Source of the DNA: Gammaproteobacteria bacterium
GTDB lineage: Bacteria; Pseudomonadota; Gammaproteobacteria; Ga0077536
Assembly: GCA_021773835.1 (NCBI GenBank)
Contig: JAJFJQ010000051.1
Location: forward strand, 1-64,000
DNA length: 64,000 bases
Reading direction: 5' to 3'
The position numbers and the translations under genes were made by a program. A model generated the notes under the pieces. The model was not told the DNA's origin. It did no database searches and saw only the letters and a program-made list of their open reading frames with translations. Shown piece by piece: positions 1 through 64,000 of this stretch. The stretch's first letter is position 1. Each line of letters starts with the position of its first letter.

Positions 1-673
1 CTCCCTGATATTATGTATGGCATCGCCCGTATGCCTCTAGTATTCCTGATAATTGAGATATCGATGCCCCGTGGTCCTCACAAACCTCCGCAGGGGCAAT
101 GCTGAGGTCCGCGATCGCCGGCGCTATATCCAAGGCGTTCCCGTCCAACATAGAGCGTTCTAAATGAGCTTCGACAATTATTTATAGCGAGAGGCGCTGG
201 CTGCGCCAGGCTAGTCTTCGGACTTTAGCGACACTCCGGTAGCGTCATCGGCTGTATGGAGTATGGGAATTTGTCCCTTTCGCCCCGTAGCTCAGGAACA
301 TGGGCTGTTTCTTAATGGTCGTCAAGTTAACAATGGAGCATAGTCCTCATTCAGCGAGCGGGTAAAATTTGGTGCGTTATCGACTCGCCTAGCCTGTCTC
401 ACGGTGTACCTGGCAAGGGAAACTTAATGGGTTTGTTCGGAGCGAGATATCGATGACACGGAAAGCCCCGAAACGGGCAATGAGCCAAATGCGCTACCCA
501 AATTGGTCTCAGCTCCGTGGAGTTTCTAAGTACCGATGCGGGTGCAACACGTAGAGAGTAGCCTTTGGAACTTAAAAACGGCTATGTGGAAGTTAAAAAT
601 TGCTTGTATTTAACGTCCGTCTAGTTAGAATAAGTATAATAGAACGTAAAAATTAAAAAAATCGATAGCAAGA
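1..673. other. Non-coding left edge, upstream region of dndB
   Basis: No reading frame in this stretch looks like a protein and I recognise no RNA gene. It becomes very A+T-rich from about 590 to 670, just before dndB. A TATAAT hexamer sits at 635-640 and could be a -10 box, but no convincing -35 box lies at the right spacing. The 12-base word GAGATATCGATG occurs at 55-66 and again at 444-455; this may be chance. Confidence 0.4.
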
Positions 674-1780
674 ATGACGGCCACCGAAAGCAACTTCGAT
701 AGCGGATATTCGCATACGTTTCCTGCAATTAGAGGCGTACAGGCGGGACGTTCCTTCTACATCGCGATGTGCCCGATGCGGATAATCCCGAAGATCTTCA
801 TGTTCGATGAAGAGGAGGTTCCCGCCACACTCCGTGCACAGCGCGTGCTCAATCGCAATCGGATCCCAGAGCTCAGTAGTTATCTTGTCGACAATCCCGA
901 CGGTTATGTTTTGTCGGCGTTAACTGCGTCTATCAATTCTGAAATTAATTTCCTACCGGCCGCCGATTCCGGTCCTCAAGCTAATATGGGTATGTTGAGT
1001 ATCCCCATGGATGCACAAATACTCATCAACGACGGCCAACATCGGCGGGCGGCCATAGAGGCAGCAATGAACGAGAACCCAGAGCTTGGATTCGATAACG
1101 TTCCGGTGTTGTTCTTTATCGATGTCCAGCTGCAGCGCAGCCAACAAATGTTTGCGGACTTGAATAAGTATGCGGTTCGCCCAAGTACATCCTTGTCTAC
1201 CTTGTACGATCATCGCGATTCATCCTCAGATCTTGCTCGCTACCTGGCTCTAACGACCCTTCCCTTTAAAGGGTTCACCGAACTCGAGAAGTCGAGTATC
1301 TCCAACCGAAGTACAAAGCTGTTCACGCTTAGCAGTATCAAACATGCTAATCGCGCTCTTTTTCGTAAGGGTGCAAAAGACGCTTTTACCGATGAAGAAC
1401 GCGATCTCGCCGCGTCATATTGGCAGGCTGTGACAGAAGTGATCTCCGATTGGCAGCAAGTTGTTGATAAGAAAGTTGCCGCCGCCGAACTTCGTGAAAA
1501 CTATATCCATTCACACGGTATTGCCCTTCAGGCGCTCGGTGTATTGGGTGCAGAATTACTTCAAAAATACCCAAAGGACTGGCGTCGTCGCTTGGTTAAG
1601 TTAAACAGCGTTGACTGGTCACGTTCTAACGCTGACTTGTGGGAAGGCCGTGCGACGATTCACGGTCGAATCAGCAAGGCTCGCAGCAATATTACCCTGA
1701 CGGCGAACGTACTTAAAAATAAAGTCGGTCTTGAGCTCAGTGAAGACGAAAAAACCCTGGAGCAAAAGTATGGGACATAA
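674..1780 (+). CDS. dndB: DndB-like DGQHR-domain protein of the phosphorothioation locus
   Basis: This 368-residue protein carries the family hallmark DGQHR at residues 120-124, followed by RAAIEAA, as in DndB proteins. In known Dnd systems DndB is not needed for sulfur insertion itself but acts as a regulator or modulator of modification. The gene stands first in the cluster, and the stop codon is followed after 3 bases by the dndC start, so the two are surely cotranscribed. The length matches typical DndB (about 350-380 residues). The ATG at 674 follows an A+T-rich leader without a strong ribosome binding site. The assignment rests on the motif and its position before dndC, dndD and dndE; other DGQHR-domain families exist but fit the context less well. 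Confidence 0.88.
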   Translation: MTATESNFDSGYSHTFPAIRGVQAGRSFYIAMCPMRIIPKIFMFDEEEVPATLRAQRVLNRNRIPELSSYLVDNPDGYVLSALTASINSEINFLPAADSGPQANMGMLSIPMDAQILINDGQHRRAAIEAAMNENPELGFDNVPVLFFIDVQLQRSQQMFADLNKYAVRPSTSLSTLYDHRDSSSDLARYLALTTLPFKGFTELEKSSISNRSTKLFTLSSIKHANRALFRKGAKDAFTDEERDLAASYWQAVTEVISDWQQVVDKKVAAAELRENYIHSHGIALQALGVLGAELLQKYPKDWRRRLVKLNSVDWSRSNADLWEGRATIHGRISKARSNITLTANVLKNKVGLELSEDEKTLEQKYGT

Positions 1781-1783
1781 CGC

Positions 1784-3337
1784 ATGAACGAATACTTATA
1801 TTCGACGTTTGACGAAATGATCGAGCAGTTAAGCCTCGCAAATGAAGCACTCGCAGCTACAGTCACGCGTATCCAAGCCGTCTACTTGAGCGATAATAGG
1901 CCATGGGTCGTCGGTTTCAGCGGGGGGAAGGATTCGACAGCAGTGGCTTCGCTTGTTTTCTACGCATTGGCGACGTTACCGAGTGCCAAGCGCAAGAAAC
2001 CAGTATATCTCGTGGCATCCGATACGCTCGTTGAGCAACCCGTGGTTGTCGACCTCCTAAAACAAACACTCACTACCATTAATCTTTCGGCGGAAAGCAA
2101 ATCGATTCCTTTGACTGCACACGAGGTATATCCAAAAGTTGAGGATACATTTTGGGTGAGTTTGCTCGGCAAAGGCTATCCCGCACCATCGAATAATTTT
2201 CGATGGTGTACCGAGCGCATGAAAATTGACCCGGTTAGCGCCTTCATTACGGAGCGCGTATCTGAGTTTGGCGAAGTTGTGGTGCTGTTGGGCTCGCGGA
2301 TGAAGGAAAGCGCAACAAGAGCGCAGGTCATTCGAAAACATAAACGTGAAGGGACTAGCCTTGCCCGCCACACAACCTTGCCAAGTGCCTACATCTACAC
2401 TCCAATCGACGAATGGTCGAACGACGATGTCTGGGAATTCTTACTCTCGGCGCCAACTCCGTGGGGTGCGAATAATCGGGCACTATTTGATCTGTATAAA
2501 GGATCGAATGCGGGCGAGTGTCCGCTTGTCATCGACAAAACTACGCCATCGTGTGGGAACTCCCGTTTTGGGTGTTGGACTTGCACGGTCGTCACCAAAG
2601 ACCGCGCGATGGAAGGTCTAATTGCAGCGGGAGAGACATGGATGACACCGATGCTTGAGTTTCGCAATCTGTTATCGGACACGCAGGATCCGAAGAAGAA
2701 ACCTATCTATCGAAACCATAAGCGTCGCACAGGCAAAGTCGCATACATGCGCGGCCAGACCGACGTAAACGGTGCGTCGGAGTTAAAGCATATTCCCGGC
2801 CCTTATTGGATGAAATATCGTAAAAAATGGCTGGAAAGGCTGCTGGGTATAGAGAAGGCGTTACGTGACGACGGGCATGATATCGAACTAATTCGACGTG
2901 ATGAGCTGCATCAAATTCGGCGCGAATGGGTTAACGATCCGAATGAACCCGATTGGTCCGATGCGTTGCCATCTATCTATAGAAAGGTCTATGGCGAAGA
3001 AAATGATATTGAGTGGGTTACTAACGATGCGGGCGCGTTTACAAAACTTGATGAAGAATTGCTTCGCGAATTAGGGAAAGATCGCGGTGTAGCGCCAGAG
3101 CTCGTGATCAAACTACTAGAAATTGAGTTGCAAATGGATGGGCTCAGCATGCGACGCAACATTTTCCGAAAACTAACGACAGTCCTAAACGAGGATTGGG
3201 GGACTTTATCGGAGATAAAGAGCAAAAGCACCGAGTTTGTTGACCAGCGTGTGTATGCAGAAAATATTGAAGCTTTAAAAAAAGAGTATGCGGACCTGGA
3301 AGAAACAAAAATGAAATTCGAAGCGACGGGGGTTTGA
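1784..3337 (+). CDS. dndC: DndC, phosphorothioation sulfurtransferase (PAPS-reductase-like)
   Basis: DndC activates the DNA backbone for sulfur insertion. It is an ATP-pyrophosphatase of the PAPS-reductase family that receives sulfur from a cysteine desulfurase. Here the PP-loop SGGKDST lies at about residues 45-51. Cysteines at about 246, 257, 264 and 267 (the last two in a CWTC motif) are well placed to hold the 4Fe-4S cluster known in the family. At 517 residues it has the usual size. It sits 3 bases after dndB and 4 bases before dndD, in one operon. No dndA cysteine desulfurase is seen in the window, so a host IscS-type enzyme or a dndA beyond the left edge would have to supply sulfur; this is inference. 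Confidence 0.95.
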   Translation: MNEYLYSTFDEMIEQLSLANEALAATVTRIQAVYLSDNRPWVVGFSGGKDSTAVASLVFYALATLPSAKRKKPVYLVASDTLVEQPVVVDLLKQTLTTINLSAESKSIPLTAHEVYPKVEDTFWVSLLGKGYPAPSNNFRWCTERMKIDPVSAFITERVSEFGEVVVLLGSRMKESATRAQVIRKHKREGTSLARHTTLPSAYIYTPIDEWSNDDVWEFLLSAPTPWGANNRALFDLYKGSNAGECPLVIDKTTPSCGNSRFGCWTCTVVTKDRAMEGLIAAGETWMTPMLEFRNLLSDTQDPKKKPIYRNHKRRTGKVAYMRGQTDVNGASELKHIPGPYWMKYRKKWLERLLGIEKALRDDGHDIELIRRDELHQIRREWVNDPNEPDWSDALPSIYRKVYGEENDIEWVTNDAGAFTKLDEELLRELGKDRGVAPELVIKLLEIELQMDGLSMRRNIFRKLTTVLNEDWGTLSEIKSKSTEFVDQRVYAENIEALKKEYADLEETKMKFEATGV

Positions 3338-3341
3338 TAAC

Positions 3342-5357
3342 GTGCTTCTAAACCAATTGCGAATTTGTGACTATCGAGTCTTCCAAGGGAGCCATATCTT
3401 TGACCTAAAGCCAAGAGTTAAATATGGAAGCGAAAGACCCGTCGTGCTCTTTGGAGGACTCAATGGCGCGGGCAAAACGTCCATATTATCGGCCATACGG
3501 CTCTGTTTATATGGCCGTCTGAGCTTAGGTATGGGGACGACAAGACAAGAATATGAGAAGTACTTAGTCGATTCGATACACAAAAATGCACGAACATTGG
3601 TGAATGCAAATAGATCCTTCGTGGAATTGTCATTCGTCTATGCTCGACAAGGCAAGCAATGCGAATTCCTCGTGAAACGAGAATGGGCCTCATCGGGTAA
3701 AAAGCTCACGGAGTCGTTAAGTATTGAACAAGACGGCGAACGCCTCGGCAGTTTTACGTTTGAGCAGTGCCAGGCATTTTTGAGCGAACTTATCCCGCTA
3801 GGCGTGTCAGAGCTTTTTTTCTTTGATGGCGAAAAGATCGCAGAGCTTGCGGAAGACGAATCCGGCGATGCATTGAAAGACGCACTAAAGAAACTTGTTG
3901 GTCTCGACTTAGTAGCGAAGCTTGATAGTGATCTCGGAATTGTAGTGAGGCAGCTTTCGGATAGCGAGCTACCGAAATCCGTTATGGAAATAAAAAAGAA
4001 ACTCGATATTGCGATATCGAATTCGGAAAAAAATAAAAACGAAAAATTGCTGGAGGTCGACGCCCTAAGAAATCAGCTCATTAACCTCACAGAAAAAATC
4101 GATCGAGCCGAAGAAATATTGCGACAGAAGGGTGGTGCTTGGGCGTCTACGCGTCATAAAGACCAGGAGTTAGCCGACCAACTCGTTGCGCGGAAGTCAG
4201 CGCTCGAAGGAAACATTAAGAGGGCGCTCGGCGGTGCTTATCCACTGGTGCTCGTTCCTACGGCTTTGAAGAATTTGCGAGAGCGATTGTGTGCCGAGCG
4301 GGACTTGCGAACTATCGATATGCGGCGGGGCACTGTGTTGGAAGTCCTAGAGCTTCTTCAGAATTTGGATGATGACCGACTAAAAGGTAATGCAACCCAA
4401 GCAGTCACACAGCATTTTGAGGATCTTTTATCCATCAGAGACGCTAAGAATCGGGGTGCAAAACCACAATTGGATTTATCGTCATCCCAGCTAGAACGCG
4501 TATTGCTATGGATCGATGAAGCCATCCCCAGTGCACGAAGAATCGTAAGTGAGACGGTTACTGAATTAAACGCGGCGGAGGAAGAGCTCGCGCAAACGGG
4601 CGTACGCCTAGCGCTCGCACCCAACGAAGCTCAAATAGCTTCTGAACTCGAGGATATTAAGATCCATCTGGAAAAACGAGGATCGATCCGACAGGAGTTA
4701 TTGGCAGCCGTCGAGCAGGTGCGGGCCGCAATTCGTGACTCGATCGCTCTATACAGAGATCTCCAAAAGCTCACCGAGAGTGCGAAGTTAGGCGATCGTC
4801 GGAATAATTCGATAGAGAGAGCCAGTAGTGTTCGTACTATGGTGCGAGAATTTAGTACTGCAGTCATTGCACAGCGGGTTGAACTACTTGAGAAGACTTA
4901 CATTGACTCGTTTCGGCGATTGGCCAGAAAGGACGATTTACTCGTCGGCGCGTCTATCGACCCCAACACCTTCGGCGTGACGTTGTATGACCATGGGGGA
5001 AATGAACTCGACGCGAAACAACTGTCTGCAGGGGAAAAGCAGATCTATGCGATTGCGATGCTTGAAGCATTAGCGAAAACTTCTGGAAGACGACTACCGA
5101 TTATTATTGACACGCCACTTGGTAGACTCGATTCCAAGCACCGTGAGCAACTCGTGAACGCCTATTTTCCTCATGCGAGCCAGCAAGTCATTATTCTGTC
5201 TACCGATACCGAAATCGATCAAGAATATCTGTCCGCACTGTCGCCTTCTATCTCTCACGCTTACCACCTGGTGTTCGATGAAGAAAAAGCGAGCTCCCGT
5301 GCCGATATGGGGTATTTCTGGAAAAGTGAATACGAGGAGCTTCGAGATGCTTCCTGA
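3342..5357 (+). CDS. dndD: DndD, SMC-like ATPase of the phosphorothioation complex
   Basis: This 671-residue protein has an SMC/Rad50 layout. An N-terminal Walker A (GGLNGAGKTS, about residues 38-47) is followed by a long charged coiled-coil middle. The C-terminal ABC signature is LSAGEKQ and the Walker B is IIIDTPLGRLD. DndD is an ATPase thought to open or nick DNA while DndC and DndE act. The start is GTG, placed 4 bases after the dndC stop; no in-frame ATG lies close to it that would keep the conserved N-terminal strand. The 3' end overlaps the dndE start by 11 bases, pointing to coupled translation. It is a distant paralogue of the second SMC-like ATPase encoded at 9608-11620. Confidence 0.94.
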   Translation: MLLNQLRICDYRVFQGSHIFDLKPRVKYGSERPVVLFGGLNGAGKTSILSAIRLCLYGRLSLGMGTTRQEYEKYLVDSIHKNARTLVNANRSFVELSFVYARQGKQCEFLVKREWASSGKKLTESLSIEQDGERLGSFTFEQCQAFLSELIPLGVSELFFFDGEKIAELAEDESGDALKDALKKLVGLDLVAKLDSDLGIVVRQLSDSELPKSVMEIKKKLDIAISNSEKNKNEKLLEVDALRNQLINLTEKIDRAEEILRQKGGAWASTRHKDQELADQLVARKSALEGNIKRALGGAYPLVLVPTALKNLRERLCAERDLRTIDMRRGTVLEVLELLQNLDDDRLKGNATQAVTQHFEDLLSIRDAKNRGAKPQLDLSSSQLERVLLWIDEAIPSARRIVSETVTELNAAEEELAQTGVRLALAPNEAQIASELEDIKIHLEKRGSIRQELLAAVEQVRAAIRDSIALYRDLQKLTESAKLGDRRNNSIERASSVRTMVREFSTAVIAQRVELLEKTYIDSFRRLARKDDLLVGASIDPNTFGVTLYDHGGNELDAKQLSAGEKQIYAIAMLEALAKTSGRRLPIIIDTPLGRLDSKHREQLVNAYFPHASQQVIILSTDTEIDQEYLSALSPSISHAYHLVFDEEKASSRADMGYFWKSEYEELRDAS

Positions 5358-5700
5358 ATCAATTAAAATCAGTAAGACTGCGGAAGATCACTTACGCCAA
5401 TTGAAAGCGAAAACGAAGTTAGACAAAAATGAGGTCGCAAGGCTCGCGATTGCTCGTTCTATCGAAGAGAAGTACGACCACATCAACGCTGAGTTGCCTT
5501 CTGACGGCGACCGCTACCCGAAGTCAATATTGCTCGGAGATTATGCGGAGTTGTACGAGCTACTAATCGCCGACCTCCACAACAAGGATCATCATCAGGA
5601 TGATGTTACGATCGAGCTGTTAAATCATCTCGAAAATGGTTTGGGCGGGCTAAGAACAGCTAAGAATCTTAGCGATCTCTTGACGCGTGTAGTTGCCTAA
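5347..5700 (+). CDS. dndE: DndE, small DNA-binding subunit of the phosphorothioation complex
   Basis: This 117-residue protein starts at the ATG inside the end of dndD (11-base overlap); the start at 5173 used by a longer frame would run deep into dndD and is not credible. The N-terminal region (PESIKISKTAEDHLRQLK) and the RxxIARSIEEKY-like segment resemble the DndE family, whose tetramer binds nicked DNA. It closes the dndBCDE operon. The next gene downstream, HARE-HTH, is convergent, with only 25 bases between the stop codons. Family and order make the call firm. Confidence 0.92.
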   Translation: MLPESIKISKTAEDHLRQLKAKTKLDKNEVARLAIARSIEEKYDHINAELPSDGDRYPKSILLGDYAELYELLIADLHNKDHHQDDVTIELLNHLENGLGGLRTAKNLSDLLTRVVA

Positions 5701-5725
5701 ACTACGGAGGTTCGTGGGCCCCCTA

Positions 5726-5953
5726 TTAGCCTGCTAACTTGTATGTTCCAGTGTCGGTGATCGCGAAAAGCGCGCCGGTACCATCGGCGGCTGGTTGCGA
5801 CTTCTTTCTTAGTGTTTGAGAAAGCACCGCCCGCGGGTCTTTTGCGCCGAAGGTAAATAGGTCACGACGTACAATTTCATCGCATATGTCTTTGACATGC
5901 ATCGGTTTGCCGGCGTCTTTAAGTACAGCTTGGGCGGCTTCATACATCTTCAT
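5726..5953 (-). CDS. Stand-alone HARE-HTH domain protein inside the Dnd locus
   Basis: This 75-residue protein matches the HARE-HTH (HB1, ASXL, restriction endonuclease helix-turn-helix) fold along its whole length. It has an AAxxVLxxAGKPMHVKDI segment, a later helix around DPRAVLSQTLRKK, and a C-terminal FAITDTGTYKL strand. In bacteria this domain is usually fused to restriction or DNA-modification proteins and has been proposed to sense modified DNA. Here it stands alone, convergent with dndE and divergent from the methyltransferase-like gene at 6094, with a 140-base shared upstream region. I infer a DNA-binding regulator of the locus or a reader of PT or base modification. The HARE-HTH assignment is by eye. 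Confidence 0.75.
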   Translation of the reverse strand: MKMYEAAQAVLKDAGKPMHVKDICDEIVRRDLFTFGAKDPRAVLSQTLRKKSQPAADGTGALFAITDTGTYKLAG

Positions 5954-6093
5954 GTTTATGTCCTTCGTGGAAGTTCGTGAGACTATTTTATCGCAAGTCC
6001 AACTATACGCACGTTATCATTTGATACTAATGGCAATCAGAGCGGACGGTGGTACGCTATTGACTACAAAGAGCAAGGCGGCATTGAGTAACA

Positions 6094-8637
6094 ATGTTGA
6101 CCATTTCTGAACAATTCAGAGGCATCCCCAATTCCAATGGTAAGAGGGTCGGAAACCGACTCTATCTCCATGTCTCCGCGATTCAAAGTTGTTCACCCGA
6201 ACTTTCGAAGGCCATCACGGACATTGCTGAAGGCTTGCAGTTACCAGATGACAATTACAATGTATTGCGGTACGACCGCCTAGACGATTCTGTCGCGTTT
6301 CTATGGTATCCCGAGTATTTTCAGGACCCATTTCCTGCTTTATCGCAAGCACGGAAGATAATGTTAACGACAAACCGGCAGTCCTATCGTGATTATTCTG
6401 ATTCGCTGAATCGTCCGATCTTGCACCGTAAGGAATTACTACTTACACCGGACCATCCTGAACGACACGCGTATGAAAAGCTAACGGAGCAACTCGAGTC
6501 CGCCGGATTGTTCGAAGATCCAGTATCAATTGGATTTGAACAGCAATGGAATCGGAGACTTCAGCGATCCGGTTTCAAAGTTGTCAGACATGAATTGGTT
6601 CCAATTGCCAATGAGAAAGTCATTTCGGGTTTTGAGGAGAAGGGGGAAGACACCTTCACCGTCCGGCGCCACTTGACCGCCCTCACCCGTTCCAACCTCT
6701 CGGCTCCCGTGCAACAGCTATATCGCTATAAACTTATCGACAGTGACGTTACGGTTTTCGATTATGGCTGCGGGAAAGGGGACGATGTTCGTTCGTTAAT
6801 CGAACAAGGGATAAATGCAGCAGGCTGGGATCCGTATTTTGCCGCGGATGAAACACTCAAGCGCGCAGATGTCGTCAACTTGGGTTTTGTGATTAATGTT
6901 ATCGAAGACCCTGCGGAGCGGCAGTCTGCGCTCAGTCGAGCATTCGAGCTGGCCGACCAGTTGCTGGTCGTTTCGGTGATGATCGATTCTGCCGAAGCTA
7001 ATCGCGGAAAGCCGTTTGCCGATGGTTTTGTTACGGGACGGAACACTTTTCAAAAGTATTTCACGGTAATCGAACTGATCCACTATATTTCGACCGTGCT
7101 CGATGAGAACCCGATCGCCGTAGCACCAGGCATAGTGTTCGTCTTTAAGGATAAAGAGGTAGAGCAGCGGTTCGAACTATCACGGATACGAAGTGCCCCG
7201 CGAATTAATCCGTATCGTACAAGGTCGCAGCGGCCACGTGCCCCAGAAAAATTGTATGAACAACACCAGGACCTAATGGATGATTTGTGGCGACAGTGTG
7301 TCGAACTCGGCCGTTTCCCTACTGCGGAAGAAGTTGACCGCATTGACGAACTCGAGAGCGCGGTTGGCTCGGTGCGCAAAGCAACCAATTTGCTTCTGAG
7401 AATGAAGAATTTAGATGAACTCGAGACCGCTAAGCACGCCCGCGTAGATGACTTGCTGGTCTATTTCGCTTTACTGATTTTTGAAAAAAGAAGACCCTAC
7501 GGCACGCTTGAATTACGTCTCCAAAAAGACATCAAAACATTTTTTGGAACCTATAAGGCTGCTCAGGACGCCGCAAAAAGTCTGCTTCAAAATGCCGCGC
7601 AGCCAGAAATACTCGCACAAGCTTGCATCAAGGCAGCGGAGTCTGGGCTCGGATGGCTGGAGCCCGAGCAATCCCTGCAATTGCATACCAGCTCGGTTTC
7701 ACGCTTGCCGGCTGTCTTGCGCGTCTATTTAGGTTTTAGTCGGGTCCTATACGGCGAAATCGATCAAATGGACCTTGTGAAAATCCACATTCATACAGGA
7801 AAAATATCCTTGATGCGGTTTGACGATTTTGAAAACGAGCCGCTACCGAGAATGCTCGAACGTGTAAAGTTAAACTTGAGGAAAGGTACCCTTAAGTTCT
7901 TCGATTATATCGATGAATATGAGCCGCCGTATTTGTATTGGAAATCACAGTACATTAACGAAGAGTTTCCTAACTATGAATTGCAAGAAAAATTTGATTG
8001 CCAACTCTCCGCGATAGTTCCGATAATAGCTGAATCATATGGTCCGACCCCAAAAGAACTACAAATTGCCTTGCGTAAATCGCATTTAGCGATCGAGGGA
8101 TTTCGCGTGGTAAAGGAACCCGTTGTTCCCGATCTTGACGAGAACTGCGGCCTGTATTTTACATACCGCAATTTCGTTGAGTGCGGGGAAACTCAAAAAA
8201 GTACCGGAATCTTAAATGTTCCGACGCAGGCCGAGAGCTATTCGGCATTATTCGAATTGGCACAGCGTGTTTTGGATCCGATAGTGGACTATTTCGGGAT
8301 GATTAAGCTCACGTACGGATTTTGCTCGCATGGCCTTGCATTAAAGGTTCGAAACAGAATAGCGCCTAAGCTGGACCAGCATGCTGCTCACGAATTGGAC
8401 GGAGCAGGACGGCTTATATGCGAAAGACGAGGTGCTGCGGTAGATTTTTTAATCAAAGACGAGAATATGAGGGACGTTGCTAATTGGATTATTGGAGAGT
8501 TGGAGTTCGATCGATTGTATTTCTATGGTCAGAGCAAACCAATTCATATCAGCTACGGTCCAGAAATGGCGAATAAAGCGATTACGATGGAAATGTCAAA
8601 AGCCGGTCGGCGAATGCCGCGAAAATATAACGTGTAA
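6094..8637 (+). CDS. DNA phosphorothioation-associated methyltransferase-like protein
   Basis: This 847-residue protein resembles the family annotated as DNA phosphorothioation-associated putative methyltransferase. A SAM-binding motif I is visible at about residues 220-231 (VFDYGCGKGDDV), followed by a plausible motif II acidic region (AAGWDPYF) and INVIEDP. The N-terminal ~190 residues (RTAI-free, with an RKELLLTPDHPERH segment) and the C-terminal ~500 residues have no fold that I recognise. What it methylates is unknown. It lies between the modification operon and the four-gene effector block, on the same strand as both, and its promoter is probably in the divergent gap at 5954-6093. The next 819 bases are empty, so it is likely a separate transcript. 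Confidence 0.85.
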   Translation: MLTISEQFRGIPNSNGKRVGNRLYLHVSAIQSCSPELSKAITDIAEGLQLPDDNYNVLRYDRLDDSVAFLWYPEYFQDPFPALSQARKIMLTTNRQSYRDYSDSLNRPILHRKELLLTPDHPERHAYEKLTEQLESAGLFEDPVSIGFEQQWNRRLQRSGFKVVRHELVPIANEKVISGFEEKGEDTFTVRRHLTALTRSNLSAPVQQLYRYKLIDSDVTVFDYGCGKGDDVRSLIEQGINAAGWDPYFAADETLKRADVVNLGFVINVIEDPAERQSALSRAFELADQLLVVSVMIDSAEANRGKPFADGFVTGRNTFQKYFTVIELIHYISTVLDENPIAVAPGIVFVFKDKEVEQRFELSRIRSAPRINPYRTRSQRPRAPEKLYEQHQDLMDDLWRQCVELGRFPTAEEVDRIDELESAVGSVRKATNLLLRMKNLDELETAKHARVDDLLVYFALLIFEKRRPYGTLELRLQKDIKTFFGTYKAAQDAAKSLLQNAAQPEILAQACIKAAESGLGWLEPEQSLQLHTSSVSRLPAVLRVYLGFSRVLYGEIDQMDLVKIHIHTGKISLMRFDDFENEPLPRMLERVKLNLRKGTLKFFDYIDEYEPPYLYWKSQYINEEFPNYELQEKFDCQLSAIVPIIAESYGPTPKELQIALRKSHLAIEGFRVVKEPVVPDLDENCGLYFTYRNFVECGETQKSTGILNVPTQAESYSALFELAQRVLDPIVDYFGMIKLTYGFCSHGLALKVRNRIAPKLDQHAAHELDGAGRLICERRGAAVDFLIKDENMRDVANWIIGELEFDRLYFYGQSKPIHISYGPEMANKAITMEMSKAGRRMPRKYNV

Positions 8638-9456
8638 GCGCGATTATAAAAGGCAGGTAACCCCGAGAACCATAGCGCATGGTTTGAATAACGATTTACT
8701 ATTTGAGCATAAGAATCTTAACTGTGGCTACACTGACGAAGAAGGAATTCTTCGATTAATACTGCGACATTCCAGTATGGGGCGTCGCCAGAAAAGGGCC
8801 CTACCTTTTCGGGGAAGCTTACGATGGCATCTAATCCCCCAAAATTCTCGAAACCGGTGGACCGAAAAGAACAGGGACCCGCGAATTGAACGGTTTCGTC
8901 GCAAAATCAAGAAATCACGTTAGTATCAGTTAGCCGTGACACAGCATAGGATATTCTCCGCCGGTATTCACGCTATCGGAAATAAGGCTTCGGTATACCA
9001 ATGTAAGAATAATGAACAATAAGGCAATCATTGATAGGGCATAAATTGAGGATTAGTAATGGTATGCAATGCGCCTAACATGCGCGACGACAACAACAAT
9101 GAGACGAGTTGCGGTGTTTAGTTAACGGAGACATTCTGGTTTCATCAAATTAACCTTACTCAATTCCTCACGAACTCGATTCGTAATAGTATTCAGGTTG
9201 GGACGGCATAGTTAGCGGACCAACATATAGTTTGTTGCGCTGCGATATGACAGGATAGCAACTCACTCCGTAATTCAATCCAAACAGGCAAAGAGAATCC
9301 GTTGTGTTCGCGACTCACATTACTCCGGCAGGAGAACGGTGCGGTGATAGGTGGGTCTTAGATAGCCCTGTCGTTTTGTACGAATCCAAGTGCCTTCGAA
9401 TTGACCCGTCGGGAGATTCAAGAAATAGCAACCGTGGCGCGTAAGGAGGACATGAA
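8638..9456. other. 819-base gap without a recognisable gene inside the defence locus
   Basis: I see no credible protein in either strand. A frame continuing to 8923 is only the shadow of the preceding gene plus random sequence. A 20-codon frame at 9059-9121 has a GAGGA-like site upstream but nothing else to support it. The gap is A+T-rich at 8980-9060 and ends in a strong ribosome binding site, GTAAGGAGGA, at 9441-9450, before the small protein gene. It probably holds the promoter of the effector block; it could also hold a decayed gene or a small RNA. Confidence 0.4.
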
Positions 9457-9621
9457 ATGTCGACCGAACAAGAAACGCTCCAAGCGTTCCTCGAAGAAGT
9501 TATGCGTATCCAGCGCAAATATGCGAACGAGCAGAGGGGTGTCCAAACTAATCGCCAAAGCGATATGAAGGAAACGCTTGAGCGTTTTTACGCAGCGGAG
9601 TCCGACGATGAAAATAACTAA
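9457..9621 (+). CDS. 54-residue charged protein, first gene of the PT effector block
   Basis: The frame encodes 54 residues, starting MSTEQETLQAFLEEVMRIQR and ending in an acidic ESDDENN tail. It follows a near-perfect ribosome binding site (AAGGAGG, about 10 bases before the ATG) and overlaps the start of the next ATPase gene by 14 bases. That combination argues strongly for translation. The sequence is strongly charged and looks all-helical, with no signal peptide or metal motif. I do not recognise the family. Its fixed position ahead of the ATPase suggests a small partner subunit of that ATPase or of the whole effector complex; this is inference. Confidence 0.75.
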   Translation: MSTEQETLQAFLEEVMRIQRKYANEQRGVQTNRQSDMKETLERFYAAESDDENN

Positions 9622-11620
9622 AGTCGAATTAGAGGATTTCCGTCAATTCTATGGGCACCAGTCAATTGCATTCGCGCAAGATGTTAACAAGAATGTCACG
9701 CTGGTCCATGCCGAAAATGGTTTCGGGAAGACGACGCTTCTTAATGCGATTTTATGGTGCCTCTTCGAACAGACTACGACCAAATTCGAGCAACCAAAGC
9801 AAATCGTAAATTTTGACGCGGCGGATGAAGGCACAATTAAAGCGTCTGTCAGTGTCGAATTTTCTTTTCGAGAAAAGCAGTTTCTCGCTGAACGCATTTT
9901 CCGTGATAAAAACAAGAAAACAGAGTTCATTTGCTCGGAATTGCGTGCGGGAGCTTTAACATCGCTCCCGAACCCCGAGCTGTTTATCGCATCCGTCATC
10001 CCGCCGGAGATGGCGAAATATTTTTTCTTCGACGGGGAGGCGGCCGAGTCATTTGCGTCCGCAAAAAATTACAAAGTAATCGGACCCGCGATTCGGAATA
10101 TCCTTGGGTGTTCACTTGCAGAAACCGCATTGGGCGATCTAAAGAAAATTCATAAAGATCTGAGTAAAGAAGTTGAGACCGCGACTGAAGACGCCGAATT
10201 AAAAGAGATAGAGCGAGAACTAATCGAAACTGCAGAGAACCTTGAATTGCACGAAGGGCAAAAGCTGGAGAAGAAAGAACAACTTGGGACCTACGAGGAT
10301 ACCTTTGAGAAAATAAACCAGCAGCTTCGAGAGTCGGAGGGTGCTCGCCAATATCAACTGAAGCTTGACGAAATAAATCGAGAACTGACCCGCGTCCAAG
10401 AAGATGTGTCCAGAGTTCGGGGACAGATCGCGGATTGGGTCGGAACACGGGCGGTTCGACTACTAGGGAATCGCCTGAGTCAAATCACCTTGGATTTTAT
10501 CGACGAGAACGAACTTAAAGGAAAGATTCCAAGTCCGTACAACGAAGACTTTGTAAAGCAGCTGATCGGAAGTGCCGTTTGTATTTGTGGACGACCGCTT
10601 GAGCCTGAATCGGAGGAATGGCGGAAAGTGGTCCATTTGCTACGCGACGCAGGGAATGCTGAATTAATGGGGAGAATCAATAGGGCACGTGCCCGTTCTA
10701 ACCAGTTTACGGAATCTGCCGCAGAAACGTCTGCCGCGTTGATTGACCTTCAATCGCAACTCGCGACGCGGCGGCAACGCCTCGCTGAACTAGAGAAACA
10801 AAGCGCCGAGGTAAGCGCCAAGATTAGCGGGCTTCCAATGACGGAGATTCAGGAACGGGAGCGCGCGAAAGGTGAACTAAAGAAAAATATCGCCGAGTGT
10901 AACCAAGCGCTGGGTAAGATCGATACTTTTATCGATTCCTGTATTCGTCGGCAGCAAGAATTGGAAAAGAACGAAGAGAAGCTCAAGCGAAAAGACGTCA
11001 AGACTCAGAAACTCCGAGGCAAAAGAGATTTTGTCCGGCGTGCAAAAGACTTGCTTGAGTTCTTGTTGAAACAGTACGAGGTTGAGGCAAGGAATCAAAT
11101 TGAGACTGAAGTCAATAATATTTTGGCTACTGCAACGCATAAGGATTACGAGTGTCGATTTAATGATGATTTTTCCCTCGAGTTATTATTGACAGAACGG
11201 TCAATGCCAAAAAGTACCGGCGAAAATCAACTTTTAAGTTTGATTTTTATCGCCTCTCTAGTGAAGTTTGCGGAATCGAGAACCGAAGCTGACGAGCTAC
11301 TGCTAAAACCGGGGACGGTCGCACCTTTAGTTCTAGACGCCCCGTTTGGACAACTTGATGAGTCGTACCAACGGGAGACGGCGTCGAGTTTGCCGAACCT
11401 GGCGGAACAAGTGGTTGTACTCCTCTCAAGTTCGCAGGCCTCGAATGTCGTGTTAGACGCCCTTAAGCCGAAAATTGGCGCGGAATACGTAATTATTTCC
11501 GAGAACAAGGCGCTGAAAGGCAACAAAGAAGAAGTGATTTTGCGGATAAATGAAACCGATTACACGTGCACGCTATATGGTCGTAAGCACAATATATCGA
11601 CGATCGAGAGGGTAGCGTGA
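9608..11620 (+). CDS. Second SMC/DndD-like ATPase of the PT effector block
   Basis: This 670-residue protein has an SMC layout. The Walker A HAENGFGKTTLL lies at about residues 34-45 and is followed by FFFDGEAAESF, a segment typical of DndD-like ATPases. Long coiled coils flank a C-x-C hook (CICGRPL, Cys 325 and 327). The C-terminal signature STGENQ and Walker B LVLDAPFGQLDES complete the ATPase. I chose the ATG at 9608, which overlaps the 54-residue gene and begins the conserved MKITKVELEDFRQF strand; the upstream ATG at 9578 would add ten unlikely residues. It differs clearly from the DndD at 3342-5357. Role inferred: ATP-driven component of a PT-dependent effector, working with the following two genes, which overlap it head to tail. 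Confidence 0.85.
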   Translation: MKITKVELEDFRQFYGHQSIAFAQDVNKNVTLVHAENGFGKTTLLNAILWCLFEQTTTKFEQPKQIVNFDAADEGTIKASVSVEFSFREKQFLAERIFRDKNKKTEFICSELRAGALTSLPNPELFIASVIPPEMAKYFFFDGEAAESFASAKNYKVIGPAIRNILGCSLAETALGDLKKIHKDLSKEVETATEDAELKEIERELIETAENLELHEGQKLEKKEQLGTYEDTFEKINQQLRESEGARQYQLKLDEINRELTRVQEDVSRVRGQIADWVGTRAVRLLGNRLSQITLDFIDENELKGKIPSPYNEDFVKQLIGSAVCICGRPLEPESEEWRKVVHLLRDAGNAELMGRINRARARSNQFTESAAETSAALIDLQSQLATRRQRLAELEKQSAEVSAKISGLPMTEIQERERAKGELKKNIAECNQALGKIDTFIDSCIRRQQELEKNEEKLKRKDVKTQKLRGKRDFVRRAKDLLEFLLKQYEVEARNQIETEVNNILATATHKDYECRFNDDFSLELLLTERSMPKSTGENQLLSLIFIASLVKFAESRTEADELLLKPGTVAPLVLDAPFGQLDESYQRETASSLPNLAEQVVVLLSSSQASNVVLDALKPKIGAEYVIISENKALKGNKEEVILRINETDYTCTLYGRKHNISTIERVA

Positions 11621-12087
11621 TGCGCGCGATTCGACGAAATAAGAAGCACGAAGATCTGGTTCGCCGACTCACAGAACCAGCGCACCCTGATTCGAACAAG
11701 TCCATATTTCCTACGATGCGAGAACTCATGTGTTTCGCGGCCTTATTGGGTTTCGAAAACGAAAAGCAAGGCCCGCTCGTGGAACCTTCTCTGGAAATTG
11801 ACGGGCGCATTTTCGTAAACCACCAGCAGTCGTTGGACGTGCTGTATTTGCTCGCCCTTACGACCGAGAAGGACGCTAATGTATTACGAGAAGATAATGA
11901 GGATCAGATGGTCAAATTCTTCGAAGAGTATGCGGAAGGCGGGCTAGAAATAATCGAACAGTGGATGCGCGAGATGCCCGAGGACCCGACAGGGGAGCGT
12001 GCAATTATCAATGGACTCCAAGAAAGAGGTTATCTTTCTAGTCAAACGAAAGACACCGAAGTTGATCCCGGAAGCGTCTCATTCTAA
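11620..12087 (+). CDS. Dnd system-associated protein 4
   Basis: This 155-residue soluble protein resembles the family called dnd system-associated protein 4. It has an N-terminal basic segment (RNKKHEDLVRRL), a central FPTMRELMCFAALLGFE stretch, and a C-terminal half rich in acidic residues around a repeated EE pattern. The family's function is unknown; it is found near dnd genes together with the helicase-type PT restriction protein. The start is the ATG at 11620, which shares bases with the stop of the preceding gene (TGATG); a GTG one codon earlier is possible. Its stop overlaps the next start (TAATG). These overlaps imply a multi-protein complex made in fixed ratio. Confidence 0.82.
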   Translation: MRAIRRNKKHEDLVRRLTEPAHPDSNKSIFPTMRELMCFAALLGFENEKQGPLVEPSLEIDGRIFVNHQQSLDVLYLLALTTEKDANVLREDNEDQMVKFFEEYAEGGLEIIEQWMREMPEDPTGERAIINGLQERGYLSSQTKDTEVDPGSVSF

Positions 12088-14231
12088 TGGTTTTAAGCGA
12101 TCTCCCTCTTAGGGCTGTTTATCGCTCGAACAACGACAATCTGTTAAGAGATTTCTATATCCCCTGCCTATCTGCGTCTAAACGATACGATCGTGCAGTC
12201 GGTTATTTTTCCGCATCTATGTTGTCTTACGCGGCACAAGGGCTATCTGCGTTTGTGGCGCGCGAGGGTTTCATGCGTCTAATTATCGGTGGAGCGCTTG
12301 ATGATCAAGACTATGTGGCGATCCAGGAAGGATACGCGCAAAAAGAAGTAAATGATCGGCTAGGCGATGAGTTCATTCGACAAATTCAGTCGATCGACGA
12401 CGCACTATTTCACCGGCGATTGGAATTGTTGTCGTGGTTAATCGCAAGTGGTCGACTCGAGATCAAAATAGCCTTGCGGAAACAGGGAATGTACCACGAG
12501 AAGATCGGGATTTTCGGTGACGAAAATGACGACCAAGTTGTTTTCCAAGGTTCTGCTAACGAAACCGCAGCTGGACTACTCCCAGACTTCAACTTTGAGT
12601 CGATTAACGTGTTCCCGAGTTGGCAAGAGGCGCTCAAAGAGCATGCCCAGCCTTATTTGGAAGGCTTTGAAGCGCTCTGGAATAATCAGGAACGAGACAC
12701 TATTGTTTTGGCGTTTCCCGAAGCTGCACACGAAAAGCTTATCGACATAGCAACTTATGTGTCGACGCCGATGTCGACCGAGCTTGAGATCGAACTTTGG
12801 GAGCGCCTCCAACGATCTCAATTTGCCAGGGGGCAGTCCACCGAAAATGTTCCGAATATACCCAGGCTTTATCGAGGTAATGATTTCGCGATCCGTCCGC
12901 ACCAAAAACGCGCCCTCGATGCGTGGAAGGCCAACGGTTTCCAGGGTGTCCTTGCACTTGCTACTGGTGCTGGAAAGACAGTGACCGCGATTTACGGGGC
13001 GACAAAAATCTATGAATCACATAAGCGACTGTTCCTTCTCGTAGCGGTTCCGTACATCAATCTGGCAGATCAGTGGATTGATGAGCTCCGAGAGTTCGGG
13101 ATTTCCGCAACGCGCTGCTATGGTGGGAGTCAAACTTGGCAATCGCAGTTCTCTGCTGATGTTCAAGAGTTTGAAGCCGGCGTAAAGTCGTTTTCCGCCG
13201 CAGTGGTCGTTAATGCGACATTATCGACAGGTAATTTTCAGGACATTTTGAAAAGAATATCCGGCCGCGCACTTTTGTGGATCGGGGATGAATGTCACCA
13301 TCACTCGGCATCTAAGCTCAATTCCAGTTTGCCTCAACAAGCGCATTTGCGACTCGGGTTGTCGGCCACACCAGAACACTATCTCAATACTGAAGCGAAT
13401 CAGCGACTTCGCGATTTTTACGGCCCCGTGGTTGCCGAATATTCTTTGGAAGATGCGCTTAATGACGGGATCCTTACACCGTATCGATATCACATCATCC
13501 CTGTTGAGCTCACGGAGAATGAGACTGAACGTTATGGAGAGATTAGTCAGAAGATTTCTACGCTCATGGCGTCTGGCGGTGGTATCAATGAGGAAAATCC
13601 CGGGTCGGACGCGCTGAATCAACTATTGTTTCAAAGAGCTCGGCTGCTCGGTGCTGCGCAAAACAAGCTTATTGAGCTGAATAGACTTTTGGGGGAGCGG
13701 GAGACGGAACCGCTAACCCTAGTGTATTGCGGCGATGGAAGCATCGAAGACCAAGACGACGAGCCTATTCGACAGATTGATGCGGTGACGCAGCTTCTCC
13801 ATGCAAATGATTGGCGTTGTGCTCGCTTCACCTCTCGCGAATCACGGGATCAGCGACTGCGGATACTCGATCAGTTCCGAATTAACGCGGTAGACGCCCT
13901 CGTAGCCATCCGTTGTTTAGACGAAGGGATCGATATCCCTGCGTGTCGTATCGCATTCATATTAGCGAGCAGTCGAAATCCAAAGCAATTTATACAACGC
14001 CGTGGTCGAATTTTGCGACGCGCGCCGGGGAAAGAAGAAGCGATAATTTATGATTTTGTCGTGCTTATACCGCCAATTTTGGCTAGTGGCTCCAATTTCG
14101 AACGCCAACTTTTAAGGAACGAGTTGAAGCGAGTTCGTGAATTTGCAGGTCTTGCCGTTAACCATACGGAAGCAATTTTGACCCTGCTTCCTTATCTCGA
14201 TGCATATGACTTGCTACACGATATCGTCTGA
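12087..14231 (+). CDS. PT-dependent restriction protein: PLD-like nuclease fused to SF2 helicase
   Basis: This 714-residue fusion resembles the family annotated as DNA phosphorothioation system restriction enzyme. Residues 1-200 form a phospholipase-D-like nuclease domain. Its H-x-K motif is HEK at 137-139 and it has a GSANET segment near 160. Residues 270-650 are a superfamily 2 helicase with Walker A ATGAGKT (about 292), DECH box at 401-404, GLSATPEH, and motif VI QFIQRRGRILRR. Only one HKD-type motif is visible, so the nuclease may act as a dimer, as single-motif PLD enzymes do. It is the last gene of the effector block and is translationally coupled to the gene before it. Inferred role: acts on invading DNA that lacks PT marks. 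Confidence 0.88.
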   Translation: MVLSDLPLRAVYRSNNDNLLRDFYIPCLSASKRYDRAVGYFSASMLSYAAQGLSAFVAREGFMRLIIGGALDDQDYVAIQEGYAQKEVNDRLGDEFIRQIQSIDDALFHRRLELLSWLIASGRLEIKIALRKQGMYHEKIGIFGDENDDQVVFQGSANETAAGLLPDFNFESINVFPSWQEALKEHAQPYLEGFEALWNNQERDTIVLAFPEAAHEKLIDIATYVSTPMSTELEIELWERLQRSQFARGQSTENVPNIPRLYRGNDFAIRPHQKRALDAWKANGFQGVLALATGAGKTVTAIYGATKIYESHKRLFLLVAVPYINLADQWIDELREFGISATRCYGGSQTWQSQFSADVQEFEAGVKSFSAAVVVNATLSTGNFQDILKRISGRALLWIGDECHHHSASKLNSSLPQQAHLRLGLSATPEHYLNTEANQRLRDFYGPVVAEYSLEDALNDGILTPYRYHIIPVELTENETERYGEISQKISTLMASGGGINEENPGSDALNQLLFQRARLLGAAQNKLIELNRLLGERETEPLTLVYCGDGSIEDQDDEPIRQIDAVTQLLHANDWRCARFTSRESRDQRLRILDQFRINAVDALVAIRCLDEGIDIPACRIAFILASSRNPKQFIQRRGRILRRAPGKEEAIIYDFVVLIPPILASGSNFERQLLRNELKRVREFAGLAVNHTEAILTLLPYLDAYDLLHDIV

Positions 14232-14353
14232 CACCGGTATCGAAGTCGCGGAAGGTAACGGTTCTCTCAGCCGGCTAAACTTGCAAGGGTGATGGTCTGG
14301 CTTTTGTTGTGTAGCAACTTGTTCCTCCCATAAATTGGATCGTATTGAACTAA

Positions 14354-14647
14354 TTGACTTTTTCGTCGGCGGGTTTGAGCATTGCCGACATGATATTTAC
14401 ATTATTTCGGGTAGTCGTTGCGTCGCTTTTTTCGTCCATGAAGACGCAGCGGATGCTAGTTCTCGAGACCATCGCTCTCCGGCAGCAAGTTGTGATGTTG
14501 AAGCGGTCAGCGAAACGTGCCCGACCGAGCACGGCGGATCGCTTCTTTTGGATCACCTTCGCCCGATTTGTTGGCGACTGGCGAAAAAGCATCATCGCGT
14601 TGCACTCAGACACAGTCGTTCGTTTGTCGATTTGCGCGTTCGATTGA
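14354..14647 (+). pseudogene. Truncated transposase/integrase N-terminal fragment
   Basis: A 97-codon frame contains LVLETIALRQQVVMLKRSAK, then RPSTADRFFWITFARF and GDWRKSIIALHSDTVVR. This run is typical of the N-terminus of a family of rve-domain (DDE) transposases, where LRQQLAVLKR, DRLFW and a VKPETVLRWHR-like segment follow in order. The match stops where VRWHRRGF would be expected (here VRLSICAFD), and no catalytic DDE core follows. It is therefore a remnant. No intact insertion sequence ends were found. The sequence on to about 14900 shows nothing else recognisable. Its presence between the last defence gene and the tRNA fragment supports an island end. Confidence 0.7.
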
Positions 14648-14902
14648 TCCGTTTTCGAGCGGATTTGCATTTAATAATTGAGCCACCGTAGATGTCATAT
14701 TTCCGTCTGTCAAAGACCAAATACCGGATCAAAATTCGATGCAACTGGTGGATCAATCGAACGTGCAAATCAACATCCACAAGCATGTCGACGTTCCCCC
14801 GTATTTGAGTAGCGCCGGCATCTGTAGTCCAATACCTCTGATGTAAGGAGATTGGACATGATCAAATCTATAGAGCAAATGAAAGGCGCAGCCGCGAGGG
14901 AA

Positions 14903-14980
14903 TCGTGGGGCACAAACACGACAGAAACGGCGTAGATCAGTACCTTACAAGCGTGAATCAGTGATTTCTATGCCCCACGA
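14903..14980. repeat. 10-base perfect inverted repeat near the island end
   Basis: TCGTGGGGCA at 14903-14912 is exactly reversed and complemented as TGCCCCACGA at 14971-14980, with 58 bases between. It lies about 50 bases inside the tRNA 3' fragment. It may be a recombinase arm or excisionase site, an insertion sequence relic, or a transcript hairpin. Confidence 0.45.
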
Positions 14981-15027
14981 CACTAACCTAACAAATTGAT
15001 TATTAAATCGAAATTCGAGTTAGAAAG

Positions 15028-15077
15028 CCGCATTCGTAATGCGTAGGTCCGGAGTTCGAGTCTCCGTTCCGGCACCA
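15028..15077 (+). tRNA. 3' half of a tRNA-Thr(CGT) gene: island attachment-site remnant
   Basis: The segment contains an anticodon stem-loop with loop TTCGTAA (anticodon CGT, Thr), a variable loop, a T arm (CGGAG, TTCGAGT, CTCCG), the acceptor 3' strand TTCCGGC, a discriminator A and an encoded CCA at 15075-15077. The bases upstream (A+T-rich, ending TTAGAAAGCC) do not form the 5' acceptor strand GCCGGAA or a D arm, so this is not a working tRNA gene. A detached 3' half is what site-specific recombination of an island into a tRNA gene leaves at its far end. I read it as the right attachment site of the Dnd island. Confidence 0.8.
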
Positions 15078-15097
15078 TTATTCTAGGCACAGTGCGT

Positions 15098-15180
15098 AAT
15101 ATCGGAAATTTGCGGACGGCGAGCCGAAATACCCGAAGCGAGCCAAAGCACACCCTCATATACGGGAAATTACCGATATT
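15098..15180. repeat. 14-base inverted repeat (13 of 14 matching) beside the tRNA remnant
   Basis: AATATCGGAAATTT at 15098-15111 pairs with AAATTACCGATATT at 15167-15180, with one mismatch and a 55-base interval. It begins 20 bases after the tRNA fragment. It could be an integrase-related site or a feature of the chromosome next to the original tRNA gene. Nothing else recognisable lies from 15181 to 15400. Confidence 0.5.
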
Positions 15181-15408
15181 GGAGGAAAATCTGCATAATT
15201 ATTGAATTGGCCCGTCCTAGAACTCCGGATCTGTCAAGATCCTTTACAAATTGCACACTCCAAAAGGGCCTATTTTCTGGAATTCTTTACACTCGGACAG
15301 GCGGACTTTCGTTAACGCATTGATAATTATGAAATTTAAGTTTTGGCATTAAAATTGCTTCCCACATTGGTAACTATTTCAACACTCAGCGAATGCTGGA
15401 GACCCATT

Positions 15409-16038
15409 ATGCGAAAAATAACAACTAGTCTGATCCTTACAATCTCCCTGCTATTTCTGTCAGCGCCGGCCTTTGCAACGCTGATCGGTATTACTACCAG
15501 TATCTCGGCAGCCCACCCTACTACCGATGTCGCAACAGGCACCCCGGGCTGTGGTGGTGTCCTTGTCGGCGCTGGCGCCGAATGTATTATTGATGATGCC
15601 GCCGGCCCCGATTTTATTGACGAAATATCGGTCGACATCCAAGAGTCGAGCATCGTGTTTAGTTTTATTAATGCCGGGACCGACGACGCCTTCGTTTGGT
15701 CATTCAGCCCCGTTTCATTCGGTATTGTAATTGGCGAGCTGTTCTGGATTGATGATCCGTCCGCGACGATATTGAGCATTTCCGACTCTGGCCTTGTCCT
15801 GAGCGCTGGCGTGACAGAGGATGGCGGTAGCCTCGGCACCGATCTCGACGGAAGCGAGATAACACTAGAATTCGACAACCTACTCCTAGGCCTTTGTGAT
15901 GCGGGGACGACCTGCGCCACCTTCACGATCGATATAGAAGCAGAGCACACTGTTGTGAGGACCCCGGAACCCACCAGTCTCGCCCTGCTCGGTCTCGGTT
16001 TAGCGGGTCTCGGATATTCGCGTAGGAAGACGCGATAG
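15409..16038 (+). CDS. PEP-CTERM sorting-signal surface protein
   Basis: This 209-residue exported protein has an N-terminal signal peptide (MRKITTSLILTISLLFL, cut near SAPAFA). It ends in a C-terminal PEP-CTERM sorting tail: TPEPTSLALL, a hydrophobic LGLGLAGLGY helix, then SRRKTR. Such tails are recognised by an exosortase, and the proteins are linked to exopolysaccharide. The body is rich in Asp, Ser and Thr, with a pair of cysteines near GCGG and ECI, and no enzyme motif. I chose the ATG at 15409 because it begins the signal peptide; an upstream start at 15343 would put 22 odd residues before it. It stands alone, followed by a strong terminator. No exosortase gene is in this window. Confidence 0.85.
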   Translation: MRKITTSLILTISLLFLSAPAFATLIGITTSISAAHPTTDVATGTPGCGGVLVGAGAECIIDDAAGPDFIDEISVDIQESSIVFSFINAGTDDAFVWSFSPVSFGIVIGELFWIDDPSATILSISDSGLVLSAGVTEDGGSLGTDLDGSEITLEFDNLLLGLCDAGTTCATFTIDIEAEHTVVRTPEPTSLALLGLGLAGLGYSRRKTR

Positions 16039-16065
16039 TCGCAAGGCCGAAAGAGACTCATTTAG

Positions 16066-16093
16066 GAAACCCGCTACCGGCGGGTTTCTTTTT
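16066..16093 (+). terminator. Rho-independent terminator of the PEP-CTERM gene
   Basis: GAAACCCGC pairs perfectly with GCGGGTTTC around the loop TACCG and is followed by TTTTT. It lies 27 bases after the stop codon at 16038. Confidence 0.92.
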
Positions 16094-16300
16094 GCCTCCG
16101 CAATGGGCCTATACCGGCCTGCGCGGTTCTACGGACTAGAGCAGCACTCCCCCACCTGCCGTTTATCAGTTCGTGACAAACAAAAACCTCCTGCCCGGGA
16201 ACCTAACTCAAGTCGGACAAACTAACCACTCGCGGGTCGGCAGGATTGCGGCTACGCTTGACGCCATGCGAGCAACCTTCCGACACCGGAGTAGCAGGAA

Positions 16301-16564
16301 ATGAGGGCGGTCACACTCAAGCGATTTAACATTTGGTGCTTTGCGGCATTCTTGCTCTTTCCGCTTTCCGTCGCGGCGGAAGTCGACGTCCCCTACCGGG
16401 TCAAGACAATATTTAAGGACGCCGGCTGCCGCATCATTCGCGTCCAGAAGGTCGCGCGCACCGATCTGGATGCCCAATCGGTTTACGTTGCTTGGTGCTC
16501 GGGCTCGGATGTCTACCTACAGGTTGCGAAGTGCGACGGTTTCTCGTGTCACCTTGCGCATTGA
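16301..16564 (+). CDS. Small exported protein of unknown function
   Basis: This 87-residue product begins with a signal peptide (basic start, then CFAAFLLFPLSVAA, cleavage after VAA or AAE). The mature part is about 60 residues, with four cysteines that could form disulfides in the periplasm. An AGGA ribosome binding site lies just before the ATG. I do not recognise the family. The stop is 84 bases from the convergent glutathione S-transferase gene. A real gene is likely because of the signal peptide and ribosome binding site, but the length leaves some doubt. Confidence 0.6.
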   Translation: MRAVTLKRFNIWCFAAFLLFPLSVAAEVDVPYRVKTIFKDAGCRIIRVQKVARTDLDAQSVYVAWCSGSDVYLQVAKCDGFSCHLAH

Positions 16565-16648
16565 GCTAACCCCACTGTCGCGGTTACATCGTCCTGTTGG
16601 TAGCTATACGGCTCCGACGATATTCGTATCCCGGAAGCGTACGGATCA

Positions 16649-17317
16649 TCAGGCCGCATCCCTTCTGTTCCACACCGCGATCTCGTCGTCGATGATTGCC
16701 TTAAACGAAGCTCGAGCATGCATCCTTGCGAGAAACGCCGAGAGGTGCGGCCAACGCCCAGGATCGACATCAATACCCGCGTGCCATAAGTTAACGTGGA
16801 TGCTGGCGACCGTGATATCTGCGACTGTGAGCGCGTTTCCAACGAAAAAATCTTCTTCACCGAGGGCTTGCTCAAGGTAATCCCACATCGGTTCGATATC
16901 TTCACTCACGCATTTCTCGACCTGTGCCCGAACCTCCGCGGTGACCGGTTGGTCCATCATGACGGGGCCGATGACAAGCGGAAAAAAGATCCCGGGCCCG
17001 GCTTTCGGCACCATGCCGCTATCGATATATTCCTCGAGCCAAAGTGCCCGCGCGTAGGCGTAGTCGTCGGTCGGATATAAGGCCGGTTCGGGATGACGGC
17101 GTTCGAGATACGCGCAAATTACTGATGAATCAGCCAGCGTTTTGTCATCGTGCTGCAAGGCAGGGATCTTTCCAAGTGGGCTGATGTCGCGATAGTGCTC
17201 CGGCGGGCTAAATGGATTCACTGGATCAGCCTCGAATTCCAATCCTTTTTCTGCCAGTGTAACCAAGACCTTTCTAACGTAGGGCGAGACACTGGCGCCA
17301 AAAAGTTTGTAGGGCAT
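16649..17317 (-). CDS. Glutathione S-transferase family protein
   Basis: This 222-residue protein has a thioredoxin-like N-terminal domain: YKLFGASVSPYVRKV, then SPLGKIPAL, and LADSSVICAYLE, the glutathione-binding ESxxI-type turn. An all-helical C-terminal domain follows, with LTVADITVAS as the N-capping box region. Ser 9-11 in ASVSP may replace the catalytic Ser or Cys of bacterial classes. Such enzymes conjugate glutathione to electrophiles or act in stress responses. The gene is alone on the minus strand, divergent from the DUF3237 gene over a 166-base gap. The substrate cannot be told from sequence. Confidence 0.9.
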   Translation of the reverse strand: MPYKLFGASVSPYVRKVLVTLAEKGLEFEADPVNPFSPPEHYRDISPLGKIPALQHDDKTLADSSVICAYLERRHPEPALYPTDDYAYARALWLEEYIDSGMVPKAGPGIFFPLVIGPVMMDQPVTAEVRAQVEKCVSEDIEPMWDYLEQALGEEDFFVGNALTVADITVASIHVNLWHAGIDVDPGRWPHLSAFLARMHARASFKAIIDDEIAVWNRRDAA

Positions 17318-17483
17318 GAGTTAGTACTCCATTGGATACTCAGAAATGGTAGCAGCTGCAGGCGCATTTTGCAGGCACGGTTAGTGGCAATCTGATCATC
17401 GAAGCGTGGCTCAGTTGGTGTCCTCGGCGCGGCCGGTTAACATCGATGCCTCGACAAACAACCTGTACGAGGGAGACTGTTTC

Positions 17484-17942
17484 GTGAAACTGGAACCGCT
17501 AATGGAGTACTACGCCAATTTGGAAGCGCCCCTTGCAGTTGGTGTTTGACCGTTCGGTAATCGACTAATTGTTGAGGTCAATGGCGGTGAATTCGAAGGC
17601 CCAAAGCTCAAAGGTAAGTTGCGTAAATTGAGCGCTGCGGATTGGTTAATCATCGACAACGATGGATTAGGCCATCTCGACGTGCGCGCGACCTTCGAGA
17701 CGCACGACGGCACCTTCATTTATTCGCAATACTTCGGTCATCTTGTGCTTAACGATGCGATGCTGGCGGCACTCGCGGGAACGGGTGATTGTGACTATGG
17801 GGATACCGAATTCTTCATTGCGCCGCGCATGGAAACCGGCGACGAACGTTACAAATGGGTCAACAAGGTTGTCGCAGTGGCCCAGGGGCGGATCATGCAA
17901 GGACGGGTTGAATATAAAGTGTTTCAGTGCGTTAACGATTAA
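17484..17942 (+). pseudogene. DUF3237-family gene interrupted by one in-frame TGA
   Basis: From a GTG at 17484, preceded by a good GAGGGAG site, the frame reads KLEPLMEYYANLEAPLAVGV and then hits TGA at 17547-17549. The same frame then continues PFGNRLIVEVNGGEFEGPKL and on to 17942 with no other stop. Both sides fit the DUF3237 family, which has an LEPL start, an xGxxPxGxR turn, the GGxFEGPxLxG motif, then DGxxxLDVRxT. Total length of about 152 codons is normal for the family. So a single nonsense codon replaces one residue between V and P. Either the gene is a recent pseudogene, the base is a sequencing error, or the stop is read through. Its function, if any, is unknown. Confidence 0.75.
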
Positions 17943-18168
17943 ATTAGCTGGCGTTACCGGGAACAAACTCAATTCCGGCGATGAATAGGCGGATCCCCAG
18001 CTGCCTGTCGTCACCGGGCAGCCTGCAGCAAGCGATGCTAAATGGCGTGCCGGTTGGTATGATGTTGGTCGATCGGTACTTCGGCGAGACCACAAGCTCG
18101 CATACGGTGCACACGTTCGAGAAAACGACAGACTGACAGGCGAGATATTTGATGAGGAGGTCAGAGCG

Positions 18169-18768
18169 ATGGGTTCAGCACACAAGCGGCCACTGAGCGA
18201 TCCCGAAGTGCGCGTTAAGGCGCTTGAGTCACTACTGGTCGAAAAAGGCCTGATTGACCCGAAGGCCTTAGACGAACTGGTTGATACCTACGAGACCAAA
18301 GTCGGTCCCCACAATGGCGCACAGGTCGTTGCTCGCGCGTGGACCGATCCGGACTACAAGAAACGCCTACTCGAGGACGGTAGCGCGGCGATTGGCGAGC
18401 TCGGCTTCAGTGGAATGCAGGGCGAAGATCTTGTCGTCGTCGAGAATACGCCACGAGTTCACAACATTCTCGTGTGTACTTTGTGTTCGTGTTATCCGTG
18501 GCCGACGCTCGGTCTACCACCGGTTTGGTATAAGGCCGCGCCGTATCGCTCACGTGCGGTCAGCGATCCTCGCGGCGTATTGAAAGAGTTCGGGGTGAAC
18601 GTGCCGGAAGATAAAGAAGTTCGGGTTTGGGATAGCACCGCCGAACTCCGCTATATGGTGCTTCCCGAACGGCCCGCCGGGACCGAGGGGATGAGTGAAA
18701 AAGAACTCGCCTCACTGGTAACGCGCGACTCGATGATAGGCGTCGCCTTGGTTGAGGCGCAAGCATAA
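18169..18768 (+). CDS. nthA: Nitrile hydratase alpha subunit, cobalt type
   Basis: This 199-residue subunit hydrates nitriles to amides. The metal-claw motif VCTLCSC is present with Cys at 103, 106 and 108. Thr in CTLC marks the cobalt form (iron enzymes have CSLC). The following [21 protein letters not shown] and the C-terminal RPAGTEG plus TRDSMIGVA are standard for nitrile hydratase. The related thiocyanate hydrolase gamma subunit has YPR in place of YPW, so nitrile hydratase is favoured. A strong GAGGAGG site lies at 18154-18160. The beta subunit follows as two separate genes, and then the activator. The physiological nitrile is not known, and no amidase is seen in the window. Confidence 0.93.
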
Positions 18769-18786
18769 AGAATTGAGGATCACGTC

Positions 18787-19098
18787 ATGAACGGTATTCA
18801 CGATCTCGGCGGCATGCATGGATTCGGACCAATCGATATCGATCCGGACCAACCGCTTTTTCGTCATGATTGGGAGCGTCGAACATTCGCGCTTTTTTTT
18901 GGCTGCGCGCCGCACGGCTTTTTTAACCTGGATGAATTTCGTCATGCGATCGAGCGCATGGGCGCGGCCGAGTATCTTGAGTCGCCATACTACGAGCATT
19001 GGCTACATGCCTATGAAACCTTACTCGTAGAAAACGGGGCGATCACGGCCGAAGAATATGCGACGCGTTGTGCCGAAGTGGCGGAGGAATTGGGTTGA
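18787..19098 (+). CDS. nthB: Nitrile hydratase beta subunit, N-terminal half as a separate polypeptide
   Basis: This 103-residue protein begins MNGIHDLGGMHGFGPI, the classic start of nitrile hydratase beta. It continues through the helical region (HDWERRTFALFF, SPYYEHWL, YETLLVENG) and stops where a normal beta subunit would run on to its barrel domain. The stop overlaps the next start (TGATG), and the next gene supplies the missing C-terminal half. The layout resembles three-subunit relatives such as thiocyanate hydrolase and toyocamycin nitrile hydratase. Both halves keep normal motifs, so I regard the split as real and functional, not a frameshift. Confidence 0.9.
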   Translation: MNGIHDLGGMHGFGPIDIDPDQPLFRHDWERRTFALFFGCAPHGFFNLDEFRHAIERMGAAEYLESPYYEHWLHAYETLLVENGAITAEEYATRCAEVAEELG

Positions 19099-19448
19099 TG
19101 GATATTTTAACGCCGGATCTTGTCCCCGCAGTAATCGCGAATGGTGCGACTACCCGCGTTGAAGTCGACGTCCCACGTCGCTTCAAGGTCGGAGATCAAA
19201 TCATCGTGCGCAATCTCAATCCGACCGGCCACACGCGGCTACCGCGCTACCTCCGGGGTAAACGTGGAGTGGTCGAGTCCGACCACGGTGTATTTATCTT
19301 TCCCGACACCCATGCCCACCACCAGGGTCAGAAACCGCAACCGGTCTACGGCGTACGGTTTTCAATGGTCGAGCTGTGGGGCGACGGTGCGTCACCCAAA
19401 GATTGCTGCATCGTCGATGTTTTCGACGATTATATGGACCCGGCGTGA
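19098..19448 (+). CDS. nthB: Nitrile hydratase beta subunit, C-terminal (SH3-like) half as a separate polypeptide
   Basis: This 116-residue protein carries the C-terminal barrel domain of beta: FKVGDQIIVRNLNPTGHTRL, then PRYLRGKRGVVE, and VYGVRFSMVELWG. The arginine within the conserved GHTRxPxYxRG segment normally contacts the alpha-subunit active-site cluster. I chose the ATG at 19098, which overlaps the previous stop; an earlier start at 19068 would overlap the first half by 30 bases in another frame. The gene overlaps the activator gene by four bases. Together with the previous gene it makes a full beta equivalent. Confidence 0.9.
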   Translation: MDILTPDLVPAVIANGATTRVEVDVPRRFKVGDQIIVRNLNPTGHTRLPRYLRGKRGVVESDHGVFIFPDTHAHHQGQKPQPVYGVRFSMVELWGDGASPKDCCIVDVFDDYMDPA

Positions 19449-19783
19449 GCGCAATACCGGATCTACAGATCGTCCCCGCCATTCCGCTGGATGAAGACGG
19501 CGCCGTATTTAATTCGCCATGGGAGGCGAAGGTGTTCGCTGTGATCGTCTCCTTACACCAGCAAGGACATTTTGCCTGGACCGAATGGGCAGATACGATT
19601 TCCGACGAAATCGCAAAGGATAAAGGCAGCCTGCCCGAAACGCCGTACTACGAACTTTGGTTGCGTGCGGCTGAGCGCATTATTGAAGCGAAAGGTTTGT
19701 GTGCTGCCGATGATCTCCGTGCGATAAAGGACGCCTTGCTGGCCGAGCAGGCGGACGATCATCATCATGACCACGCGCACTAA
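19445..19783 (+). CDS. Nitrile hydratase activator (accessory protein, NhlE/P14K type)
   Basis: The product (112 residues from the GTG at 19445, overlapping the stop before it as GTGA) resembles the N-terminal half of the beta subunit: FNSPWEAKVFAVIVSLH, then FAWTEWADTI, and ETPYYELWLRAAERI. It ends in a His/Asp-rich tail, DDHHHDHAH. Cobalt nitrile hydratases need such an activator to load metal by subunit swapping, and the His tail is a likely cobalt site. No iron-type P47K activator or cobalt transporter is seen nearby. An upstream ATG at 19376 in the same frame lies within the beta C-terminal gene and adds unrelated residues. Confidence 0.88.
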   Translation: MSAIPDLQIVPAIPLDEDGAVFNSPWEAKVFAVIVSLHQQGHFAWTEWADTISDEIAKDKGSLPETPYYELWLRAAERIIEAKGLCAADDLRAIKDALLAEQADDHHHDHAH

Positions 19784-19796
19784 TTGATACCTATTT

Positions 19797-20414
19797 CTAG
19801 GGCCGTCGAATTTCTAAGATCTCACCCAGGCCGGCGTAGTTGAAGTAGCCAAGCCGTGCGATTGCGTTTAGACGCGTCTCGTCGACTCGGCCGTCGACGA
19901 TGAGGTCATCGTCGATATGGATACCGACTACCTTGCCGATGACGACGTGGCTCTTGCGGCCATCGGCGCCACCAGGCAGCTGGACCGATTCATATAAAGT
20001 ACATTCCAATGCAGCCTTGCTTTGCTTAACCCTTGGCGGGCGAACAATCGTTGATGCGGCGGGCTCGATCCCGCAAGCATCGAACTCATCAATGTCCGAC
20101 GAAAACGAGGCAGAGCTTGCATTCATTTTCTGGGCGAGTTCCATGCTGACCAGATTGACCACGAACTCCGGCACGTCAATGATGTTTCGGAAGGTATCCT
20201 TTTCGACCTCGGGAGACGCTGCATTCGGCGCGAACATCACGTACGGTGGATCTGCGGAGACGGCGTTGAAGTAGGAGAATGGTGCAAGGTTGACACAAGC
20301 CCTAGCGTCGACGGTGCTGATCCAGCCGATCGGACGCGGACACACTAAGGCGTTCAACGGGTTGTGTTGCAAAGGGGACGGACGCATGCCGTTGGACGGT
20401 TCGAAAAACATCAA
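19797..20414 (-). CDS. Flavin reductase-like (FMN-binding split barrel) protein
   Basis: This 205-residue protein belongs to the flavin reductase-like family: CPRPIGWISTVDARACVNLAP, then FSYFNAVSADPPYVMFAP, and a TFRNIIDVPEFVVNLVS segment. These match the FMN-binding barrel seen in flavin reductases and in related proteins of unknown substrate. Two ATGs in a row start it. It is convergent with the nitrile hydratase operon, with 13 bases between stop codons, so the two share a 3' region but not a transcript. Its partner oxygenase, if any, is not visible. Confidence 0.88.
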   Translation of the reverse strand: MMFFEPSNGMRPSPLQHNPLNALVCPRPIGWISTVDARACVNLAPFSYFNAVSADPPYVMFAPNAASPEVEKDTFRNIIDVPEFVVNLVSMELAQKMNASSASFSSDIDEFDACGIEPAASTIVRPPRVKQSKAALECTLYESVQLPGGADGRKSHVVIGKVVGIHIDDDLIVDGRVDETRLNAIARLGYFNYAGLGEILEIRRP

Positions 20415-20563
20415 TGCTTACCAGTAAAGACTGCTTGAATATGGCGCGCGCGTACAATAGCGAATAAGAGGGCCGGCGTCGATTTAGATAGTTGCCCATG
20501 GGTGAGACGCCCTGGGTGTGGATAAAGTTAAATGCGATCCGAGTAAATGCAAGGAGATTCGCG

Positions 20564-20779
20564 ATGGGTTCTGTCTTGTTGAGAACGATCCAGGTGTTGA
20601 TAGCGACATTGCTTATTGCAATCGCGACCATCGGGATCCTGTGGGTGCTAGGCTTAATTGATCCTGCGGCGGCGCAAACGTCGGCCTACAGGATCGGCGG
20701 GGTGATCGGGATTTGCCTCGTAGCAGCACTGGCAATGGTGGCTATATTCAGTATTGGCGGGAACAAGTCAGATAATTGA
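20564..20779 (+). CDS. Small two-helix membrane protein
   Basis: This 71-residue product is mostly two hydrophobic helices (about residues 8-27 and 39-63), with a short AAAQTSAYR link and a GGNKSDN tail. An AAGGAG site at 20551-20556 places the start at the ATG at 20564; longer frames from 20492 lack such a site. I do not recognise a family. It is a likely inner-membrane protein. It ends 24 bases before the convergent giant glycosyltransferase gene. Confidence 0.6.
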   Translation: MGSVLLRTIQVLIATLLIAIATIGILWVLGLIDPAAAQTSAYRIGGVIGICLVAALAMVAIFSIGGNKSDN

Positions 20780-20802
20780 ACTGGACGTCGCTGGGTTTTG
20801 GG

Positions 20803-23800
20803 CTACGCTGCATGACTCGCTATATAGCTGCGCGCAAATTTTTCGAAATCACTCGTCTCGATATCGAAGCTGAGTTTCAGGCTTGGAATCGCTCTAAACT
20901 CGCTTGGCAAATATTGCGCAAGAATGCTGCTAATGCAGGCGCGGCTACTGATTATCTGCTCGGCTAACACCGCTTTAATGTATTTTCGGATCCGATAGGC
21001 ATGGACCTCTTCTATTTTGTGTACAGGATGGCCTTTCGCGATCGCACTCATTAATAGCCAATGAACCCACCAGTCTTGACCGAAGGTGAGCTCCCCCGGT
21101 GTGAAGGTCGTCACCATCTTCGGATCGCAGAAAAAATAACCATAGCCATCTGCGATGCCATCAAGCACTGCGGTTGAATTGACCGCGAGTTTATCGCCAT
21201 AAACAAGCGCGCCTTCTGGATAGCTGCCAACTGTCGCGCTTAACTTGTCCGCCGCGTCGATGATCACATCAGGTTTGATGATGCCGATGTAGTCTTCACT
21301 CGCGCTCGCCACGGCGCCCAGTAGTGAACTCAGTTTTATTGCGTCGGTGCCGTTTTCTAAATGAGCAACATCATCGGTAGCGATGAACGTGATATCTGGA
21401 AAGTGGCTACGCAGTCCATCTACCGCAGCGCCCGCATTAACCGAGCTTACCCGCCACCCTGCGTCGAGCCAGGTGCGAACGGCACTTGCCTGTTCTTCAC
21501 CCGCTTCCGGGCGCAAGCTCGTGACGATACTGATCGAGGGCATTCGCATTGCGGCTTTGCGGTGGGCGCGGCGCGGCGGTTTATCTTCGGTGCATCGCGA
21601 TCGATAAGTGAGTACCGGTTGGCTCGTTTCCCGCCATTCGGCAAGTTCAATCAAGGCGGGATCATCGAGGCGAATAGGATGGGGTGTTTCGTCGACTAAT
21701 TCCAACCCATGAGCCGCGATCGCCGCTACTTCACGCTCACGCAGTTGTTCGGCTTCCACTGTGTAGGCCCGCGCGTCGTTACCGACTTTTTGCCCTTCAT
21801 GGTAGCGATAGCCGCCGAGTGTCCACTCGAGCGTGTGTAGTTTCGCGTGGGCAAAAAAGCGTGTCCACAGATCCCAGTCTCCGGCGTAATAAAGCTCGGT
21901 TGCTAAGGATGCACCGGCCTTGTCCCATAGCGACCGTCGCCAGAACGTACTTTCTTGCTGGATTGTGGTGAGCTCGTTTGCATCTAGTTGTTTTTTGCGT
22001 GACCAATACACCGGATCGAGCACGCCGGTTAGCGTGCCATATTGATCCCAAAACGTGTAAAGACCGGTTAACCATTCGACTTGTGGACGCGTCGTGAATG
22101 CATAACTGACCTTCCAAAGTGCGTCTGGATGGTACTTATCGTCAGAATTCAACCACGCCATGATGTCGCCCGTACTGCGTTTGAGCCCGGCTTCGATCGC
22201 GGCGTATTGGCCATCATCGGGCTGACTTTGCCAGTGGCTCAAATACTTTTGATAGCGCTTGATTATCGACACGGATTGGTCGGTGCTGCCGCCGTCCATG
22301 ATGATGTATTCAAGATTCGGATAATTCTGCGACAAGATTGAATCGATACATGCTTCGAGATACTCACCCTGATTGAACGACGGCGTGATGATGCTCATGC
22401 GCGGTTGTTGGTTCGGGATCAATAAGATCGGCGCGCGTGGGAGCGATTCTACAATCGGTGTCTCAGGCTCACGATCGATCGGGTCGTCAGCCGTGAGGCC
22501 GGCTTCAACAGCATTCGCGACCTCTGTTGCATAGCCCGCGATTTCGGCGTCATCCGGTACCGCATCCATATATCGCGCAAGATACGCCAAGGTCTCACCC
22601 AGGCGGTTGATGGTGATTGCACTATCGATCAAGTTGATTAGCGCATTGCGCTCGGTGGGATCACTGTCAAGCGCGGCGATAAAATATGACATAGCGGCAT
22701 CCGTGTCGCCAAGTTGTGCGCTCAACACGCCAAGATTGTTATGCGCCGTTGCAAATTGTGGGTTGACGCGAAGTGCCTGTTCAAATGCCTGCTTGGCGGC
22801 GTTTAAATCGCCTTCGGCAAAAAACTGTTCGCCGTTCACGGTCAGCTGATCTGCGCTTTGCGTATCAGCTTCGCGTGTTGCGATCGCGGTAGCGACGATC
22901 GACGAGGCCTCGTCAAAATCGTATCCTAATCCGCGAAATACCGCTTCGCCGAGATGATCAAGCAGTTTGAGGGCTAAACCTGCGATTTCCGGATCGCGCA
23001 TGTGTTCGTGCCAGCACTCGGTGAAATTGGTAACAGGTCGATCGAAATTGAGTAAGTTGGTTTGGTCACCGAACTGACTGTTTGGCATGGTAGACGCGCC
23101 GTAGTCGATGATAGAGGCATCGAAGCCGATGCCGATCCTACCGCATAATCGCTCAATCTCGGCGCTGGGATCGGCGACCAGTCTTTCATAGCTAATACGC
23201 ACCGCAGCGTCACCTAATGCGGAGATCGTATCGAATATCCGTCTCGGCCCTTCAAAGCAATCAATCATATTTTTATTTTGCGTAAATGTTTCCACGTCCC
23301 CATCGAACCAGGTGTTCAAACAAGACGATAAAACGGCCAGTGGATGTCGTAGTAGAAACACATAACGCGCTGCCGGATAGATCTCGCGCAGCTCGGGTAA
23401 GATATGAAAGTAACGTGGCGTTTTATCGAGAAATATGCGTTTGCCGCTGCCGACTAATGCCGCGTTATAGAGGCGATCGCTCATCGCGCGTACGGCATCT
23501 GTAAAAACCGCGTCTCCACCGCTTATTTGGCTTAGAAAGCCGTCTAACGCTTGGCTCGTAAGCTTGGGTTCGTAATCGCTCGTTAATACTGAACCACGCC
23601 GGCTGTGACAAGGGTTTAACATAAGCCATGGCTCCGGTAAGGAGTGTATATCCGGGTGGCCGGCAAGGATCTGTTGCAGTAATGTTGAGCCGGAACGCGG
23701 CGTCGAGATCAGGAACGCGAGATTTGAACCCGGTCGCCAATCGTCGGATAAGGCCGGCATGGCAATTGAAGTCTCGGCGCGCCTGATCTGGGCCTCATCG

Positions 23801-24483
23801 TCTGCAAACGCCTGTAGCGCAAGCCTCGCGCTGCTCTCATAATCGCCGAGTTGCTTGCCGAGGCGCGGTGCATGCTTACGCAACACTTGCGCGGCGGCGG
23901 CCAGTGTCGCAACCGGTTGCCTGGAGCGCGTGATTGGTGTCGCGGCGATGGCTTGGCCTGGTGCCTGTAGACTTAAGTGTAGGGCTAGATCCCAAAACTC
24001 CAGCGGGGAAGTACCGGCGTCGAGCTCACCGAAAGACCGTGCCATTGCGGCGGGAAACAATAAGTGCTCAATCTCAAACCCGCGCTCAACGATCGCGCGT
24101 AGCGGGTCGTCGCGACCGTGAACTGCGGGACAACTAAAACTCCAGCGCTGCGCCCCGATCCCTGAGCATAGCAATTGCAGTGTGTTGTCATCCCAACAAC
24201 TATCGGGCGTGATCAGCGCGATCAGATCTGAGCGTGCCGCGGGTATCGCCGCATTGAGATCCGCGGCGACGGAAGGCGGATTGCCGTGACTTAGCAATCG
24301 GATCGGTATGGCGATGGTTGGCTCGAGGCCGCTTAACCAGCGCTTGACGTCTAGGCACGATGCGCTTGCGATGATGATTTCGGCAGGCGCAAGGCTTTGT
24401 GCCAACGCGCGCTCAAGGGTCCTACGGAATATGTCCCCAGAATGGGATCCGGAAATTACAATACTGATAGGGGTTTCGTTCAC
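20803..24483 (-). CDS. Giant glycosyltransferase/sulfotransferase/TPR fusion
   Basis: About 1226 residues from a GTG at 24483, just ahead of the conserved NETPISIVISGS start. An open frame runs on to 24810, but that part is rich in unlikely residues. Domains in order: a GT2-like region (1-240); a PAPS-type sulfotransferase (about 250-530) with STPRSGSTLLQ and a 3'-phosphate motif RYVFLLRHPLAVLSS; TPR repeats (about 550-680, NPQFATAHNNLGVL); a canonical GT2 domain (about 695-960, SIITPSFNQGEYLEACI, DGGSTD, then NSDDKY and GDWDLWTRF); and a third GT-like region (about 980-1226). It is divergent from the epimerase-like gene. I infer that it builds or sulfates a surface or flagellar glycan. Confidence 0.85.
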   Translation of the reverse strand: MNETPISIVISGSHSGDIFRRTLERALAQSLAPAEIIIASASCLDVKRWLSGLEPTIAIPIRLLSHGNPPSVAADLNAAIPAARSDLIALITPDSCWDDNTLQLLCSGIGAQRWSFSCPAVHGRDDPLRAIVERGFEIEHLLFPAAMARSFGELDAGTSPLEFWDLALHLSLQAPGQAIAATPITRSRQPVATLAAAAQVLRKHAPRLGKQLGDYESSARLALQAFADDEAQIRRAETSIAMPALSDDWRPGSNLAFLISTPRSGSTLLQQILAGHPDIHSLPEPWLMLNPCHSRRGSVLTSDYEPKLTSQALDGFLSQISGGDAVFTDAVRAMSDRLYNAALVGSGKRIFLDKTPRYFHILPELREIYPAARYVFLLRHPLAVLSSCLNTWFDGDVETFTQNKNMIDCFEGPRRIFDTISALGDAAVRISYERLVADPSAEIERLCGRIGIGFDASIIDYGASTMPNSQFGDQTNLLNFDRPVTNFTECWHEHMRDPEIAGLALKLLDHLGEAVFRGLGYDFDEASSIVATAIATREADTQSADQLTVNGEQFFAEGDLNAAKQAFEQALRVNPQFATAHNNLGVLSAQLGDTDAAMSYFIAALDSDPTERNALINLIDSAITINRLGETLAYLARYMDAVPDDAEIAGYATEVANAVEAGLTADDPIDREPETPIVESLPRAPILLIPNQQPRMSIITPSFNQGEYLEACIDSILSQNYPNLEYIIMDGGSTDQSVSIIKRYQKYLSHWQSQPDDGQYAAIEAGLKRSTGDIMAWLNSDDKYHPDALWKVSYAFTTRPQVEWLTGLYTFWDQYGTLTGVLDPVYWSRKKQLDANELTTIQQESTFWRRSLWDKAGASLATELYYAGDWDLWTRFFAHAKLHTLEWTLGGYRYHEGQKVGNDARAYTVEAEQLREREVAAIAAHGLELVDETPHPIRLDDPALIELAEWRETSQPVLTYRSRCTEDKPPRRAHRKAAMRMPSISIVTSLRPEAGEEQASAVRTWLDAGWRVSSVNAGAAVDGLRSHFPDITFIATDDVAHLENGTDAIKLSSLLGAVASASEDYIGIIKPDVIIDAADKLSATVGSYPEGALVYGDKLAVNSTAVLDGIADGYGYFFCDPKMVTTFTPGELTFGQDWWVHWLLMSAIAKGHPVHKIEEVHAYRIRKYIKAVLAEQIISSRACISSILAQYLPSEFRAIPSLKLSFDIETSDFEKFARSYIASHAA

Positions 24484-24588
24484 AAGTCGCTGCCTCTGCC
24501 GAATGATCTTCTGAGGAATGTGGATGCATAAACCGTTCCAGTTACTCGATCGCCTTTGGGGATCGGCGAAAGTCGGGTAGGTTCGACT

Positions 24589-24615
24589 CAATCGGCAACT
24601 AATATGGCAAATATG
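24589..24615 (-). promoter_or_regulatory. Possible sigma-28 promoter for the giant fusion gene
   Basis: On the minus strand CATATTTG is followed after 11 bases by GCCGATTG. The -10 half is good (GCCGAT) and the -35 half is weak. It lies about 100 bases before the chosen start at 24483. Confidence 0.3.
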
Positions 24616-24635
24616 CGGCCGAATGTTGCCGATAA
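24609..24635 (+). promoter_or_regulatory. Possible sigma-28 promoter for the RmlB-like gene
   Basis: A perfect sigma-28 -10 element, GCCGATAA, lies at 24628-24635, about 48 bases before the RmlB-like start. The -35 region, AAATATGC at 24609-24616, is only a partial match and shares bases with the opposing candidate on the minus strand. Confidence 0.4.
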
Positions 24636-24682
24636 TCTTCTTGCTAGCGGATGTCTGGCATGGATATTGCTCTATCCACTGC

Positions 24683-25753
24683 ATGAAGCAAAAAAAGATC
24701 TTAATTACCGGCGAGCGTGGCTTTATTCGGCAATATATTGCCGAGGGCTTGCTCTGTGACCGGGAAAATGTCGTCGTTACCGTCGATTTATTGACACCCG
24801 AGGATCGCAATGCGGCTTGGCAAGCTGCATCACCGGACCCGCGCTGTGAACATCATCGGGTTGATGCGGGTGATGTCTCCGGCATTACGGCTATCCTTGC
24901 TGCATGCGCACCGCAGGTGATCATTAATCTGACGGCCGGGCACACCAGATCGGGGTTTTCCAAACCCTCACTGCCACCGTCACAGAATATTCTCGATACT
25001 ACGAATTTGCTCGAGGCAGCGCACCGCGCTAGCCCGCAAGCTGGCAGCGCGGTTACCGATGCAGCAGGATTACGTTTTGTTCAGGTGGCATGTATTGACC
25101 ATATCGAGGAACCCGACCGGATCGTTGGCGATCGGGCCACGTCAACCCATGACGACTATTGTGCTGGGGAAACGAGATCCCTAGCTGATCCGACAATCGC
25201 ATTGCGATTGGCCGAACAATCCCGACAGATGACGGGCTTGGTCGTCGTCAACATAACGACGGCAAACACATTTGGCCCATTTCAGCGCCTGGATCACTTC
25301 ATACCGCGCACGATCGAGGCCTTGATTCAGCAACGCTCCATTCGAGTACGGTGTGAAACGCGCGATTGGGTGTTCGTAGAAGATGCGGCAGATGCGATTA
25401 TCTTTTTGTCACAACGAGGTCTACCGGGTAGACCCTACGCGGTAGACAGCATCGGTGGGCGTCATTCCGACCTAGCGATTGCAGAACTGATTTGTGACCA
25501 ACTTGACCAGATCATGCCGCGTGAGGCGGGGAGTTATCGAGAACTCTTGTGCGTGTCTCCAACGCTCACAAATAGGCGTGTCGATGCGGTGACCGGCGGT
25601 CAACGATTGCGTGATGAATTCGATTGGAATCCGCTTAACGATTTTCATTGTGCGCTGGCCGCAACGGTGCGTTGGTATGTGGAGCAATCGACCTGGTGGG
25701 ACCATAGTCCATTGCTTGCGCGGTCCGCACTAGGCCAAGCTGCGCAAGGCTAA
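24683..25753 (+). CDS. RmlB-like nucleotide-sugar epimerase/dehydratase with degenerate catalytic motifs
   Basis: This 356-residue protein follows the extended short-chain dehydrogenase plan of dTDP-glucose dehydratase: start KQKKILITG, later NITTANTFGPFQRLDHFIPR, WVFVEDAADAI, and a YAVDSIGG segment matching YNIGG. Two motifs are off. The NAD motif GxxGFIG reads GERGFIRQ, and the catalytic YxxxK reads YCAGE, with Glu in place of Lys. The start at 24683 is chosen by homology; there is no good ribosome binding site, and a start at 24623 is possible. It may be a pseudoenzyme or a diverged enzyme using other residues. It is surrounded by glycosyltransferase genes. Confidence 0.75.
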   Translation: MKQKKILITGERGFIRQYIAEGLLCDRENVVVTVDLLTPEDRNAAWQAASPDPRCEHHRVDAGDVSGITAILAACAPQVIINLTAGHTRSGFSKPSLPPSQNILDTTNLLEAAHRASPQAGSAVTDAAGLRFVQVACIDHIEEPDRIVGDRATSTHDDYCAGETRSLADPTIALRLAEQSRQMTGLVVVNITTANTFGPFQRLDHFIPRTIEALIQQRSIRVRCETRDWVFVEDAADAIIFLSQRGLPGRPYAVDSIGGRHSDLAIAELICDQLDQIMPREAGSYRELLCVSPTLTNRRVDAVTGGQRLRDEFDWNPLNDFHCALAATVRWYVEQSTWWDHSPLLARSALGQAAQG

Positions 25754-25780
25754 TTAGCGACTCAAAAGCAGCAGTTCGCA

Positions 25781-27766
25781 TCAAACGGCATTCGCTGCGA
25801 GCGGTTTCACCTGTGTGCGCTTATCGCATGCGCGCAGCAATGCCTCTTCGAACTGTCGGGCGAAGCGTTCTGGATTACATAAGATCGAGTTTCTGATCTT
25901 TGACCGAATCGATACGCGCATCTGATTTAAGTGCGTGTGGTCGTTCGCAAGTTCGACACACCGAGCAACATAATCTGCGTGCGTCCAGCACGTGAGGTCG
26001 TCGAGCGCGAGATTCTTCAAGATCGAATAGGACACCCGCTGCGCATGCATCGATCCCGCCAAGGTGACCACGGGTACGCCCATCCAAAGCGCTTCGCAGG
26101 TTGTTGTGGTGCCGTTATACGGAAAGGTATCGAGCGCAATGTCTATGCCGTTATACGCGTCAAGGTGGTCGGTGCGCGATCCGCATACCGGTAGCAGATC
26201 AATTCTTTTGGGGTCGATGTCGTGGCTCGTAAACGCCTCGCGCAGATGGCCTTGGGTAATGGGATCGCCGGCGCGTCTCGATTTTAGTTTAAGACGGGCG
26301 TTTGGTACCGCTTTGAGGATTGCGCTCCATGCCTCAACCACCGTTGGCGTGATTTTGCGGATATTGTTGAAGCAGCCAAATGTAACCTGCCCGATGTCCG
26401 CGGCAGGTGTATCCGGCCGGCACTCGACCTCATCGAAATGTCCAAAGCACAGAAACGACTCTGGCAGTGTGAGTAAGGATTCGCTGTATTCGGTGCCATC
26501 GATGCAATCGGCATAGGGATCGGTAATGCGATAGTCAATGGTGTCGAGACCGGTCGTATTCGGATAACCCAAGTAGCTGATCTGCACCGGCGCTAAGCGT
26601 GAACGCATCACCGCGAGACGCGAATCACGTGTATGCCCGGCAAGATCGATCAAAATATCGATTCGATCGTCGCGGATCCGTTGGCCAAGATCGGCATCAC
26701 TCATTTGCGTAACATCGATATAGGCGGTTGCGGCGGTGGCGACTTCCTCAGTCAGCGAGTCGCTGCATGCGGAGTTCGAATAGCAATAGACGGCAAAGTG
26801 ATCGTCGTCATGCGCTCGGATCACGTTTCGGATGAAGAACCCAACCGAGTGCTCGCGAAAATCCGGTGATAAATAACCGATCCTCAAGCGCGAAAAGTCG
26901 ATCGAGTTTGCCGACGCAATCGGTTCTAGTTTGGGTTGGGGCGGCAACGCCGTTGCCCATGCACGATGGCAGGAATAGCTATCCGCCGGATCAACAGTGG
27001 TCAATGAGTTCAGCAAGATCAGCCCACCGCCTCTGGTTTCGTGTCGACTCATGGGGTCTTGTAATAACGCTAGAATCTTCTCTTGGCTTTGCTCAATGCG
27101 AGCCCAGTCGAAGGCATCGAATAAGGTTTCCCATGCGCCGATTGCAACGTCACCGGCTGCCGGCATCGCTAGGAGTTGTTTAGCCAAGGCATATTCTTCG
27201 GTAAAGCGATCCGTGCGGCGCAGGGTGGCAATAAGTTCGGACAGTGATTCAGGGTTCTCATTGAGTTGCAAAGCGCGCCGGTAGGTATCGATTGCGCTAT
27301 CGATTTGGCCTAGGCGCTGTAGGCAAGTACCGAGATTGTGCAATGCGATCCAATAATTGGGATCCGCCTCTAGCGCGGCGTTGAACCAGCGCTCAGCGTC
27401 GCAAAGTTGGTTTTGATCGAGAAAATTCTTACCGAGGTTGCACAATGCCACGGCATTCGAGGGTTCGATCGCCAGCACGGCACGATAATTATCCTCCGCC
27501 TCGTGGTGCTGATTCTGGGAATTCAACACCACCCCGAGATTAAGCCGCGCGCTGATCCGTCGAGGCTCTTTACGGATAACCTTGGTCAGCAGCTGTGTAG
27601 CGCTTAGTAGATCGTTACATTGGTAGGCGGCAAGACCTGCAAGATTTAGCGCATCGATATTCGTCGGCTTTTTTCTCAAGACACGCGATAGGATCGCCTG
27701 GGCCGCCGCTGGATCACCGGCACTGAGGTGCTGACCGGCTTGCTGGAGTAGCTTTGAAACATTCAT
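25781..27766 (-). CDS. TPR O-glycosyltransferase, SPINDLY/OGT type (GT41), probable flagellin glycosyltransferase
   Basis: This 661-residue protein has about five TPR repeats at residues 1-190 (such as ARLNLGVVLNSQNQHHEAED, SNAVALCNLGKNF, YWIALHNLGTCL). A Glyco_transf_41 catalytic region follows: LRIGYLSPDFREHSVGFF, LIDLAGHT, FGCFNNIRKITP, and LDTFPYNGTTTTCEALWMGVPV. GT41 enzymes add sugar to Ser or Thr of proteins. The start is the ATG at 27766 (MNVSKLLQQ), with an AGGGATC-like site; an open frame to 27883 would cross the promoter. A strong sigma-28 promoter match lies at 27795-27821, so the gene is probably made together with flagellin. Flagellin as the target is inference. Confidence 0.88.
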   Translation of the reverse strand: MNVSKLLQQAGQHLSAGDPAAAQAILSRVLRKKPTNIDALNLAGLAAYQCNDLLSATQLLTKVIRKEPRRISARLNLGVVLNSQNQHHEAEDNYRAVLAIEPSNAVALCNLGKNFLDQNQLCDAERWFNAALEADPNYWIALHNLGTCLQRLGQIDSAIDTYRRALQLNENPESLSELIATLRRTDRFTEEYALAKQLLAMPAAGDVAIGAWETLFDAFDWARIEQSQEKILALLQDPMSRHETRGGGLILLNSLTTVDPADSYSCHRAWATALPPQPKLEPIASANSIDFSRLRIGYLSPDFREHSVGFFIRNVIRAHDDDHFAVYCYSNSACSDSLTEEVATAATAYIDVTQMSDADLGQRIRDDRIDILIDLAGHTRDSRLAVMRSRLAPVQISYLGYPNTTGLDTIDYRITDPYADCIDGTEYSESLLTLPESFLCFGHFDEVECRPDTPAADIGQVTFGCFNNIRKITPTVVEAWSAILKAVPNARLKLKSRRAGDPITQGHLREAFTSHDIDPKRIDLLPVCGSRTDHLDAYNGIDIALDTFPYNGTTTTCEALWMGVPVVTLAGSMHAQRVSYSILKNLALDDLTCWTHADYVARCVELANDHTHLNQMRVSIRSKIRNSILCNPERFARQFEEALLRACDKRTQVKPLAANAV

Positions 27767-27794
27767 ATCGAGATCCCTTCCGCCCTGTGTGCGG

Positions 27795-27821
27795 ATATCG
27801 GCGAGTGTGATAATAAATTTA
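27795..27821 (-). promoter_or_regulatory. Sigma-28 (FliA) promoter of the SPINDLY-type gene
   Basis: On the minus strand TAAATTTA, then 11 bases, then GCCGATAT. The consensus is TAAAGTTT-N11-GCCGATAA; the TAAA core and seven of eight -10 bases match with exact spacing. Transcription would begin about 20 bases before the ATG at 27766. Confidence 0.75.
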
Positions 27822-28041
27822 GCGTTAGTAGCGACGGAATATTCGCCGGTGTAAGCGTTCCGGTTTGTCCGATTGGGCGGCAACGATTGCCGCGTCTATT
27901 TGCCGCGCTCAATCTAAGAAGCAAGTTCTCCCGCGCTCCGCCGGCGAGTTGCACAAGCTCGACGGCAATTCACGGTCCTTGGTATGAAATATGCATTACT
28001 CAGGCCGCCGTTTATGGATCTGACCGTCGTGGGAGGGAATT

Positions 28042-28779
28042 GTGCTCAGATACTACGAAGAACTCAGCAATCAGCAGTTAATAGATGCCTTTATTGCTCA
28101 ATACCTGACGACCGAAGGTTGGCTCGCGAGCGTCGAAGGGCGGGCGTCGCTTGGTAATACCGGCCCGGTACCATGGATCACCTATCCCGCATTGAAAATG
28201 CTGGAACGTATGGTCCAAGCACAGCATCGCGTATTCGAATACGGTGCTGGTAATTCGACGGTGTGGTGGTCATCACAGGTCGCGGAGATCGTTACCGTAG
28301 AGCACGATGAACAATGGTATCAAGAGACCCTAGCCCGTTGTGGACCACAAAATAACTTGATCCACGTGCCAATCGATGCGCCGGTGACGGCGAGCGCGGA
28401 GGCTGCACTCCAACCATTTTTTGATGCAGGGATCGATGAAGAACCCGGTCCCGATCCAGCACAGAATTTACGCGCGGGGCGGTTGTCCAAACCGTTCAGC
28501 GCGTTCGCCGCGACCTTGCTCGACTACCCCGACGGATACTTCGATATCGTTGTGGTCGATGGCATGGCGCGCGTGCTTACCGCGTGGCTCGCGGCACAAA
28601 GAGTGAATCCAGACGGCTTTGTGATTTTTGACAACTCGGATCGAGATTTTTACCAAGCCGGCTACGATGCGTTGACCACTGCCGGGTTCAAGCGCATAGA
28701 TTTTTGGGGACCGGGGCCAATTAACCCGTACGGTTGGTGCACTTCGATTTTCACCAAGAACCTAGAGGTGTTTGCATAA
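28042..28779 (+). CDS. Class I SAM-dependent methyltransferase-like protein
   Basis: This 245-residue protein has a motif I, RVFEYGAGNSTVWWSS (about residues 71-86), then VTVEHDEQWYQ for motif II and FDIVVVDGMAR for the post-II acidic strand. This pattern is seen in methyltransferases beside glycosyltransferases. The GTG start is supported by GGGAGG eight bases before it. The stop overlaps the next start (TAATG), so it is translationally coupled to the large fusion protein and probably works with it. A sugar hydroxyl or an amino sugar is a plausible acceptor, but that is inference. Confidence 0.8.
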   Translation: MLRYYEELSNQQLIDAFIAQYLTTEGWLASVEGRASLGNTGPVPWITYPALKMLERMVQAQHRVFEYGAGNSTVWWSSQVAEIVTVEHDEQWYQETLARCGPQNNLIHVPIDAPVTASAEAALQPFFDAGIDEEPGPDPAQNLRAGRLSKPFSAFAATLLDYPDGYFDIVVVDGMARVLTAWLAAQRVNPDGFVIFDNSDRDFYQAGYDALTTAGFKRIDFWGPGPINPYGWCTSIFTKNLEVFA

Positions 28780-31418
28780 TGTCTGCGTCAGACTTTGGCA
28801 TTTTGGTAACCGCCTACGCGCGCCCGGCACTACTGCAAAACGTGCTCGACAGTCTCGCCGCGCAAGAGGCCCTGGCAAGCACACATGTGTGGGTTGACGG
28901 CAACGCCGGGCGCAGTGAGCTTAGCGCGGCGACCGCTGATTGCGTCGCAATTGCGAATGGTTTCGCACCACTCGAAGTGCGTGCGCATGCCGGCCATCTC
29001 GGCATTGAAAAACTGATGCTCGATGGTCTGCAGGACATGGTTGCGCGCTATCGTCGTGTACTCGTGCTCGAAGACGATTGCTTTCCAAGTGTTAATGCCG
29101 TGGAAGAGTTTAAGCGGTCGTTGGAACGCGCTGATAAGGATCCGGAGATCTACTCGGTCTACGGGCATCCGTTTGGTATCGACAACGAGAATCGCGGGAT
29201 CGCTCGGTTCCAGGGTTGGGGTTGGGCGAGTACGGCGGAGAAGTTGATTCCGGTGATAGCGCAGCTGAAAGCGTTATTCGCCATGAACGAACAGGCTTAC
29301 CTGACGTTTGTCGAACAAAATCTGACCGACGATATTCGTGCACGTTTGGATATAACACCCGGACGCAATGTGGTCGATGTCCTCAGCCGGTTTTTCTCGT
29401 GGGATTCCGCCACTGCATTTGTTACCGCTGCGGCCGGCCTTAGGCATCAACCGACCGCCAAGCGGGTTGTCTACAATTGTGGACTTGGTGCCGACAGTGG
29501 TCATTTCAGCGAGCAGCAACGATTTCGCGAAGCACCGTTTAACATGATTGGACCGGAAGAGGTGTGGGAACACTTCGGTGCCCCACACAGCGATAGACGG
29601 TTTCCCTTCAATGGACTTGAGCGTCTAGATCAACGCATCGCGCGCTACTTGCCCGAGCGCAGCGGCACGTTTGTGGAGCTCGGCGCCTTCGACGGCGTTA
29701 CCCAGAGCAACACGCTTTATTTCGAGCGCCGCGGATGGCGCGGTGTTTTGATCGAACCGACGCCTGCCGCATTCGCCGAATGTCGCGAAAATCGGCCGTT
29801 GGCGCAAGTGTTTAATTGCGCCTGCGTTGATCAGGCAAATGCAGGGAAAAATGTTCGCATGACGGCGGTCGGATTGATGTCCATCGTTGACGGCACCCGC
29901 GATCAGGATACAGAAAACGAGTGGGTCGAGCGGGGCGAGCAATTACAGCAACTCCAAAGCGAAACGGTCGTCGTGCCAAGCCGCACGCTCAGTGATGTGC
30001 TCATCGAGGCGGGTATCAGCAGTGTCGATCTACTCTCGCTGGACGTTGAAGGCGGCGAGTTGGGCGTATTGCAGGGCCTCGATCTTTCTCGTATTCGGCC
30101 ACGGTGGATCGTTTGTGAAGACGCCTATGATGACACCGTTGGCAGTTTTCTAGCGCAGGCAGGTTACGCGATCGAGTCGATTCTGCTTGAGCGCACGCAT
30201 ACCCGTGATGTGCTTTATCGCGATATGGGTAAGGGCCTACCTTTGCTGGAAAGCATCGGTCAATCCTCGGAGAATCCATTGCAGTCGGCGACCGCTGAGC
30301 TGTGTTTGAACCCGCAGCGGGTGCTGAGCCCAGATGGTCTCGTATTCGATTTGCCGACGCGCGAGCGACAACCGCTGCATGAGACGACCCACCAGGACCT
30401 GAAGACGCTCGCGGTATTACCCGATCCATTCACTTTGCAGGACGTTGATCAGTTACTGGAAGACTGTAGTGGGTCGCGTAGCGCGAGCTTGGTAGCGGCA
30501 GGCTGGATCACCGATGCAAGAAAGGTCGACCGTGTGCAGCACTATGTGCGTAACCTCGTGCTGGAAACCTGCACGCCCTGTACCGCGAGTTGCGTTTTCT
30601 GTCCGGTATCCACCAATCCACGGCGACGGCCTCGCATTATGGAGATGGACTTATTCGAACTCATCTTATCGCGCTTCGACGGACACAAACTGAATTTCGT
30701 GACCTTGAACATCTATAACGAGCCTCTGCTTCATCCGCAGTTCTTGCTTCAAGCACAGCTACTGGCTGACCATGGACATCCTCTAGCGCTATTTACAACC
30801 GCCGCCATACTAAGCCCGGAAATCTCCGACGGCCTCGCAAACATCGGTAATGTCGACCGGATCGTGATTAATTGCCCGTCGACCGATCCCGTCGAGTACA
30901 AGCGACTAATGGGGGTAAAGATGCCGCGGGATCTGGTAGCGAATTTAAAGCATGCGATCGACGTTGGCTTGCCGATCCAGATATGTGTCAACGGTTTAAC
31001 CGAGTCTACTGAGCGTAGCGACGCGATCGTTGCGGCTCTGGCGGAAGATGCAAATCGTAAACCGAATGCGTTTACGAACTACACACATAACCGTGCGGGT
31101 GCGATCCAAGGCACAGAGAATCTGGATGATCCGATCTGGACCGGCGAGTTGCGTGGTTGCCGTCGAGCAGTCGAAGACGTCACCGTCAATGTTGACGGCC
31201 AGGTGTTTCTTTGTTGCGAAGACTTCCATCAGAATCACATTCTCGGCGATCTCCGTACCCAGACCTTAGATGAGATCCTCAATAGCGAGCGGGCAGTTCG
31301 CTACCGACGCACAATATTCGGCCTGGACCCAGCCCCCGCCGATTTTATTTGTCGCAAGTGCGCAGAATGCTGGCTTCCGCAGACTGACACCCACTTACCT
31401 AAGACAAAACTGCTGTAG
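28779..31418 (+). CDS. Three-domain fusion: glycosyltransferase, FkbM methyltransferase, radical SAM/SPASM
   Basis: This 879-residue protein starts at the ATG sharing a base with the previous stop. Residues 1-270 are GT-A-like (GILVTAYARPALLQNVL, then VLVLEDDCFPS). Residues about 290-490 are an FkbM-type methyltransferase (GTFVELGAFDGVTQSNTL, LIEPTPAAF, DLLSLDVEGGE). Residues about 590-879 are a radical SAM domain with the cluster motif CTASCVFC (Cys 601, 605, 608) and a SPASM-like C-terminus (GCRRAVEDVTVNVDGQVFLCC, then CRKCAECW). Joining sugar transfer, O-methylation and radical chemistry in one chain is unusual. I infer modification of a surface glycan or glycoprotein in the cytoplasm. Each domain call is firm by motif; substrates are unknown. 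Confidence 0.87.
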   Translation: MSASDFGILVTAYARPALLQNVLDSLAAQEALASTHVWVDGNAGRSELSAATADCVAIANGFAPLEVRAHAGHLGIEKLMLDGLQDMVARYRRVLVLEDDCFPSVNAVEEFKRSLERADKDPEIYSVYGHPFGIDNENRGIARFQGWGWASTAEKLIPVIAQLKALFAMNEQAYLTFVEQNLTDDIRARLDITPGRNVVDVLSRFFSWDSATAFVTAAAGLRHQPTAKRVVYNCGLGADSGHFSEQQRFREAPFNMIGPEEVWEHFGAPHSDRRFPFNGLERLDQRIARYLPERSGTFVELGAFDGVTQSNTLYFERRGWRGVLIEPTPAAFAECRENRPLAQVFNCACVDQANAGKNVRMTAVGLMSIVDGTRDQDTENEWVERGEQLQQLQSETVVVPSRTLSDVLIEAGISSVDLLSLDVEGGELGVLQGLDLSRIRPRWIVCEDAYDDTVGSFLAQAGYAIESILLERTHTRDVLYRDMGKGLPLLESIGQSSENPLQSATAELCLNPQRVLSPDGLVFDLPTRERQPLHETTHQDLKTLAVLPDPFTLQDVDQLLEDCSGSRSASLVAAGWITDARKVDRVQHYVRNLVLETCTPCTASCVFCPVSTNPRRRPRIMEMDLFELILSRFDGHKLNFVTLNIYNEPLLHPQFLLQAQLLADHGHPLALFTTAAILSPEISDGLANIGNVDRIVINCPSTDPVEYKRLMGVKMPRDLVANLKHAIDVGLPIQICVNGLTESTERSDAIVAALAEDANRKPNAFTNYTHNRAGAIQGTENLDDPIWTGELRGCRRAVEDVTVNVDGQVFLCCEDFHQNHILGDLRTQTLDEILNSERAVRYRRTIFGLDPAPADFICRKCAECWLPQTDTHLPKTKLL

Positions 31419-31663
31419 GCGTTTGGCGATTTAGCCGAATAGCCGACGTTCGCCGGCCGTTGGGGATGGCATCGGCGGCATCCTAGCGTCGTGCGGATGA
31501 AACATTTCGATACAAATCCCGAGCGCGGCGGCTGCGAAAAAGTCGATTGTGCAACATTTTTTACCGAGCGTTGTTACGCAAGGTTAACCTGAACTTCTCG
31601 CCACTAACCGAACGTTTGTTGGTAACTAGACTATGCGCAAACGGATCTCCCGGTTAACTACTG

Positions 31664-31903
31664 ATGAATGAACAAAATGACAAAGCGCTGGCAATGGATC
31701 TGCTGAAGCAGGCGGCCGAGCGTACCTCCATGCAGGAAGCCTTATTTTTGATGATGTCGACGACCCCGCGCGGCGCGGCGATAAATTGGGGGTTGGTACG
31801 CACTACCTTGTATGACTTTATCGCGGATCTCACCTTACCACCCAGCAGCGAGATCGCATCGGCAGTTGAGCGCAACAACGACCAACTAGACGCCTCACGA
31901 TAG
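31664..31903 (+). CDS. 79-residue protein of unknown function
   Basis: The frame encodes a soluble, probably helical protein (KALAMDLLKQAAERTSMQEA, then TTPRGAAINWGLVRTTLYDF). No family recognised and no strong ribosome binding site. The amino-acid mix looks natural, and a perfect hairpin directly follows the stop. The 245 bases before it hold nothing I can name. Moderate chance of being real. Confidence 0.45.
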   Translation: MNEQNDKALAMDLLKQAAERTSMQEALFLMMSTTPRGAAINWGLVRTTLYDFIADLTLPPSSEIASAVERNNDQLDASR

Positions 31904-31909
31904 GTTAAC

Positions 31910-31940
31910 GTTCGGGCGCGCGATTCGACTTCGCCCGAAC
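31910..31940. repeat. Perfect 9-base hairpin after the 79-residue gene
   Basis: GTTCGGGCG at 31910-31918 pairs with CGCCCGAAC at 31932-31940 across a 13-base loop. No T tract follows, so it may be a mRNA 3' end structure or operator and not a classic terminator. Confidence 0.45.
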
Positions 31941-32017
31941 TAAGCGACCGCGAGCTCGGGGCCGCTTGCACTCACCAAGGCGAACCGCCACCATAAGCTT
32001 CTTCGTGTTCTGGAATA

Positions 32018-33190
32018 ATGGACATGGTGTTACAGGCGCGTGTGCGACACGTCAGTACAGATTACGGCACCGAGCAGGCGGCGATGCAGGACTATATGCA
32101 TGCCGGGGAAGTGCGTGCATCGACGCTCGGCAATCGTGGCCCAATTCGATTTAACACTGACGGCAGCCTAGCGCAGGACATTCGCGAAGCTTATTGGCGT
32201 TGCGGATTCTACGTTTTTACCGACGTTCTTGGGCCCATCGAACTCGCGGATATTGAAGCCGACGTCTCTGACATCATTGATCGCTTACCTGTGAGGGAGG
32301 GAAGCGTGGCGGATGCGCGCGGCCGTTCGGCGATCGGTACCGACTGCGTCGCGCCGACCTTATTTTGGGCACGACCATTGAGTGACCCTTTCGGCGGTAC
32401 AGATCTTGCGAACGGCCGCCATCCCGTGCGTATGTATGAGCCACGTCCGGTGCAGGGGGCGCCGGAAAAAATCGTTTATTTGATATTGGGCACACTGCAA
32501 TTCTCCGAGGCATGTTTGCGTCTCTATGGTCATCCCGAACTCCTCCAAGTCGCCGCCGCGATAAATGGATCTGATTTCACTCCGTTTAACGAAGCATTGT
32601 TCATCAAGCAACCAGGACTTGGATCTTCTGTCGCCTGGCACCAAGACGGCGTGACCCATTGGGACAGTCCTAGTTTCGATCAGGGCATTCACGGATTTAA
32701 TTTCATGGCACAACTTTACGGTTCGACCGCCGCCAATGGGCTATGGATGGTCCCTGGTAGCCACAAACTCGGCAAAGTCGATATTAAAGCGATGGTCGAA
32801 CAAGCGGGGTCGGATCGACTACCAGATGCGGTGCCGATGATCTGCGCACCGGGCGACGTAGGGATCTGTAACCGACAAACGTTGCACGGCTCATTCGCTA
32901 ATACGAGCGCAGATACCCGGGTTACCATCAATTTCGGCTTTCATCGTCGCGCATCAGTTCTCGGCGTAACCGCCGGCGGCGTTCACAACGCACGCGCAAC
33001 CTACGACGCCGCGCGGATCCATGAACGTGCCCGCCTAATTGCCTACGCGATTGATGCACGCCGACAACGTTTCCCTCACGAAATGCCTTATGTCTATCAA
33101 CCGTTCATTGGCGAAGAAGATAACTATCGTTGGGATAGCAGGTTGCGCAACGGTTTGAAGGATTACAACCTATTGGATCTCAGTATTTAG
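32018..33190 (+). CDS. Phytanoyl-CoA dioxygenase (PhyH)-family Fe(II)/2-oxoglutarate oxygenase
   Basis: This 390-residue protein has the jelly-roll oxygenase signatures. The iron-binding H-x-D is in VAWHQDG (His 208, Asp 210), and the distal His 290 is in LHGSFANTSADTRVTINFG, where Arg 301 would hold 2-oxoglutarate. LWMVPGSHKLG is the usual strand and turn before the distal His. Bacterial members hydroxylate small molecules or peptides; the substrate here is open. Alternative starts exist downstream (ATG at 32084), and no strong ribosome binding site marks either. It is the last enzyme of the glycan region and could belong to it. Confidence 0.85.
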   Translation: MDMVLQARVRHVSTDYGTEQAAMQDYMHAGEVRASTLGNRGPIRFNTDGSLAQDIREAYWRCGFYVFTDVLGPIELADIEADVSDIIDRLPVREGSVADARGRSAIGTDCVAPTLFWARPLSDPFGGTDLANGRHPVRMYEPRPVQGAPEKIVYLILGTLQFSEACLRLYGHPELLQVAAAINGSDFTPFNEALFIKQPGLGSSVAWHQDGVTHWDSPSFDQGIHGFNFMAQLYGSTAANGLWMVPGSHKLGKVDIKAMVEQAGSDRLPDAVPMICAPGDVGICNRQTLHGSFANTSADTRVTINFGFHRRASVLGVTAGGVHNARATYDAARIHERARLIAYAIDARRQRFPHEMPYVYQPFIGEEDNYRWDSRLRNGLKDYNLLDLSI

Positions 33191-33230
33191 ATCTGAACAC
33201 CTTCGCGCCGTTAGTATGCAACAGGCGTGG

Positions 33231-33257
33231 TAATTTTCGATATCAATCTGCCGATGC
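33231..33257 (+). promoter_or_regulatory. Possible sigma-28 promoter before the secreted protein gene
   Basis: TAATTTTC, 11 bases, GCCGATGC. The spacing is exact, the -10 half matches six of eight bases and the -35 half five of eight. It lies 76 bases before the ATG at 33334. Confidence 0.4.
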
Positions 33258-33333
33258 TGTACGCATGGTATGGTGGCCCTAGACTTACCGTCACTAGCGA
33301 TTCATTCGAGTGATTAAAAGCGAGATAAAACCT

Positions 33334-34251
33334 ATGAATGTATTTCGATCGGTGGTTCTTCTCATTTGCGCGTTGGTGGGCGCTAGCGTGAATTCCCAGG
33401 AAGCCGATGCCATCAAATTTACATTCGCGCCCGGGGAGAACGTCAGCTTTCTTCAAAAGCTCAGCATGCGTAAGGAAAAAGACCTGGGCAATGGCAACAA
33501 GCAACTGGATGAGTCTTTGTCGACAACGAAGTTCACGATTAGCCAAACAACTGCTGGCTGGGAGGTATTGGTTCAACCGCAATCGATTACGATGAAGCGG
33601 GACGGGGAGCAGGTAGAGAATCCGATTGTTAAGCTGCTTTCGAGTGCAGTTATTACCTACAGCTTGAGTCCGGATGGCAATATTCTCGATGTAGCGGGCT
33701 ACGATGCGTTCATTAACAGCATTGCGACCGTGGTGCCCCCGGAAGTCTTCAGCCAGCTCTCACCTGTCCTCAATGTCGATGCGATGAAGGCTAAAGAGAT
33801 AGCGGAGTGGAACGGGAGATATGGGGATTATTTGGGTGTCGAGGTAAACGTCGGGGACAAGTTTACGGCGACAGTACCTTTTCAACTCCCAAACGGCTCA
33901 GCCATCGAGTACGAGGTCGAAACGAATATCGCGGCACTCGAGCCGTGTGGCACTGGTACCTGCGTGCGTATCCACCAGGTTTACGACAGTGATGCGCGGA
34001 ACGCCGCAAAAATGTCCGCAGATATGGTCAACGAATTGGCACGGAAGACGTCGCCAAACGCCCGGACCGCCACATCCGACGATAACGCCGCCACTATTAG
34101 CGGTAATATTTCACGGTTAATCGACCCCAATACGATGCTGATATACGGGGAAAAGCTGACGCGGACAATCTCCATGGCCGTGGCGATTGATGGCGAGGGA
34201 TCCAATAAAGTAGTGATGACCGAAAATCGCAATTACGAATACGAATATTAG
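33334..34251 (+). CDS. Exported protein of unknown function
   Basis: This 305-residue protein begins with a signal peptide (MNVFRSVVLLICALVGASVN, cleavage near SVNSQ). The mature part is beta-rich, with a single close cysteine pair (EPCGTGTC) and no catalytic motif that I know. It looks like a periplasmic or surface protein. I preferred the ATG at 33334 because it begins the signal peptide cleanly; a GTG at 33310 would add eight polar residues. A possible sigma-28 promoter upstream hints at expression with late flagellar genes. The convergent tRNA-Ala follows 33 bases after the stop. Confidence 0.75.
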   Translation: MNVFRSVVLLICALVGASVNSQEADAIKFTFAPGENVSFLQKLSMRKEKDLGNGNKQLDESLSTTKFTISQTTAGWEVLVQPQSITMKRDGEQVENPIVKLLSSAVITYSLSPDGNILDVAGYDAFINSIATVVPPEVFSQLSPVLNVDAMKAKEIAEWNGRYGDYLGVEVNVGDKFTATVPFQLPNGSAIEYEVETNIAALEPCGTGTCVRIHQVYDSDARNAAKMSADMVNELARKTSPNARTATSDDNAATISGNISRLIDPNTMLIYGEKLTRTISMAVAIDGEGSNKVVMTENRNYEYEY

Positions 34252-34284
34252 CGGCCGCTATCCAGATAAGCTGAAAGTGAAGGT

Positions 34285-34360
<76 letters not shown>

Positions 34361-34600
34361 AGCAAGGGGGGGATTCTATCTTGCGGCCGCGCGTATCGCT
34401 AGCCCGAGGCCTATCTCAACCGTAACTTTTTATTTCGCGCGTGAATTCATTCACGGCTTGACCTTATTGAATCCAATCGTAATAGTGGCGCTGCTGAATC
34501 GATTCTGCTGTTCAGCGGGTCTTAAGTACAGTACGCGGCCGCGTGTCGTCCCCATAATCGCGGTATTCTCTAAAGTGATGTACCGAGTTGTATCGCATTC

Positions 34601-35587
34601 ATGAATAACTTAAACCTGGGTTTAGAGCCCGATCGGCCAAATGCCTATTCGGCGCCTAAGTTCCCGTCCATTAGACGCCGGCGACTTGAAACCTTGCAAA
34701 TCAATCTTGGTTATCGTTGCAACCAGGCGTGCACACATTGTCACGTCGACGCTGGACCCAATCGCCGCGAAGAGATGAGCTCATCGACCATCGATACCGT
34801 GCTTGAGTTCGTCACCGCGCACGCCATCAATACACTAGATTTAACCGGCGGAGCGCCTGAATTAAACCCGGGATTTCGCCGTTTAGTGTTAGCTGCACGA
34901 AGCCTCGATGTAAGCGTTATTGATCGTTGTAATCTGACCATTCTCGAAGAGCCTGGACAAGAAGATTTAGCCGAGTTTCTGGCGCTTAATGGCGTATCCA
35001 TCACGGCGTCGTTGCCATGTTACACACAAGCCAATGTCGACTATCAACGTGGCAAAGGTGTTTTTGAGAAAAGCATTCGAGGTCTGCTTGAGTTAAACGC
35101 ACTTGGCTACGGGTTACCTGACTCAAGACTTGAGCTTAATTTAGTCTACAACCCCACTGGTCCATTTTTGCCGCCGGCTCAGGTTGAGCTGGAACAGACC
35201 TATCGCGATGAGCTGCAAGAATCCTTTGGGATCCAGTTCAGCCGCTTATTAACGATTTCGAACATGCCTATCGCTCGTTTTCGGCACGCCTTGGAGCGGG
35301 ACGCAGCGCTCGATGCCTATCTTGAATTATTGGTAGATTCCTACCGCGAGGCGAACTTAGAGCAAGTCATGTGTCGCAACTTGCTGAGCGTTGATTGGCG
35401 TGGTTATGTATATGATTGTGATTTTAATCAGATGCTTGGGCTACCGTTGGGCCACACCACCGGTAGTACGCATCTATCCGACCTACTCACCTCGAAGCTT
35501 GAGGGCGAACCGATCAGCGTTGCCGATCATTGTTACGGCTGCACGGCGGGGCAAGGGAGTAGCTGTCACGGTGCGCTTCGCACCTGA
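34601..35587 (+). CDS. arsS: Arsenosugar biosynthesis radical SAM protein ArsS
   Basis: This 328-residue radical SAM enzyme has the cluster motif CNQACTHC (Cys 40, 44, 47) followed by HVDAGPNRRE, a hallmark of the ArsS family. The C-terminal half has further cysteines (MCRNLLSVDWRGYVYDCDFNQ, then DHCYGCTAGQGSSCHG) typical of the family's extra cluster domain. ArsS is thought to attach a 5'-deoxyadenosyl group to a methylated arsenical on the way to arsenosugars. Its usual partner ArsM, an arsenite methyltransferase, is not in this window. Two transferase genes follow closely, making a three-gene operon. Confidence 0.9.
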   Translation: MNNLNLGLEPDRPNAYSAPKFPSIRRRRLETLQINLGYRCNQACTHCHVDAGPNRREEMSSSTIDTVLEFVTAHAINTLDLTGGAPELNPGFRRLVLAARSLDVSVIDRCNLTILEEPGQEDLAEFLALNGVSITASLPCYTQANVDYQRGKGVFEKSIRGLLELNALGYGLPDSRLELNLVYNPTGPFLPPAQVELEQTYRDELQESFGIQFSRLLTISNMPIARFRHALERDAALDAYLELLVDSYREANLEQVMCRNLLSVDWRGYVYDCDFNQMLGLPLGHTTGSTHLSDLLTSKLEGEPISVADHCYGCTAGQGSSCHGALRT

Positions 35588-35602
35588 TACGTCGATCCCG
35601 GC

Positions 35603-36301
35603 ATGCGCCGAATTTCGATCATCATTCCCGTCCGTAACGAAGCGGTAATTATCGCGGCAGCCTTAAACGCGCTCAAACATTGGCGGGAGAGGGGCCACGA
35701 AATTGTGGTTGTAGATGGATCAAGTACTGATGCGACCTGCACCATCGCGGCCCCACTATGCGATCTCATGATTTCCACGGAAGGTTGTCGTGCGATCCAA
35801 ATGAACGCGGGGGCGGTGTCGGCGAGCGGCGATATTTTATTGTTTTTGCACGCCGACACGAGACTGCCGTCAAACGCCGAAGCCGAACTATTATGTTTCG
35901 ATGATAATTGCCAGGAATATTGGGGACGTTTTAACGTTCGGCTAAACGCCGATTCGGTGATTTATCGGATAATCGAGACCTTAATGAATTGGCGATCACG
36001 GATCACTGGTATTGCCACCGGTGATCAGGCGATATTCGCTACGCGCACGCTGTTTGAACGTAGCGGTGGATTCCCATCCATTGCATTGATGGAGGATGTT
36101 GCGCTCAGCACCAAGTTGCGTGCAAGGTCCGCACCGATCTGTGTGAACGCAACGGTGACGACCTCCGCGCGGCGATGGCAACGAGATGGCGTGATGGTGA
36201 CGATTCTTAGAATGTGGTGGCTTCGCGCTGCATTTTTTTTCGGCGTCTCGCCGGATCGATTGCGCGCCGTCTACGATCGATCTGTCACGGTGGACCAATG
36301 A
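35603..36301 (+). CDS. GT2 glycosyltransferase of the rSAM/selenodomain-associated type
   Basis: This 232-residue protein has a GT2 fold: ISIIIPVRNEAVIIAAALNAL, then EIVVVDGSSTDAT, and LLFLHADTRLP, with a later MEDVALSTKLR acidic site. It matches the transferase family that recurs beside ArsS-type radical SAM genes (transferase 2, rSAM/selenodomain-associated). It starts 15 bases after the arsS stop, and its stop overlaps the next start (ATGA). Inferred role: sugar handling in arsenosugar formation. In other genomes the same pair occurs without arsenic genes, so this is not certain. Confidence 0.85.
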   Translation: MRRISIIIPVRNEAVIIAAALNALKHWRERGHEIVVVDGSSTDATCTIAAPLCDLMISTEGCRAIQMNAGAVSASGDILLFLHADTRLPSNAEAELLCFDDNCQEYWGRFNVRLNADSVIYRIIETLMNWRSRITGIATGDQAIFATRTLFERSGGFPSIALMEDVALSTKLRARSAPICVNATVTTSARRWQRDGVMVTILRMWWLRAAFFFGVSPDRLRAVYDRSVTVDQ

Positions 36302-36897
36302 CCGGCGCGCTAATTGTATTCGCGCGCGAGCCATTTGCCGGTAAGGTAAAAACACGACTCGCGGCAGATATCGGCGGTCACAGGGCTGCGGACATCTACG
36401 CGCAGTTATTGTCGCGTACTCTAGATCTGGTGGAGCGGTCACAATTTCGAATGCGCTACATGTTTGTGGCAGACACCGATGAAACTGACTACTTTGCGGC
36501 GCGACTGGTAGCAAAAACTTGGCAAATTCGTACGCAATGTCAAGGTGATATCGGGCAACGTATGCACCATGCGATCGAGTCAGTACTGCCGCACCATGAT
36601 TTCGTGGTGCTGATCGGTTCCGACATTGCCGATTGCGAGATAGCCGATCTTGACCAGGCGTGGACCTCACTGTCCGACGCGATCAACACCGCCGTTGTTG
36701 GCCCGAGTGTCGACGGTGGTTATTGGTTGATTGGTTTACGTGAGCCGCAAGCAAATATTTTTCACGACATGCCCTGGAGCACGGGTCGTGTGTTCCGGAC
36801 AACCGTGTCGAGAATGGAAGAGCTTGGACTTGAAGTTTGCTGCCTGGCGCCGCGTCACGATATCGACGTAGTCGAAGACTTACGCCATCTCGCCTAA
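36298..36897 (+). CDS. DUF2064 glycosyltransferase-like protein of the rSAM/selenodomain-associated type
   Basis: This 199-residue protein has a nucleotide-sugar-transferase-like start, ALIVFAREPFAGKVKTRLA, then VVLIGSDIADCE and GPSVDGGYWLIGL, the DUF2064 hallmarks (transferase 1, rSAM/selenodomain-associated). Its start overlaps the previous stop by four bases. It completes the trio with arsS. The convergent PilZ gene ends 11 bases after its stop. The catalytic role is unproven in the family as a whole. Confidence 0.86.
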   Translation: MTGALIVFAREPFAGKVKTRLAADIGGHRAADIYAQLLSRTLDLVERSQFRMRYMFVADTDETDYFAARLVAKTWQIRTQCQGDIGQRMHHAIESVLPHHDFVVLIGSDIADCEIADLDQAWTSLSDAINTAVVGPSVDGGYWLIGLREPQANIFHDMPWSTGRVFRTTVSRMEELGLEVCCLAPRHDIDVVEDLRHLA

Positions 36898-36908
36898 GCG
36901 CTCCAGGA

Positions 36909-37688
36909 TCACGTTAGCCGTGATTGTTGCCTATCGATAGCCGCGACGCATTGGTCGATGCGGCGTTGATCGCGTGGCCTAAGCGTGACGATGCGCGCGC
37001 CGATCCGCTGAAAGTTACCAATCTCCGGCGTCCCGACATAACAGATCTCCAACTCACCCTCAATGATCTGTTCGGTTCCTAATGTGAGATAAAAACGTTT
37101 TGGGCCATCAAATTGATCTGGGATCTCTGGCAATGGTGCGTCCAGTCTTGCTGAGAAGCCACTTGGGGATAGGTCGCGCACTACGGCACTAACGCAATGA
37201 TTGGGTTCTAGTACGATCGTTGCTGAGATCGACCAGTTCATCGGTACTGGAACGCGGTGCTCGCCACGATGTTGCACGTAATAGACACACGCTGGGCGTG
37301 CGATATGGACGCTCGCCTCTTGCCCGTCGTCACCAACGGCAACCACAGTTGTGGCGAACGTGAGCGGTAGCTCGTTGAGCAGCGTAGAAACTACTAGCTT
37401 GCTTGCCGCTGTGAGCGTCGCCATCGCGTCGGCTGGGGTTAATGTGTCGAGGACGATGCAGTTGTCGTCATCGTCGAGCTGCACGATGACGCTGCCGCAG
37501 GTGACAGCAAGATCATCGACGGTGATATTTAATAGACAGTGTTGTTCGAAGGTTTGTTTGAGTAGTTTAGAAATCAGTGACGGCGACTCGATTTTGTCTT
37601 CTTCGTCGCCAAGTGCGAGCTGTGGCTCGTCGCTGGGGCTGGGTTGCAGCCAATTACGCATACCGGCTAGGGGGCGCGAAGACAGCAC
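36909..37688 (-). CDS. YcgR-like PilZ-domain flagellar brake protein
   Basis: This 259-residue protein has an N-terminal YcgR-like domain and a C-terminal PilZ domain. The PilZ cyclic-di-GMP motifs are RGEHR (RxxxR) and DLSPSGFSA (D/NxSxxG), both intact. YcgR-type proteins bind cyclic-di-GMP and slow the flagellar motor by contacting the stator or switch. It lies 37 bases downstream of flgN and is on the same strand as flgM and flgN, so it is probably read from the sigma-28 promoter of flgM. Confidence 0.85.
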   Translation of the reverse strand: MLSSRPLAGMRNWLQPSPSDEPQLALGDEEDKIESPSLISKLLKQTFEQHCLLNITVDDLAVTCGSVIVQLDDDDNCIVLDTLTPADAMATLTAASKLVVSTLLNELPLTFATTVVAVGDDGQEASVHIARPACVYYVQHRGEHRVPVPMNWSISATIVLEPNHCVSAVVRDLSPSGFSARLDAPLPEIPDQFDGPKRFYLTLGTEQIIEGELEICYVGTPEIGNFQRIGARIVTLRPRDQRRIDQCVAAIDRQQSRLT

Positions 37689-37725
37689 GGTTTCGTTGTT
37701 ACAAGGAGCGGATGCTTATTTGGCG

Positions 37726-38133
37726 TTATACGCGACCAAATGCACTCGACGCTGCGTCGCTACCTAGGCGTCCGCGGGCCGTGTAGGTCCGGCCGCCGGG
37801 AAGTTTACCCCGCAGAACATCAAGCAGGGATGTCGTGAATGATTGGCTGGACTCGATAGCGCAACCGTTGGTTTTGTTGGCTTTTGCACAGGCGGCGATC
37901 GCCGTGCGAATTTTGTTTGCTGGCAACGAAGCATCGTCTGCAAGTATGGCTTCCAGCGCCCCGCCCATTGCCGCCGCAGTACGATTGAGGTCGTCGACGA
38001 AGTCTTGTTTTTCCAGCGTTAACGATTCAACGGCAGCGATGTCACGCTCTCGGATTGCGTTATATTCGCGTTCGAGGACCGTTTCTAGCTCACCCAATTG
38101 TGCGATCAATTGGTCTGTGAGGGTCGAGTTCAT
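37726..38133 (-). CDS. flgN: FlgN, export chaperone for hook-filament junction proteins
   Basis: This 135-residue, mostly helical protein (LIAQLGELETVLEREYNAI, then LEKQDFVDDLNR) matches FlgN in size and pattern. FlgN escorts FlgK and FlgL to the export gate. The start overlaps the flgM stop by four bases. The C-terminal RGKLPGGRTYTARGR segment resembles the end of other FlgN proteins (GRTYTARG). Position after flgM is the usual order in gammaproteobacteria. Confidence 0.88.
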   Translation of the reverse strand: MNSTLTDQLIAQLGELETVLEREYNAIRERDIAAVESLTLEKQDFVDDLNRTAAAMGGALEAILADDASLPANKIRTAIAACAKANKTNGCAIESSQSFTTSLLDVLRGKLPGGRTYTARGRLGSDAASSAFGRV

Positions 38134-38453
38134 TCGGGATCGGGCAGATCGGCCAAGAGTGCTTCGATCGAACTCAGCTTCTCCGCAACGGCGTGCGTAT
38201 CGACTTGATAACTACCGTCTGCGATCGATTGGCGAAAAGACTCGATCTTTTGTTGGTCAGCCACTGGCAGATCTGCGACCGACTGTGTCAGTTTCTGCAA
38301 ACGCGACGCGAGATCGGTCAACGTCACGACATCTGCGCCATGATGTTCCACTCCCGCGGTCTTATCGACCCCATTGGTAGCGTCGATTTTTGTTGATCGT
38401 TGCTCTGGCACACTAATAGTGCCGATTCTAGGTCCGTTTACTTCCGAAACCAT
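38130..38453 (-). CDS. flgM: FlgM, anti-sigma-28 factor
   Basis: This 107-residue protein has a disordered N-terminal half and a C-terminal helix region (QKIESFRQSIADGSYQVD, then VAEKLSSIEALL) that clamps FliA. The ADGSYQVD segment is a family hallmark. FlgM holds FliA until the hook is complete and then is exported. It has its own sigma-28 promoter at 38484-38510, so it is autoregulated with the late class. Confidence 0.9.
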   Translation of the reverse strand: MVSEVNGPRIGTISVPEQRSTKIDATNGVDKTAGVEHHGADVVTLTDLASRLQKLTQSVADLPVADQQKIESFRQSIADGSYQVDTHAVAEKLSSIEALLADLPDPE

Positions 38454-38483
38454 CGCTATATTCTCCGTTCCACTTGCTCAGGG

Positions 38484-38510
38484 GTAACGGCATTTTGACA
38501 CACGGCTTTA
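38484..38510 (-). promoter_or_regulatory. Sigma-28 promoter of flgM
   Basis: On the minus strand TAAAGCCG, 11 bases, GCCGTTAC. The -35 core TAAAG and the -10 start GCCG match the consensus with exact spacing. It lies 31 bases before the flgM start. Confidence 0.7.
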
Positions 38511-38580
38511 GCGCCGCAGGGCCAAATGTGACCGCCTTCCCATATTCTAACTCGACGCGTTGCCGCCACTCCTGCGCTAC

Positions 38581-39312
38581 TCAAAGCTTCGCCGGTGCGC
38601 GACCAACGAAAACCAAGCCAGGCTCGTGGACTATGCCTTCAATCACCCGCTTTGAACTCATATTGCGTACTGGGATCGATTCACCACGACTACCATCACG
38701 CAGTGCCGTCCCAGCCACTCGTACGGCCACCGAGCCTGTCTGCAAGGCGAGTACGATGCGCTGCCCACGCCGTACCAGGCGCCGTGCCTTAACCATGTTT
38801 TGCGTGATTGGACTGCCGCGAATGATGGGACGGGTGGTGATTTTGCCGATCGGAACGTTGTTACGCGCGAAATAGCCACTGGTGAGAGTCGCCAGACTAC
38901 GCGATTCATAGCCCACATCGGCGGCAGTTATAACGTGTCCTCGCGGGAGTTCAGTCAGCGCCACGGCCACCGCTATCTGGCGCACAATTTCCATTGGCAC
39001 GAACAACGACCACGGTTGCGGACCGTCGCAACGTACGCCCACGGTTGTTTTTCCAACGGTGCGAGTTCCCGGCGAAAAGTAGGCGCCGAGCGGCTCTTCG
39101 CACGCGGCGAGACGCAAGCGCGGGTCGAGGGCACCAACCACAATCTCGATGTCGTCATCGGCGCCGCCAACTTTCTCGAGCGCAAATGCGCGCGCCACCG
39201 CACGGATATTTTCAAGCTTTTCGATCGATCGGGCATCAGCGGTTCCTGCTACAGCTGTGCACACGGCGGCGATTAAAAATAGTCTACGCACGTCAAATCT
39301 CCGACACTTCAC
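38581..39312 (-). CDS. flgA: FlgA, P-ring assembly chaperone
   Basis: This 243-residue periplasmic protein has a signal peptide (basic start, then LFLIAAVCTAVAG, cut near ADA) and a C-terminal SAF-like region (GHVITAADV, then RPIIRGSPITQNMV, and GQRIVLALQTGSVAVRV). FlgA helps FlgI form the P ring. It is divergent from flgB, with 310 bases between. The usual order flgA-flgM-flgN is kept, although a separate promoter serves flgM. Confidence 0.92.
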   Translation of the reverse strand: MKCRRFDVRRLFLIAAVCTAVAGTADARSIEKLENIRAVARAFALEKVGGADDDIEIVVGALDPRLRLAACEEPLGAYFSPGTRTVGKTTVGVRCDGPQPWSLFVPMEIVRQIAVAVALTELPRGHVITAADVGYESRSLATLTSGYFARNNVPIGKITTRPIIRGSPITQNMVKARRLVRRGQRIVLALQTGSVAVRVAGTALRDGSRGESIPVRNMSSKRVIEGIVHEPGLVFVGRAPAKL

Positions 39313-39622
39313 CTTAATATTAGATTACATATGCAAATGCCGTGCCGTATGCGTCTGATGTGTATCAACATCGAGGTCTCGCTGCAATTTCCACACCAGC
39401 CAGGCCATGGCATCTGCAGTAACGCTAATTACGCGCCCCAAGGTACGGCAGTGGTATCCCAAGATTGCCGTTTAGCGGCATCGACTTGCCACCGTTTGGC
39501 CTTAAGCCACGGCAAAGATCCCCTGTTTATGCGGATTTCGGCGTGATCACGATAATTGGCACGGGATTCGCTTTATTCCTTCGCAAACACAATCGGCACA
39601 GCCAACGACGAAGGACAGACTA
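39313..39622. other. Divergent control region between flgA and flgB
   Basis: No gene is visible in these 310 bases. It holds the sigma-54 promoter of flgB at 39557-39572. Upstream sequence should hold the FleR binding sites and the flgA promoter, but I cannot place them. Confidence 0.5.
39557..39572 (+). promoter_or_regulatory. Sigma-54 promoter of the flgB operon
   Basis: TGGCACG, 4 bases, TCGCT. The consensus is TGGCACG-N4-TTGCW; one base differs, and the essential GG and GC pairs have exact spacing. It is about 52 bases before flgB. Confidence 0.7.
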
Positions 39623-40009
39623 ATGCCATCATTCGAACAAGCGCTCGGGATCCATCCACAGGCAATGATGCTTCGGGCGCGTCGCGCCGAGATATTGGCG
39701 GCAAACCTTGCTAACGCCGATACGCCGAATTATCAGGCGCGGGACATCGATTTTCGCACCGTCCTATCCGCCGAGGGTGATCCGACACGGCTCGCGGCGA
39801 CGAATCGTGGACATTTGAGCGGCGGCGAGACCGTCATGGGCGCCGAGCTTATGTATCGTACGCCGAGCCAGCCTTCGCTGGATCAGAATACCGTTGATGT
39901 CGACGCTGAGCGCGCCCGCTTTGTCGACAATTCGATGCGATATCAGGCCAGCTTACGATTTTTGGATGGTCGATTCTCGGGTCTGAAATCTGCTTTGAGG
40001 GGTGAATAA
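39623..40009 (+). CDS. flgB: FlgB, proximal rod protein
   Basis: This 128-residue rod protein has an N-terminal RRAEILAANLANADTPNYQARDIDF segment typical of flagellar rod proteins and the expected short length. It forms the part of the rod next to the MS ring. First gene of a long operon behind a sigma-54 promoter; two bases separate its stop from flgC. Confidence 0.95.
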   Translation: MPSFEQALGIHPQAMMLRARRAEILAANLANADTPNYQARDIDFRTVLSAEGDPTRLAATNRGHLSGGETVMGAELMYRTPSQPSLDQNTVDVDAERARFVDNSMRYQASLRFLDGRFSGLKSALRGE

Positions 40010-40011
40010 GC

Positions 40012-40431
40012 ATGTCTTTATTTTCTGTTTTTGATATTGCGGGTTCAGCCTTGGGTGCACAAGCGCTGCGGCTGAATGTCACCGCCAGCAATATGGCCAA
40101 TGCGAATAGTGCCAGTAGCAGTATTGAGGCGACCTATCGTGCACGCCATCCGGTTTTTACCGCAGTGATGGATAACGTCGATTTTGAAGACAGTGTCGGC
40201 CGCGGCGTTCGGGTCGATGGCGTGATTGAGAACACGGGTGCGCTACGCCGTGAATACAAACCAGGTCACCCGCTGGCCGACGCAGACGGCAACATCTACT
40301 TGCCGAACGTCAACGTCATCGAAGAGATGGCCAACATGATCTCAGCATCACGCAGTTATCAAACTAATGTCGAAGTCATGGATGCCTCGAAACAGATGCT
40401 ACAGCGAACGCTGACCTTAGGTCAGCGATAA
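40012..40431 (+). CDS. flgC: FlgC, proximal rod protein
   Basis: This 139-residue rod protein has the N-terminal LRLNVTASNMANANSASS and C-terminal VNVIEEMANMISASRSYQTNV segments conserved in rod and hook proteins. It assembles next to FlgB. An ordinary member of the operon. Confidence 0.96.
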   Translation: MSLFSVFDIAGSALGAQALRLNVTASNMANANSASSSIEATYRARHPVFTAVMDNVDFEDSVGRGVRVDGVIENTGALRREYKPGHPLADADGNIYLPNVNVIEEMANMISASRSYQTNVEVMDASKQMLQRTLTLGQR

Positions 40432-40445
40432 ACGGGGACACGAAT

Positions 40446-41126
40446 ATGGATAATCCACTTGGTTTATTTCCTGCCGGGCTAGAAAGTCTGAGCATCAATC
40501 GCCAAAAAGAAACGGCGCCAGCGTCCGGTGAACTGCAGCAAGAGCAGTTCCTCGAACTGATGTTGACTCAACTCAAGAATCAAGATCCGTTAAAACCAAT
40601 GGAGAGCGGTGACTTCCTCGGCCAAATAGCACAATTTGGTACGGTTAGCGGCATCTCGGAACTGCAGCAATCGTTCAGCTCGTTGGCGGCATCGCTGCAA
40701 TCGTCTCAAGCATTGCAAGCCTCCACCATGGTTGGGCGGAATGTTTTGGTTGAAAGTCAAACCTTGCGGCTTGAGCCAGAGCTTGAACCAAAAATCGCAC
40801 TGGAGCTACCCGCCGGTGCGACGGACGTGCGACTTCTGATCGAAGACGTATCTGGCCAGACCATTCGTCAGGTTGCATTTGGCGCGCAGGACCAAGGCTT
40901 GGTCAATTTCGAGTGGGACGGACTCGATAACCTTGGCCAACCAGCAGCGCCGGGTAGTTATGTGATCAAATCGGAAGCTGTGATCGACGGTGTCAATCAA
41001 GCGATACCGACCTTCATTCAGACTTCGGTTGAAAGTGTGACTCTCTCACGCGACGGGCAACCACCTGCGTTGAATCTAACAGACCTCGGCACCGTCGAGT
41101 TCAGCAGCATTAAACGCGTCCTTTAA
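40446..41126 (+). CDS. flgD: FlgD, hook capping protein
   Basis: This 226-residue protein has the N-terminal cap region (FLELMLTQLKNQDPLKPMES, then FLGQIAQFGTVSGI) and a C-terminal FlgD Ig-like region (FEWDGLDNLGQPAAPGSYVI). FlgD caps the growing hook while FlgE is added and is then lost. Usual length and place in the operon. Confidence 0.95.
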   Translation: MDNPLGLFPAGLESLSINRQKETAPASGELQQEQFLELMLTQLKNQDPLKPMESGDFLGQIAQFGTVSGISELQQSFSSLAASLQSSQALQASTMVGRNVLVESQTLRLEPELEPKIALELPAGATDVRLLIEDVSGQTIRQVAFGAQDQGLVNFEWDGLDNLGQPAAPGSYVIKSEAVIDGVNQAIPTFIQTSVESVTLSRDGQPPALNLTDLGTVEFSSIKRVL

Positions 41127-41162
41127 CGGATCGGCGTAAAGAATCTTCAGGAGCAATAAACA

Positions 41163-42377
41163 ATGCCATTTCGAGTTGCGATCAGTGGGCTTCGAGCCGC
41201 ACAAACAGACCTTAACGTTATTGGAAATAACATCGCTAACGTCAACACAACCGGATTTAAGGGGTCGCGGGCCGAGTTCCAGGACGTTTTCGCGGTCACC
41301 GATACCGGATCGTCGGGCAATAGTGCTGGCCAGGGCGTCAACACCGCGCGGGTCGCGCAGCAATTTACCCAGGGCAATATTACGTTTACCGATAACGGAC
41401 TTGACCTGGCTATAAGTGGGCCCGGATTTTTTATACTTGAAGATAATGGGGTACGGGTTTATTCGCGCGATGGTTCATTCGGCGTTGACCGCAATGGATT
41501 CGTGGTGAACGCCAACGACCAGCAACTCCTTGCCTTTACCGCCGATGCTTCCGGAACGATCACCGGCGCGCTCGCACCTTTGCAAATCTCTACCGCGAAC
41601 GTCGCACCGAGCGCGACGACACAAGTGGGCCTCGGTGCGAATTTAGATTCGGCCGCGAGCGTTCCACTCACGGCGCCATTCGATCCGACCGATAACTCGA
41701 CCTTCAATAACACGACCGCAACGACGGTATTTGATTCGCTCGGCGGTTCGCATCTATTGCAAACCTATTTTGTAAAAGGCGCGGCGCCCAATACCTGGAG
41801 CGCCCATACCTTGGTAAACGGCGCGACCGTGTCGGGACCGGATACGCTTACCTTTGACACCACCGGCGCCTTGGTCACGCCCGCTGGCGGCTTGGTCACG
41901 GTGCCGCCTTTCACCGCGACACCTGGTACGGCACCGTTAAATATCACGATGGACTTGTCTCAATCTACGCAGTTTGGCGCACCGTTCGGTGTCAACCAGC
42001 TTACGCAAGATGGATTTACCACCGGCCGGCTTGCCGGCCTCGACATTGATGGCGACGGCATCGTGTTTGCCCGTTTCACGAATGGCCGATCAGAAGTGCA
42101 GGGGCAGGTTGCACTCGGAAATTTCGCGAATCCGCAGGGTCTGCAACCGCTCGGAAATAACAACTGGGCCGAGACATTTGCCGCGGGGAATGTTCTAGAG
42201 GGTGCACCGGGTTCAAGTAGTTTGGGCTTGTTGCAATCGGGCGCGCTGGAGGATTCGAACGTAGATCTTTCGGAGCAGCTGGTCAAATTGATCGTCGCAC
42301 AGCGAAATTTCCAAGCGAACACGGAAGTCATTTCGACGGCCGACACCGTGACCCAGGCAGTCATCAATATCCGTTAA
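41163..42377 (+). CDS. flgE: FlgE, hook protein
   Basis: This 404-residue hook subunit starts FRVAISGLRAAQTDLNVIGN and keeps the INVNTTGFKGSRAEFQD-type segment. It ends with the conserved LIVAQRNFQANTEVISTAD helix. The middle is a Thr- and Gly-rich surface domain. AGGAG lies before the ATG. Length is normal for the family. Confidence 0.96.
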   Translation: MPFRVAISGLRAAQTDLNVIGNNIANVNTTGFKGSRAEFQDVFAVTDTGSSGNSAGQGVNTARVAQQFTQGNITFTDNGLDLAISGPGFFILEDNGVRVYSRDGSFGVDRNGFVVNANDQQLLAFTADASGTITGALAPLQISTANVAPSATTQVGLGANLDSAASVPLTAPFDPTDNSTFNNTTATTVFDSLGGSHLLQTYFVKGAAPNTWSAHTLVNGATVSGPDTLTFDTTGALVTPAGGLVTVPPFTATPGTAPLNITMDLSQSTQFGAPFGVNQLTQDGFTTGRLAGLDIDGDGIVFARFTNGRSEVQGQVALGNFANPQGLQPLGNNNWAETFAAGNVLEGAPGSSSLGLLQSGALEDSNVDLSEQLVKLIVAQRNFQANTEVISTADTVTQAVINIR

Positions 42378-42422
42378 TCGTGAAATGAAGCCCATGAATC
42401 TCAGACTAATGGCGAGACCAAA

Positions 42423-43166
42423 ATGGATCGCATGATTTACCTGGCCATGTCGGCCGCGAAGCAGATGATGACTGCACAATCGATGTCGGCGCATAACCTC
42501 GCCAATGCCAGCACCATTGGGTTTAAGGCTGATTTCGATACCTTCCGATCGATGGCGGTGTTCGGTCCCGGCCACCCGACGCGATCATTCGCAATGGTGG
42601 AGCGGCCCGGGGTAAATCTACAACCCGGCTCCATCGAGACGACCGGCAACGACCTAGACCTTGCAATCATGGGTGACGGCTTTATCGCCGTCCAGGCACC
42701 TGATGGCACCGAGGCTTATACCCGCGCCGGCGACTTGAAGCTTTTGGTGACCGGACAACTCACCACCGGGGCCGGCCATCCCGTGCTAGGTAATGGGGGA
42801 CCAATTGCGATACCCCAGTCGGAATCGATCGTAATTGGCGATGACGGTACGTTGACGATTCGGCCGATAGGGCAAGACGCCACGACCTTAGCCCAAGTTG
42901 ACCGCATCAAACTTGTCGCGCCGGTCGTGCAAGACCTTCGAAAAGGTGAGGATGGGTTGTTCCACATGCGCGATGGAATCGCCGCGCCGCCGCCAGATGC
43001 GAGCGTCAAGGTGGCGCGTGGTGCGCTGGAGCGCAGTAATGTCAAAGTTGCGGAAGAAATGATCAATATGATTGAACACGCGCGCCAATATGAAATGGCG
43101 ATTAAAGCAATGAGCGCTGCGCAGGAGAACGATGCGGCCAGTGCGCGCGTTCTGCGCATCGCTTAA
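42423..43166 (+). CDS. flgF: FlgF, proximal rod protein
   Basis: This 247-residue protein begins MDRMIYLAMSAAKQMM and keeps the ANASTIGFKADFDTFRSM segment of FlgF. It ends with a NMIEHARQYEMAIKAM helix shared by rod proteins. It lies between flgE and flgG as usual. Confidence 0.95.
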   Translation: MDRMIYLAMSAAKQMMTAQSMSAHNLANASTIGFKADFDTFRSMAVFGPGHPTRSFAMVERPGVNLQPGSIETTGNDLDLAIMGDGFIAVQAPDGTEAYTRAGDLKLLVTGQLTTGAGHPVLGNGGPIAIPQSESIVIGDDGTLTIRPIGQDATTLAQVDRIKLVAPVVQDLRKGEDGLFHMRDGIAAPPPDASVKVARGALERSNVKVAEEMINMIEHARQYEMAIKAMSAAQENDAASARVLRIA

Positions 43167-43230
43167 TAAAATGGGCTCAGCCTTGACTGTGATCGTCGAC
43201 GCTGAACGGGTTTATCCTGGGGGAAACTAA

Positions 43231-44016
43231 ATGCCATCTGCATTACATATTGCAAAAACCGGTCTCGATGCGCTGCAAACGCGGATGTCGGTGATTTCGA
43301 ATAATCTTGCAAACGTTGGAACCACCGGTTTCAAAAAAGGCCGAGCATCGTTTGAGGATCTGCTCTACGAAACAGTCAGCCAGCCAGGTGGCTCTTCGTC
43401 GCAAAATACCGAACTTCCATCGGGTTTGATGCTCGGTACCGGCGTGCATACGATCTCGACCGAAAAAATATTTACTCAAGGATCATTGACCCGTACGGAT
43501 AGCTCACTTGATGTTGCGATACAAGGACGTGGGTTCTTTCAGATCCTATTGCCAGATGGCTCGACGGCGTATACGCGCGATGGGTCATTTTCTAGGAACG
43601 ATCAAGGACAAATGGTGACCTCTTCCGGCTACGAACTCGATCCGAGCGTGACGATACCGGCAGAAACATTGTCCATCACAATTGGTAACGACGGCACCGT
43701 TTCGGCATTAACGTCCGGAAGTACCGCGCCGACCCAAATAGGCACCTTGCAGCTGGCGGATTTTATTAATACCCAAGGTTTGCAAGCGATAGGTCAAAAC
43801 CTTTTCAAAGAAACAGCCGCGAGCGGTAGTCCACAGGCGAGCACGCCGGGACTGAATGGCCTTGGTACTTTGGCTCAAGGATCCTTGGAAGCGTCCAATG
43901 TCAACGTGGTTGAGGAACTCGTCAACATGATAGAGACCCAGCGATCCTACGAAATGAACTCCAAGGCCATCCAAACGGTAGATGAAATGCTGCAGTTTGT
44001 ATCGCAACAGTTATAG
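43231..44016 (+). CDS. flgG: FlgG, distal rod protein
   Basis: This 261-residue protein has the exact usual FlgG length, the N-terminal [20 protein letters not shown] segment and the C-terminal [19 protein letters not shown] helix. FlgG forms the distal rod that crosses the cell wall. A GGGGGA site precedes the ATG. Confidence 0.97.
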
Positions 44017-44038
44017 CAGCCGTAGGGGTGCCAGCTTA

Positions 44039-44752
44039 ATGAAATTTACAATCCAGTATTTGGCCCTAGGTACTATGGTCCTCGTGCAGATCGGTGGATG
44101 CAACTCTACTCCGCGCCGTGATCCTACTTACAGTGCGACCTTCCCAACCGCGTTCGAACAACCGGTACAAGCTAGGACGGGCTCGATCTACCATCGTGGG
44201 TATGACGTTGCGTTTTTCGAAGATACCAAGGCGCGTCGCATCGGGGATATCCTGACGATAACCCTCAACGAATCGACGAACGCGTCAAAAACATCTAGCA
44301 ACGATATCGCGCGGGACCAGACCAGCACGGTAACGAATCCGACAATACTCGGTGCGACACCACAGTTCGCCGTGCCGAGTCTGCTACCGTTGAGTCAGAC
44401 CGAAAATAATACGCTAGAGACGAGTCTGAGTACCTCACATGCCTTCACGGGATCTGGCGACAGTGCGCAAAGCAACAGCCTTACCGGTGACATTACTGTC
44501 ACGATCGCAGACGTGCTGCCCAACGGTAATTTGCTGGTGCGTGGTGAGAAGCGTCTGAACCTCAATCAAGGAAATGAATACGTCAAGATTTCTGGAATCG
44601 TTAGGCCGCTTGATATCAGCACCGCAAACACGGTGTCGTCGACGAAGGTGGCCGATGCGACAATTGTTTATAGCGCCGATGGCGCGAATGCAGACGCGAA
44701 TAAGATTGGCTGGTTGGCACGGTTTTTTATTAGCGCTGTTTTTCCATTCTAA
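44039..44752 (+). CDS. flgH: FlgH, L-ring lipoprotein
   Basis: This 237-residue outer-membrane lipoprotein forms the L ring. The signal ends in an IGGC lipobox with Cys 21. Later motifs are fit: GSIYHRGYDVAFFEDTKARRIGDILTI, and GEKRLNLNQGNEYVKISG with RPLDIS. I start at the ATG at 44039; an open frame begins earlier, inside flgG, but would lose the signal peptide. Confidence 0.94.
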   Translation: MKFTIQYLALGTMVLVQIGGCNSTPRRDPTYSATFPTAFEQPVQARTGSIYHRGYDVAFFEDTKARRIGDILTITLNESTNASKTSSNDIARDQTSTVTNPTILGATPQFAVPSLLPLSQTENNTLETSLSTSHAFTGSGDSAQSNSLTGDITVTIADVLPNGNLLVRGEKRLNLNQGNEYVKISGIVRPLDISTANTVSSTKVADATIVYSADGANADANKIGWLARFFISAVFPF

Positions 44753-44809
44753 TCATCGGTAATGGCCGGTTTACTGCAAATGATGATAACAATAGCGGGG
44801 AGTAGTGGC

Positions 44810-45907
44810 GTGCGACGATTATTACTAGTTGGAATTTTGCTACTGCTACCGATTTCGGCAGGCGCCGAGCGGATCAAAGACCTGGCGGCTGTTGCCGGTG
44901 TCCGCGATAACCAACTGCTGGGCTATGGGTTGGTTGTCGGTCTCGACGGGACTGGCGACCAAACAACGCAGACGCCGTTTACGATCCAAAGTATCAAGAA
45001 CATGCTGAAGCAGCTTGGCGTCGTCGTGCCGGATAACGTCAATCCTCAACTTAAGAATGTCGCGGCAGTGATGGTGACCGCGAACTTACCGGCGTTTGCT
45101 AAGGCTGGTGCGAGTATCGACGTTACGGTGTCGTCGATTGGTAACGCCAAAAGTCTGCGCGGCGGGGCCTTAATAATGACGCCGCTTAAGGGCGCCGACG
45201 GCAGTATCTATGCAATGGCGCAAGGTAATCTCGTGGTCGGTGGTTTTGGCGCGGCGAGCGATGATGGTTCCAGCATTTCGGTCAACGTCCCAAGTGTGGG
45301 ACGGATCCCGAATGGCGCTTCCGTTGAGCGGGAAGTACCGACCGCGTTTCATAATTCTGATTTCCTAACGTTCAACCTACATCGTTCGGACTTCACGACA
45401 GCGACGCACATGGCGCAAGCGATCGATGACACGCTCGGACCGAATTCTGCCGTGGCGGTCGATGGGTCTTCGGTGAGAGTCGTAGCGCCGGCGGATATCT
45501 CCCAGCGTGTAGCGTTCATGTCCATATTGGAGAATATTCAAGTAGAAGCAGGTGCGGCACCGGCGCGTGTGATTGTCAATTCGCGCACCGGAACAGTGGT
45601 CATTGGAAGTCACGTCAGTGTTACGGCTGCGGCGGTCACCCACGGCAGCCTCACGGTTACGATTTCATACAATCCGATTGTAAGTCAGCCGGAGCCGCTT
45701 TCGGCTGGCAGCACTGTGGTCGTACCGAAGCAGAATATCGATGTTGAGCAGGAACAAAGCCGCATGTTCTTGTTCAATCCAGGCGTTGCGCTCGACGACA
45801 TCATTGAAGCCGTGAACAACGTTGGCGCCGCACCCGGAGACCTGGTCGCCATCCTCGAAGCCTTGAAGGAGGCTGGGGCACTGCGCGCTGAATTGATAGT
45901 GATTTGA
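44810..45907 (+). CDS. flgI: FlgI, P-ring protein
   Basis: This periplasmic protein forms the P ring in the peptidoglycan layer. I choose the GTG at 44810: it has a GGGGAG site seven bases upstream, begins a clean signal peptide ([18 protein letters not shown], cut before ERIKDLA), and gives 365 residues, the usual length. An ATG at 44762 would add 16 residues and has no site. The mature start [20 protein letters not shown] and [13 protein letters not shown] are family hallmarks. A 355-base gap follows before flgJ. Confidence 0.94.
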
Positions 45908-46262
45908 TGTTGCCTTAATCGGCGTTTGCTGAATTCCGGCATTCGCCGGGATGACGTTGGACGTTGCGCAGCACGGATGACTGAATTAATTATGGCCATC
46001 CCGGCCGCGGTCAATTTCTGCAAGTCTGATCCATTTTCGGCGTACACGAGGGTCGCAATCACTGGGATCCATCAGCCCGTTGCCAACTTACCGTTGCCGG
46101 GGCGGCAATACGTAACCTGTTTGCTAAATTATTGCCGCTGGAGGCGGTAGAAATTGCCGCCGTGACGGTAGCGATCGCCGGGATCTGTACTACCGACGGC
46201 CATTTCTGAGAATTGGCATCGTCTATGCATAGGATCAACCGGATATAAGCAACCGGACCACT
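45908..46262. other. Gap between flgI and flgJ with REP-like palindrome
   Basis: No gene is visible. ATTCCGGCATTCGCCGGGAT at 45934-45953 is a short palindromic element of the REP type common in bacterial intergenic regions. The later part repeats words such as CCGGGAT, GGCCAT and TTGCCG in a loose pattern. The sigma-54 promoter of flgJ is at 46214-46229. The gap breaks the usual continuous flgI-flgJ arrangement. Confidence 0.55.
46214..46229 (+). promoter_or_regulatory. Sigma-54 promoter of flgJ-flgK-flgL
   Basis: TGGCATC, 4 bases, ATGCA. The -24 GG and -12 GC pairs stand at exact spacing, and 9 of the 12 other consensus bases also fit loosely. It lies 33 bases before the flgJ ATG. Confidence 0.55.
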
Positions 46263-47171
46263 ATGGACAATATCGCGCAAATCAGCGCCTACACCGATAT
46301 CTCCCGATTCAGCGCATTGCGCGCCGACGCTAAGCAGGATGGCAACGCGGCGTTTGCGACTGTCGCCAAAGAGTTCGAAGCCTTGTTTATCCAGCAAATG
46401 CTAAAGGCAGCGCGCGACGCGGCGCCGGAGGGCGGTCTGTTCAATAGCCGTGATTTGAAGTTGTATCGCGAAATGTTGGATAGCCAAGTGGCCCTAAGTA
46501 TGGCCGAACAAGGTGGTTTGGGGTTTGCGACCGCATTGGGCCAACAGCTTGGGCTTGAAGCGACCGACGGCGCGAGTGCTGAACTTAAAATACCGGATCC
46601 GGTGCATCTTCCGGCAGTGGCGTCGCCGGGTCCAGCAAAGGATCACCGATCTCAAGTGACGCTATCCAACGATGCACCTGCTGGGCAGAGTGCGGCGGCT
46701 ACGCTCGAATTTACCGCGGCACTCAGGCCGTTGGCGCGTGATGCCGGTGTTGCCCTCGGCCTTGCGCCAGACATCCTTATCGCCCAAGCGGCGCTCGAAA
46801 CCGGCTGGGGCCGACATGTGATCGCGGATCCGAGTGGTCGGTCCTCGCATAATCTTTTTGCGATCAAGGCCGGCTCTGATTGGAACGGCGCGTCGGTCGA
46901 TGTGCAGACACTTGAGTACATCAACGATCGTCCAGTGACAATCAACGCGCGTTTCCGCGCTTATCCGAACATGGAGGCCGCATTCGCAGATTACGTCGCA
47001 TTTTTGCGGGAACAACCGCGCTACGCCGACGCGTTAAAGCATGACGGTAGCGCACGCAAATTTGTCACCGAGCTTGCACAAGCGGGCTACGCGACGGATC
47101 CACGTTATGCAGAGAAGATCTTAGCGATCAAGGATCAAATCGCTGCGCAATCTACGCTGGCGCAATTCTAA
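46263..47171 (+). CDS. flgJ: FlgJ, rod assembly protein and peptidoglycan hydrolase
   Basis: This 302-residue protein has two domains. The N-terminal rod-capping part is FEALFIQQMLKAARDAAPEG, then YREMLDSQVALSMAEQGGLG. The C-terminal glucosaminidase-type hydrolase includes LIAQAALETGWGRHV with the catalytic Glu. It cuts the cell wall to let the rod pass. Twelve bases separate it from flgK. Confidence 0.94.
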   Translation: MDNIAQISAYTDISRFSALRADAKQDGNAAFATVAKEFEALFIQQMLKAARDAAPEGGLFNSRDLKLYREMLDSQVALSMAEQGGLGFATALGQQLGLEATDGASAELKIPDPVHLPAVASPGPAKDHRSQVTLSNDAPAGQSAAATLEFTAALRPLARDAGVALGLAPDILIAQAALETGWGRHVIADPSGRSSHNLFAIKAGSDWNGASVDVQTLEYINDRPVTINARFRAYPNMEAAFADYVAFLREQPRYADALKHDGSARKFVTELAQAGYATDPRYAEKILAIKDQIAAQSTLAQF

Positions 47172-47183
47172 CGAGGCCGAACG

Positions 47184-49064
47184 ATGGCAAGTGTTTTTAA
47201 TATTGGGATATCGGGGTTGGTCACCGCACAACGGCAATTAAGTACGACCAGCCACAACATCGCGAACGTTAATACCGAAGGTTTTACGCGGCAGCGAACC
47301 GACCTGACAGCGCTACCGGCACAGGGGTCTGGTGGGTTGTTTCTGGGTAGTGGTGTACAGGTACAGGAAGTTTCACGCATTGCGGATCAGTTTTTGGTAA
47401 AGCAATTGCAATCGGCAAATGCTAACGAAGCCAAGGCATCGTCATATGCTGCGTTCGCGTCGCGGGTCGATAATCTGATCGGCGACGGGTCATTAACTTC
47501 ATCGCTCGAGAGCTTTTTCGCCGCAATACAAGATGTCAATGGTAATCCAGCGTCAATTTCGGCGCGTGAAGTGCTATTGAATTCAGCCCAGACATTTGCC
47601 TCCCGGTTTAGTGATTTCGAAGCAAGATTGAGCGCTACCGCGCGTGATCTGAACGGCCAGATCCAAGGCGCGGTGGATCGCATTAACTCACTCTCCGAGG
47701 CGATAGCTGACATCAATGGAGATATCGTTCAAGCGCTTGGCAGTGGGCAGGGCGAGCAACCTAACGATCTATTGGACCAGCGCGAACGGCTCGTGTCCGA
47801 TTTATCGAGCTTGGTCGGGGTCAATACGGTGGTGCAAGACGACGGTGCACTGAATGTATTTATCGGTAGCGGGCAATTGATTGTTGCCGCAGCTACGGCT
47901 CTGCCATTGGTTACGGTACCAAACCCGCTCGATACGACACGACTTGAAGTTGCTACAAGCGGTGGTGGTGCAAGCTCGATCGTCAGTCCATTGATCACGA
48001 ATGGCGAACTTGGCGCGGCCTTCGAATTTCGTGCGGACATGCTAGACCCAACCCGCAACGCAATTGGGCGTTTGGCAGCTGCGGTGACAATTTCATTTAA
48101 CGAGCAGCATCGTGAGGGTTTCGACTTAAACGATAACTTCGGCCTTGATGTGTTCGCGCTTGGTACGCCTCAAGTTAATGCAGATCCCGCTAACACGGGC
48201 AGCGTCACCCTAGCGCTCGATACTACCGATGTCGCATCGTTAACAGCGGCAGATTACCGGCTATCGCACGATGGGGTTGATTTCACGCTGTTGAATCTGG
48301 AATCAGGAGCGACGCAAACATTGAGTGGTGCGGGACCATTCAATGTCGATGGCCTGACGATAACAGTGTCAAGTCCGCCTGCCGCCGGGGATGTCTACCT
48401 ACTACAGCCAACTAGAGCGATAGCACGAAATATGTCGGTATCGGTTTCGAATCCGCGCGAGTTCGCTTTAGCACGACCGAACCGGACAAGTGCGAGTTTG
48501 TCGAATATCGGGGCGGCTGAAATATCCGCGCCAACGGTTCTTGATATCACCGATCCGAGTCTACTGACGCCGACGCAAATCGTTTTCAATGATCCACCGT
48601 CGACCTTTCAGTTCGGTGGTGTCGGGCCGCTAATTCCCTACACTAGCGGCGCCGACATCGACCTAAATGGTTGGCGAGTTCAAATTAGCGGCGTACCTGA
48701 ACCGGGCGATACGTTTACGGTCGCGGCAAACGTCGGTGGCGCCGGCGACAACGGGAATGGCCTACTGCTTGGTGAATTGCAGTTAACCAAGATCATCGAT
48801 GGATCCACTGCAACCTATCAGGACGCCTATAGCCAACTAGTCGGTAAGGTCGGTGCCAAAACCCAGCAGCAGCAATTGAGTCGGGATGCTTTGCAGGTAC
48901 TGCAAGTTAATGCCCAGGCCTCGCGCGATTCCCTGTCGGCGGTAAATCTCGATGAAGAGGCGGCGAGTTTGCTGCGGTTTCAACAAGCCTATACGGCCGC
49001 CGCACAGGTCATTTCGATCGCTAACGAAACCTTCGATTCACTGCTCGCTGCGGTCAGGAGATAG
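47184..49064 (+). CDS. flgK: FlgK, hook-filament junction protein 1
   Basis: This 626-residue protein starts NIGISGLVTAQRQLSTTSHN and keeps ANVNTEGFTRQRTDL. Its C-terminal SAVNLDEEAASLLRFQQAYTAAAQ is the family hallmark. It joins the hook to the filament together with FlgL and is escorted by FlgN. A good GAGG site precedes it. Confidence 0.95.
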   Translation: MASVFNIGISGLVTAQRQLSTTSHNIANVNTEGFTRQRTDLTALPAQGSGGLFLGSGVQVQEVSRIADQFLVKQLQSANANEAKASSYAAFASRVDNLIGDGSLTSSLESFFAAIQDVNGNPASISAREVLLNSAQTFASRFSDFEARLSATARDLNGQIQGAVDRINSLSEAIADINGDIVQALGSGQGEQPNDLLDQRERLVSDLSSLVGVNTVVQDDGALNVFIGSGQLIVAAATALPLVTVPNPLDTTRLEVATSGGGASSIVSPLITNGELGAAFEFRADMLDPTRNAIGRLAAAVTISFNEQHREGFDLNDNFGLDVFALGTPQVNADPANTGSVTLALDTTDVASLTAADYRLSHDGVDFTLLNLESGATQTLSGAGPFNVDGLTITVSSPPAAGDVYLLQPTRAIARNMSVSVSNPREFALARPNRTSASLSNIGAAEISAPTVLDITDPSLLTPTQIVFNDPPSTFQFGGVGPLIPYTSGADIDLNGWRVQISGVPEPGDTFTVAANVGGAGDNGNGLLLGELQLTKIIDGSTATYQDAYSQLVGKVGAKTQQQQLSRDALQVLQVNAQASRDSLSAVNLDEEAASLLRFQQAYTAAAQVISIANETFDSLLAAVRR

Positions 49065-49066
49065 TC

Positions 49067-50269
49067 ATGAGAATTTCGGATATTCAACGCTTTGACCAGG
49101 CGCTTAGCGGTTTCACCCAGCTTCAGGCCAACACTGCGAAGTTTCAGACTCAAATCTCATCGGGCAAAAAGATAAATTCCCCGGCCGACGATCCGGTCGC
49201 TGCGGCGCAGGTACTGTTGATCAGCGAACGGGTTGCGGCATCGACGCAATACGACCGCAATGCCGGACTTGCCGATTTGCATCTATCGCAACAGGAGTCT
49301 GCGGTGGCATCCGCCAATGATGCGTTGCAACGGATCCGTGAATTAACCATACGCGGCAGAACGTCGACATTAACCGCCGCAGACCGCCATTTCATCGCAA
49401 CCGAAATGCGCCAACGTCTCGATGAAATGACGAGTCTTGCAAATTCAAGAAACTCAGCCGGAGAGTTTATTTTTGCTGGATCCCTGGTCGACACGCAGGC
49501 GTTTACGGTCGATGCGGCGGGTTCTACGGTGTATAACGGCGATCAGACTACGCGGGATATTCGGATCAGCGAATTTCGCTCAATTACTGAAGGGTTTACG
49601 GGCTCTGAGGCGTTTATGTCCATCCGTAATGGCAATGGCACTTACGTAACAGACCTTGCAGCGACCAACACCGGCAGCGGGCAGATGGTGCCGGCCGGGG
49701 TCGTCGACAAGTCCCTCTACGAAGCACACGACTTTCGCATTTCGTTTACCAGCCCGACGAGTTTCGATGTGATAGACGATTCGCTGGGCGCGACAGTACT
49801 CGCAGCACAACCTTATAGCGACGGCGCTGCGATCACTTTTAATGGCATTCAACTGAGCATTACCGGGACCCCGAACACCGGTGATGAGTTTCTAATCGGA
49901 CCGAGCCAGCACCAATCCGCATTTGAGACGGTCAATCGCGTGATCGCGACCTTGGAGTCACCCTCTGCAACTGCCACTGATGGCGCCAGATTTCACAACG
50001 ACCTCGACCGTGCTTTGGGCGACATTGATCAAACGCTCGATCGTTTTCGCGAGGTTCAAGCTGTGATTGGCGCACGGCGCAACACGGTTGAATCGCAGCT
50101 GGTGGCAAATGAGGACTTACGGCTGCAATTGACCACGATCCGCTCCAAACTCGAAGACGCGGATCTGGTCGAAGCTGTGAGCCTGTTGGCGCGCGATAGC
50201 AATGCCTTGCAAGCGGCTCAAGCAGCATTCGTACGTGTCCAAGGTCTCAGTTTATTCAATTTCCTGTAA
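49067..50269 (+). CDS. flgL: FlgL, hook-filament junction protein 3
   Basis: This 400-residue protein resembles flagellin at both ends: KFQTQISSGKKINSPADDPVAAAQ near the start, and a C-terminal helix ending LQAAQAAFVRVQGLSLFNFL. It starts two bases after flgK, so the two are coupled. The sigma-28 promoter of flagellin begins only 16 bases after its stop. Confidence 0.95.
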   Translation: MRISDIQRFDQALSGFTQLQANTAKFQTQISSGKKINSPADDPVAAAQVLLISERVAASTQYDRNAGLADLHLSQQESAVASANDALQRIRELTIRGRTSTLTAADRHFIATEMRQRLDEMTSLANSRNSAGEFIFAGSLVDTQAFTVDAAGSTVYNGDQTTRDIRISEFRSITEGFTGSEAFMSIRNGNGTYVTDLAATNTGSGQMVPAGVVDKSLYEAHDFRISFTSPTSFDVIDDSLGATVLAAQPYSDGAAITFNGIQLSITGTPNTGDEFLIGPSQHQSAFETVNRVIATLESPSATATDGARFHNDLDRALGDIDQTLDRFREVQAVIGARRNTVESQLVANEDLRLQLTTIRSKLEDADLVEAVSLLARDSNALQAAQAAFVRVQGLSLFNFL

Positions 50270-50284
50270 ATATGACGAAATCAT

Positions 50285-50311
50285 TTAAGTTCCCTAGGCG
50301 GCCGCCGATAG
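50285..50311 (+). promoter_or_regulatory. Sigma-28 promoter of the flagellin gene
   Basis: TTAAGTTC, 11 bases, GCCGATAG. This matches TAAAGTTT-N11-GCCGATAA at 12 of 16 positions with exact spacing. Transcription would begin near 50318, giving an untranslated leader of about 205 bases before the start codon at 50523. Confidence 0.8.
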
Positions 50312-50522
50312 CGGGTCTCGGAGGCCGTAAATATCTACATTGATGGATATATCGGCCATATGTGTAACGACTCTGTGGCCAGATCGTGCACGGTAAACCG
50401 CTCGATGATACGGACGTTCGTTCGTCGAACTGAGCATGGTGGTCTACGGGCTACCGCCCTGCGGCGCAAGATTGTGAAAAGACGCGTAGCTGGCCACCTA
50501 GTCCCGAGCAGGAGTTCAACTC

Positions 50523-51911
50523 ATGCCACAAACGATTAATACCAATATCTTGTCGCTGACGACGCAGCGCAACCTCAACCGCACGCAGAACGAACTAACG
50601 ACATCAATCACCCGCTTATCTTCCGGATTGCGCGTCAACAGCGCCAAGGATGACGCCGCGGGCCTAGCCATTAGCGATCGATTCAACACGCAGATCCGAG
50701 GCCTTGACCAAGCAGTACGAAACGCCAATGACGGTGTATCGTTCTCTCAGGTCGCTGAGGGTTCCTTGTCGACAATTTCTGACGCGCTGCAACGAGTACG
50801 TGAGCTGGCCGTACAGTCGATCAACGACACGAACTCGCCGCAGGATCGCCAATCGTTGAATAACGAAGTCCAACAGCTGATTTCAGAAGTCAACCGTGTG
50901 TCCAGCGCGACACAGTTTAACGGTCAAAACATCCTCGACGGTTCATTGTCCAGCCTGACGTTCCAAATTGGCGCCAATCAGAACCAAACCTTGAGTTTGA
51001 CTGGCGTTGACGCTCGGGGCCAGCAACTCGGCGCACGAGTGGTGGAATCTGGATCAATTAACCGTACTGATTTGGACGCATTAATCGCGGCCGATGACGT
51101 TGTGATTAACGGTGCCGCGGTCGATCTATCGGGCCTCGCCGCCGGCGACTCGGTGACGGATGTCATCTCCGCAATCAACGACGTTTTTTCAACGTCAGAC
51201 ATCGTCGCATCAGCAGAGACGACAACCACTTCGGGTGATCTAACCTATTCGTCAAATGCCGCGACCCAGACCATTTCGTTAAATGGTGTGAATGTTGATA
51301 TTGGCGCGGGTGCCGCTGTCGACGATGTAGTATCGGCGATCAATAGTGCGTCCGACGCCAGCGGTGTTACCGCGACGAACAACGCCGGATCCGTGGTGCT
51401 GACGTCCGACGGCCGCGATATTGAAGTTGTCGATGGCGCGACCAATGGTGGTGCTGACATCCTGGGCGGTGATGAGGACTTTTTTGCCGGGATTGTGTTC
51501 TCCGGCGACGTTGGGCAAGCCATCAGCCTCACCGGCTCGTTTGATAATACCGCGGGCGTTTCAGGATTGACGACCATAGCTGGCACGTTTGCCGATGAAG
51601 TTTTAAATGGCGTCAACGTTCTAACGGCTACTAATGCGAATGATGCACTACGTACGGTCGACTTCGCGCTGCAACAGGTGAGTAATTTGCGCTCCGAGTT
51701 TGGTGCGACCCAAAACCGTTTGGAAAGCACGATCGCTAACCTCCAGGTAGGTGCAGAGAACTTCTCCGCTGCACGCGCCCGTATTATCGATGCGGACTTT
51801 GCGCAGGAAACAGCGCGTTTCACTCGTGCTCAAGTACTCCAGCAGGCCGGTATATCGCAGGTCGCCCAGGCGAACTCACTGCCACAGTTGGTGTTGGGTC
51901 TACTCGGGTAA
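50523..51911 (+). CDS. fliC: Flagellin FliC
   Basis: This 462-residue filament subunit starts PQTINTNILSLTTQRNLN and has the N-terminal D0/D1 helices (SSGLRVNSAKDDAAGLAISD). The C-terminal helices are NRLESTIANLQVGAENFSAA, RIIDADFAQETARF, then LQQAGISQVAQANSLPQLVL. The middle (about 175-380) is variable, rich in Ser, Thr, Ala and Asp, with two flagellin hook-IN-like repeats (VVINGAAVDLSG and QTISLNGVNVDIG). Its many exposed Ser and Thr are likely glycosylation sites. AGGAG lies nine bases before the ATG. Regulated by the sigma-28 promoter upstream; flaG, fliD and fliS follow. Confidence 0.97.
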   Translation: MPQTINTNILSLTTQRNLNRTQNELTTSITRLSSGLRVNSAKDDAAGLAISDRFNTQIRGLDQAVRNANDGVSFSQVAEGSLSTISDALQRVRELAVQSINDTNSPQDRQSLNNEVQQLISEVNRVSSATQFNGQNILDGSLSSLTFQIGANQNQTLSLTGVDARGQQLGARVVESGSINRTDLDALIAADDVVINGAAVDLSGLAAGDSVTDVISAINDVFSTSDIVASAETTTTSGDLTYSSNAATQTISLNGVNVDIGAGAAVDDVVSAINSASDASGVTATNNAGSVVLTSDGRDIEVVDGATNGGADILGGDEDFFAGIVFSGDVGQAISLTGSFDNTAGVSGLTTIAGTFADEVLNGVNVLTATNANDALRTVDFALQQVSNLRSEFGATQNRLESTIANLQVGAENFSAARARIIDADFAQETARFTRAQVLQQAGISQVAQANSLPQLVLGLLG

Positions 51912-51958
51912 GGCAATCGATAAGGATTTCGATTGAAGCAATGTAATGTCACGTTAGC

Positions 51959-51988
51959 GGGCGTTGTCGGAGAGATCCGGCAACGCCC
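51959..51988 (+). terminator. Long hairpin after flagellin
   Basis: GGGCGTTG at 51959-51966 pairs with CAACGCCC at 51981-51988, and the stem extends inward with CGG and CCG. No T tract follows, so it may stabilise the flagellin mRNA end or attenuate reading into flaG more than stop it fully. Confidence 0.6.
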
Positions 51989-52013
51989 ATCGTGCTAGCA
52001 AGAGGCAAGAGAT

Positions 52014-52424
52014 ATGGAAACAAAATTCATATCAATAAATTCGGGACCGGCGCAGCAATCCACCGCGATTGCGCCACGGCCCGTGGCGAACACTGATAAG
52101 GTCGCAGAACTCAGATCGAAACCTGAGCTCACGCCAAAGGTCGATCATTCGCTTCCAGCGGAGGCTGCGGATAATACGCAGGTTGTTCGCTTACCGGTAA
52201 GCGATAAGGTGCTTGAGGAGCTGGTTACCAATCTGAACCAACAAATCCAATCAACGTCGCGCGAACTTCACTTTAGTATCGATAAAAAATATGGCCGGCC
52301 GATCGTTACAGTGATCGACAAAGAAACGGATCGTGTGATTCGTCAAATTCCTGCAGAAGTCGCGTTGCAGGTTGCAGACGCAATCGACGAGGCGACAGGC
52401 GCCTTGTTTTCCGAACGCGCTTGA
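52014..52424 (+). CDS. flaG: FlaG family protein
   Basis: This 136-residue protein has a disordered N-terminus and a C-terminal FlaG domain: LHFSIDKKYGRPIVTVIDKET, then VIRQIPAEVALQVADAI. FlaG-type proteins influence filament length and sit next to flagellin and fliD in polar flagellates. An AGAGGCAAGAG site precedes the ATG. Confidence 0.92.
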   Translation: METKFISINSGPAQQSTAIAPRPVANTDKVAELRSKPELTPKVDHSLPAEAADNTQVVRLPVSDKVLEELVTNLNQQIQSTSRELHFSIDKKYGRPIVTVIDKETDRVIRQIPAEVALQVADAIDEATGALFSERA

Positions 52425-52476
52425 GCCCACCTATTGATATCCCATATTCCTTTCATGAACAAACGCTCCTTATACA

Positions 52477-53850
52477 ATGATTAGCTCACCGGGTCTCGGC
52501 TCCGGTCTGGACGTTTCTAGTCTAGTCAGCCAGTTGGTTGCTATCGAGAGCCAGCCATTGATCCGGTTGGCGCAGAAGGAGGCGGACTTTTTCGGGCAAA
52601 TCAGTGCCTACGGTACGCTAAAGAGCTCGCTATCGACGTTCGAAAGCAGTTTAAGTAACGTCAATTCCCTGGCCGATTTTGCTGCGCTCACAGCGACGTC
52701 TTCCGATGAGGACGTCCTCACGGCCAGCGCCAGTCCCGCGGCGAGCAAAGGGACTTACGCGCTTACCGTAGACCGAATTGCGGAAAATCATCGGCTTGGG
52801 TCCTCGACCTTTTTCGCCGATGCCGATACCACGGCGATCGGAACTGCCGGTGATACGCTAACGATAGGCCAGGGGACGGAGAGCTTTGCGGTCGATTTCG
52901 GCGGTAATACGCTCGCAGAGATCCGCAATCTGATCAACGATGCCAGCGATAATACCGGTGTTACCGCATCGATACTGCAAGACGACAGTGGCCATCGCCT
53001 GCTGTTAAACGCCACGGAAACCGGCAGCGAAAATCTGATCACGACGAGTTACAGTGGCATTGATCCGTTTAGCTTTTTTGACCTAAATAGCGATAGGGAT
53101 GGCGATCTCAGTTTCACCGCTGCCGATCTCGACGCCGAGCTCACAGTCGATGGTGTGTTTACCGCAACACGATCGAGCAACACCATTACGGACGTTGTCC
53201 AGGGCGTCACGATCACTTTGGTCGGCGCTGGCACCAGCACGCTCGATGTGGACGAAGACGATGGCGCGGTCCAAAGCGCAGTGCAGTCGTTCGTTGACGC
53301 ATACAATTCGGCGCTGGATACCTTGAAGGACCTACGTAGCGGAGCTTTGAGCGACGACTCCAACAGCTTATTTGCAATAGAAAATCAGATCCGCGGAATT
53401 CTCAACACGCCAATCCGCGGCAACGGAATCTACTCGTCAGTTTACGAAATAGGAATCAGCAGCACGTTTGTCCTCGGCGGTGGGTCGGCGGAGAACGGTA
53501 AGCTCAATCTCGATACAGCCACGCTGCTCGAGGCCCTTGAGGAGGATAAAGATTCAGTTGCGACATTGTTTGCGGATCCGGATACCGGTCTTATCCCCCG
53601 ACTTGAATCGGTGCTGGGCAGTTTCACCGATTTCCAAGGACTCATTGATGGAAAAACCGATTCGCTAAACCGTCGAATAGACAGCGTCGCGAGCAGTCGT
53701 GAGGTCGCATCGCGGCGGCTGGAGTCTTTTGAGGCGCGTTTACTTGCAGAGTTCAACGCGCTGGATCAAGTCGTGGCCCAACTAACTCTTTCGGGAAACT
53801 TTTTAAGCCAACAGTTATCCGTGTCCCAGTCGATAAATAACAATAACTAG
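52477..53850 (+). CDS. fliD: FliD, filament cap protein
   Basis: This 457-residue cap protein starts SSPGLGSGLDVSSLVSQLVAIE, the FliD hallmark, and has ESQPLIRLAQKEADF next. The C-terminal D0/D1 region ends in RLESFEARLLAEFNALDQVVA. FliD caps the filament and lets flagellin polymerise. No clear ribosome binding site is seen before the ATG; it may be translated by coupling or from a weak site. Confidence 0.95.
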   Translation: MISSPGLGSGLDVSSLVSQLVAIESQPLIRLAQKEADFFGQISAYGTLKSSLSTFESSLSNVNSLADFAALTATSSDEDVLTASASPAASKGTYALTVDRIAENHRLGSSTFFADADTTAIGTAGDTLTIGQGTESFAVDFGGNTLAEIRNLINDASDNTGVTASILQDDSGHRLLLNATETGSENLITTSYSGIDPFSFFDLNSDRDGDLSFTAADLDAELTVDGVFTATRSSNTITDVVQGVTITLVGAGTSTLDVDEDDGAVQSAVQSFVDAYNSALDTLKDLRSGALSDDSNSLFAIENQIRGILNTPIRGNGIYSSVYEIGISSTFVLGGGSAENGKLNLDTATLLEALEEDKDSVATLFADPDTGLIPRLESVLGSFTDFQGLIDGKTDSLNRRIDSVASSREVASRRLESFEARLLAEFNALDQVVAQLTLSGNFLSQQLSVSQSINNNN

Positions 53851-53905
53851 CAGATCCAATGGCATACCGACTTAGCGCAACAACACTAAGAAAAAGGACA
53901 ACCTA

Positions 53906-54334
53906 ATGAGACCATCGAAAGGTGAATTTAATTCCGGCATCTCAGCCTACCAACAATGCGGCGTGCGGACCGAAATCGAGTCAGCGTCTCCGCACAAGTT
54001 GATTCAAATGCTGATCAATGGCGCATTAACCAAGATCCGAATCGCTCGACGATGCCTGGAGCAAGGCGATATCGTTGGAAAGTGCGAAAATATTGATTGG
54101 TCAATGGAAATCATCGGGGGTCTACGCGGCAGTTTAAACCTGAAATCCGGTGGGGTTATTGCCGAGAACCTTGACGCCTTGTATGAGTACATGTGTCGGC
54201 AACTCGCGCTTGCTAATGTTCGTGGTGACGTTGCCCTGCTGGATGAAGTGTTGTCGTTGCTTGGAGAAATCAAGGCCGGCTGGGACGGAATCGAACCGCT
54301 GGTCTCGACCGAAGCGGTTGCGGCGGCACTATAA
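53906..54334 (+). CDS. fliS: FliS, flagellin export chaperone
   Basis: This 142-residue helical protein has the FliS hallmarks SAYQQCGVRTEIESASPHKLIQML and GGLRGSLNLKSGG. It binds flagellin to stop early polymerisation. An AAAAAGGA site lies before the ATG. Confidence 0.94.
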   Translation: MRPSKGEFNSGISAYQQCGVRTEIESASPHKLIQMLINGALTKIRIARRCLEQGDIVGKCENIDWSMEIIGGLRGSLNLKSGGVIAENLDALYEYMCRQLALANVRGDVALLDEVLSLLGEIKAGWDGIEPLVSTEAVAAAL

Positions 54335-54360
54335 GTCGTCACATATAGCGTCGAGTATTG

Positions 54361-54696
54361 ATGATGCAAGCATTCGCAGAGCAATCGTTACCGTCCGATT
54401 TGATGGTGATCCGCGAGATGACGACGGCCATGTTGGTAGCAGCGGCAGCCCAGCGATGGAGTGAAGTGCAACGAATCGATGTTGCGCGTATGAAGATACT
54501 CGGGACGATATCGGCCGAACACTTTGCCAGCGACGACGATGCTGTCCGCCAAATTTTGCACGAAGCATTGTCCGCTACCAAGACAATCGAGCAGCAGGCC
54601 AAGGCCGAGCGCGATGCCCACGCATCCGATCTCAAACAAATGAACCTTAGAAAAAGCTCCGCCAAAGCCTACGGAAAGTACGCGCAGGCGGTTTAG
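54361..54696 (+). CDS. FliT-like flagellar chaperone
   Basis: This 111-residue, all-helical protein (AAAQRWSEVQRIDVARMKIL, then RQILHEALSATKTIEQQ) sits at the usual FliT place after fliS. FliT binds FliD and in some species FlhC or other regulators. Sequence conservation in FliT is low, so the call depends partly on position. Two ATGs in a row start it. Confidence 0.7.
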   Translation: MMQAFAEQSLPSDLMVIREMTTAMLVAAAAQRWSEVQRIDVARMKILGTISAEHFASDDDAVRQILHEALSATKTIEQQAKAERDAHASDLKQMNLRKSSAKAYGKYAQAV

Positions 54697-54732
54697 CTTG
54701 AGTCCGCTCACTCGCCGACGAGGAGTGACGAA

Positions 54733-55254
54733 ATGTTGACGATTGAAACCGATCTGCCGATCGGAATATCGATCCCAGACGAGACCCAGCCGAACCCGGA
54801 TTCCAACCTATATGTCATTCGCTCGCTGAACCTGCTGGCGCTGGGCAACCGTTGTGATCCTGGTGACTCGGCACTATTGGAAGGTAACTACGATCTCGCT
54901 CGGCTTGAAGCCAAGGTTGATATGCTGCTGGCAATGGTTAGCTCACTGGTCGCGGAAAAATCATTGCTACCGCCGACGCGGTCAGTGCGCTTCAGCGCCG
55001 AGGCACTGACCGTCAGTGTCGAGGAGTCTTTCGCGATCAATCAGGTCGTCCTAGTTACCCTGTATCCCCACCCAGATTTACCTCACCCACTAGTGTTCAA
55101 GGCAACCGTCACCGCGGCTAACGCTGCAGGCGTCGATCCGGCGGGCCAGCTCGAACTGACGCTCGAGCATCCGGACCCGAGCGTTCGCGACGAATTTGAA
55201 CGGTATATATTCCTGCGGCATCGACGAGAACACGCTGCGAATTCACCAAAATAG
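54733..55254 (+). CDS. PilZ-like protein between fliT and fleQ
   Basis: This 173-residue soluble protein has a short helical N-terminal part (ARLEAKVDMLLAMVSSLVAEK). It is followed by a beta-rich domain that resembles atypical PilZ domains (RSVRFSAEALTVSV, VVLVTLYPHPDLPHPL). I see no classical RxxxR, so cyclic-di-GMP binding is doubtful. Genes of this sort lie between fliT and fleQ in several polar flagellates. The family call is tentative. Confidence 0.55.
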   Translation: MLTIETDLPIGISIPDETQPNPDSNLYVIRSLNLLALGNRCDPGDSALLEGNYDLARLEAKVDMLLAMVSSLVAEKSLLPPTRSVRFSAEALTVSVEESFAINQVVLVTLYPHPDLPHPLVFKATVTAANAAGVDPAGQLELTLEHPDPSVRDEFERYIFLRHRREHAANSPK

Positions 55255-55333
55255 CTTGGATGTGTCAAAAAGATGACGTCGTGATCCTTTTATATCAATA
55301 GGTTACGAGATGTTTGTCTTATATACTTGAAGT

Positions 55334-55388
55334 GTCCGACGTAACTATTATCCTTTGTACCTAGAACGACGGCATCTTGGCGTCGGAC
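55334..55388. repeat. 8-base inverted repeat upstream of fleQ
   Basis: GTCCGACG at 55334-55341 is perfectly reversed and complemented as CGTCGGAC at 55381-55388. It lies in the 182-base gap before fleQ and could be an operator or a leader hairpin. Confidence 0.35.
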
Positions 55389-55437
55389 CAAAATCGACAG
55401 ATAAACGATTCATCTAGTGACTAGCCCGGACAAGACC

Positions 55438-56862
55438 ATGACTGAAGCATCTGTGCTGCTTATCGAAAACGATGCCGATGTTGCATCCCACGTACGTGAA
55501 ATTATTCAATTTCTTGACCTCAAAATGAGCAATTTCCATGCTCAGGGCGAATGGTCGGCTGTCTTGGACGCCAAGCAAGCACCCTATATGGTCATGCTCG
55601 GTAATTGCGGATCAGCAAAAAGCCTGCTCGATACCTTCCGCAAGATCAAGATCGCTGATCCATACACGCCAGTCGTTTTGCTGGTCGATGATGAGCGGCC
55701 GATTTCCATCGACAAAAATATCGAAAGCGGTGCGTTAGCGAAAATCTCGTTGCCACTACGCCGCTCGAGCTTCGACCTCGCATTGCAGAAAGTCGATACC
55801 TATCGCGAGAATCGACACCAAGGCGCGGCCCCAAGGTCGTTGGAATTGTTCAGAAATCTCGTTGGAAGCAGCAACGGTATTCACAGGGTGCGCAAGATGA
55901 TCGAGATGGTTGCCCGCAGTGATGCAAATGTCTTGATCATGGGTGAGTCAGGTACTGGCAAGGAGGTTGTCGCGCGCCACGTGCACCATCACTCGACGCG
56001 GCGCAGTAAGCCGTTTGTTCCTTTGAACTGTGGTGCTATTCCGCCCGATCTGCTTGAGAGCGAACTGTTCGGGCACGAGAAAGGCGCCTTCACCGGTGCG
56101 ATTGCGTCCCGTCAAGGTCGTTTCGAAATGGCCGATGGCGGGACGTTGTTTCTTGATGAAATCGGTGACATGAGCTTACCAATGCAAGTGAAACTACTTC
56201 GGGTTCTGCAGGAGCGAAGCTTCGAGCGTGTTGGCAGCAACCAATGCATCAGCGTTAATGTAAGAATTCTTGCTGCAACTCATGTGAATTTAGAGGACGC
56301 AATCACTGAAGGGCGGTTTCGTGAAGATCTTTATTACCGACTCAATGTGTTCCCCATCGAAATGCCGCCGCTGCGCCAACGTACCGAAGACCTCCCTCTG
56401 CTGGTCAACGATTTGGTTGAGCGACTAGACCACGAAGGGCGCGGCAGCATTCGCTTAACGCCGCATTGCATTGAATCGCTAAGCGAATATGATTGGCCCG
56501 GCAATGTCCGCGAATTGGCGAATCTGGTTGAGCGTCTGTCGATTCTATATCCAAACGGTACGATCGACGTGCACGATCTGCCTGAGAAATACCGGCCGAT
56601 CGCCACCAATCGAGCCGATGCCGTGCGGCCAAGTATTGTGTCACTCGGTACGGAGGCCTCCGTTGGCCATCTACCTCGCGTTGGCATTGACCTGAAAGAA
56701 CACCTGACTCAAATCGAGTCTAGTTTGATCCGCCAAGCACTCGACGACTCAAATTGGGTCGTTGCTCATGCTGCCAAGCGTCTACAGATGGGCCGTACGA
56801 CTTTGGTCGAAAAAATGCGTAAGTTGAGCCTCCAGCGTCAAGACGAAGTGTCCGGTCTTTGA
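55438..56862 (+). CDS. fleQ: FleQ, sigma-54-dependent master regulator of flagella
   Basis: About 474 residues. The N-terminal receiver-like region lacks the phospho-acceptor Asp (its strand reads APYMVMLGNCGS), as in FleQ. A central AAA+ domain follows with Walker A GESGTGKE (about 169), the sigma-54 contact loop GAFTGA (about 218), then GGTLFLDEIGDM. A C-terminal helix-turn-helix ends in HAAKRLQMGRTTLVEKMRK. FleQ starts early flagellar genes, including fleSR, and responds to cyclic-di-GMP in pseudomonads. The ATG at 55438 is preferred; a GTG at 55417 would add seven residues. Two PilZ genes in this locus fit cyclic-di-GMP control. Confidence 0.93.
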   Translation: MTEASVLLIENDADVASHVREIIQFLDLKMSNFHAQGEWSAVLDAKQAPYMVMLGNCGSAKSLLDTFRKIKIADPYTPVVLLVDDERPISIDKNIESGALAKISLPLRRSSFDLALQKVDTYRENRHQGAAPRSLELFRNLVGSSNGIHRVRKMIEMVARSDANVLIMGESGTGKEVVARHVHHHSTRRSKPFVPLNCGAIPPDLLESELFGHEKGAFTGAIASRQGRFEMADGGTLFLDEIGDMSLPMQVKLLRVLQERSFERVGSNQCISVNVRILAATHVNLEDAITEGRFREDLYYRLNVFPIEMPPLRQRTEDLPLLVNDLVERLDHEGRGSIRLTPHCIESLSEYDWPGNVRELANLVERLSILYPNGTIDVHDLPEKYRPIATNRADAVRPSIVSLGTEASVGHLPRVGIDLKEHLTQIESSLIRQALDDSNWVVAHAAKRLQMGRTTLVEKMRKLSLQRQDEVSGL

Positions 56863-56927
56863 CAGACTGACGCCTTGTTGCGGACGTTCGTTTTAGTCCC
56901 CTCTTTAAAATCAATCACATAGTCGGA

Positions 56928-56943
56928 TGGCACGGTCTTTGCT
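56928..56943 (+). promoter_or_regulatory. Sigma-54 promoter of fleS-fleR
   Basis: TGGCACG, 4 bases, TTGCT: a perfect match to the sigma-54 consensus. It lies about 60 bases before fleS and is the expected target of FleQ. Confidence 0.88.
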
Positions 56944-57002
56944 CCAGTGTTTACAAGCCGTCGTGTATTACGCGGCTACGTTAAAAGAAACATGGGGCAT
57001 TT

Positions 57003-58229
57003 ATGGGCGCAAAGGAGAGTTCGCAGTCGCTGCAACTACAGGCGGCGTTCGCGGATTTTGAGGTAGCCTCGACGCAGCTGGCGTCGTTCTATCATGACCT
57101 GGAAGAACAAGTAGGCAAGCTCACCGAGGAGCTGGCGCGCTCGCGCGCGGCCGAACTCCAACAACTACGCGAGAACGAAATCGTGGCCGGTCGTTTGGGC
57201 AGTTTGCTTGAAGCCTTGCCTGCCGGAGTGGTGGTACTCGATGGCACGGGCCGCATCGCCGAATTTAATCCGGCCGCCGTCGACCTGCTCGGCGAGTTGA
57301 ACTCCGGTGATCGCTGGATCGATGTTGTAACGAAGTCCTTTCAACCGCAATGGGACGATGGTCACGATATTTCCCTGACGGACGGTCGACGCGTCAACAT
57401 CGCAACCGAAGCATTACACGGCGAACCCGGCCAGATCTTACTGTTAAAGGATGTGACCGAGACGCGCCGGCTCCAAGAAATGTTAAGCCACCATCGCCGT
57501 CTGTCGGCCAAGACCGAACTCGCTGCCGCACTGGCACACCAGATCCGCACGCCGCTAGCGGCAGCTATGTTACATACCGCGACGCTATCGCATAGCGTGA
57601 CACCGGAGTCTCGTGACCAACGGGCCGCGGTACGTGCCCTTGACGCGATGCGTCAACTCGAACGCTTGGTTGAGGATATGTTGACCTTCGCCCGTGGCGG
57701 CCAGTTTGACGTGGACGCATATTCCTTATCGACTTTGATCGAGCGGTTAACCGCGGATGTCGCAGTCAATGCCGGCGATAGTGAATTTAACCTAAGCCTG
57801 GTTGGACCGGTCCCCGACATCTGCTTACTCGGCAACACCGATGCGTTGCTCAGCATGATGCTAAATCTCATCAACAATGCCCGCACCGCGACTAATGGTT
57901 GTGGTTGCGTACGCGTTGGTGTAACGCTGGGCAAGGAGCAGGTGGAAGTGTCCTTCGAAGATAACGGTCCCGGTATCCCCCCACATACTCGCGCGGAGAT
58001 ATTCGAACCGTTCTACACCACAACGCCGAGCGGTACAGGCTTGGGCCTCGCGGTTGCACGCTCCATTGCGCGTGCGCATGGCGGCGAGCTGGAATTGGAT
58101 GCGGGATCCGCCGGGGGCGCACGTTTTGTGCTTAGCCTGCCGTTACCGCAGCCTCAGCCTAGCGCCACCGCTTCTGTCGAAATCGAAAACTCGGGCGCTC
58201 GGGAAAGACCACAGGTCAGTGTGCTATGA
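57003..58229 (+). CDS. fleS: FleS/FlrB, cytoplasmic sensor histidine kinase
   Basis: This 408-residue kinase has no membrane segment. It has an N-terminal coiled coil (about 15-60), a PAS domain (LLEALPAGVVVLDGTGRIAE), a HisKA domain with His 179 in LAHQIRTPLA, and a C-terminal ATPase with NLINNA (N box), DNGPGI and GTGLGLAVA. It phosphorylates FleR. FleS overlaps fleR by four bases (ATGA), so the pair is coupled. Confidence 0.93.
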   Translation: MGAKESSQSLQLQAAFADFEVASTQLASFYHDLEEQVGKLTEELARSRAAELQQLRENEIVAGRLGSLLEALPAGVVVLDGTGRIAEFNPAAVDLLGELNSGDRWIDVVTKSFQPQWDDGHDISLTDGRRVNIATEALHGEPGQILLLKDVTETRRLQEMLSHHRRLSAKTELAAALAHQIRTPLAAAMLHTATLSHSVTPESRDQRAAVRALDAMRQLERLVEDMLTFARGGQFDVDAYSLSTLIERLTADVAVNAGDSEFNLSLVGPVPDICLLGNTDALLSMMLNLINNARTATNGCGCVRVGVTLGKEQVEVSFEDNGPGIPPHTRAEIFEPFYTTTPSGTGLGLAVARSIARAHGGELELDAGSAGGARFVLSLPLPQPQPSATASVEIENSGARERPQVSVL

Positions 58230-59575
58230 ATACGAATGCCGATACGAACATCTTAATCGTCGAAGACGACGATGCGTTGCGCGAGGCCTTGTGCGAGACC
58301 GTACAGATCGCAGGTTACAACGCCATTTCCGCAGCGCATGGTAATGCGGCGCTGAATTTCTTATCCGATACCGATGTTGATCTCGTGATCAGCGATATCC
58401 AAATGACGCCCCTCGATGGTAATGCGCTATTACGGGAAATTCGCCGTCGCAATCGTACATTGCCGGTAGTGTTAATGACCGCTTATGGAACGATTCAAGC
58501 TGCCGTTGATGCGATGCGTAGTGGTGCCACGGATTACCTCGTCAAGCCGTTCGAGGCCGAAGTCCTGCTCGGACATATCGACCAGTGGGTGGCGAAAGAG
58601 AACGCAAGCCCTGACGCCGGCATGGTAGCCGAGGATTCGAAAACTAAGGAAGTTGTAGAACTTGCGCGGCGGGTTGCGGCGAGCGATGCGGTCGTCATGA
58701 TCACCGGCGAGTCAGGGGTCGGAAAGGAGGAGTTTTTCCGCCTGCTGCACCAACATTCTTCGCGTGCGGCGCGCAAACCGGTGGCAATTAACTGCGCCGC
58801 GATCCCAGATAATATGCTGGAGGCAATGTTGTTCGGTCACGAGAAAGGCGCATTTACCGGCGCCTATAAATCGTGCGCTGGAAAATTCGAGCAAGCGCAG
58901 TCGAGTACCTTGCTGCTCGACGAAATCTCAGAGATGAGTCTGCCACTGCAGGCCAAGCTATTGCGCGTCCTGCAAGAACGGCAAGTGGAGCGGCTCGGTT
59001 CGCACGAGCTAATTGACCTCGATGTACGCGTGATCGCCACATCAAACCGCGATCTAAAAGCCGAGGTGCGCGCCGGTAACTTTCGAGAAGATCTGTACTA
59101 CCGACTCAACGTCTTTCCAATCCATGTACCGCCCTTGCGCGAGCGCAAGGGCGATATCGTGCCACTTGCCGAAGCCCTGCTCGCACGCGCAATGAGTGCA
59201 TCGGGTCGGCCGCTGCCCGCTATTAGCGAGGCGGCGTGCTCAGCATTGGTCAACTATCAATGGCCGGGCAATGTGCGCGAACTCGATAATGTTATGCAGC
59301 GCGCGGCGATCATTCATCGCGGTAGCAGCATCGAGGATGTCGACATCGTATTGGAGGGAATTGCAATCGATACGGCAGATGATGCCGGTGAAACGGAGCC
59401 CGAATCATTAGGTGACGACCTCAAAGACCATGAACGCAGACTCATCTGCGATGCCCTCGAAGAGGGGCGCGGTAGCCGAAAATTTGCGTCGGAGAAACTT
59501 GGCATCAGTCCGCGAACTTTACGTTACAAAATCGCGCGCATGCGTGACGCTGGAGTGGCGGTGCCAGGTCGGTGA
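58226..59575 (+). CDS. fleR: FleR/FlrC, sigma-54-dependent response regulator
   Basis: This 449-residue protein has a full receiver with phospho-acceptor Asp 57 in LVISDIQMTPLDG. The AAA+ domain has Walker A GESGVGKE (about 161) and GAFTGA (about 208). It ends in a Fis-type helix-turn-helix (KFASEKLGISPRTLRYKIAR). FleR drives the basal-body and hook operons such as flgB and fliE with sigma-54. Confidence 0.93.
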   Translation: MNTNADTNILIVEDDDALREALCETVQIAGYNAISAAHGNAALNFLSDTDVDLVISDIQMTPLDGNALLREIRRRNRTLPVVLMTAYGTIQAAVDAMRSGATDYLVKPFEAEVLLGHIDQWVAKENASPDAGMVAEDSKTKEVVELARRVAASDAVVMITGESGVGKEEFFRLLHQHSSRAARKPVAINCAAIPDNMLEAMLFGHEKGAFTGAYKSCAGKFEQAQSSTLLLDEISEMSLPLQAKLLRVLQERQVERLGSHELIDLDVRVIATSNRDLKAEVRAGNFREDLYYRLNVFPIHVPPLRERKGDIVPLAEALLARAMSASGRPLPAISEAACSALVNYQWPGNVRELDNVMQRAAIIHRGSSIEDVDIVLEGIAIDTADDAGETEPESLGDDLKDHERRLICDALEEGRGSRKFASEKLGISPRTLRYKIARMRDAGVAVPGR

Positions 59576-59620
59576 CGGCCGCCGGTATAAACGCAACTGA
59601 GCATTTTAGAGGGGATCTGT

Positions 59621-59947
59621 ATGAGTGATATCGATATCAATTCCGTGTTAGCGCAAATGCGCACCATGGCAGCGCAGGCGCAATCAATAAACCCGATCAA
59701 CGTGGGTACGACCGAGCCGGGCCCTGCGAACTTTAAATCGTTGATGAGCGAAGCGCTCGACCAGGTCAACGACACGCAAAAGAATGCCGGCCGACTGGCC
59801 CAGGCATTTGAGCGCGGGGAACAAGGCGTCGATGTTGCGCAAGTGATGATTGCCTTACAGAAGGCGGATGTCTCGTTTCAGGCGATCAACCAGGTGCGGA
59901 ATCGCCTAGTCACGGCCTATCAAGACATTATGAACATGCCAATCTAA
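59621..59947 (+). CDS. fliE: FliE, MS-ring to rod junction protein
   Basis: This 108-residue protein has the C-terminal FliE hallmark (QVMIALQKADVSFQAINQVRN) and the NFKSLMSEALDQVN segment. It links FliF to the rod. A GAGGGG site precedes the ATG. No sigma-54 promoter match was found in the 45-base gap after fleR. Confidence 0.94.
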   Translation: MSDIDINSVLAQMRTMAAQAQSINPINVGTTEPGPANFKSLMSEALDQVNDTQKNAGRLAQAFERGEQGVDVAQVMIALQKADVSFQAINQVRNRLVTAYQDIMNMPI

Positions 59948-59980
59948 TAAACAGAAAAATGATCCACGGGAAGAAACACA

Positions 59981-61678
59981 ATGGCTGATGGCGCCGTCCT
60001 CGTTCCGCAAGATTCGCCGATGGCGATTGTTCGCCAAGCCGGGATGTTAGTCGGGATCGCGGCTGCTGTCGCGCTCGGCGTATACGTCGTGATGTGGGCG
60101 AGAACGCCAAACTATTCGCTGCTCTACTCGGACTTGTCCGATCGCGATGTGACGCAAATCGCCGATACCTTAAAGAGCACCGACGTCCCCTATCGAATCG
60201 ATCCAGGATCCGGTGCGATCCTCGTTGCAGCCTCACGGGTTCACGACGCCCGCCTCAAACTTGCCGCCGCTGGGCTGCCGAAGAGTGCGGCCATGGGTTT
60301 TGAGCTCATGCAAGAGGATCAAGGATTCGGTACTAGCCAGTTTCTCGAGCGCGCACGCTATCAGCGTGCAATGGAAGGCGAGCTGTCGCGTTCAATTTCG
60401 CGCATCAACAACGTGCGTAGCGCCAGAGTGCATCTTGGCTTACCGCCACAAACGGTGTTTTCGCGCTCTCAACGTGAACCAACCGCCTCGGTGATCTTAG
60501 ATCTCTATGCCGGCCGGAAGCTTGAGACGCACCAAGTGAATGCGATCACGCATTTGGTATCGGCTAGCGTGCCTAATTTGCCAGCGCAAAAGGTTACCGT
60601 AGTCGACCAACTAGGAAATCTCCTGACCGATCAGGGTGGCGATGAAGAAATCGTATTAACGGGCCGGCGCTTTGAGCACCGGCAACGCGTCGAGCGCGCA
60701 TACATCGAGCGCATTGAGGCGATCCTCATGCCGTTCGTCGGTACCGATGGCGTGCGTGCGCAGGTGTCCGCCGATCTCGACTTCACATCCACCGAGCAGA
60801 CACGTGAGAGTTTCAATCCTGATTTACCAGCCGTGCGTAGCGAACGGTTAATGGAGGAAGAGCGGGTCGGAAGTAGTAGCGGCGGTGTTCCGGGAGCACT
60901 ATCGAATGAGCCACCTGGGCCGGCGATTGCCCCGGAGGAGGTCAACCCTGAATCGGGTGTTGAGGCCACCGATGGTGTTATTGCCGCGAAGCCTGAATCT
61001 AAGCGTTCGCAGACGACGCGTAACTATGAACTCGATCGTACGATCAGTCACACCAAACCATCGCTCGGAACAATCCGGCGATTGTCTGTTGCCGTTGTTT
61101 TGCGCGCGCCACCGGCCGCGCCTGAGGCAAGCACTACCGCCGCTGCAGATCCAGCGGCCGAGGATCCCGCACCGGTTGAGGCGAGTGGTTACTCCGATGA
61201 ACAACTCGAACGGATGACGAATCTCGTGAAAGAAGCGGTTGGCTTCGACCCTGCTCGGGGTGACACGGTTAGCATCACAAGCGCCGAATTTGTGGCCCCC
61301 CCAACGCCGGACCTGCTACCGGAACCGCCCATCTGGAAGCAGCCTTGGGTATGGGATGTTGCGAAGCAAGCGATTGGGGCAATGTTTGTACTTTTTCTCG
61401 TATTCGGCGTATTGCGACCGGCGATGAAATCGCTGACCAAGCGGCCATCAAGCAGCCCCGAACGGTTTGTCGTCGCTCCCGACGGTACGATGACCGCGTT
61501 ACCGCCAGGCACTGCAGAGCCGAGTGCCGAAAGTCCCGAGCAGATTGGAGACTCGGCACGCCCAATGATAGCCGGACCTGAATTGCCAAAAGATGTCGAG
61601 GGTGTTCGCGAGTACGTGAACAAGGAGCCGAAAATTACCGCGCAGGTTGTGCGCGGTTGGGTAGGAGATGAAAAATGA
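59981..61678 (+). CDS. fliF: FliF, MS-ring protein
   Basis: This 565-residue membrane protein has two transmembrane helices, at about residues 22-42 and 460-482. The first ring-building motif follows the first helix (YSLLYSDLSDRDVTQIADTL). A long acidic, Ala/Pro-rich loop spans about 300-420. The C-terminal tail binds FliG. It forms the base of the motor. The stop overlaps fliG by four bases. Confidence 0.95.
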   Translation: MADGAVLVPQDSPMAIVRQAGMLVGIAAAVALGVYVVMWARTPNYSLLYSDLSDRDVTQIADTLKSTDVPYRIDPGSGAILVAASRVHDARLKLAAAGLPKSAAMGFELMQEDQGFGTSQFLERARYQRAMEGELSRSISRINNVRSARVHLGLPPQTVFSRSQREPTASVILDLYAGRKLETHQVNAITHLVSASVPNLPAQKVTVVDQLGNLLTDQGGDEEIVLTGRRFEHRQRVERAYIERIEAILMPFVGTDGVRAQVSADLDFTSTEQTRESFNPDLPAVRSERLMEEERVGSSSGGVPGALSNEPPGPAIAPEEVNPESGVEATDGVIAAKPESKRSQTTRNYELDRTISHTKPSLGTIRRLSVAVVLRAPPAAPEASTTAAADPAAEDPAPVEASGYSDEQLERMTNLVKEAVGFDPARGDTVSITSAEFVAPPTPDLLPEPPIWKQPWVWDVAKQAIGAMFVLFLVFGVLRPAMKSLTKRPSSSPERFVVAPDGTMTALPPGTAEPSAESPEQIGDSARPMIAGPELPKDVEGVREYVNKEPKITAQVVRGWVGDEK

Positions 61679-62682
61679 TCCCGGCAAGTAGATTAAATGG
61701 TGCCGATAAAGCCGCGATATTCTTAATGACGATGGGTGAGGCGACAGCAGCCGAAGTCATGAAGCACCTCGGTCCTCGGGATGTGCAAAGTATCGGTGCA
61801 GCGATGTCAAATCTCGACAATGTATCGAAGGAAATGGTTGAGGTTACGATGACTGATTTTATCGATCGGATGCAAAAGCAAACTCCGATCGGTATTGGCT
61901 CGGACGAGTACATTCGCACAGTCCTGAACGACGCGCTTGGCGAAGAAAAGGCAAAGTCGATGCTCGACCGGATCCTACTCGGCGGCAGCAGCAAGGGTCT
62001 GGAGTCATTGAAATGGATGGATGGTCGCGCGGTTGTCGAATTGATCCGTTACGAGCATCCGCAAATCATTGCGATTGTGTTGTCGTATTTGGACAGCGAT
62101 CAGGCGGCTCAGGTTCTTGGCCTACTCCCAGAAAACACGCGCGCAGATCTATTAATGCGTATCGCGGCGATGGAGAGCGTGCAACCTGCGGCAATGCAGG
62201 AACTCAATGATATTCTCGAGATGCAGCTCCGTGGCGGCACTCAAGGACAAGCGGCAAGTCTCGGCGGCATTAAGTGCGCAGCGGAAATCTTGAACTTCGT
62301 CGACCGCAGTGCGGAGGCCGAGATAACCGAGAAAATCACCGATACCGATCCCGAACTTGCCGTACAAATCCAAGACTTGATGTTTACCTTCGAGAATCTG
62401 GGTGACGTCGACGATCGCGGCATTCAAGCCCTGCTTCGCGAAGTGTCTACGGACAACTTGGTGCTTGCGCTTAAAGGTACGGATGACGCCATTCAAGAGA
62501 AAATATTCAAGAACATGTCGAGCCGAGCGGCTGAAATGCTACGTGACGACCTCGAGGCGAAAGGACCAGTGAAGCTATCCGAAGTTGAAGCTGCACAAAA
62601 AGAGATCTTAACGATTGCCCGAAGATTGGCAGACGAAGGTACGATAAGCCTCGGTGGTCCCGGCGGTGAGGAGATGGTTTGA
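61675..62682 (+). CDS. fliG: FliG, motor switch protein
   Basis: This 335-residue switch protein has KAAIFLMTMGEATAAEVMKHL at the start, MKWMDGRAVVELIRYEHPQI-type middle motif, and the C-terminal torque helix (FENLGDVDDRGIQALLREV) with charged residues. It couples the stator to the rotor. The ATG overlaps fliF, and the stop overlaps fliH. Confidence 0.96.
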   Translation: MIPASRLNGADKAAIFLMTMGEATAAEVMKHLGPRDVQSIGAAMSNLDNVSKEMVEVTMTDFIDRMQKQTPIGIGSDEYIRTVLNDALGEEKAKSMLDRILLGGSSKGLESLKWMDGRAVVELIRYEHPQIIAIVLSYLDSDQAAQVLGLLPENTRADLLMRIAAMESVQPAAMQELNDILEMQLRGGTQGQAASLGGIKCAAEILNFVDRSAEAEITEKITDTDPELAVQIQDLMFTFENLGDVDDRGIQALLREVSTDNLVLALKGTDDAIQEKIFKNMSSRAAEMLRDDLEAKGPVKLSEVEAAQKEILTIARRLADEGTISLGGPGGEEMV

Positions 62683-63326
62683 TGCGCGATAGCGCCGCTA
62701 ACGAAACCGACCAGGCGGAAATCAAGCGCTTCGATCTGCCGTTGATGGAAGGCCTGGTGGTGACCGATGCCGGGGCGATCTCAAATGTCAGCATACCGAC
62801 GGCAAGAAGCCTTGAAGCGCTACACCAAGAAGCCTATGCGGAAGGATTTGAACTCGGCCGTAATACGGGTCTCGCCCAAGGTGCGGCGGAGATCAAAGAA
62901 CGTGCTGGAAAACTTTCGGAGCTGCTAGACGCGCTTGCAAACCCGTTTGCAATGCTCGATGACGCGGTCGTCAGTTCGCTCGCCGATCTTTCGATACTGA
63001 TCGCGAAGCTCGTCATTCGCCGCGAACTCAAGATCGATCCGGGTGAAATCGTCGCGGTCGTACGCGATACGATGCAACATCTGCCGGTGGCGGTGCGCAG
63101 CCCACAAATTCGCATGCATCCTGAAGACGTCGATATCGTTGCGCAGGCATTATCGATCGGTGAGGAGTCCCGCAGCTGGCACCTGCAACCCGATCCACTG
63201 ATTACTCGCGGTGGCTGCGTGGTCGAAACAGAATCATCGCGCATAGACGCCCAGGTTGAAGCGCGCATCTCCGCTATCGTAGCGAAAATGCTTGGTGGCG
63301 AACGAGAGGGCGATCGTGCCGATTGA
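62679..63326 (+). CDS. fliH: FliH, negative regulator of the export ATPase
   Basis: This 215-residue protein has the Gly/Ala-rich helix YAEGFELGRNTGLAQG and a C-terminal FliH domain (LAKLVIRRELKIDPGEIVAVV). It binds FliI and the export gate. It overlaps both neighbours, as is usual in this operon. Confidence 0.93.
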   Translation: MMRDSAANETDQAEIKRFDLPLMEGLVVTDAGAISNVSIPTARSLEALHQEAYAEGFELGRNTGLAQGAAEIKERAGKLSELLDALANPFAMLDDAVVSSLADLSILIAKLVIRRELKIDPGEIVAVVRDTMQHLPVAVRSPQIRMHPEDVDIVAQALSIGEESRSWHLQPDPLITRGGCVVETESSRIDAQVEARISAIVAKMLGGEREGDRAD

Positions 63327-64000
63327 TCCCAAACGCAGCAACCAATGGGTGCAACAAATGCAACCCTATTTTGCGGCCCTTGGAGAGTCGCCGCCGGTGG
63401 TGGTCGAAGGGAAATTGAGTCGCATGGTTGGTTTAACGCTCGAAGCAGTCGGGTGTCAGGCAGCGATCGGAGATCGTTGTGAAGTCTTCAATAATCGTGA
63501 TGAGCGACTGGAGACTGAAGTTGTCGGTTTTGCCGGTGACCGATTATTCCTCATGCCCACGGGTATTCCGCGTGGCCTAGCGCCAAATGCCCGCGTGATC
63601 CCAATCGGCGGGGCGGGCGATGTCGGGGTCGGTCCCGGTCTGCTTGGACGTGTTATTGACGGTGCCGGAGAACCGCTCGACGGTGGCGGCCCGCTACGCT
63701 TGGAAGGTCGTTGGCCGCTGTATGGTACGCCAACGAACCCACTCAGGCGTACACCGATCCGCGATCAGCTCGATGTTGGTGTCCGCTCGATCAACGCATT
63801 GTTGTGTGTCGGTCGAGGTCAACGCCTGGGTCTGTTCGCGCCAAGCGGTGTTGGAAAAAGTGTGTTGCTCGGGATGATGACGCGTTATACCGATGCGGAT
63901 GTCATCGTTGTTGGTTTGGTTGGCGAGCGGGGCCGTGAGGTCAAGGAATTTATCGACGATATTCTTGGCGCCGAGGGCTTGTCGCGCGCCGTCGTCGTTG
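63316..64000 (+). CDS. fliI: FliI, flagellar export ATPase (partial at window edge)
   Basis: The first 228 codons of the gene are present. From the GTG at 63316 (11-base overlap with fliH) the product shows GVGPGLLGRVIDGAGEPLD, then TPIRDQLDVGVRSIN, the Walker A LFAPSGVGKSVLLGMM, and VGLVGERGREVKEFI. These are FliI hallmarks; the Walker A Gly is Pro-Ser here (usual GSGVGKS). The remaining half lies beyond the window. Confidence 0.94.
   Translation, partial: MPIDPKRSNQWVQQMQPYFAALGESPPVVVEGKLSRMVGLTLEAVGCQAAIGDRCEVFNNRDERLETEVVGFAGDRLFLMPTGIPRGLAPNARVIPIGGAGDVGVGPGLLGRVIDGAGEPLDGGGPLRLEGRWPLYGTPTNPLRRTPIRDQLDVGVRSINALLCVGRGQRLGLFAPSGVGKSVLLGMMTRYTDADVIVVGLVGERGREVKEFIDDILGAEGLSRAVVV

Follow-up and report, generated by a model that had tools for sequence, protein, structure and literature searches.

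SPINDLY (SPY) of Arabidopsis is a GDP-fucose protein O-fucosyltransferase, in which K689 is assigned to the guanine, A731 makes room for K689 and Y744 is assigned to the fucose (PMC10027727, PMC9715652). These three residues select GDP-fucose over UDP-GlcNAc (Kumar et al. 2023, PMC10027727), Tyr744 being singled out in PMC9715652 too, and their counterparts in human OGT are L866, R904 and C917 (PMC10027727, PMC9715652). SPY-like genes are conserved in bacteria, very few of them having been characterised (PMC10027727), and O-fucose in bacteria was described in 2025 as still to be explored (PMC11853108). In the literature searched, which did not include van der Wel et al. 2023 (Glycobiology), the key reference for bacterial Spindly, we saw no report that assigns a substrate to a bacterial SPY. 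On the flagellar side, glycosylation islands for flagellin in Enterobacteriaceae carry GT41 (SPINDLY-domain) proteins, often with methyltransferase domains, for which GlcNAc derivatives are predicted (De Maayer and Cowan 2016, PMC4875605); the text of that paper makes no mention of fucose. In Caulobacter crescentus, the TPR domain of FlmG binds flagellin (PMC7591256).

The window, meaning the whole stretch of 64,000 nucleotides that was analysed, carries on its minus strand (25781..27766) a gene for a 661-aa protein with TPR and GT41 parts, here called P0001, a SPINDLY-type protein glycosyltransferase. A 700-aa frame with a TTG start was rejected as the gene in favour of the ATG at 27766, and a probable ribosome-binding site, GGAAGGGA (27774..27781, minus strand), was read from the sequence 7 nt before this ATG. 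TPR-like helical repeats occupy residues ~1-175 of the protein, further helices reach to ~273, and the catalytic domain covers ~290-643. The original prediction of a SPINDLY-type GT41 enzyme proved correct: the curated GT41 model PF13844 matches P0001 with 180 bits, the cut-off being 25, and Arabidopsis SPY is its best solved homologue by phmmer (E 2e-111, with human OGT at 4e-77 and XcOGT at 3e-43). The AlphaFold model (pLDDT 91.8) has a GT-B fold with TPR and resembles SPY and OGT structures; in a Foldseek comparison of this model with the PDB, ranks 1-8 were all Arabidopsis SPY chains. P0001 is thus nearer to SPY than to OGT in both sequence and structure.

P0001 and Arabidopsis SPY (PDB 8DTF, 8DTI, 7Y4I) are both built from TPR and GT-B parts, are 40% identical in the catalytic domain and share the donor-site residues, including K689, A731 and Y744, whereas the 11 TPRs of SPY are replaced in P0001 by a shorter arm and SPY I592 by Leu. 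The two also differ in setting, since SPY acts on nuclear regulators and P0001 is a bacterial protein with a flagellar promoter and context and a predicted secreted substrate. Human and Xanthomonas OGT have the fold and the catalytic Lys/His in common with P0001, but only 21-26% identity in structural alignments, and human OGT has L866/R904/C917 where P0001 has K/A/Y.

At the donor site, K495, A537 and Y550 of P0001 correspond to K689, A731 and Y744 of SPY, and S307, V308, K471 and E558 correspond to S496, V497, K665 and E752, with every one of these SPY positions matched; H306, H534 and T554 are further SPY-like residues of the site. The L866/R904/C917 signature for UDP-GlcNAc is absent, and an O-GlcNAc donor is disfavoured by these residues. 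The earlier description of the enzyme as a generic Ser/Thr glycosyltransferase was therefore right about the GT41 family and incomplete, as the donor-site residues are those of an O-fucosyltransferase. In the genome, a gmd gene (606 bits, over the cut-off) adjoins the gene for the GDP-L-fucose synthase Fcl (492 bits vs a cut-off of 500). Of the four genomes in the clade to which P0001 belongs, G000, G128 and that of Mariprofundus have both genes; G248, with a completeness of 77%, has part of gmd at the end of a contig. Because GDP-fucose genes are common (over the cut-off in 4-6 of 14 control genomes), their presence in the clade gives weak support, a check passed rather than strong evidence for fucose. 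Based on the SPY-type residues together with the gmd/fcl pathway, GDP-fucose is predicted to be the most likely donor of P0001.

It is possible, on the unlikely side, that P0001 is a FliA-controlled flagellin O-glycosyltransferase with another donor, such as UDP-GlcNAc, a UDP-hexose, another GDP-deoxysugar or an activated nonulosonate as in FlmG. Kumar et al. (PMC10027727) report an intermediate prokaryotic GT41 group with mixed key residues; the A731 position is M, Y and G in other members of the clade, and the lack of a clade-wide triad counts against the fucose reading; furthermore, the dehydratase-like gene at 24683 suggests local making of another sugar. Against this, the equivalents of K689, Y744, V497, E752 and S496 in P0001 are all SPY-like, the genome has both gmd and fcl, and a clash between Y744 and GlcNAc is reported (SPY structure papers PMC10027727, PMC9715652). 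GDP-fucose remains the donor that we favour.

We then considered the promoter. As originally predicted, and exactly as written there, a FliA (sigma-28) type motif, TAAATTTA-N11-GCCGATAT, lies upstream of the GT41 gene (27795..27821, minus strand), with TAAATTTA at 27821-27814, a gap of 11 nt and GCCGATAT at 27802-27795. Its -10 element ends 28 nt before the start codon at 27766. Placing the motif about 20 bases upstream of the expected transcription start was mistaken, as the -10 ends ~6 nt upstream of it. The promoter of fliC, TTAAGTTC-N11-GCCGATAG (50285..50311, plus strand), was used as a yardstick, and both sites match the E. coli FliA consensus in 13 of 16 positions. A matrix built from the textbook E. 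coli consensus was used to scan both strands of the 439,594-bp contig, and its top three sites were those of fliC (19.6 bits) and of the GT41 gene (19.0 bits) and one lying before a CheZ-like gene (17.6 bits). Simulated contigs of matching dinucleotide composition, 60 in all, contained on average ~0.03 sites at the level of the GT41 promoter. Three sites in the 6.1-Mb genome fit the pattern TNAANTT-N12-GCCGATA exactly, two of them being the fliC and GT41 sites, and FliA itself is encoded in the genome (271 bits, over the cut-off, C47:77453), 50 kb from the GT41 gene. The site is thus TAAAGTTT-N11-GCCGATAA-like, at a proper distance from the gene and beyond chance. No sigma-70-like promoter was found in 25600-28200, and sigma-54 sites, also looked for, were no more than expected by chance. 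Given the second rank on the contig, the ~0.03 expected sites, the three genome matches and the encoded FliA, the assignment of a FliA promoter to the GT41 gene is strong by sequence, and the gene is probably switched on together with the last flagellar genes. No strong FliA site was found before the other genes of the GT41 cluster, which counts against our main reading. A FliA-like CAAATATG-N12-GCCGATAA at 24608-24635, 48 nt before the likely start of the dehydratase-like gene at 24683, has a perfect -10 and a poor -35, and was too weak to be claimed as a promoter (12.9 bits, with ~30 such sites on the contig).

The nearest relatives of P0001 link the gene to flagella beyond its promoter, since they adjoin flgK-flgL or fliC. 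P0001 forms a clade with L105, L197 and L177 (bootstrap/SH-aLRT 100/100), of which L105 (its genome apparently being G248) and L197 (from G128) belong to one genus of Granulosicoccaceae and L177 to Mariprofundus sp. EBB-1. In L105 and L197 the GT41 gene is the third after flgK-flgL, and the highest-scoring FliA site of each locus (20.3 bits) stands immediately before flgK; in L177 the GT41 gene is divergent from fliC. All four members are thus flagellar-linked or have a FliA-type site, and the clade is tied to the late flagellar genes in three arrangements: an own FliA promoter, a probable FliA operon and a position next to fliC. Among 36 genomes of the taxonomic family to which the window belongs, flagellin was found in 18 of the 19 with GT41 and in 7 of the 17 without it (Fisher p 0.0008, shared ancestry ignored), and in ~10 family genomes GT41 adjoins fliC or lies within a few kb of it. 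In a separate scan of 79 mostly SPY-type loci, flagellin or hook genes were present within 10 kb in ~9, so not all bacterial SPY-like proteins are linked to flagella.

These data also bear on whether the FliA-like site may be a chance match and the gene part of a cluster for surface polysaccharide or general glycosylation that has nothing to do with flagella. The gene lies ~12 kb upstream of the flg operon, past arsenosugar genes, and for most SPY-type relatives elsewhere no flagellar gene lies within 10 kb; moreover, its 23-kb distance from fliC and the lack of a P0001 orthologue in three genomes of the same genus count against our main reading. We judge a chance site to be very improbable, however, as the site ranks second in 439 kb with 0.03 expected, stands at the correct distance from the ATG without a sigma-70-like alternative, and every other clade member is flagellar-linked. 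A link of the GT41 gene to the late flagellar genes is therefore the reading that we retain.

In the taxonomic family of the window, other GT41 genes commonly stand beside fliC. In nine loci (L063, L064, L065, L068, L069, L070, L071, L073 and L074) a tandem GT41 pair is divergent from fliC, L074 having one GT41 and a second, truncated one. Like P0001, these proteins are GT41 and flagellin-linked; unlike P0001, they have Cys at the Y744 position (18/18) and Ile, Leu or Met at K689, form a separate clade and lack a FliA-like site upstream. Because of this lack, conservation of the promoter could not be footprinted with them. P0001 was rejected as their orthologue by these residues and by the trees; forcing P0001 together with them gave a borderline p of 0.064 in the AU test. 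The tandem proteins represent a second, OGT-like type of flagellin-linked GT41. A further observation concerns a 2-Mb relative (L080, G007:C6:46000-65999), in which several flagellin genes stand in a row beside one GT41 gene.

Around the GT41 gene, the window encodes several enzymes with a potential role in glycan processing. A sulfotransferase-TPR-GT2 protein of ~1200 aa (20803..24489, minus strand; the frame is open to 24810 and the GTG start at 24489 is assumed) is a candidate for glycan extension or sulfation. The best NCBIfam model for its sulfotransferase part is NoeE, far below the cut-off. NoeE is a fucose sulfotransferase of Nod factor synthesis, and the match is only a hint. An SDR protein resembling NDP-sugar 4,6-dehydratases/epimerases (24683..25753, plus strand) stays below family cut-offs, as does a methyltransferase-like protein (28042..28779, plus strand) with a weak PF13578 match. 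The latter is followed by an 894-aa protein (28734..31418, plus strand) whose domain matches give a GT-like N-terminus, an FkbM methyltransferase and a radical SAM/SPASM part, an unusual three-part fusion. The GT41 of the window is unfused, and domains that are fused to it in relatives occur here as neighbouring genes: L105 is a GT41 fused with a methyltransferase and a sulfotransferase (Pfam), and the C-terminal part of the GT41 proteins L177 and L197 reads, from the sequence, as an FkbM-type methyltransferase. As the same functions are fused in relatives, the GT41 and its neighbours may belong to one common pathway.

Other genes of the window were recorded as well. The arsenosugar genes (34601-36897) include a radical SAM ArsS over the cut-off, followed by open frames for GT2 (35603-36301) and DUF2064 (36214-36897), whose overlap in different reading frames may point to a frameshifted fusion. 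A dnd (DNA phosphorothioation) locus at 674-14231 comprises DndB, DndC, an SMC-like ATPase, the dnd-associated methyltransferase TIGR04096, a second SMC-like ATPase and a helicase with a PLD domain. A nitrile hydratase alpha chain is encoded at 18169-18768, and small frames after it represent a possible beta chain.

The predicted substrate is the flagellin FliC (462 aa; 50523..51911, plus strand). The 235-residue centre of FliC contains 49 Ser/Thr (20.9%), not above the conserved N-terminal part (21.3%); the original argument from a large Ser/Thr-rich surface domain was thus partly right, and Ser/Thr richness is a weak argument for flagellin as the target. Flagellin, or another late axial protein, as the best target was nevertheless supported, and independently, by the gene neighbourhoods of the clade; the predicted promoter does tie the enzyme to the late flagellar class, as had been claimed, but does not by itself name flagellin. 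A main substrate other than flagellin, either FlgK/FlgL or a cytoplasmic regulator linking motility to signalling, as for plant SPY, with the gene still under FliA control, appears improbable. In Granulosicoccaceae the gene comes after flgK-flgL, not fliC, and SPY modifies many nucleocytoplasmic proteins in eukaryotes; on the other hand, fliC adjoins the gene in Mariprofundus and in several more distant SPY-type loci, and decorating partner domains are more in keeping with a surface glycan than with a regulatory mark.

Our best explanation, which we rate somewhat above even, is that P0001 is a FliA-timed, late-flagellar O-fucosyltransferase of the SPINDLY type with flagellin as its substrate, and that the fucose is probably decorated afterwards. 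FliA RNA polymerase would transcribe the GT41 gene at the same stage as flagellin, and the TPR arm of cytoplasmic P0001 would hold newly made flagellin before export, a step modelled on the binding of flagellin by the TPR domain of FlmG. The GT-B domain would then transfer L-fucose from GDP-fucose, supplied by Gmd and Fcl, whose genes lie in another part of the genome, to Ser/Thr residues of flagellin, or alternatively of FlgK or FlgL. The neighbouring enzymes (GT2 and sulfotransferase, methyltransferase, FkbM) would probably extend, methylate or sulfate the fucose.

Compared with the known systems, FlmG is likewise a soluble TPR and GT-B enzyme for cytoplasmic O-glycosylation of flagellin, a likeness in architecture and role only, and differs by its pseudaminic acid donor and cell-cycle control (PMC7591256). 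The GT41 proteins of the enterobacterial islands, compared here by their published description, share with P0001 the family, the flagellin locus, frequent methyltransferase domains and a predicted glycosylation of flagellin, but are located between fliC and fliA, with GlcNAc derivatives predicted (PMC4875605). GT41 in flagellin islands is thus already known; the new elements here are the strict set of SPY residues, the promoter for FliA and the clade tied to late flagellar genes.

In conclusion, we tentatively propose, at slightly less than even confidence, a bacterial SPINDLY with flagellin as its natural substrate, in which plant-type O-fucosylation, timed by FliA, would start a methylated or sulfated flagellar glycan. 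The predicted fucose donor, absent from the original prediction, is the most interesting part. A flagellum-linked SPY-like protein under FliA control offers a concrete substrate, abundant and easily purified and weighed, and so makes the question directly testable. If the proposal is true, one branch or more of the SPY-like proteins that are widespread in bacteria would have a role, O-fucose would join the sugars that initiate flagellin glycans, and a plant signalling enzyme would gain a simple bacterial model.
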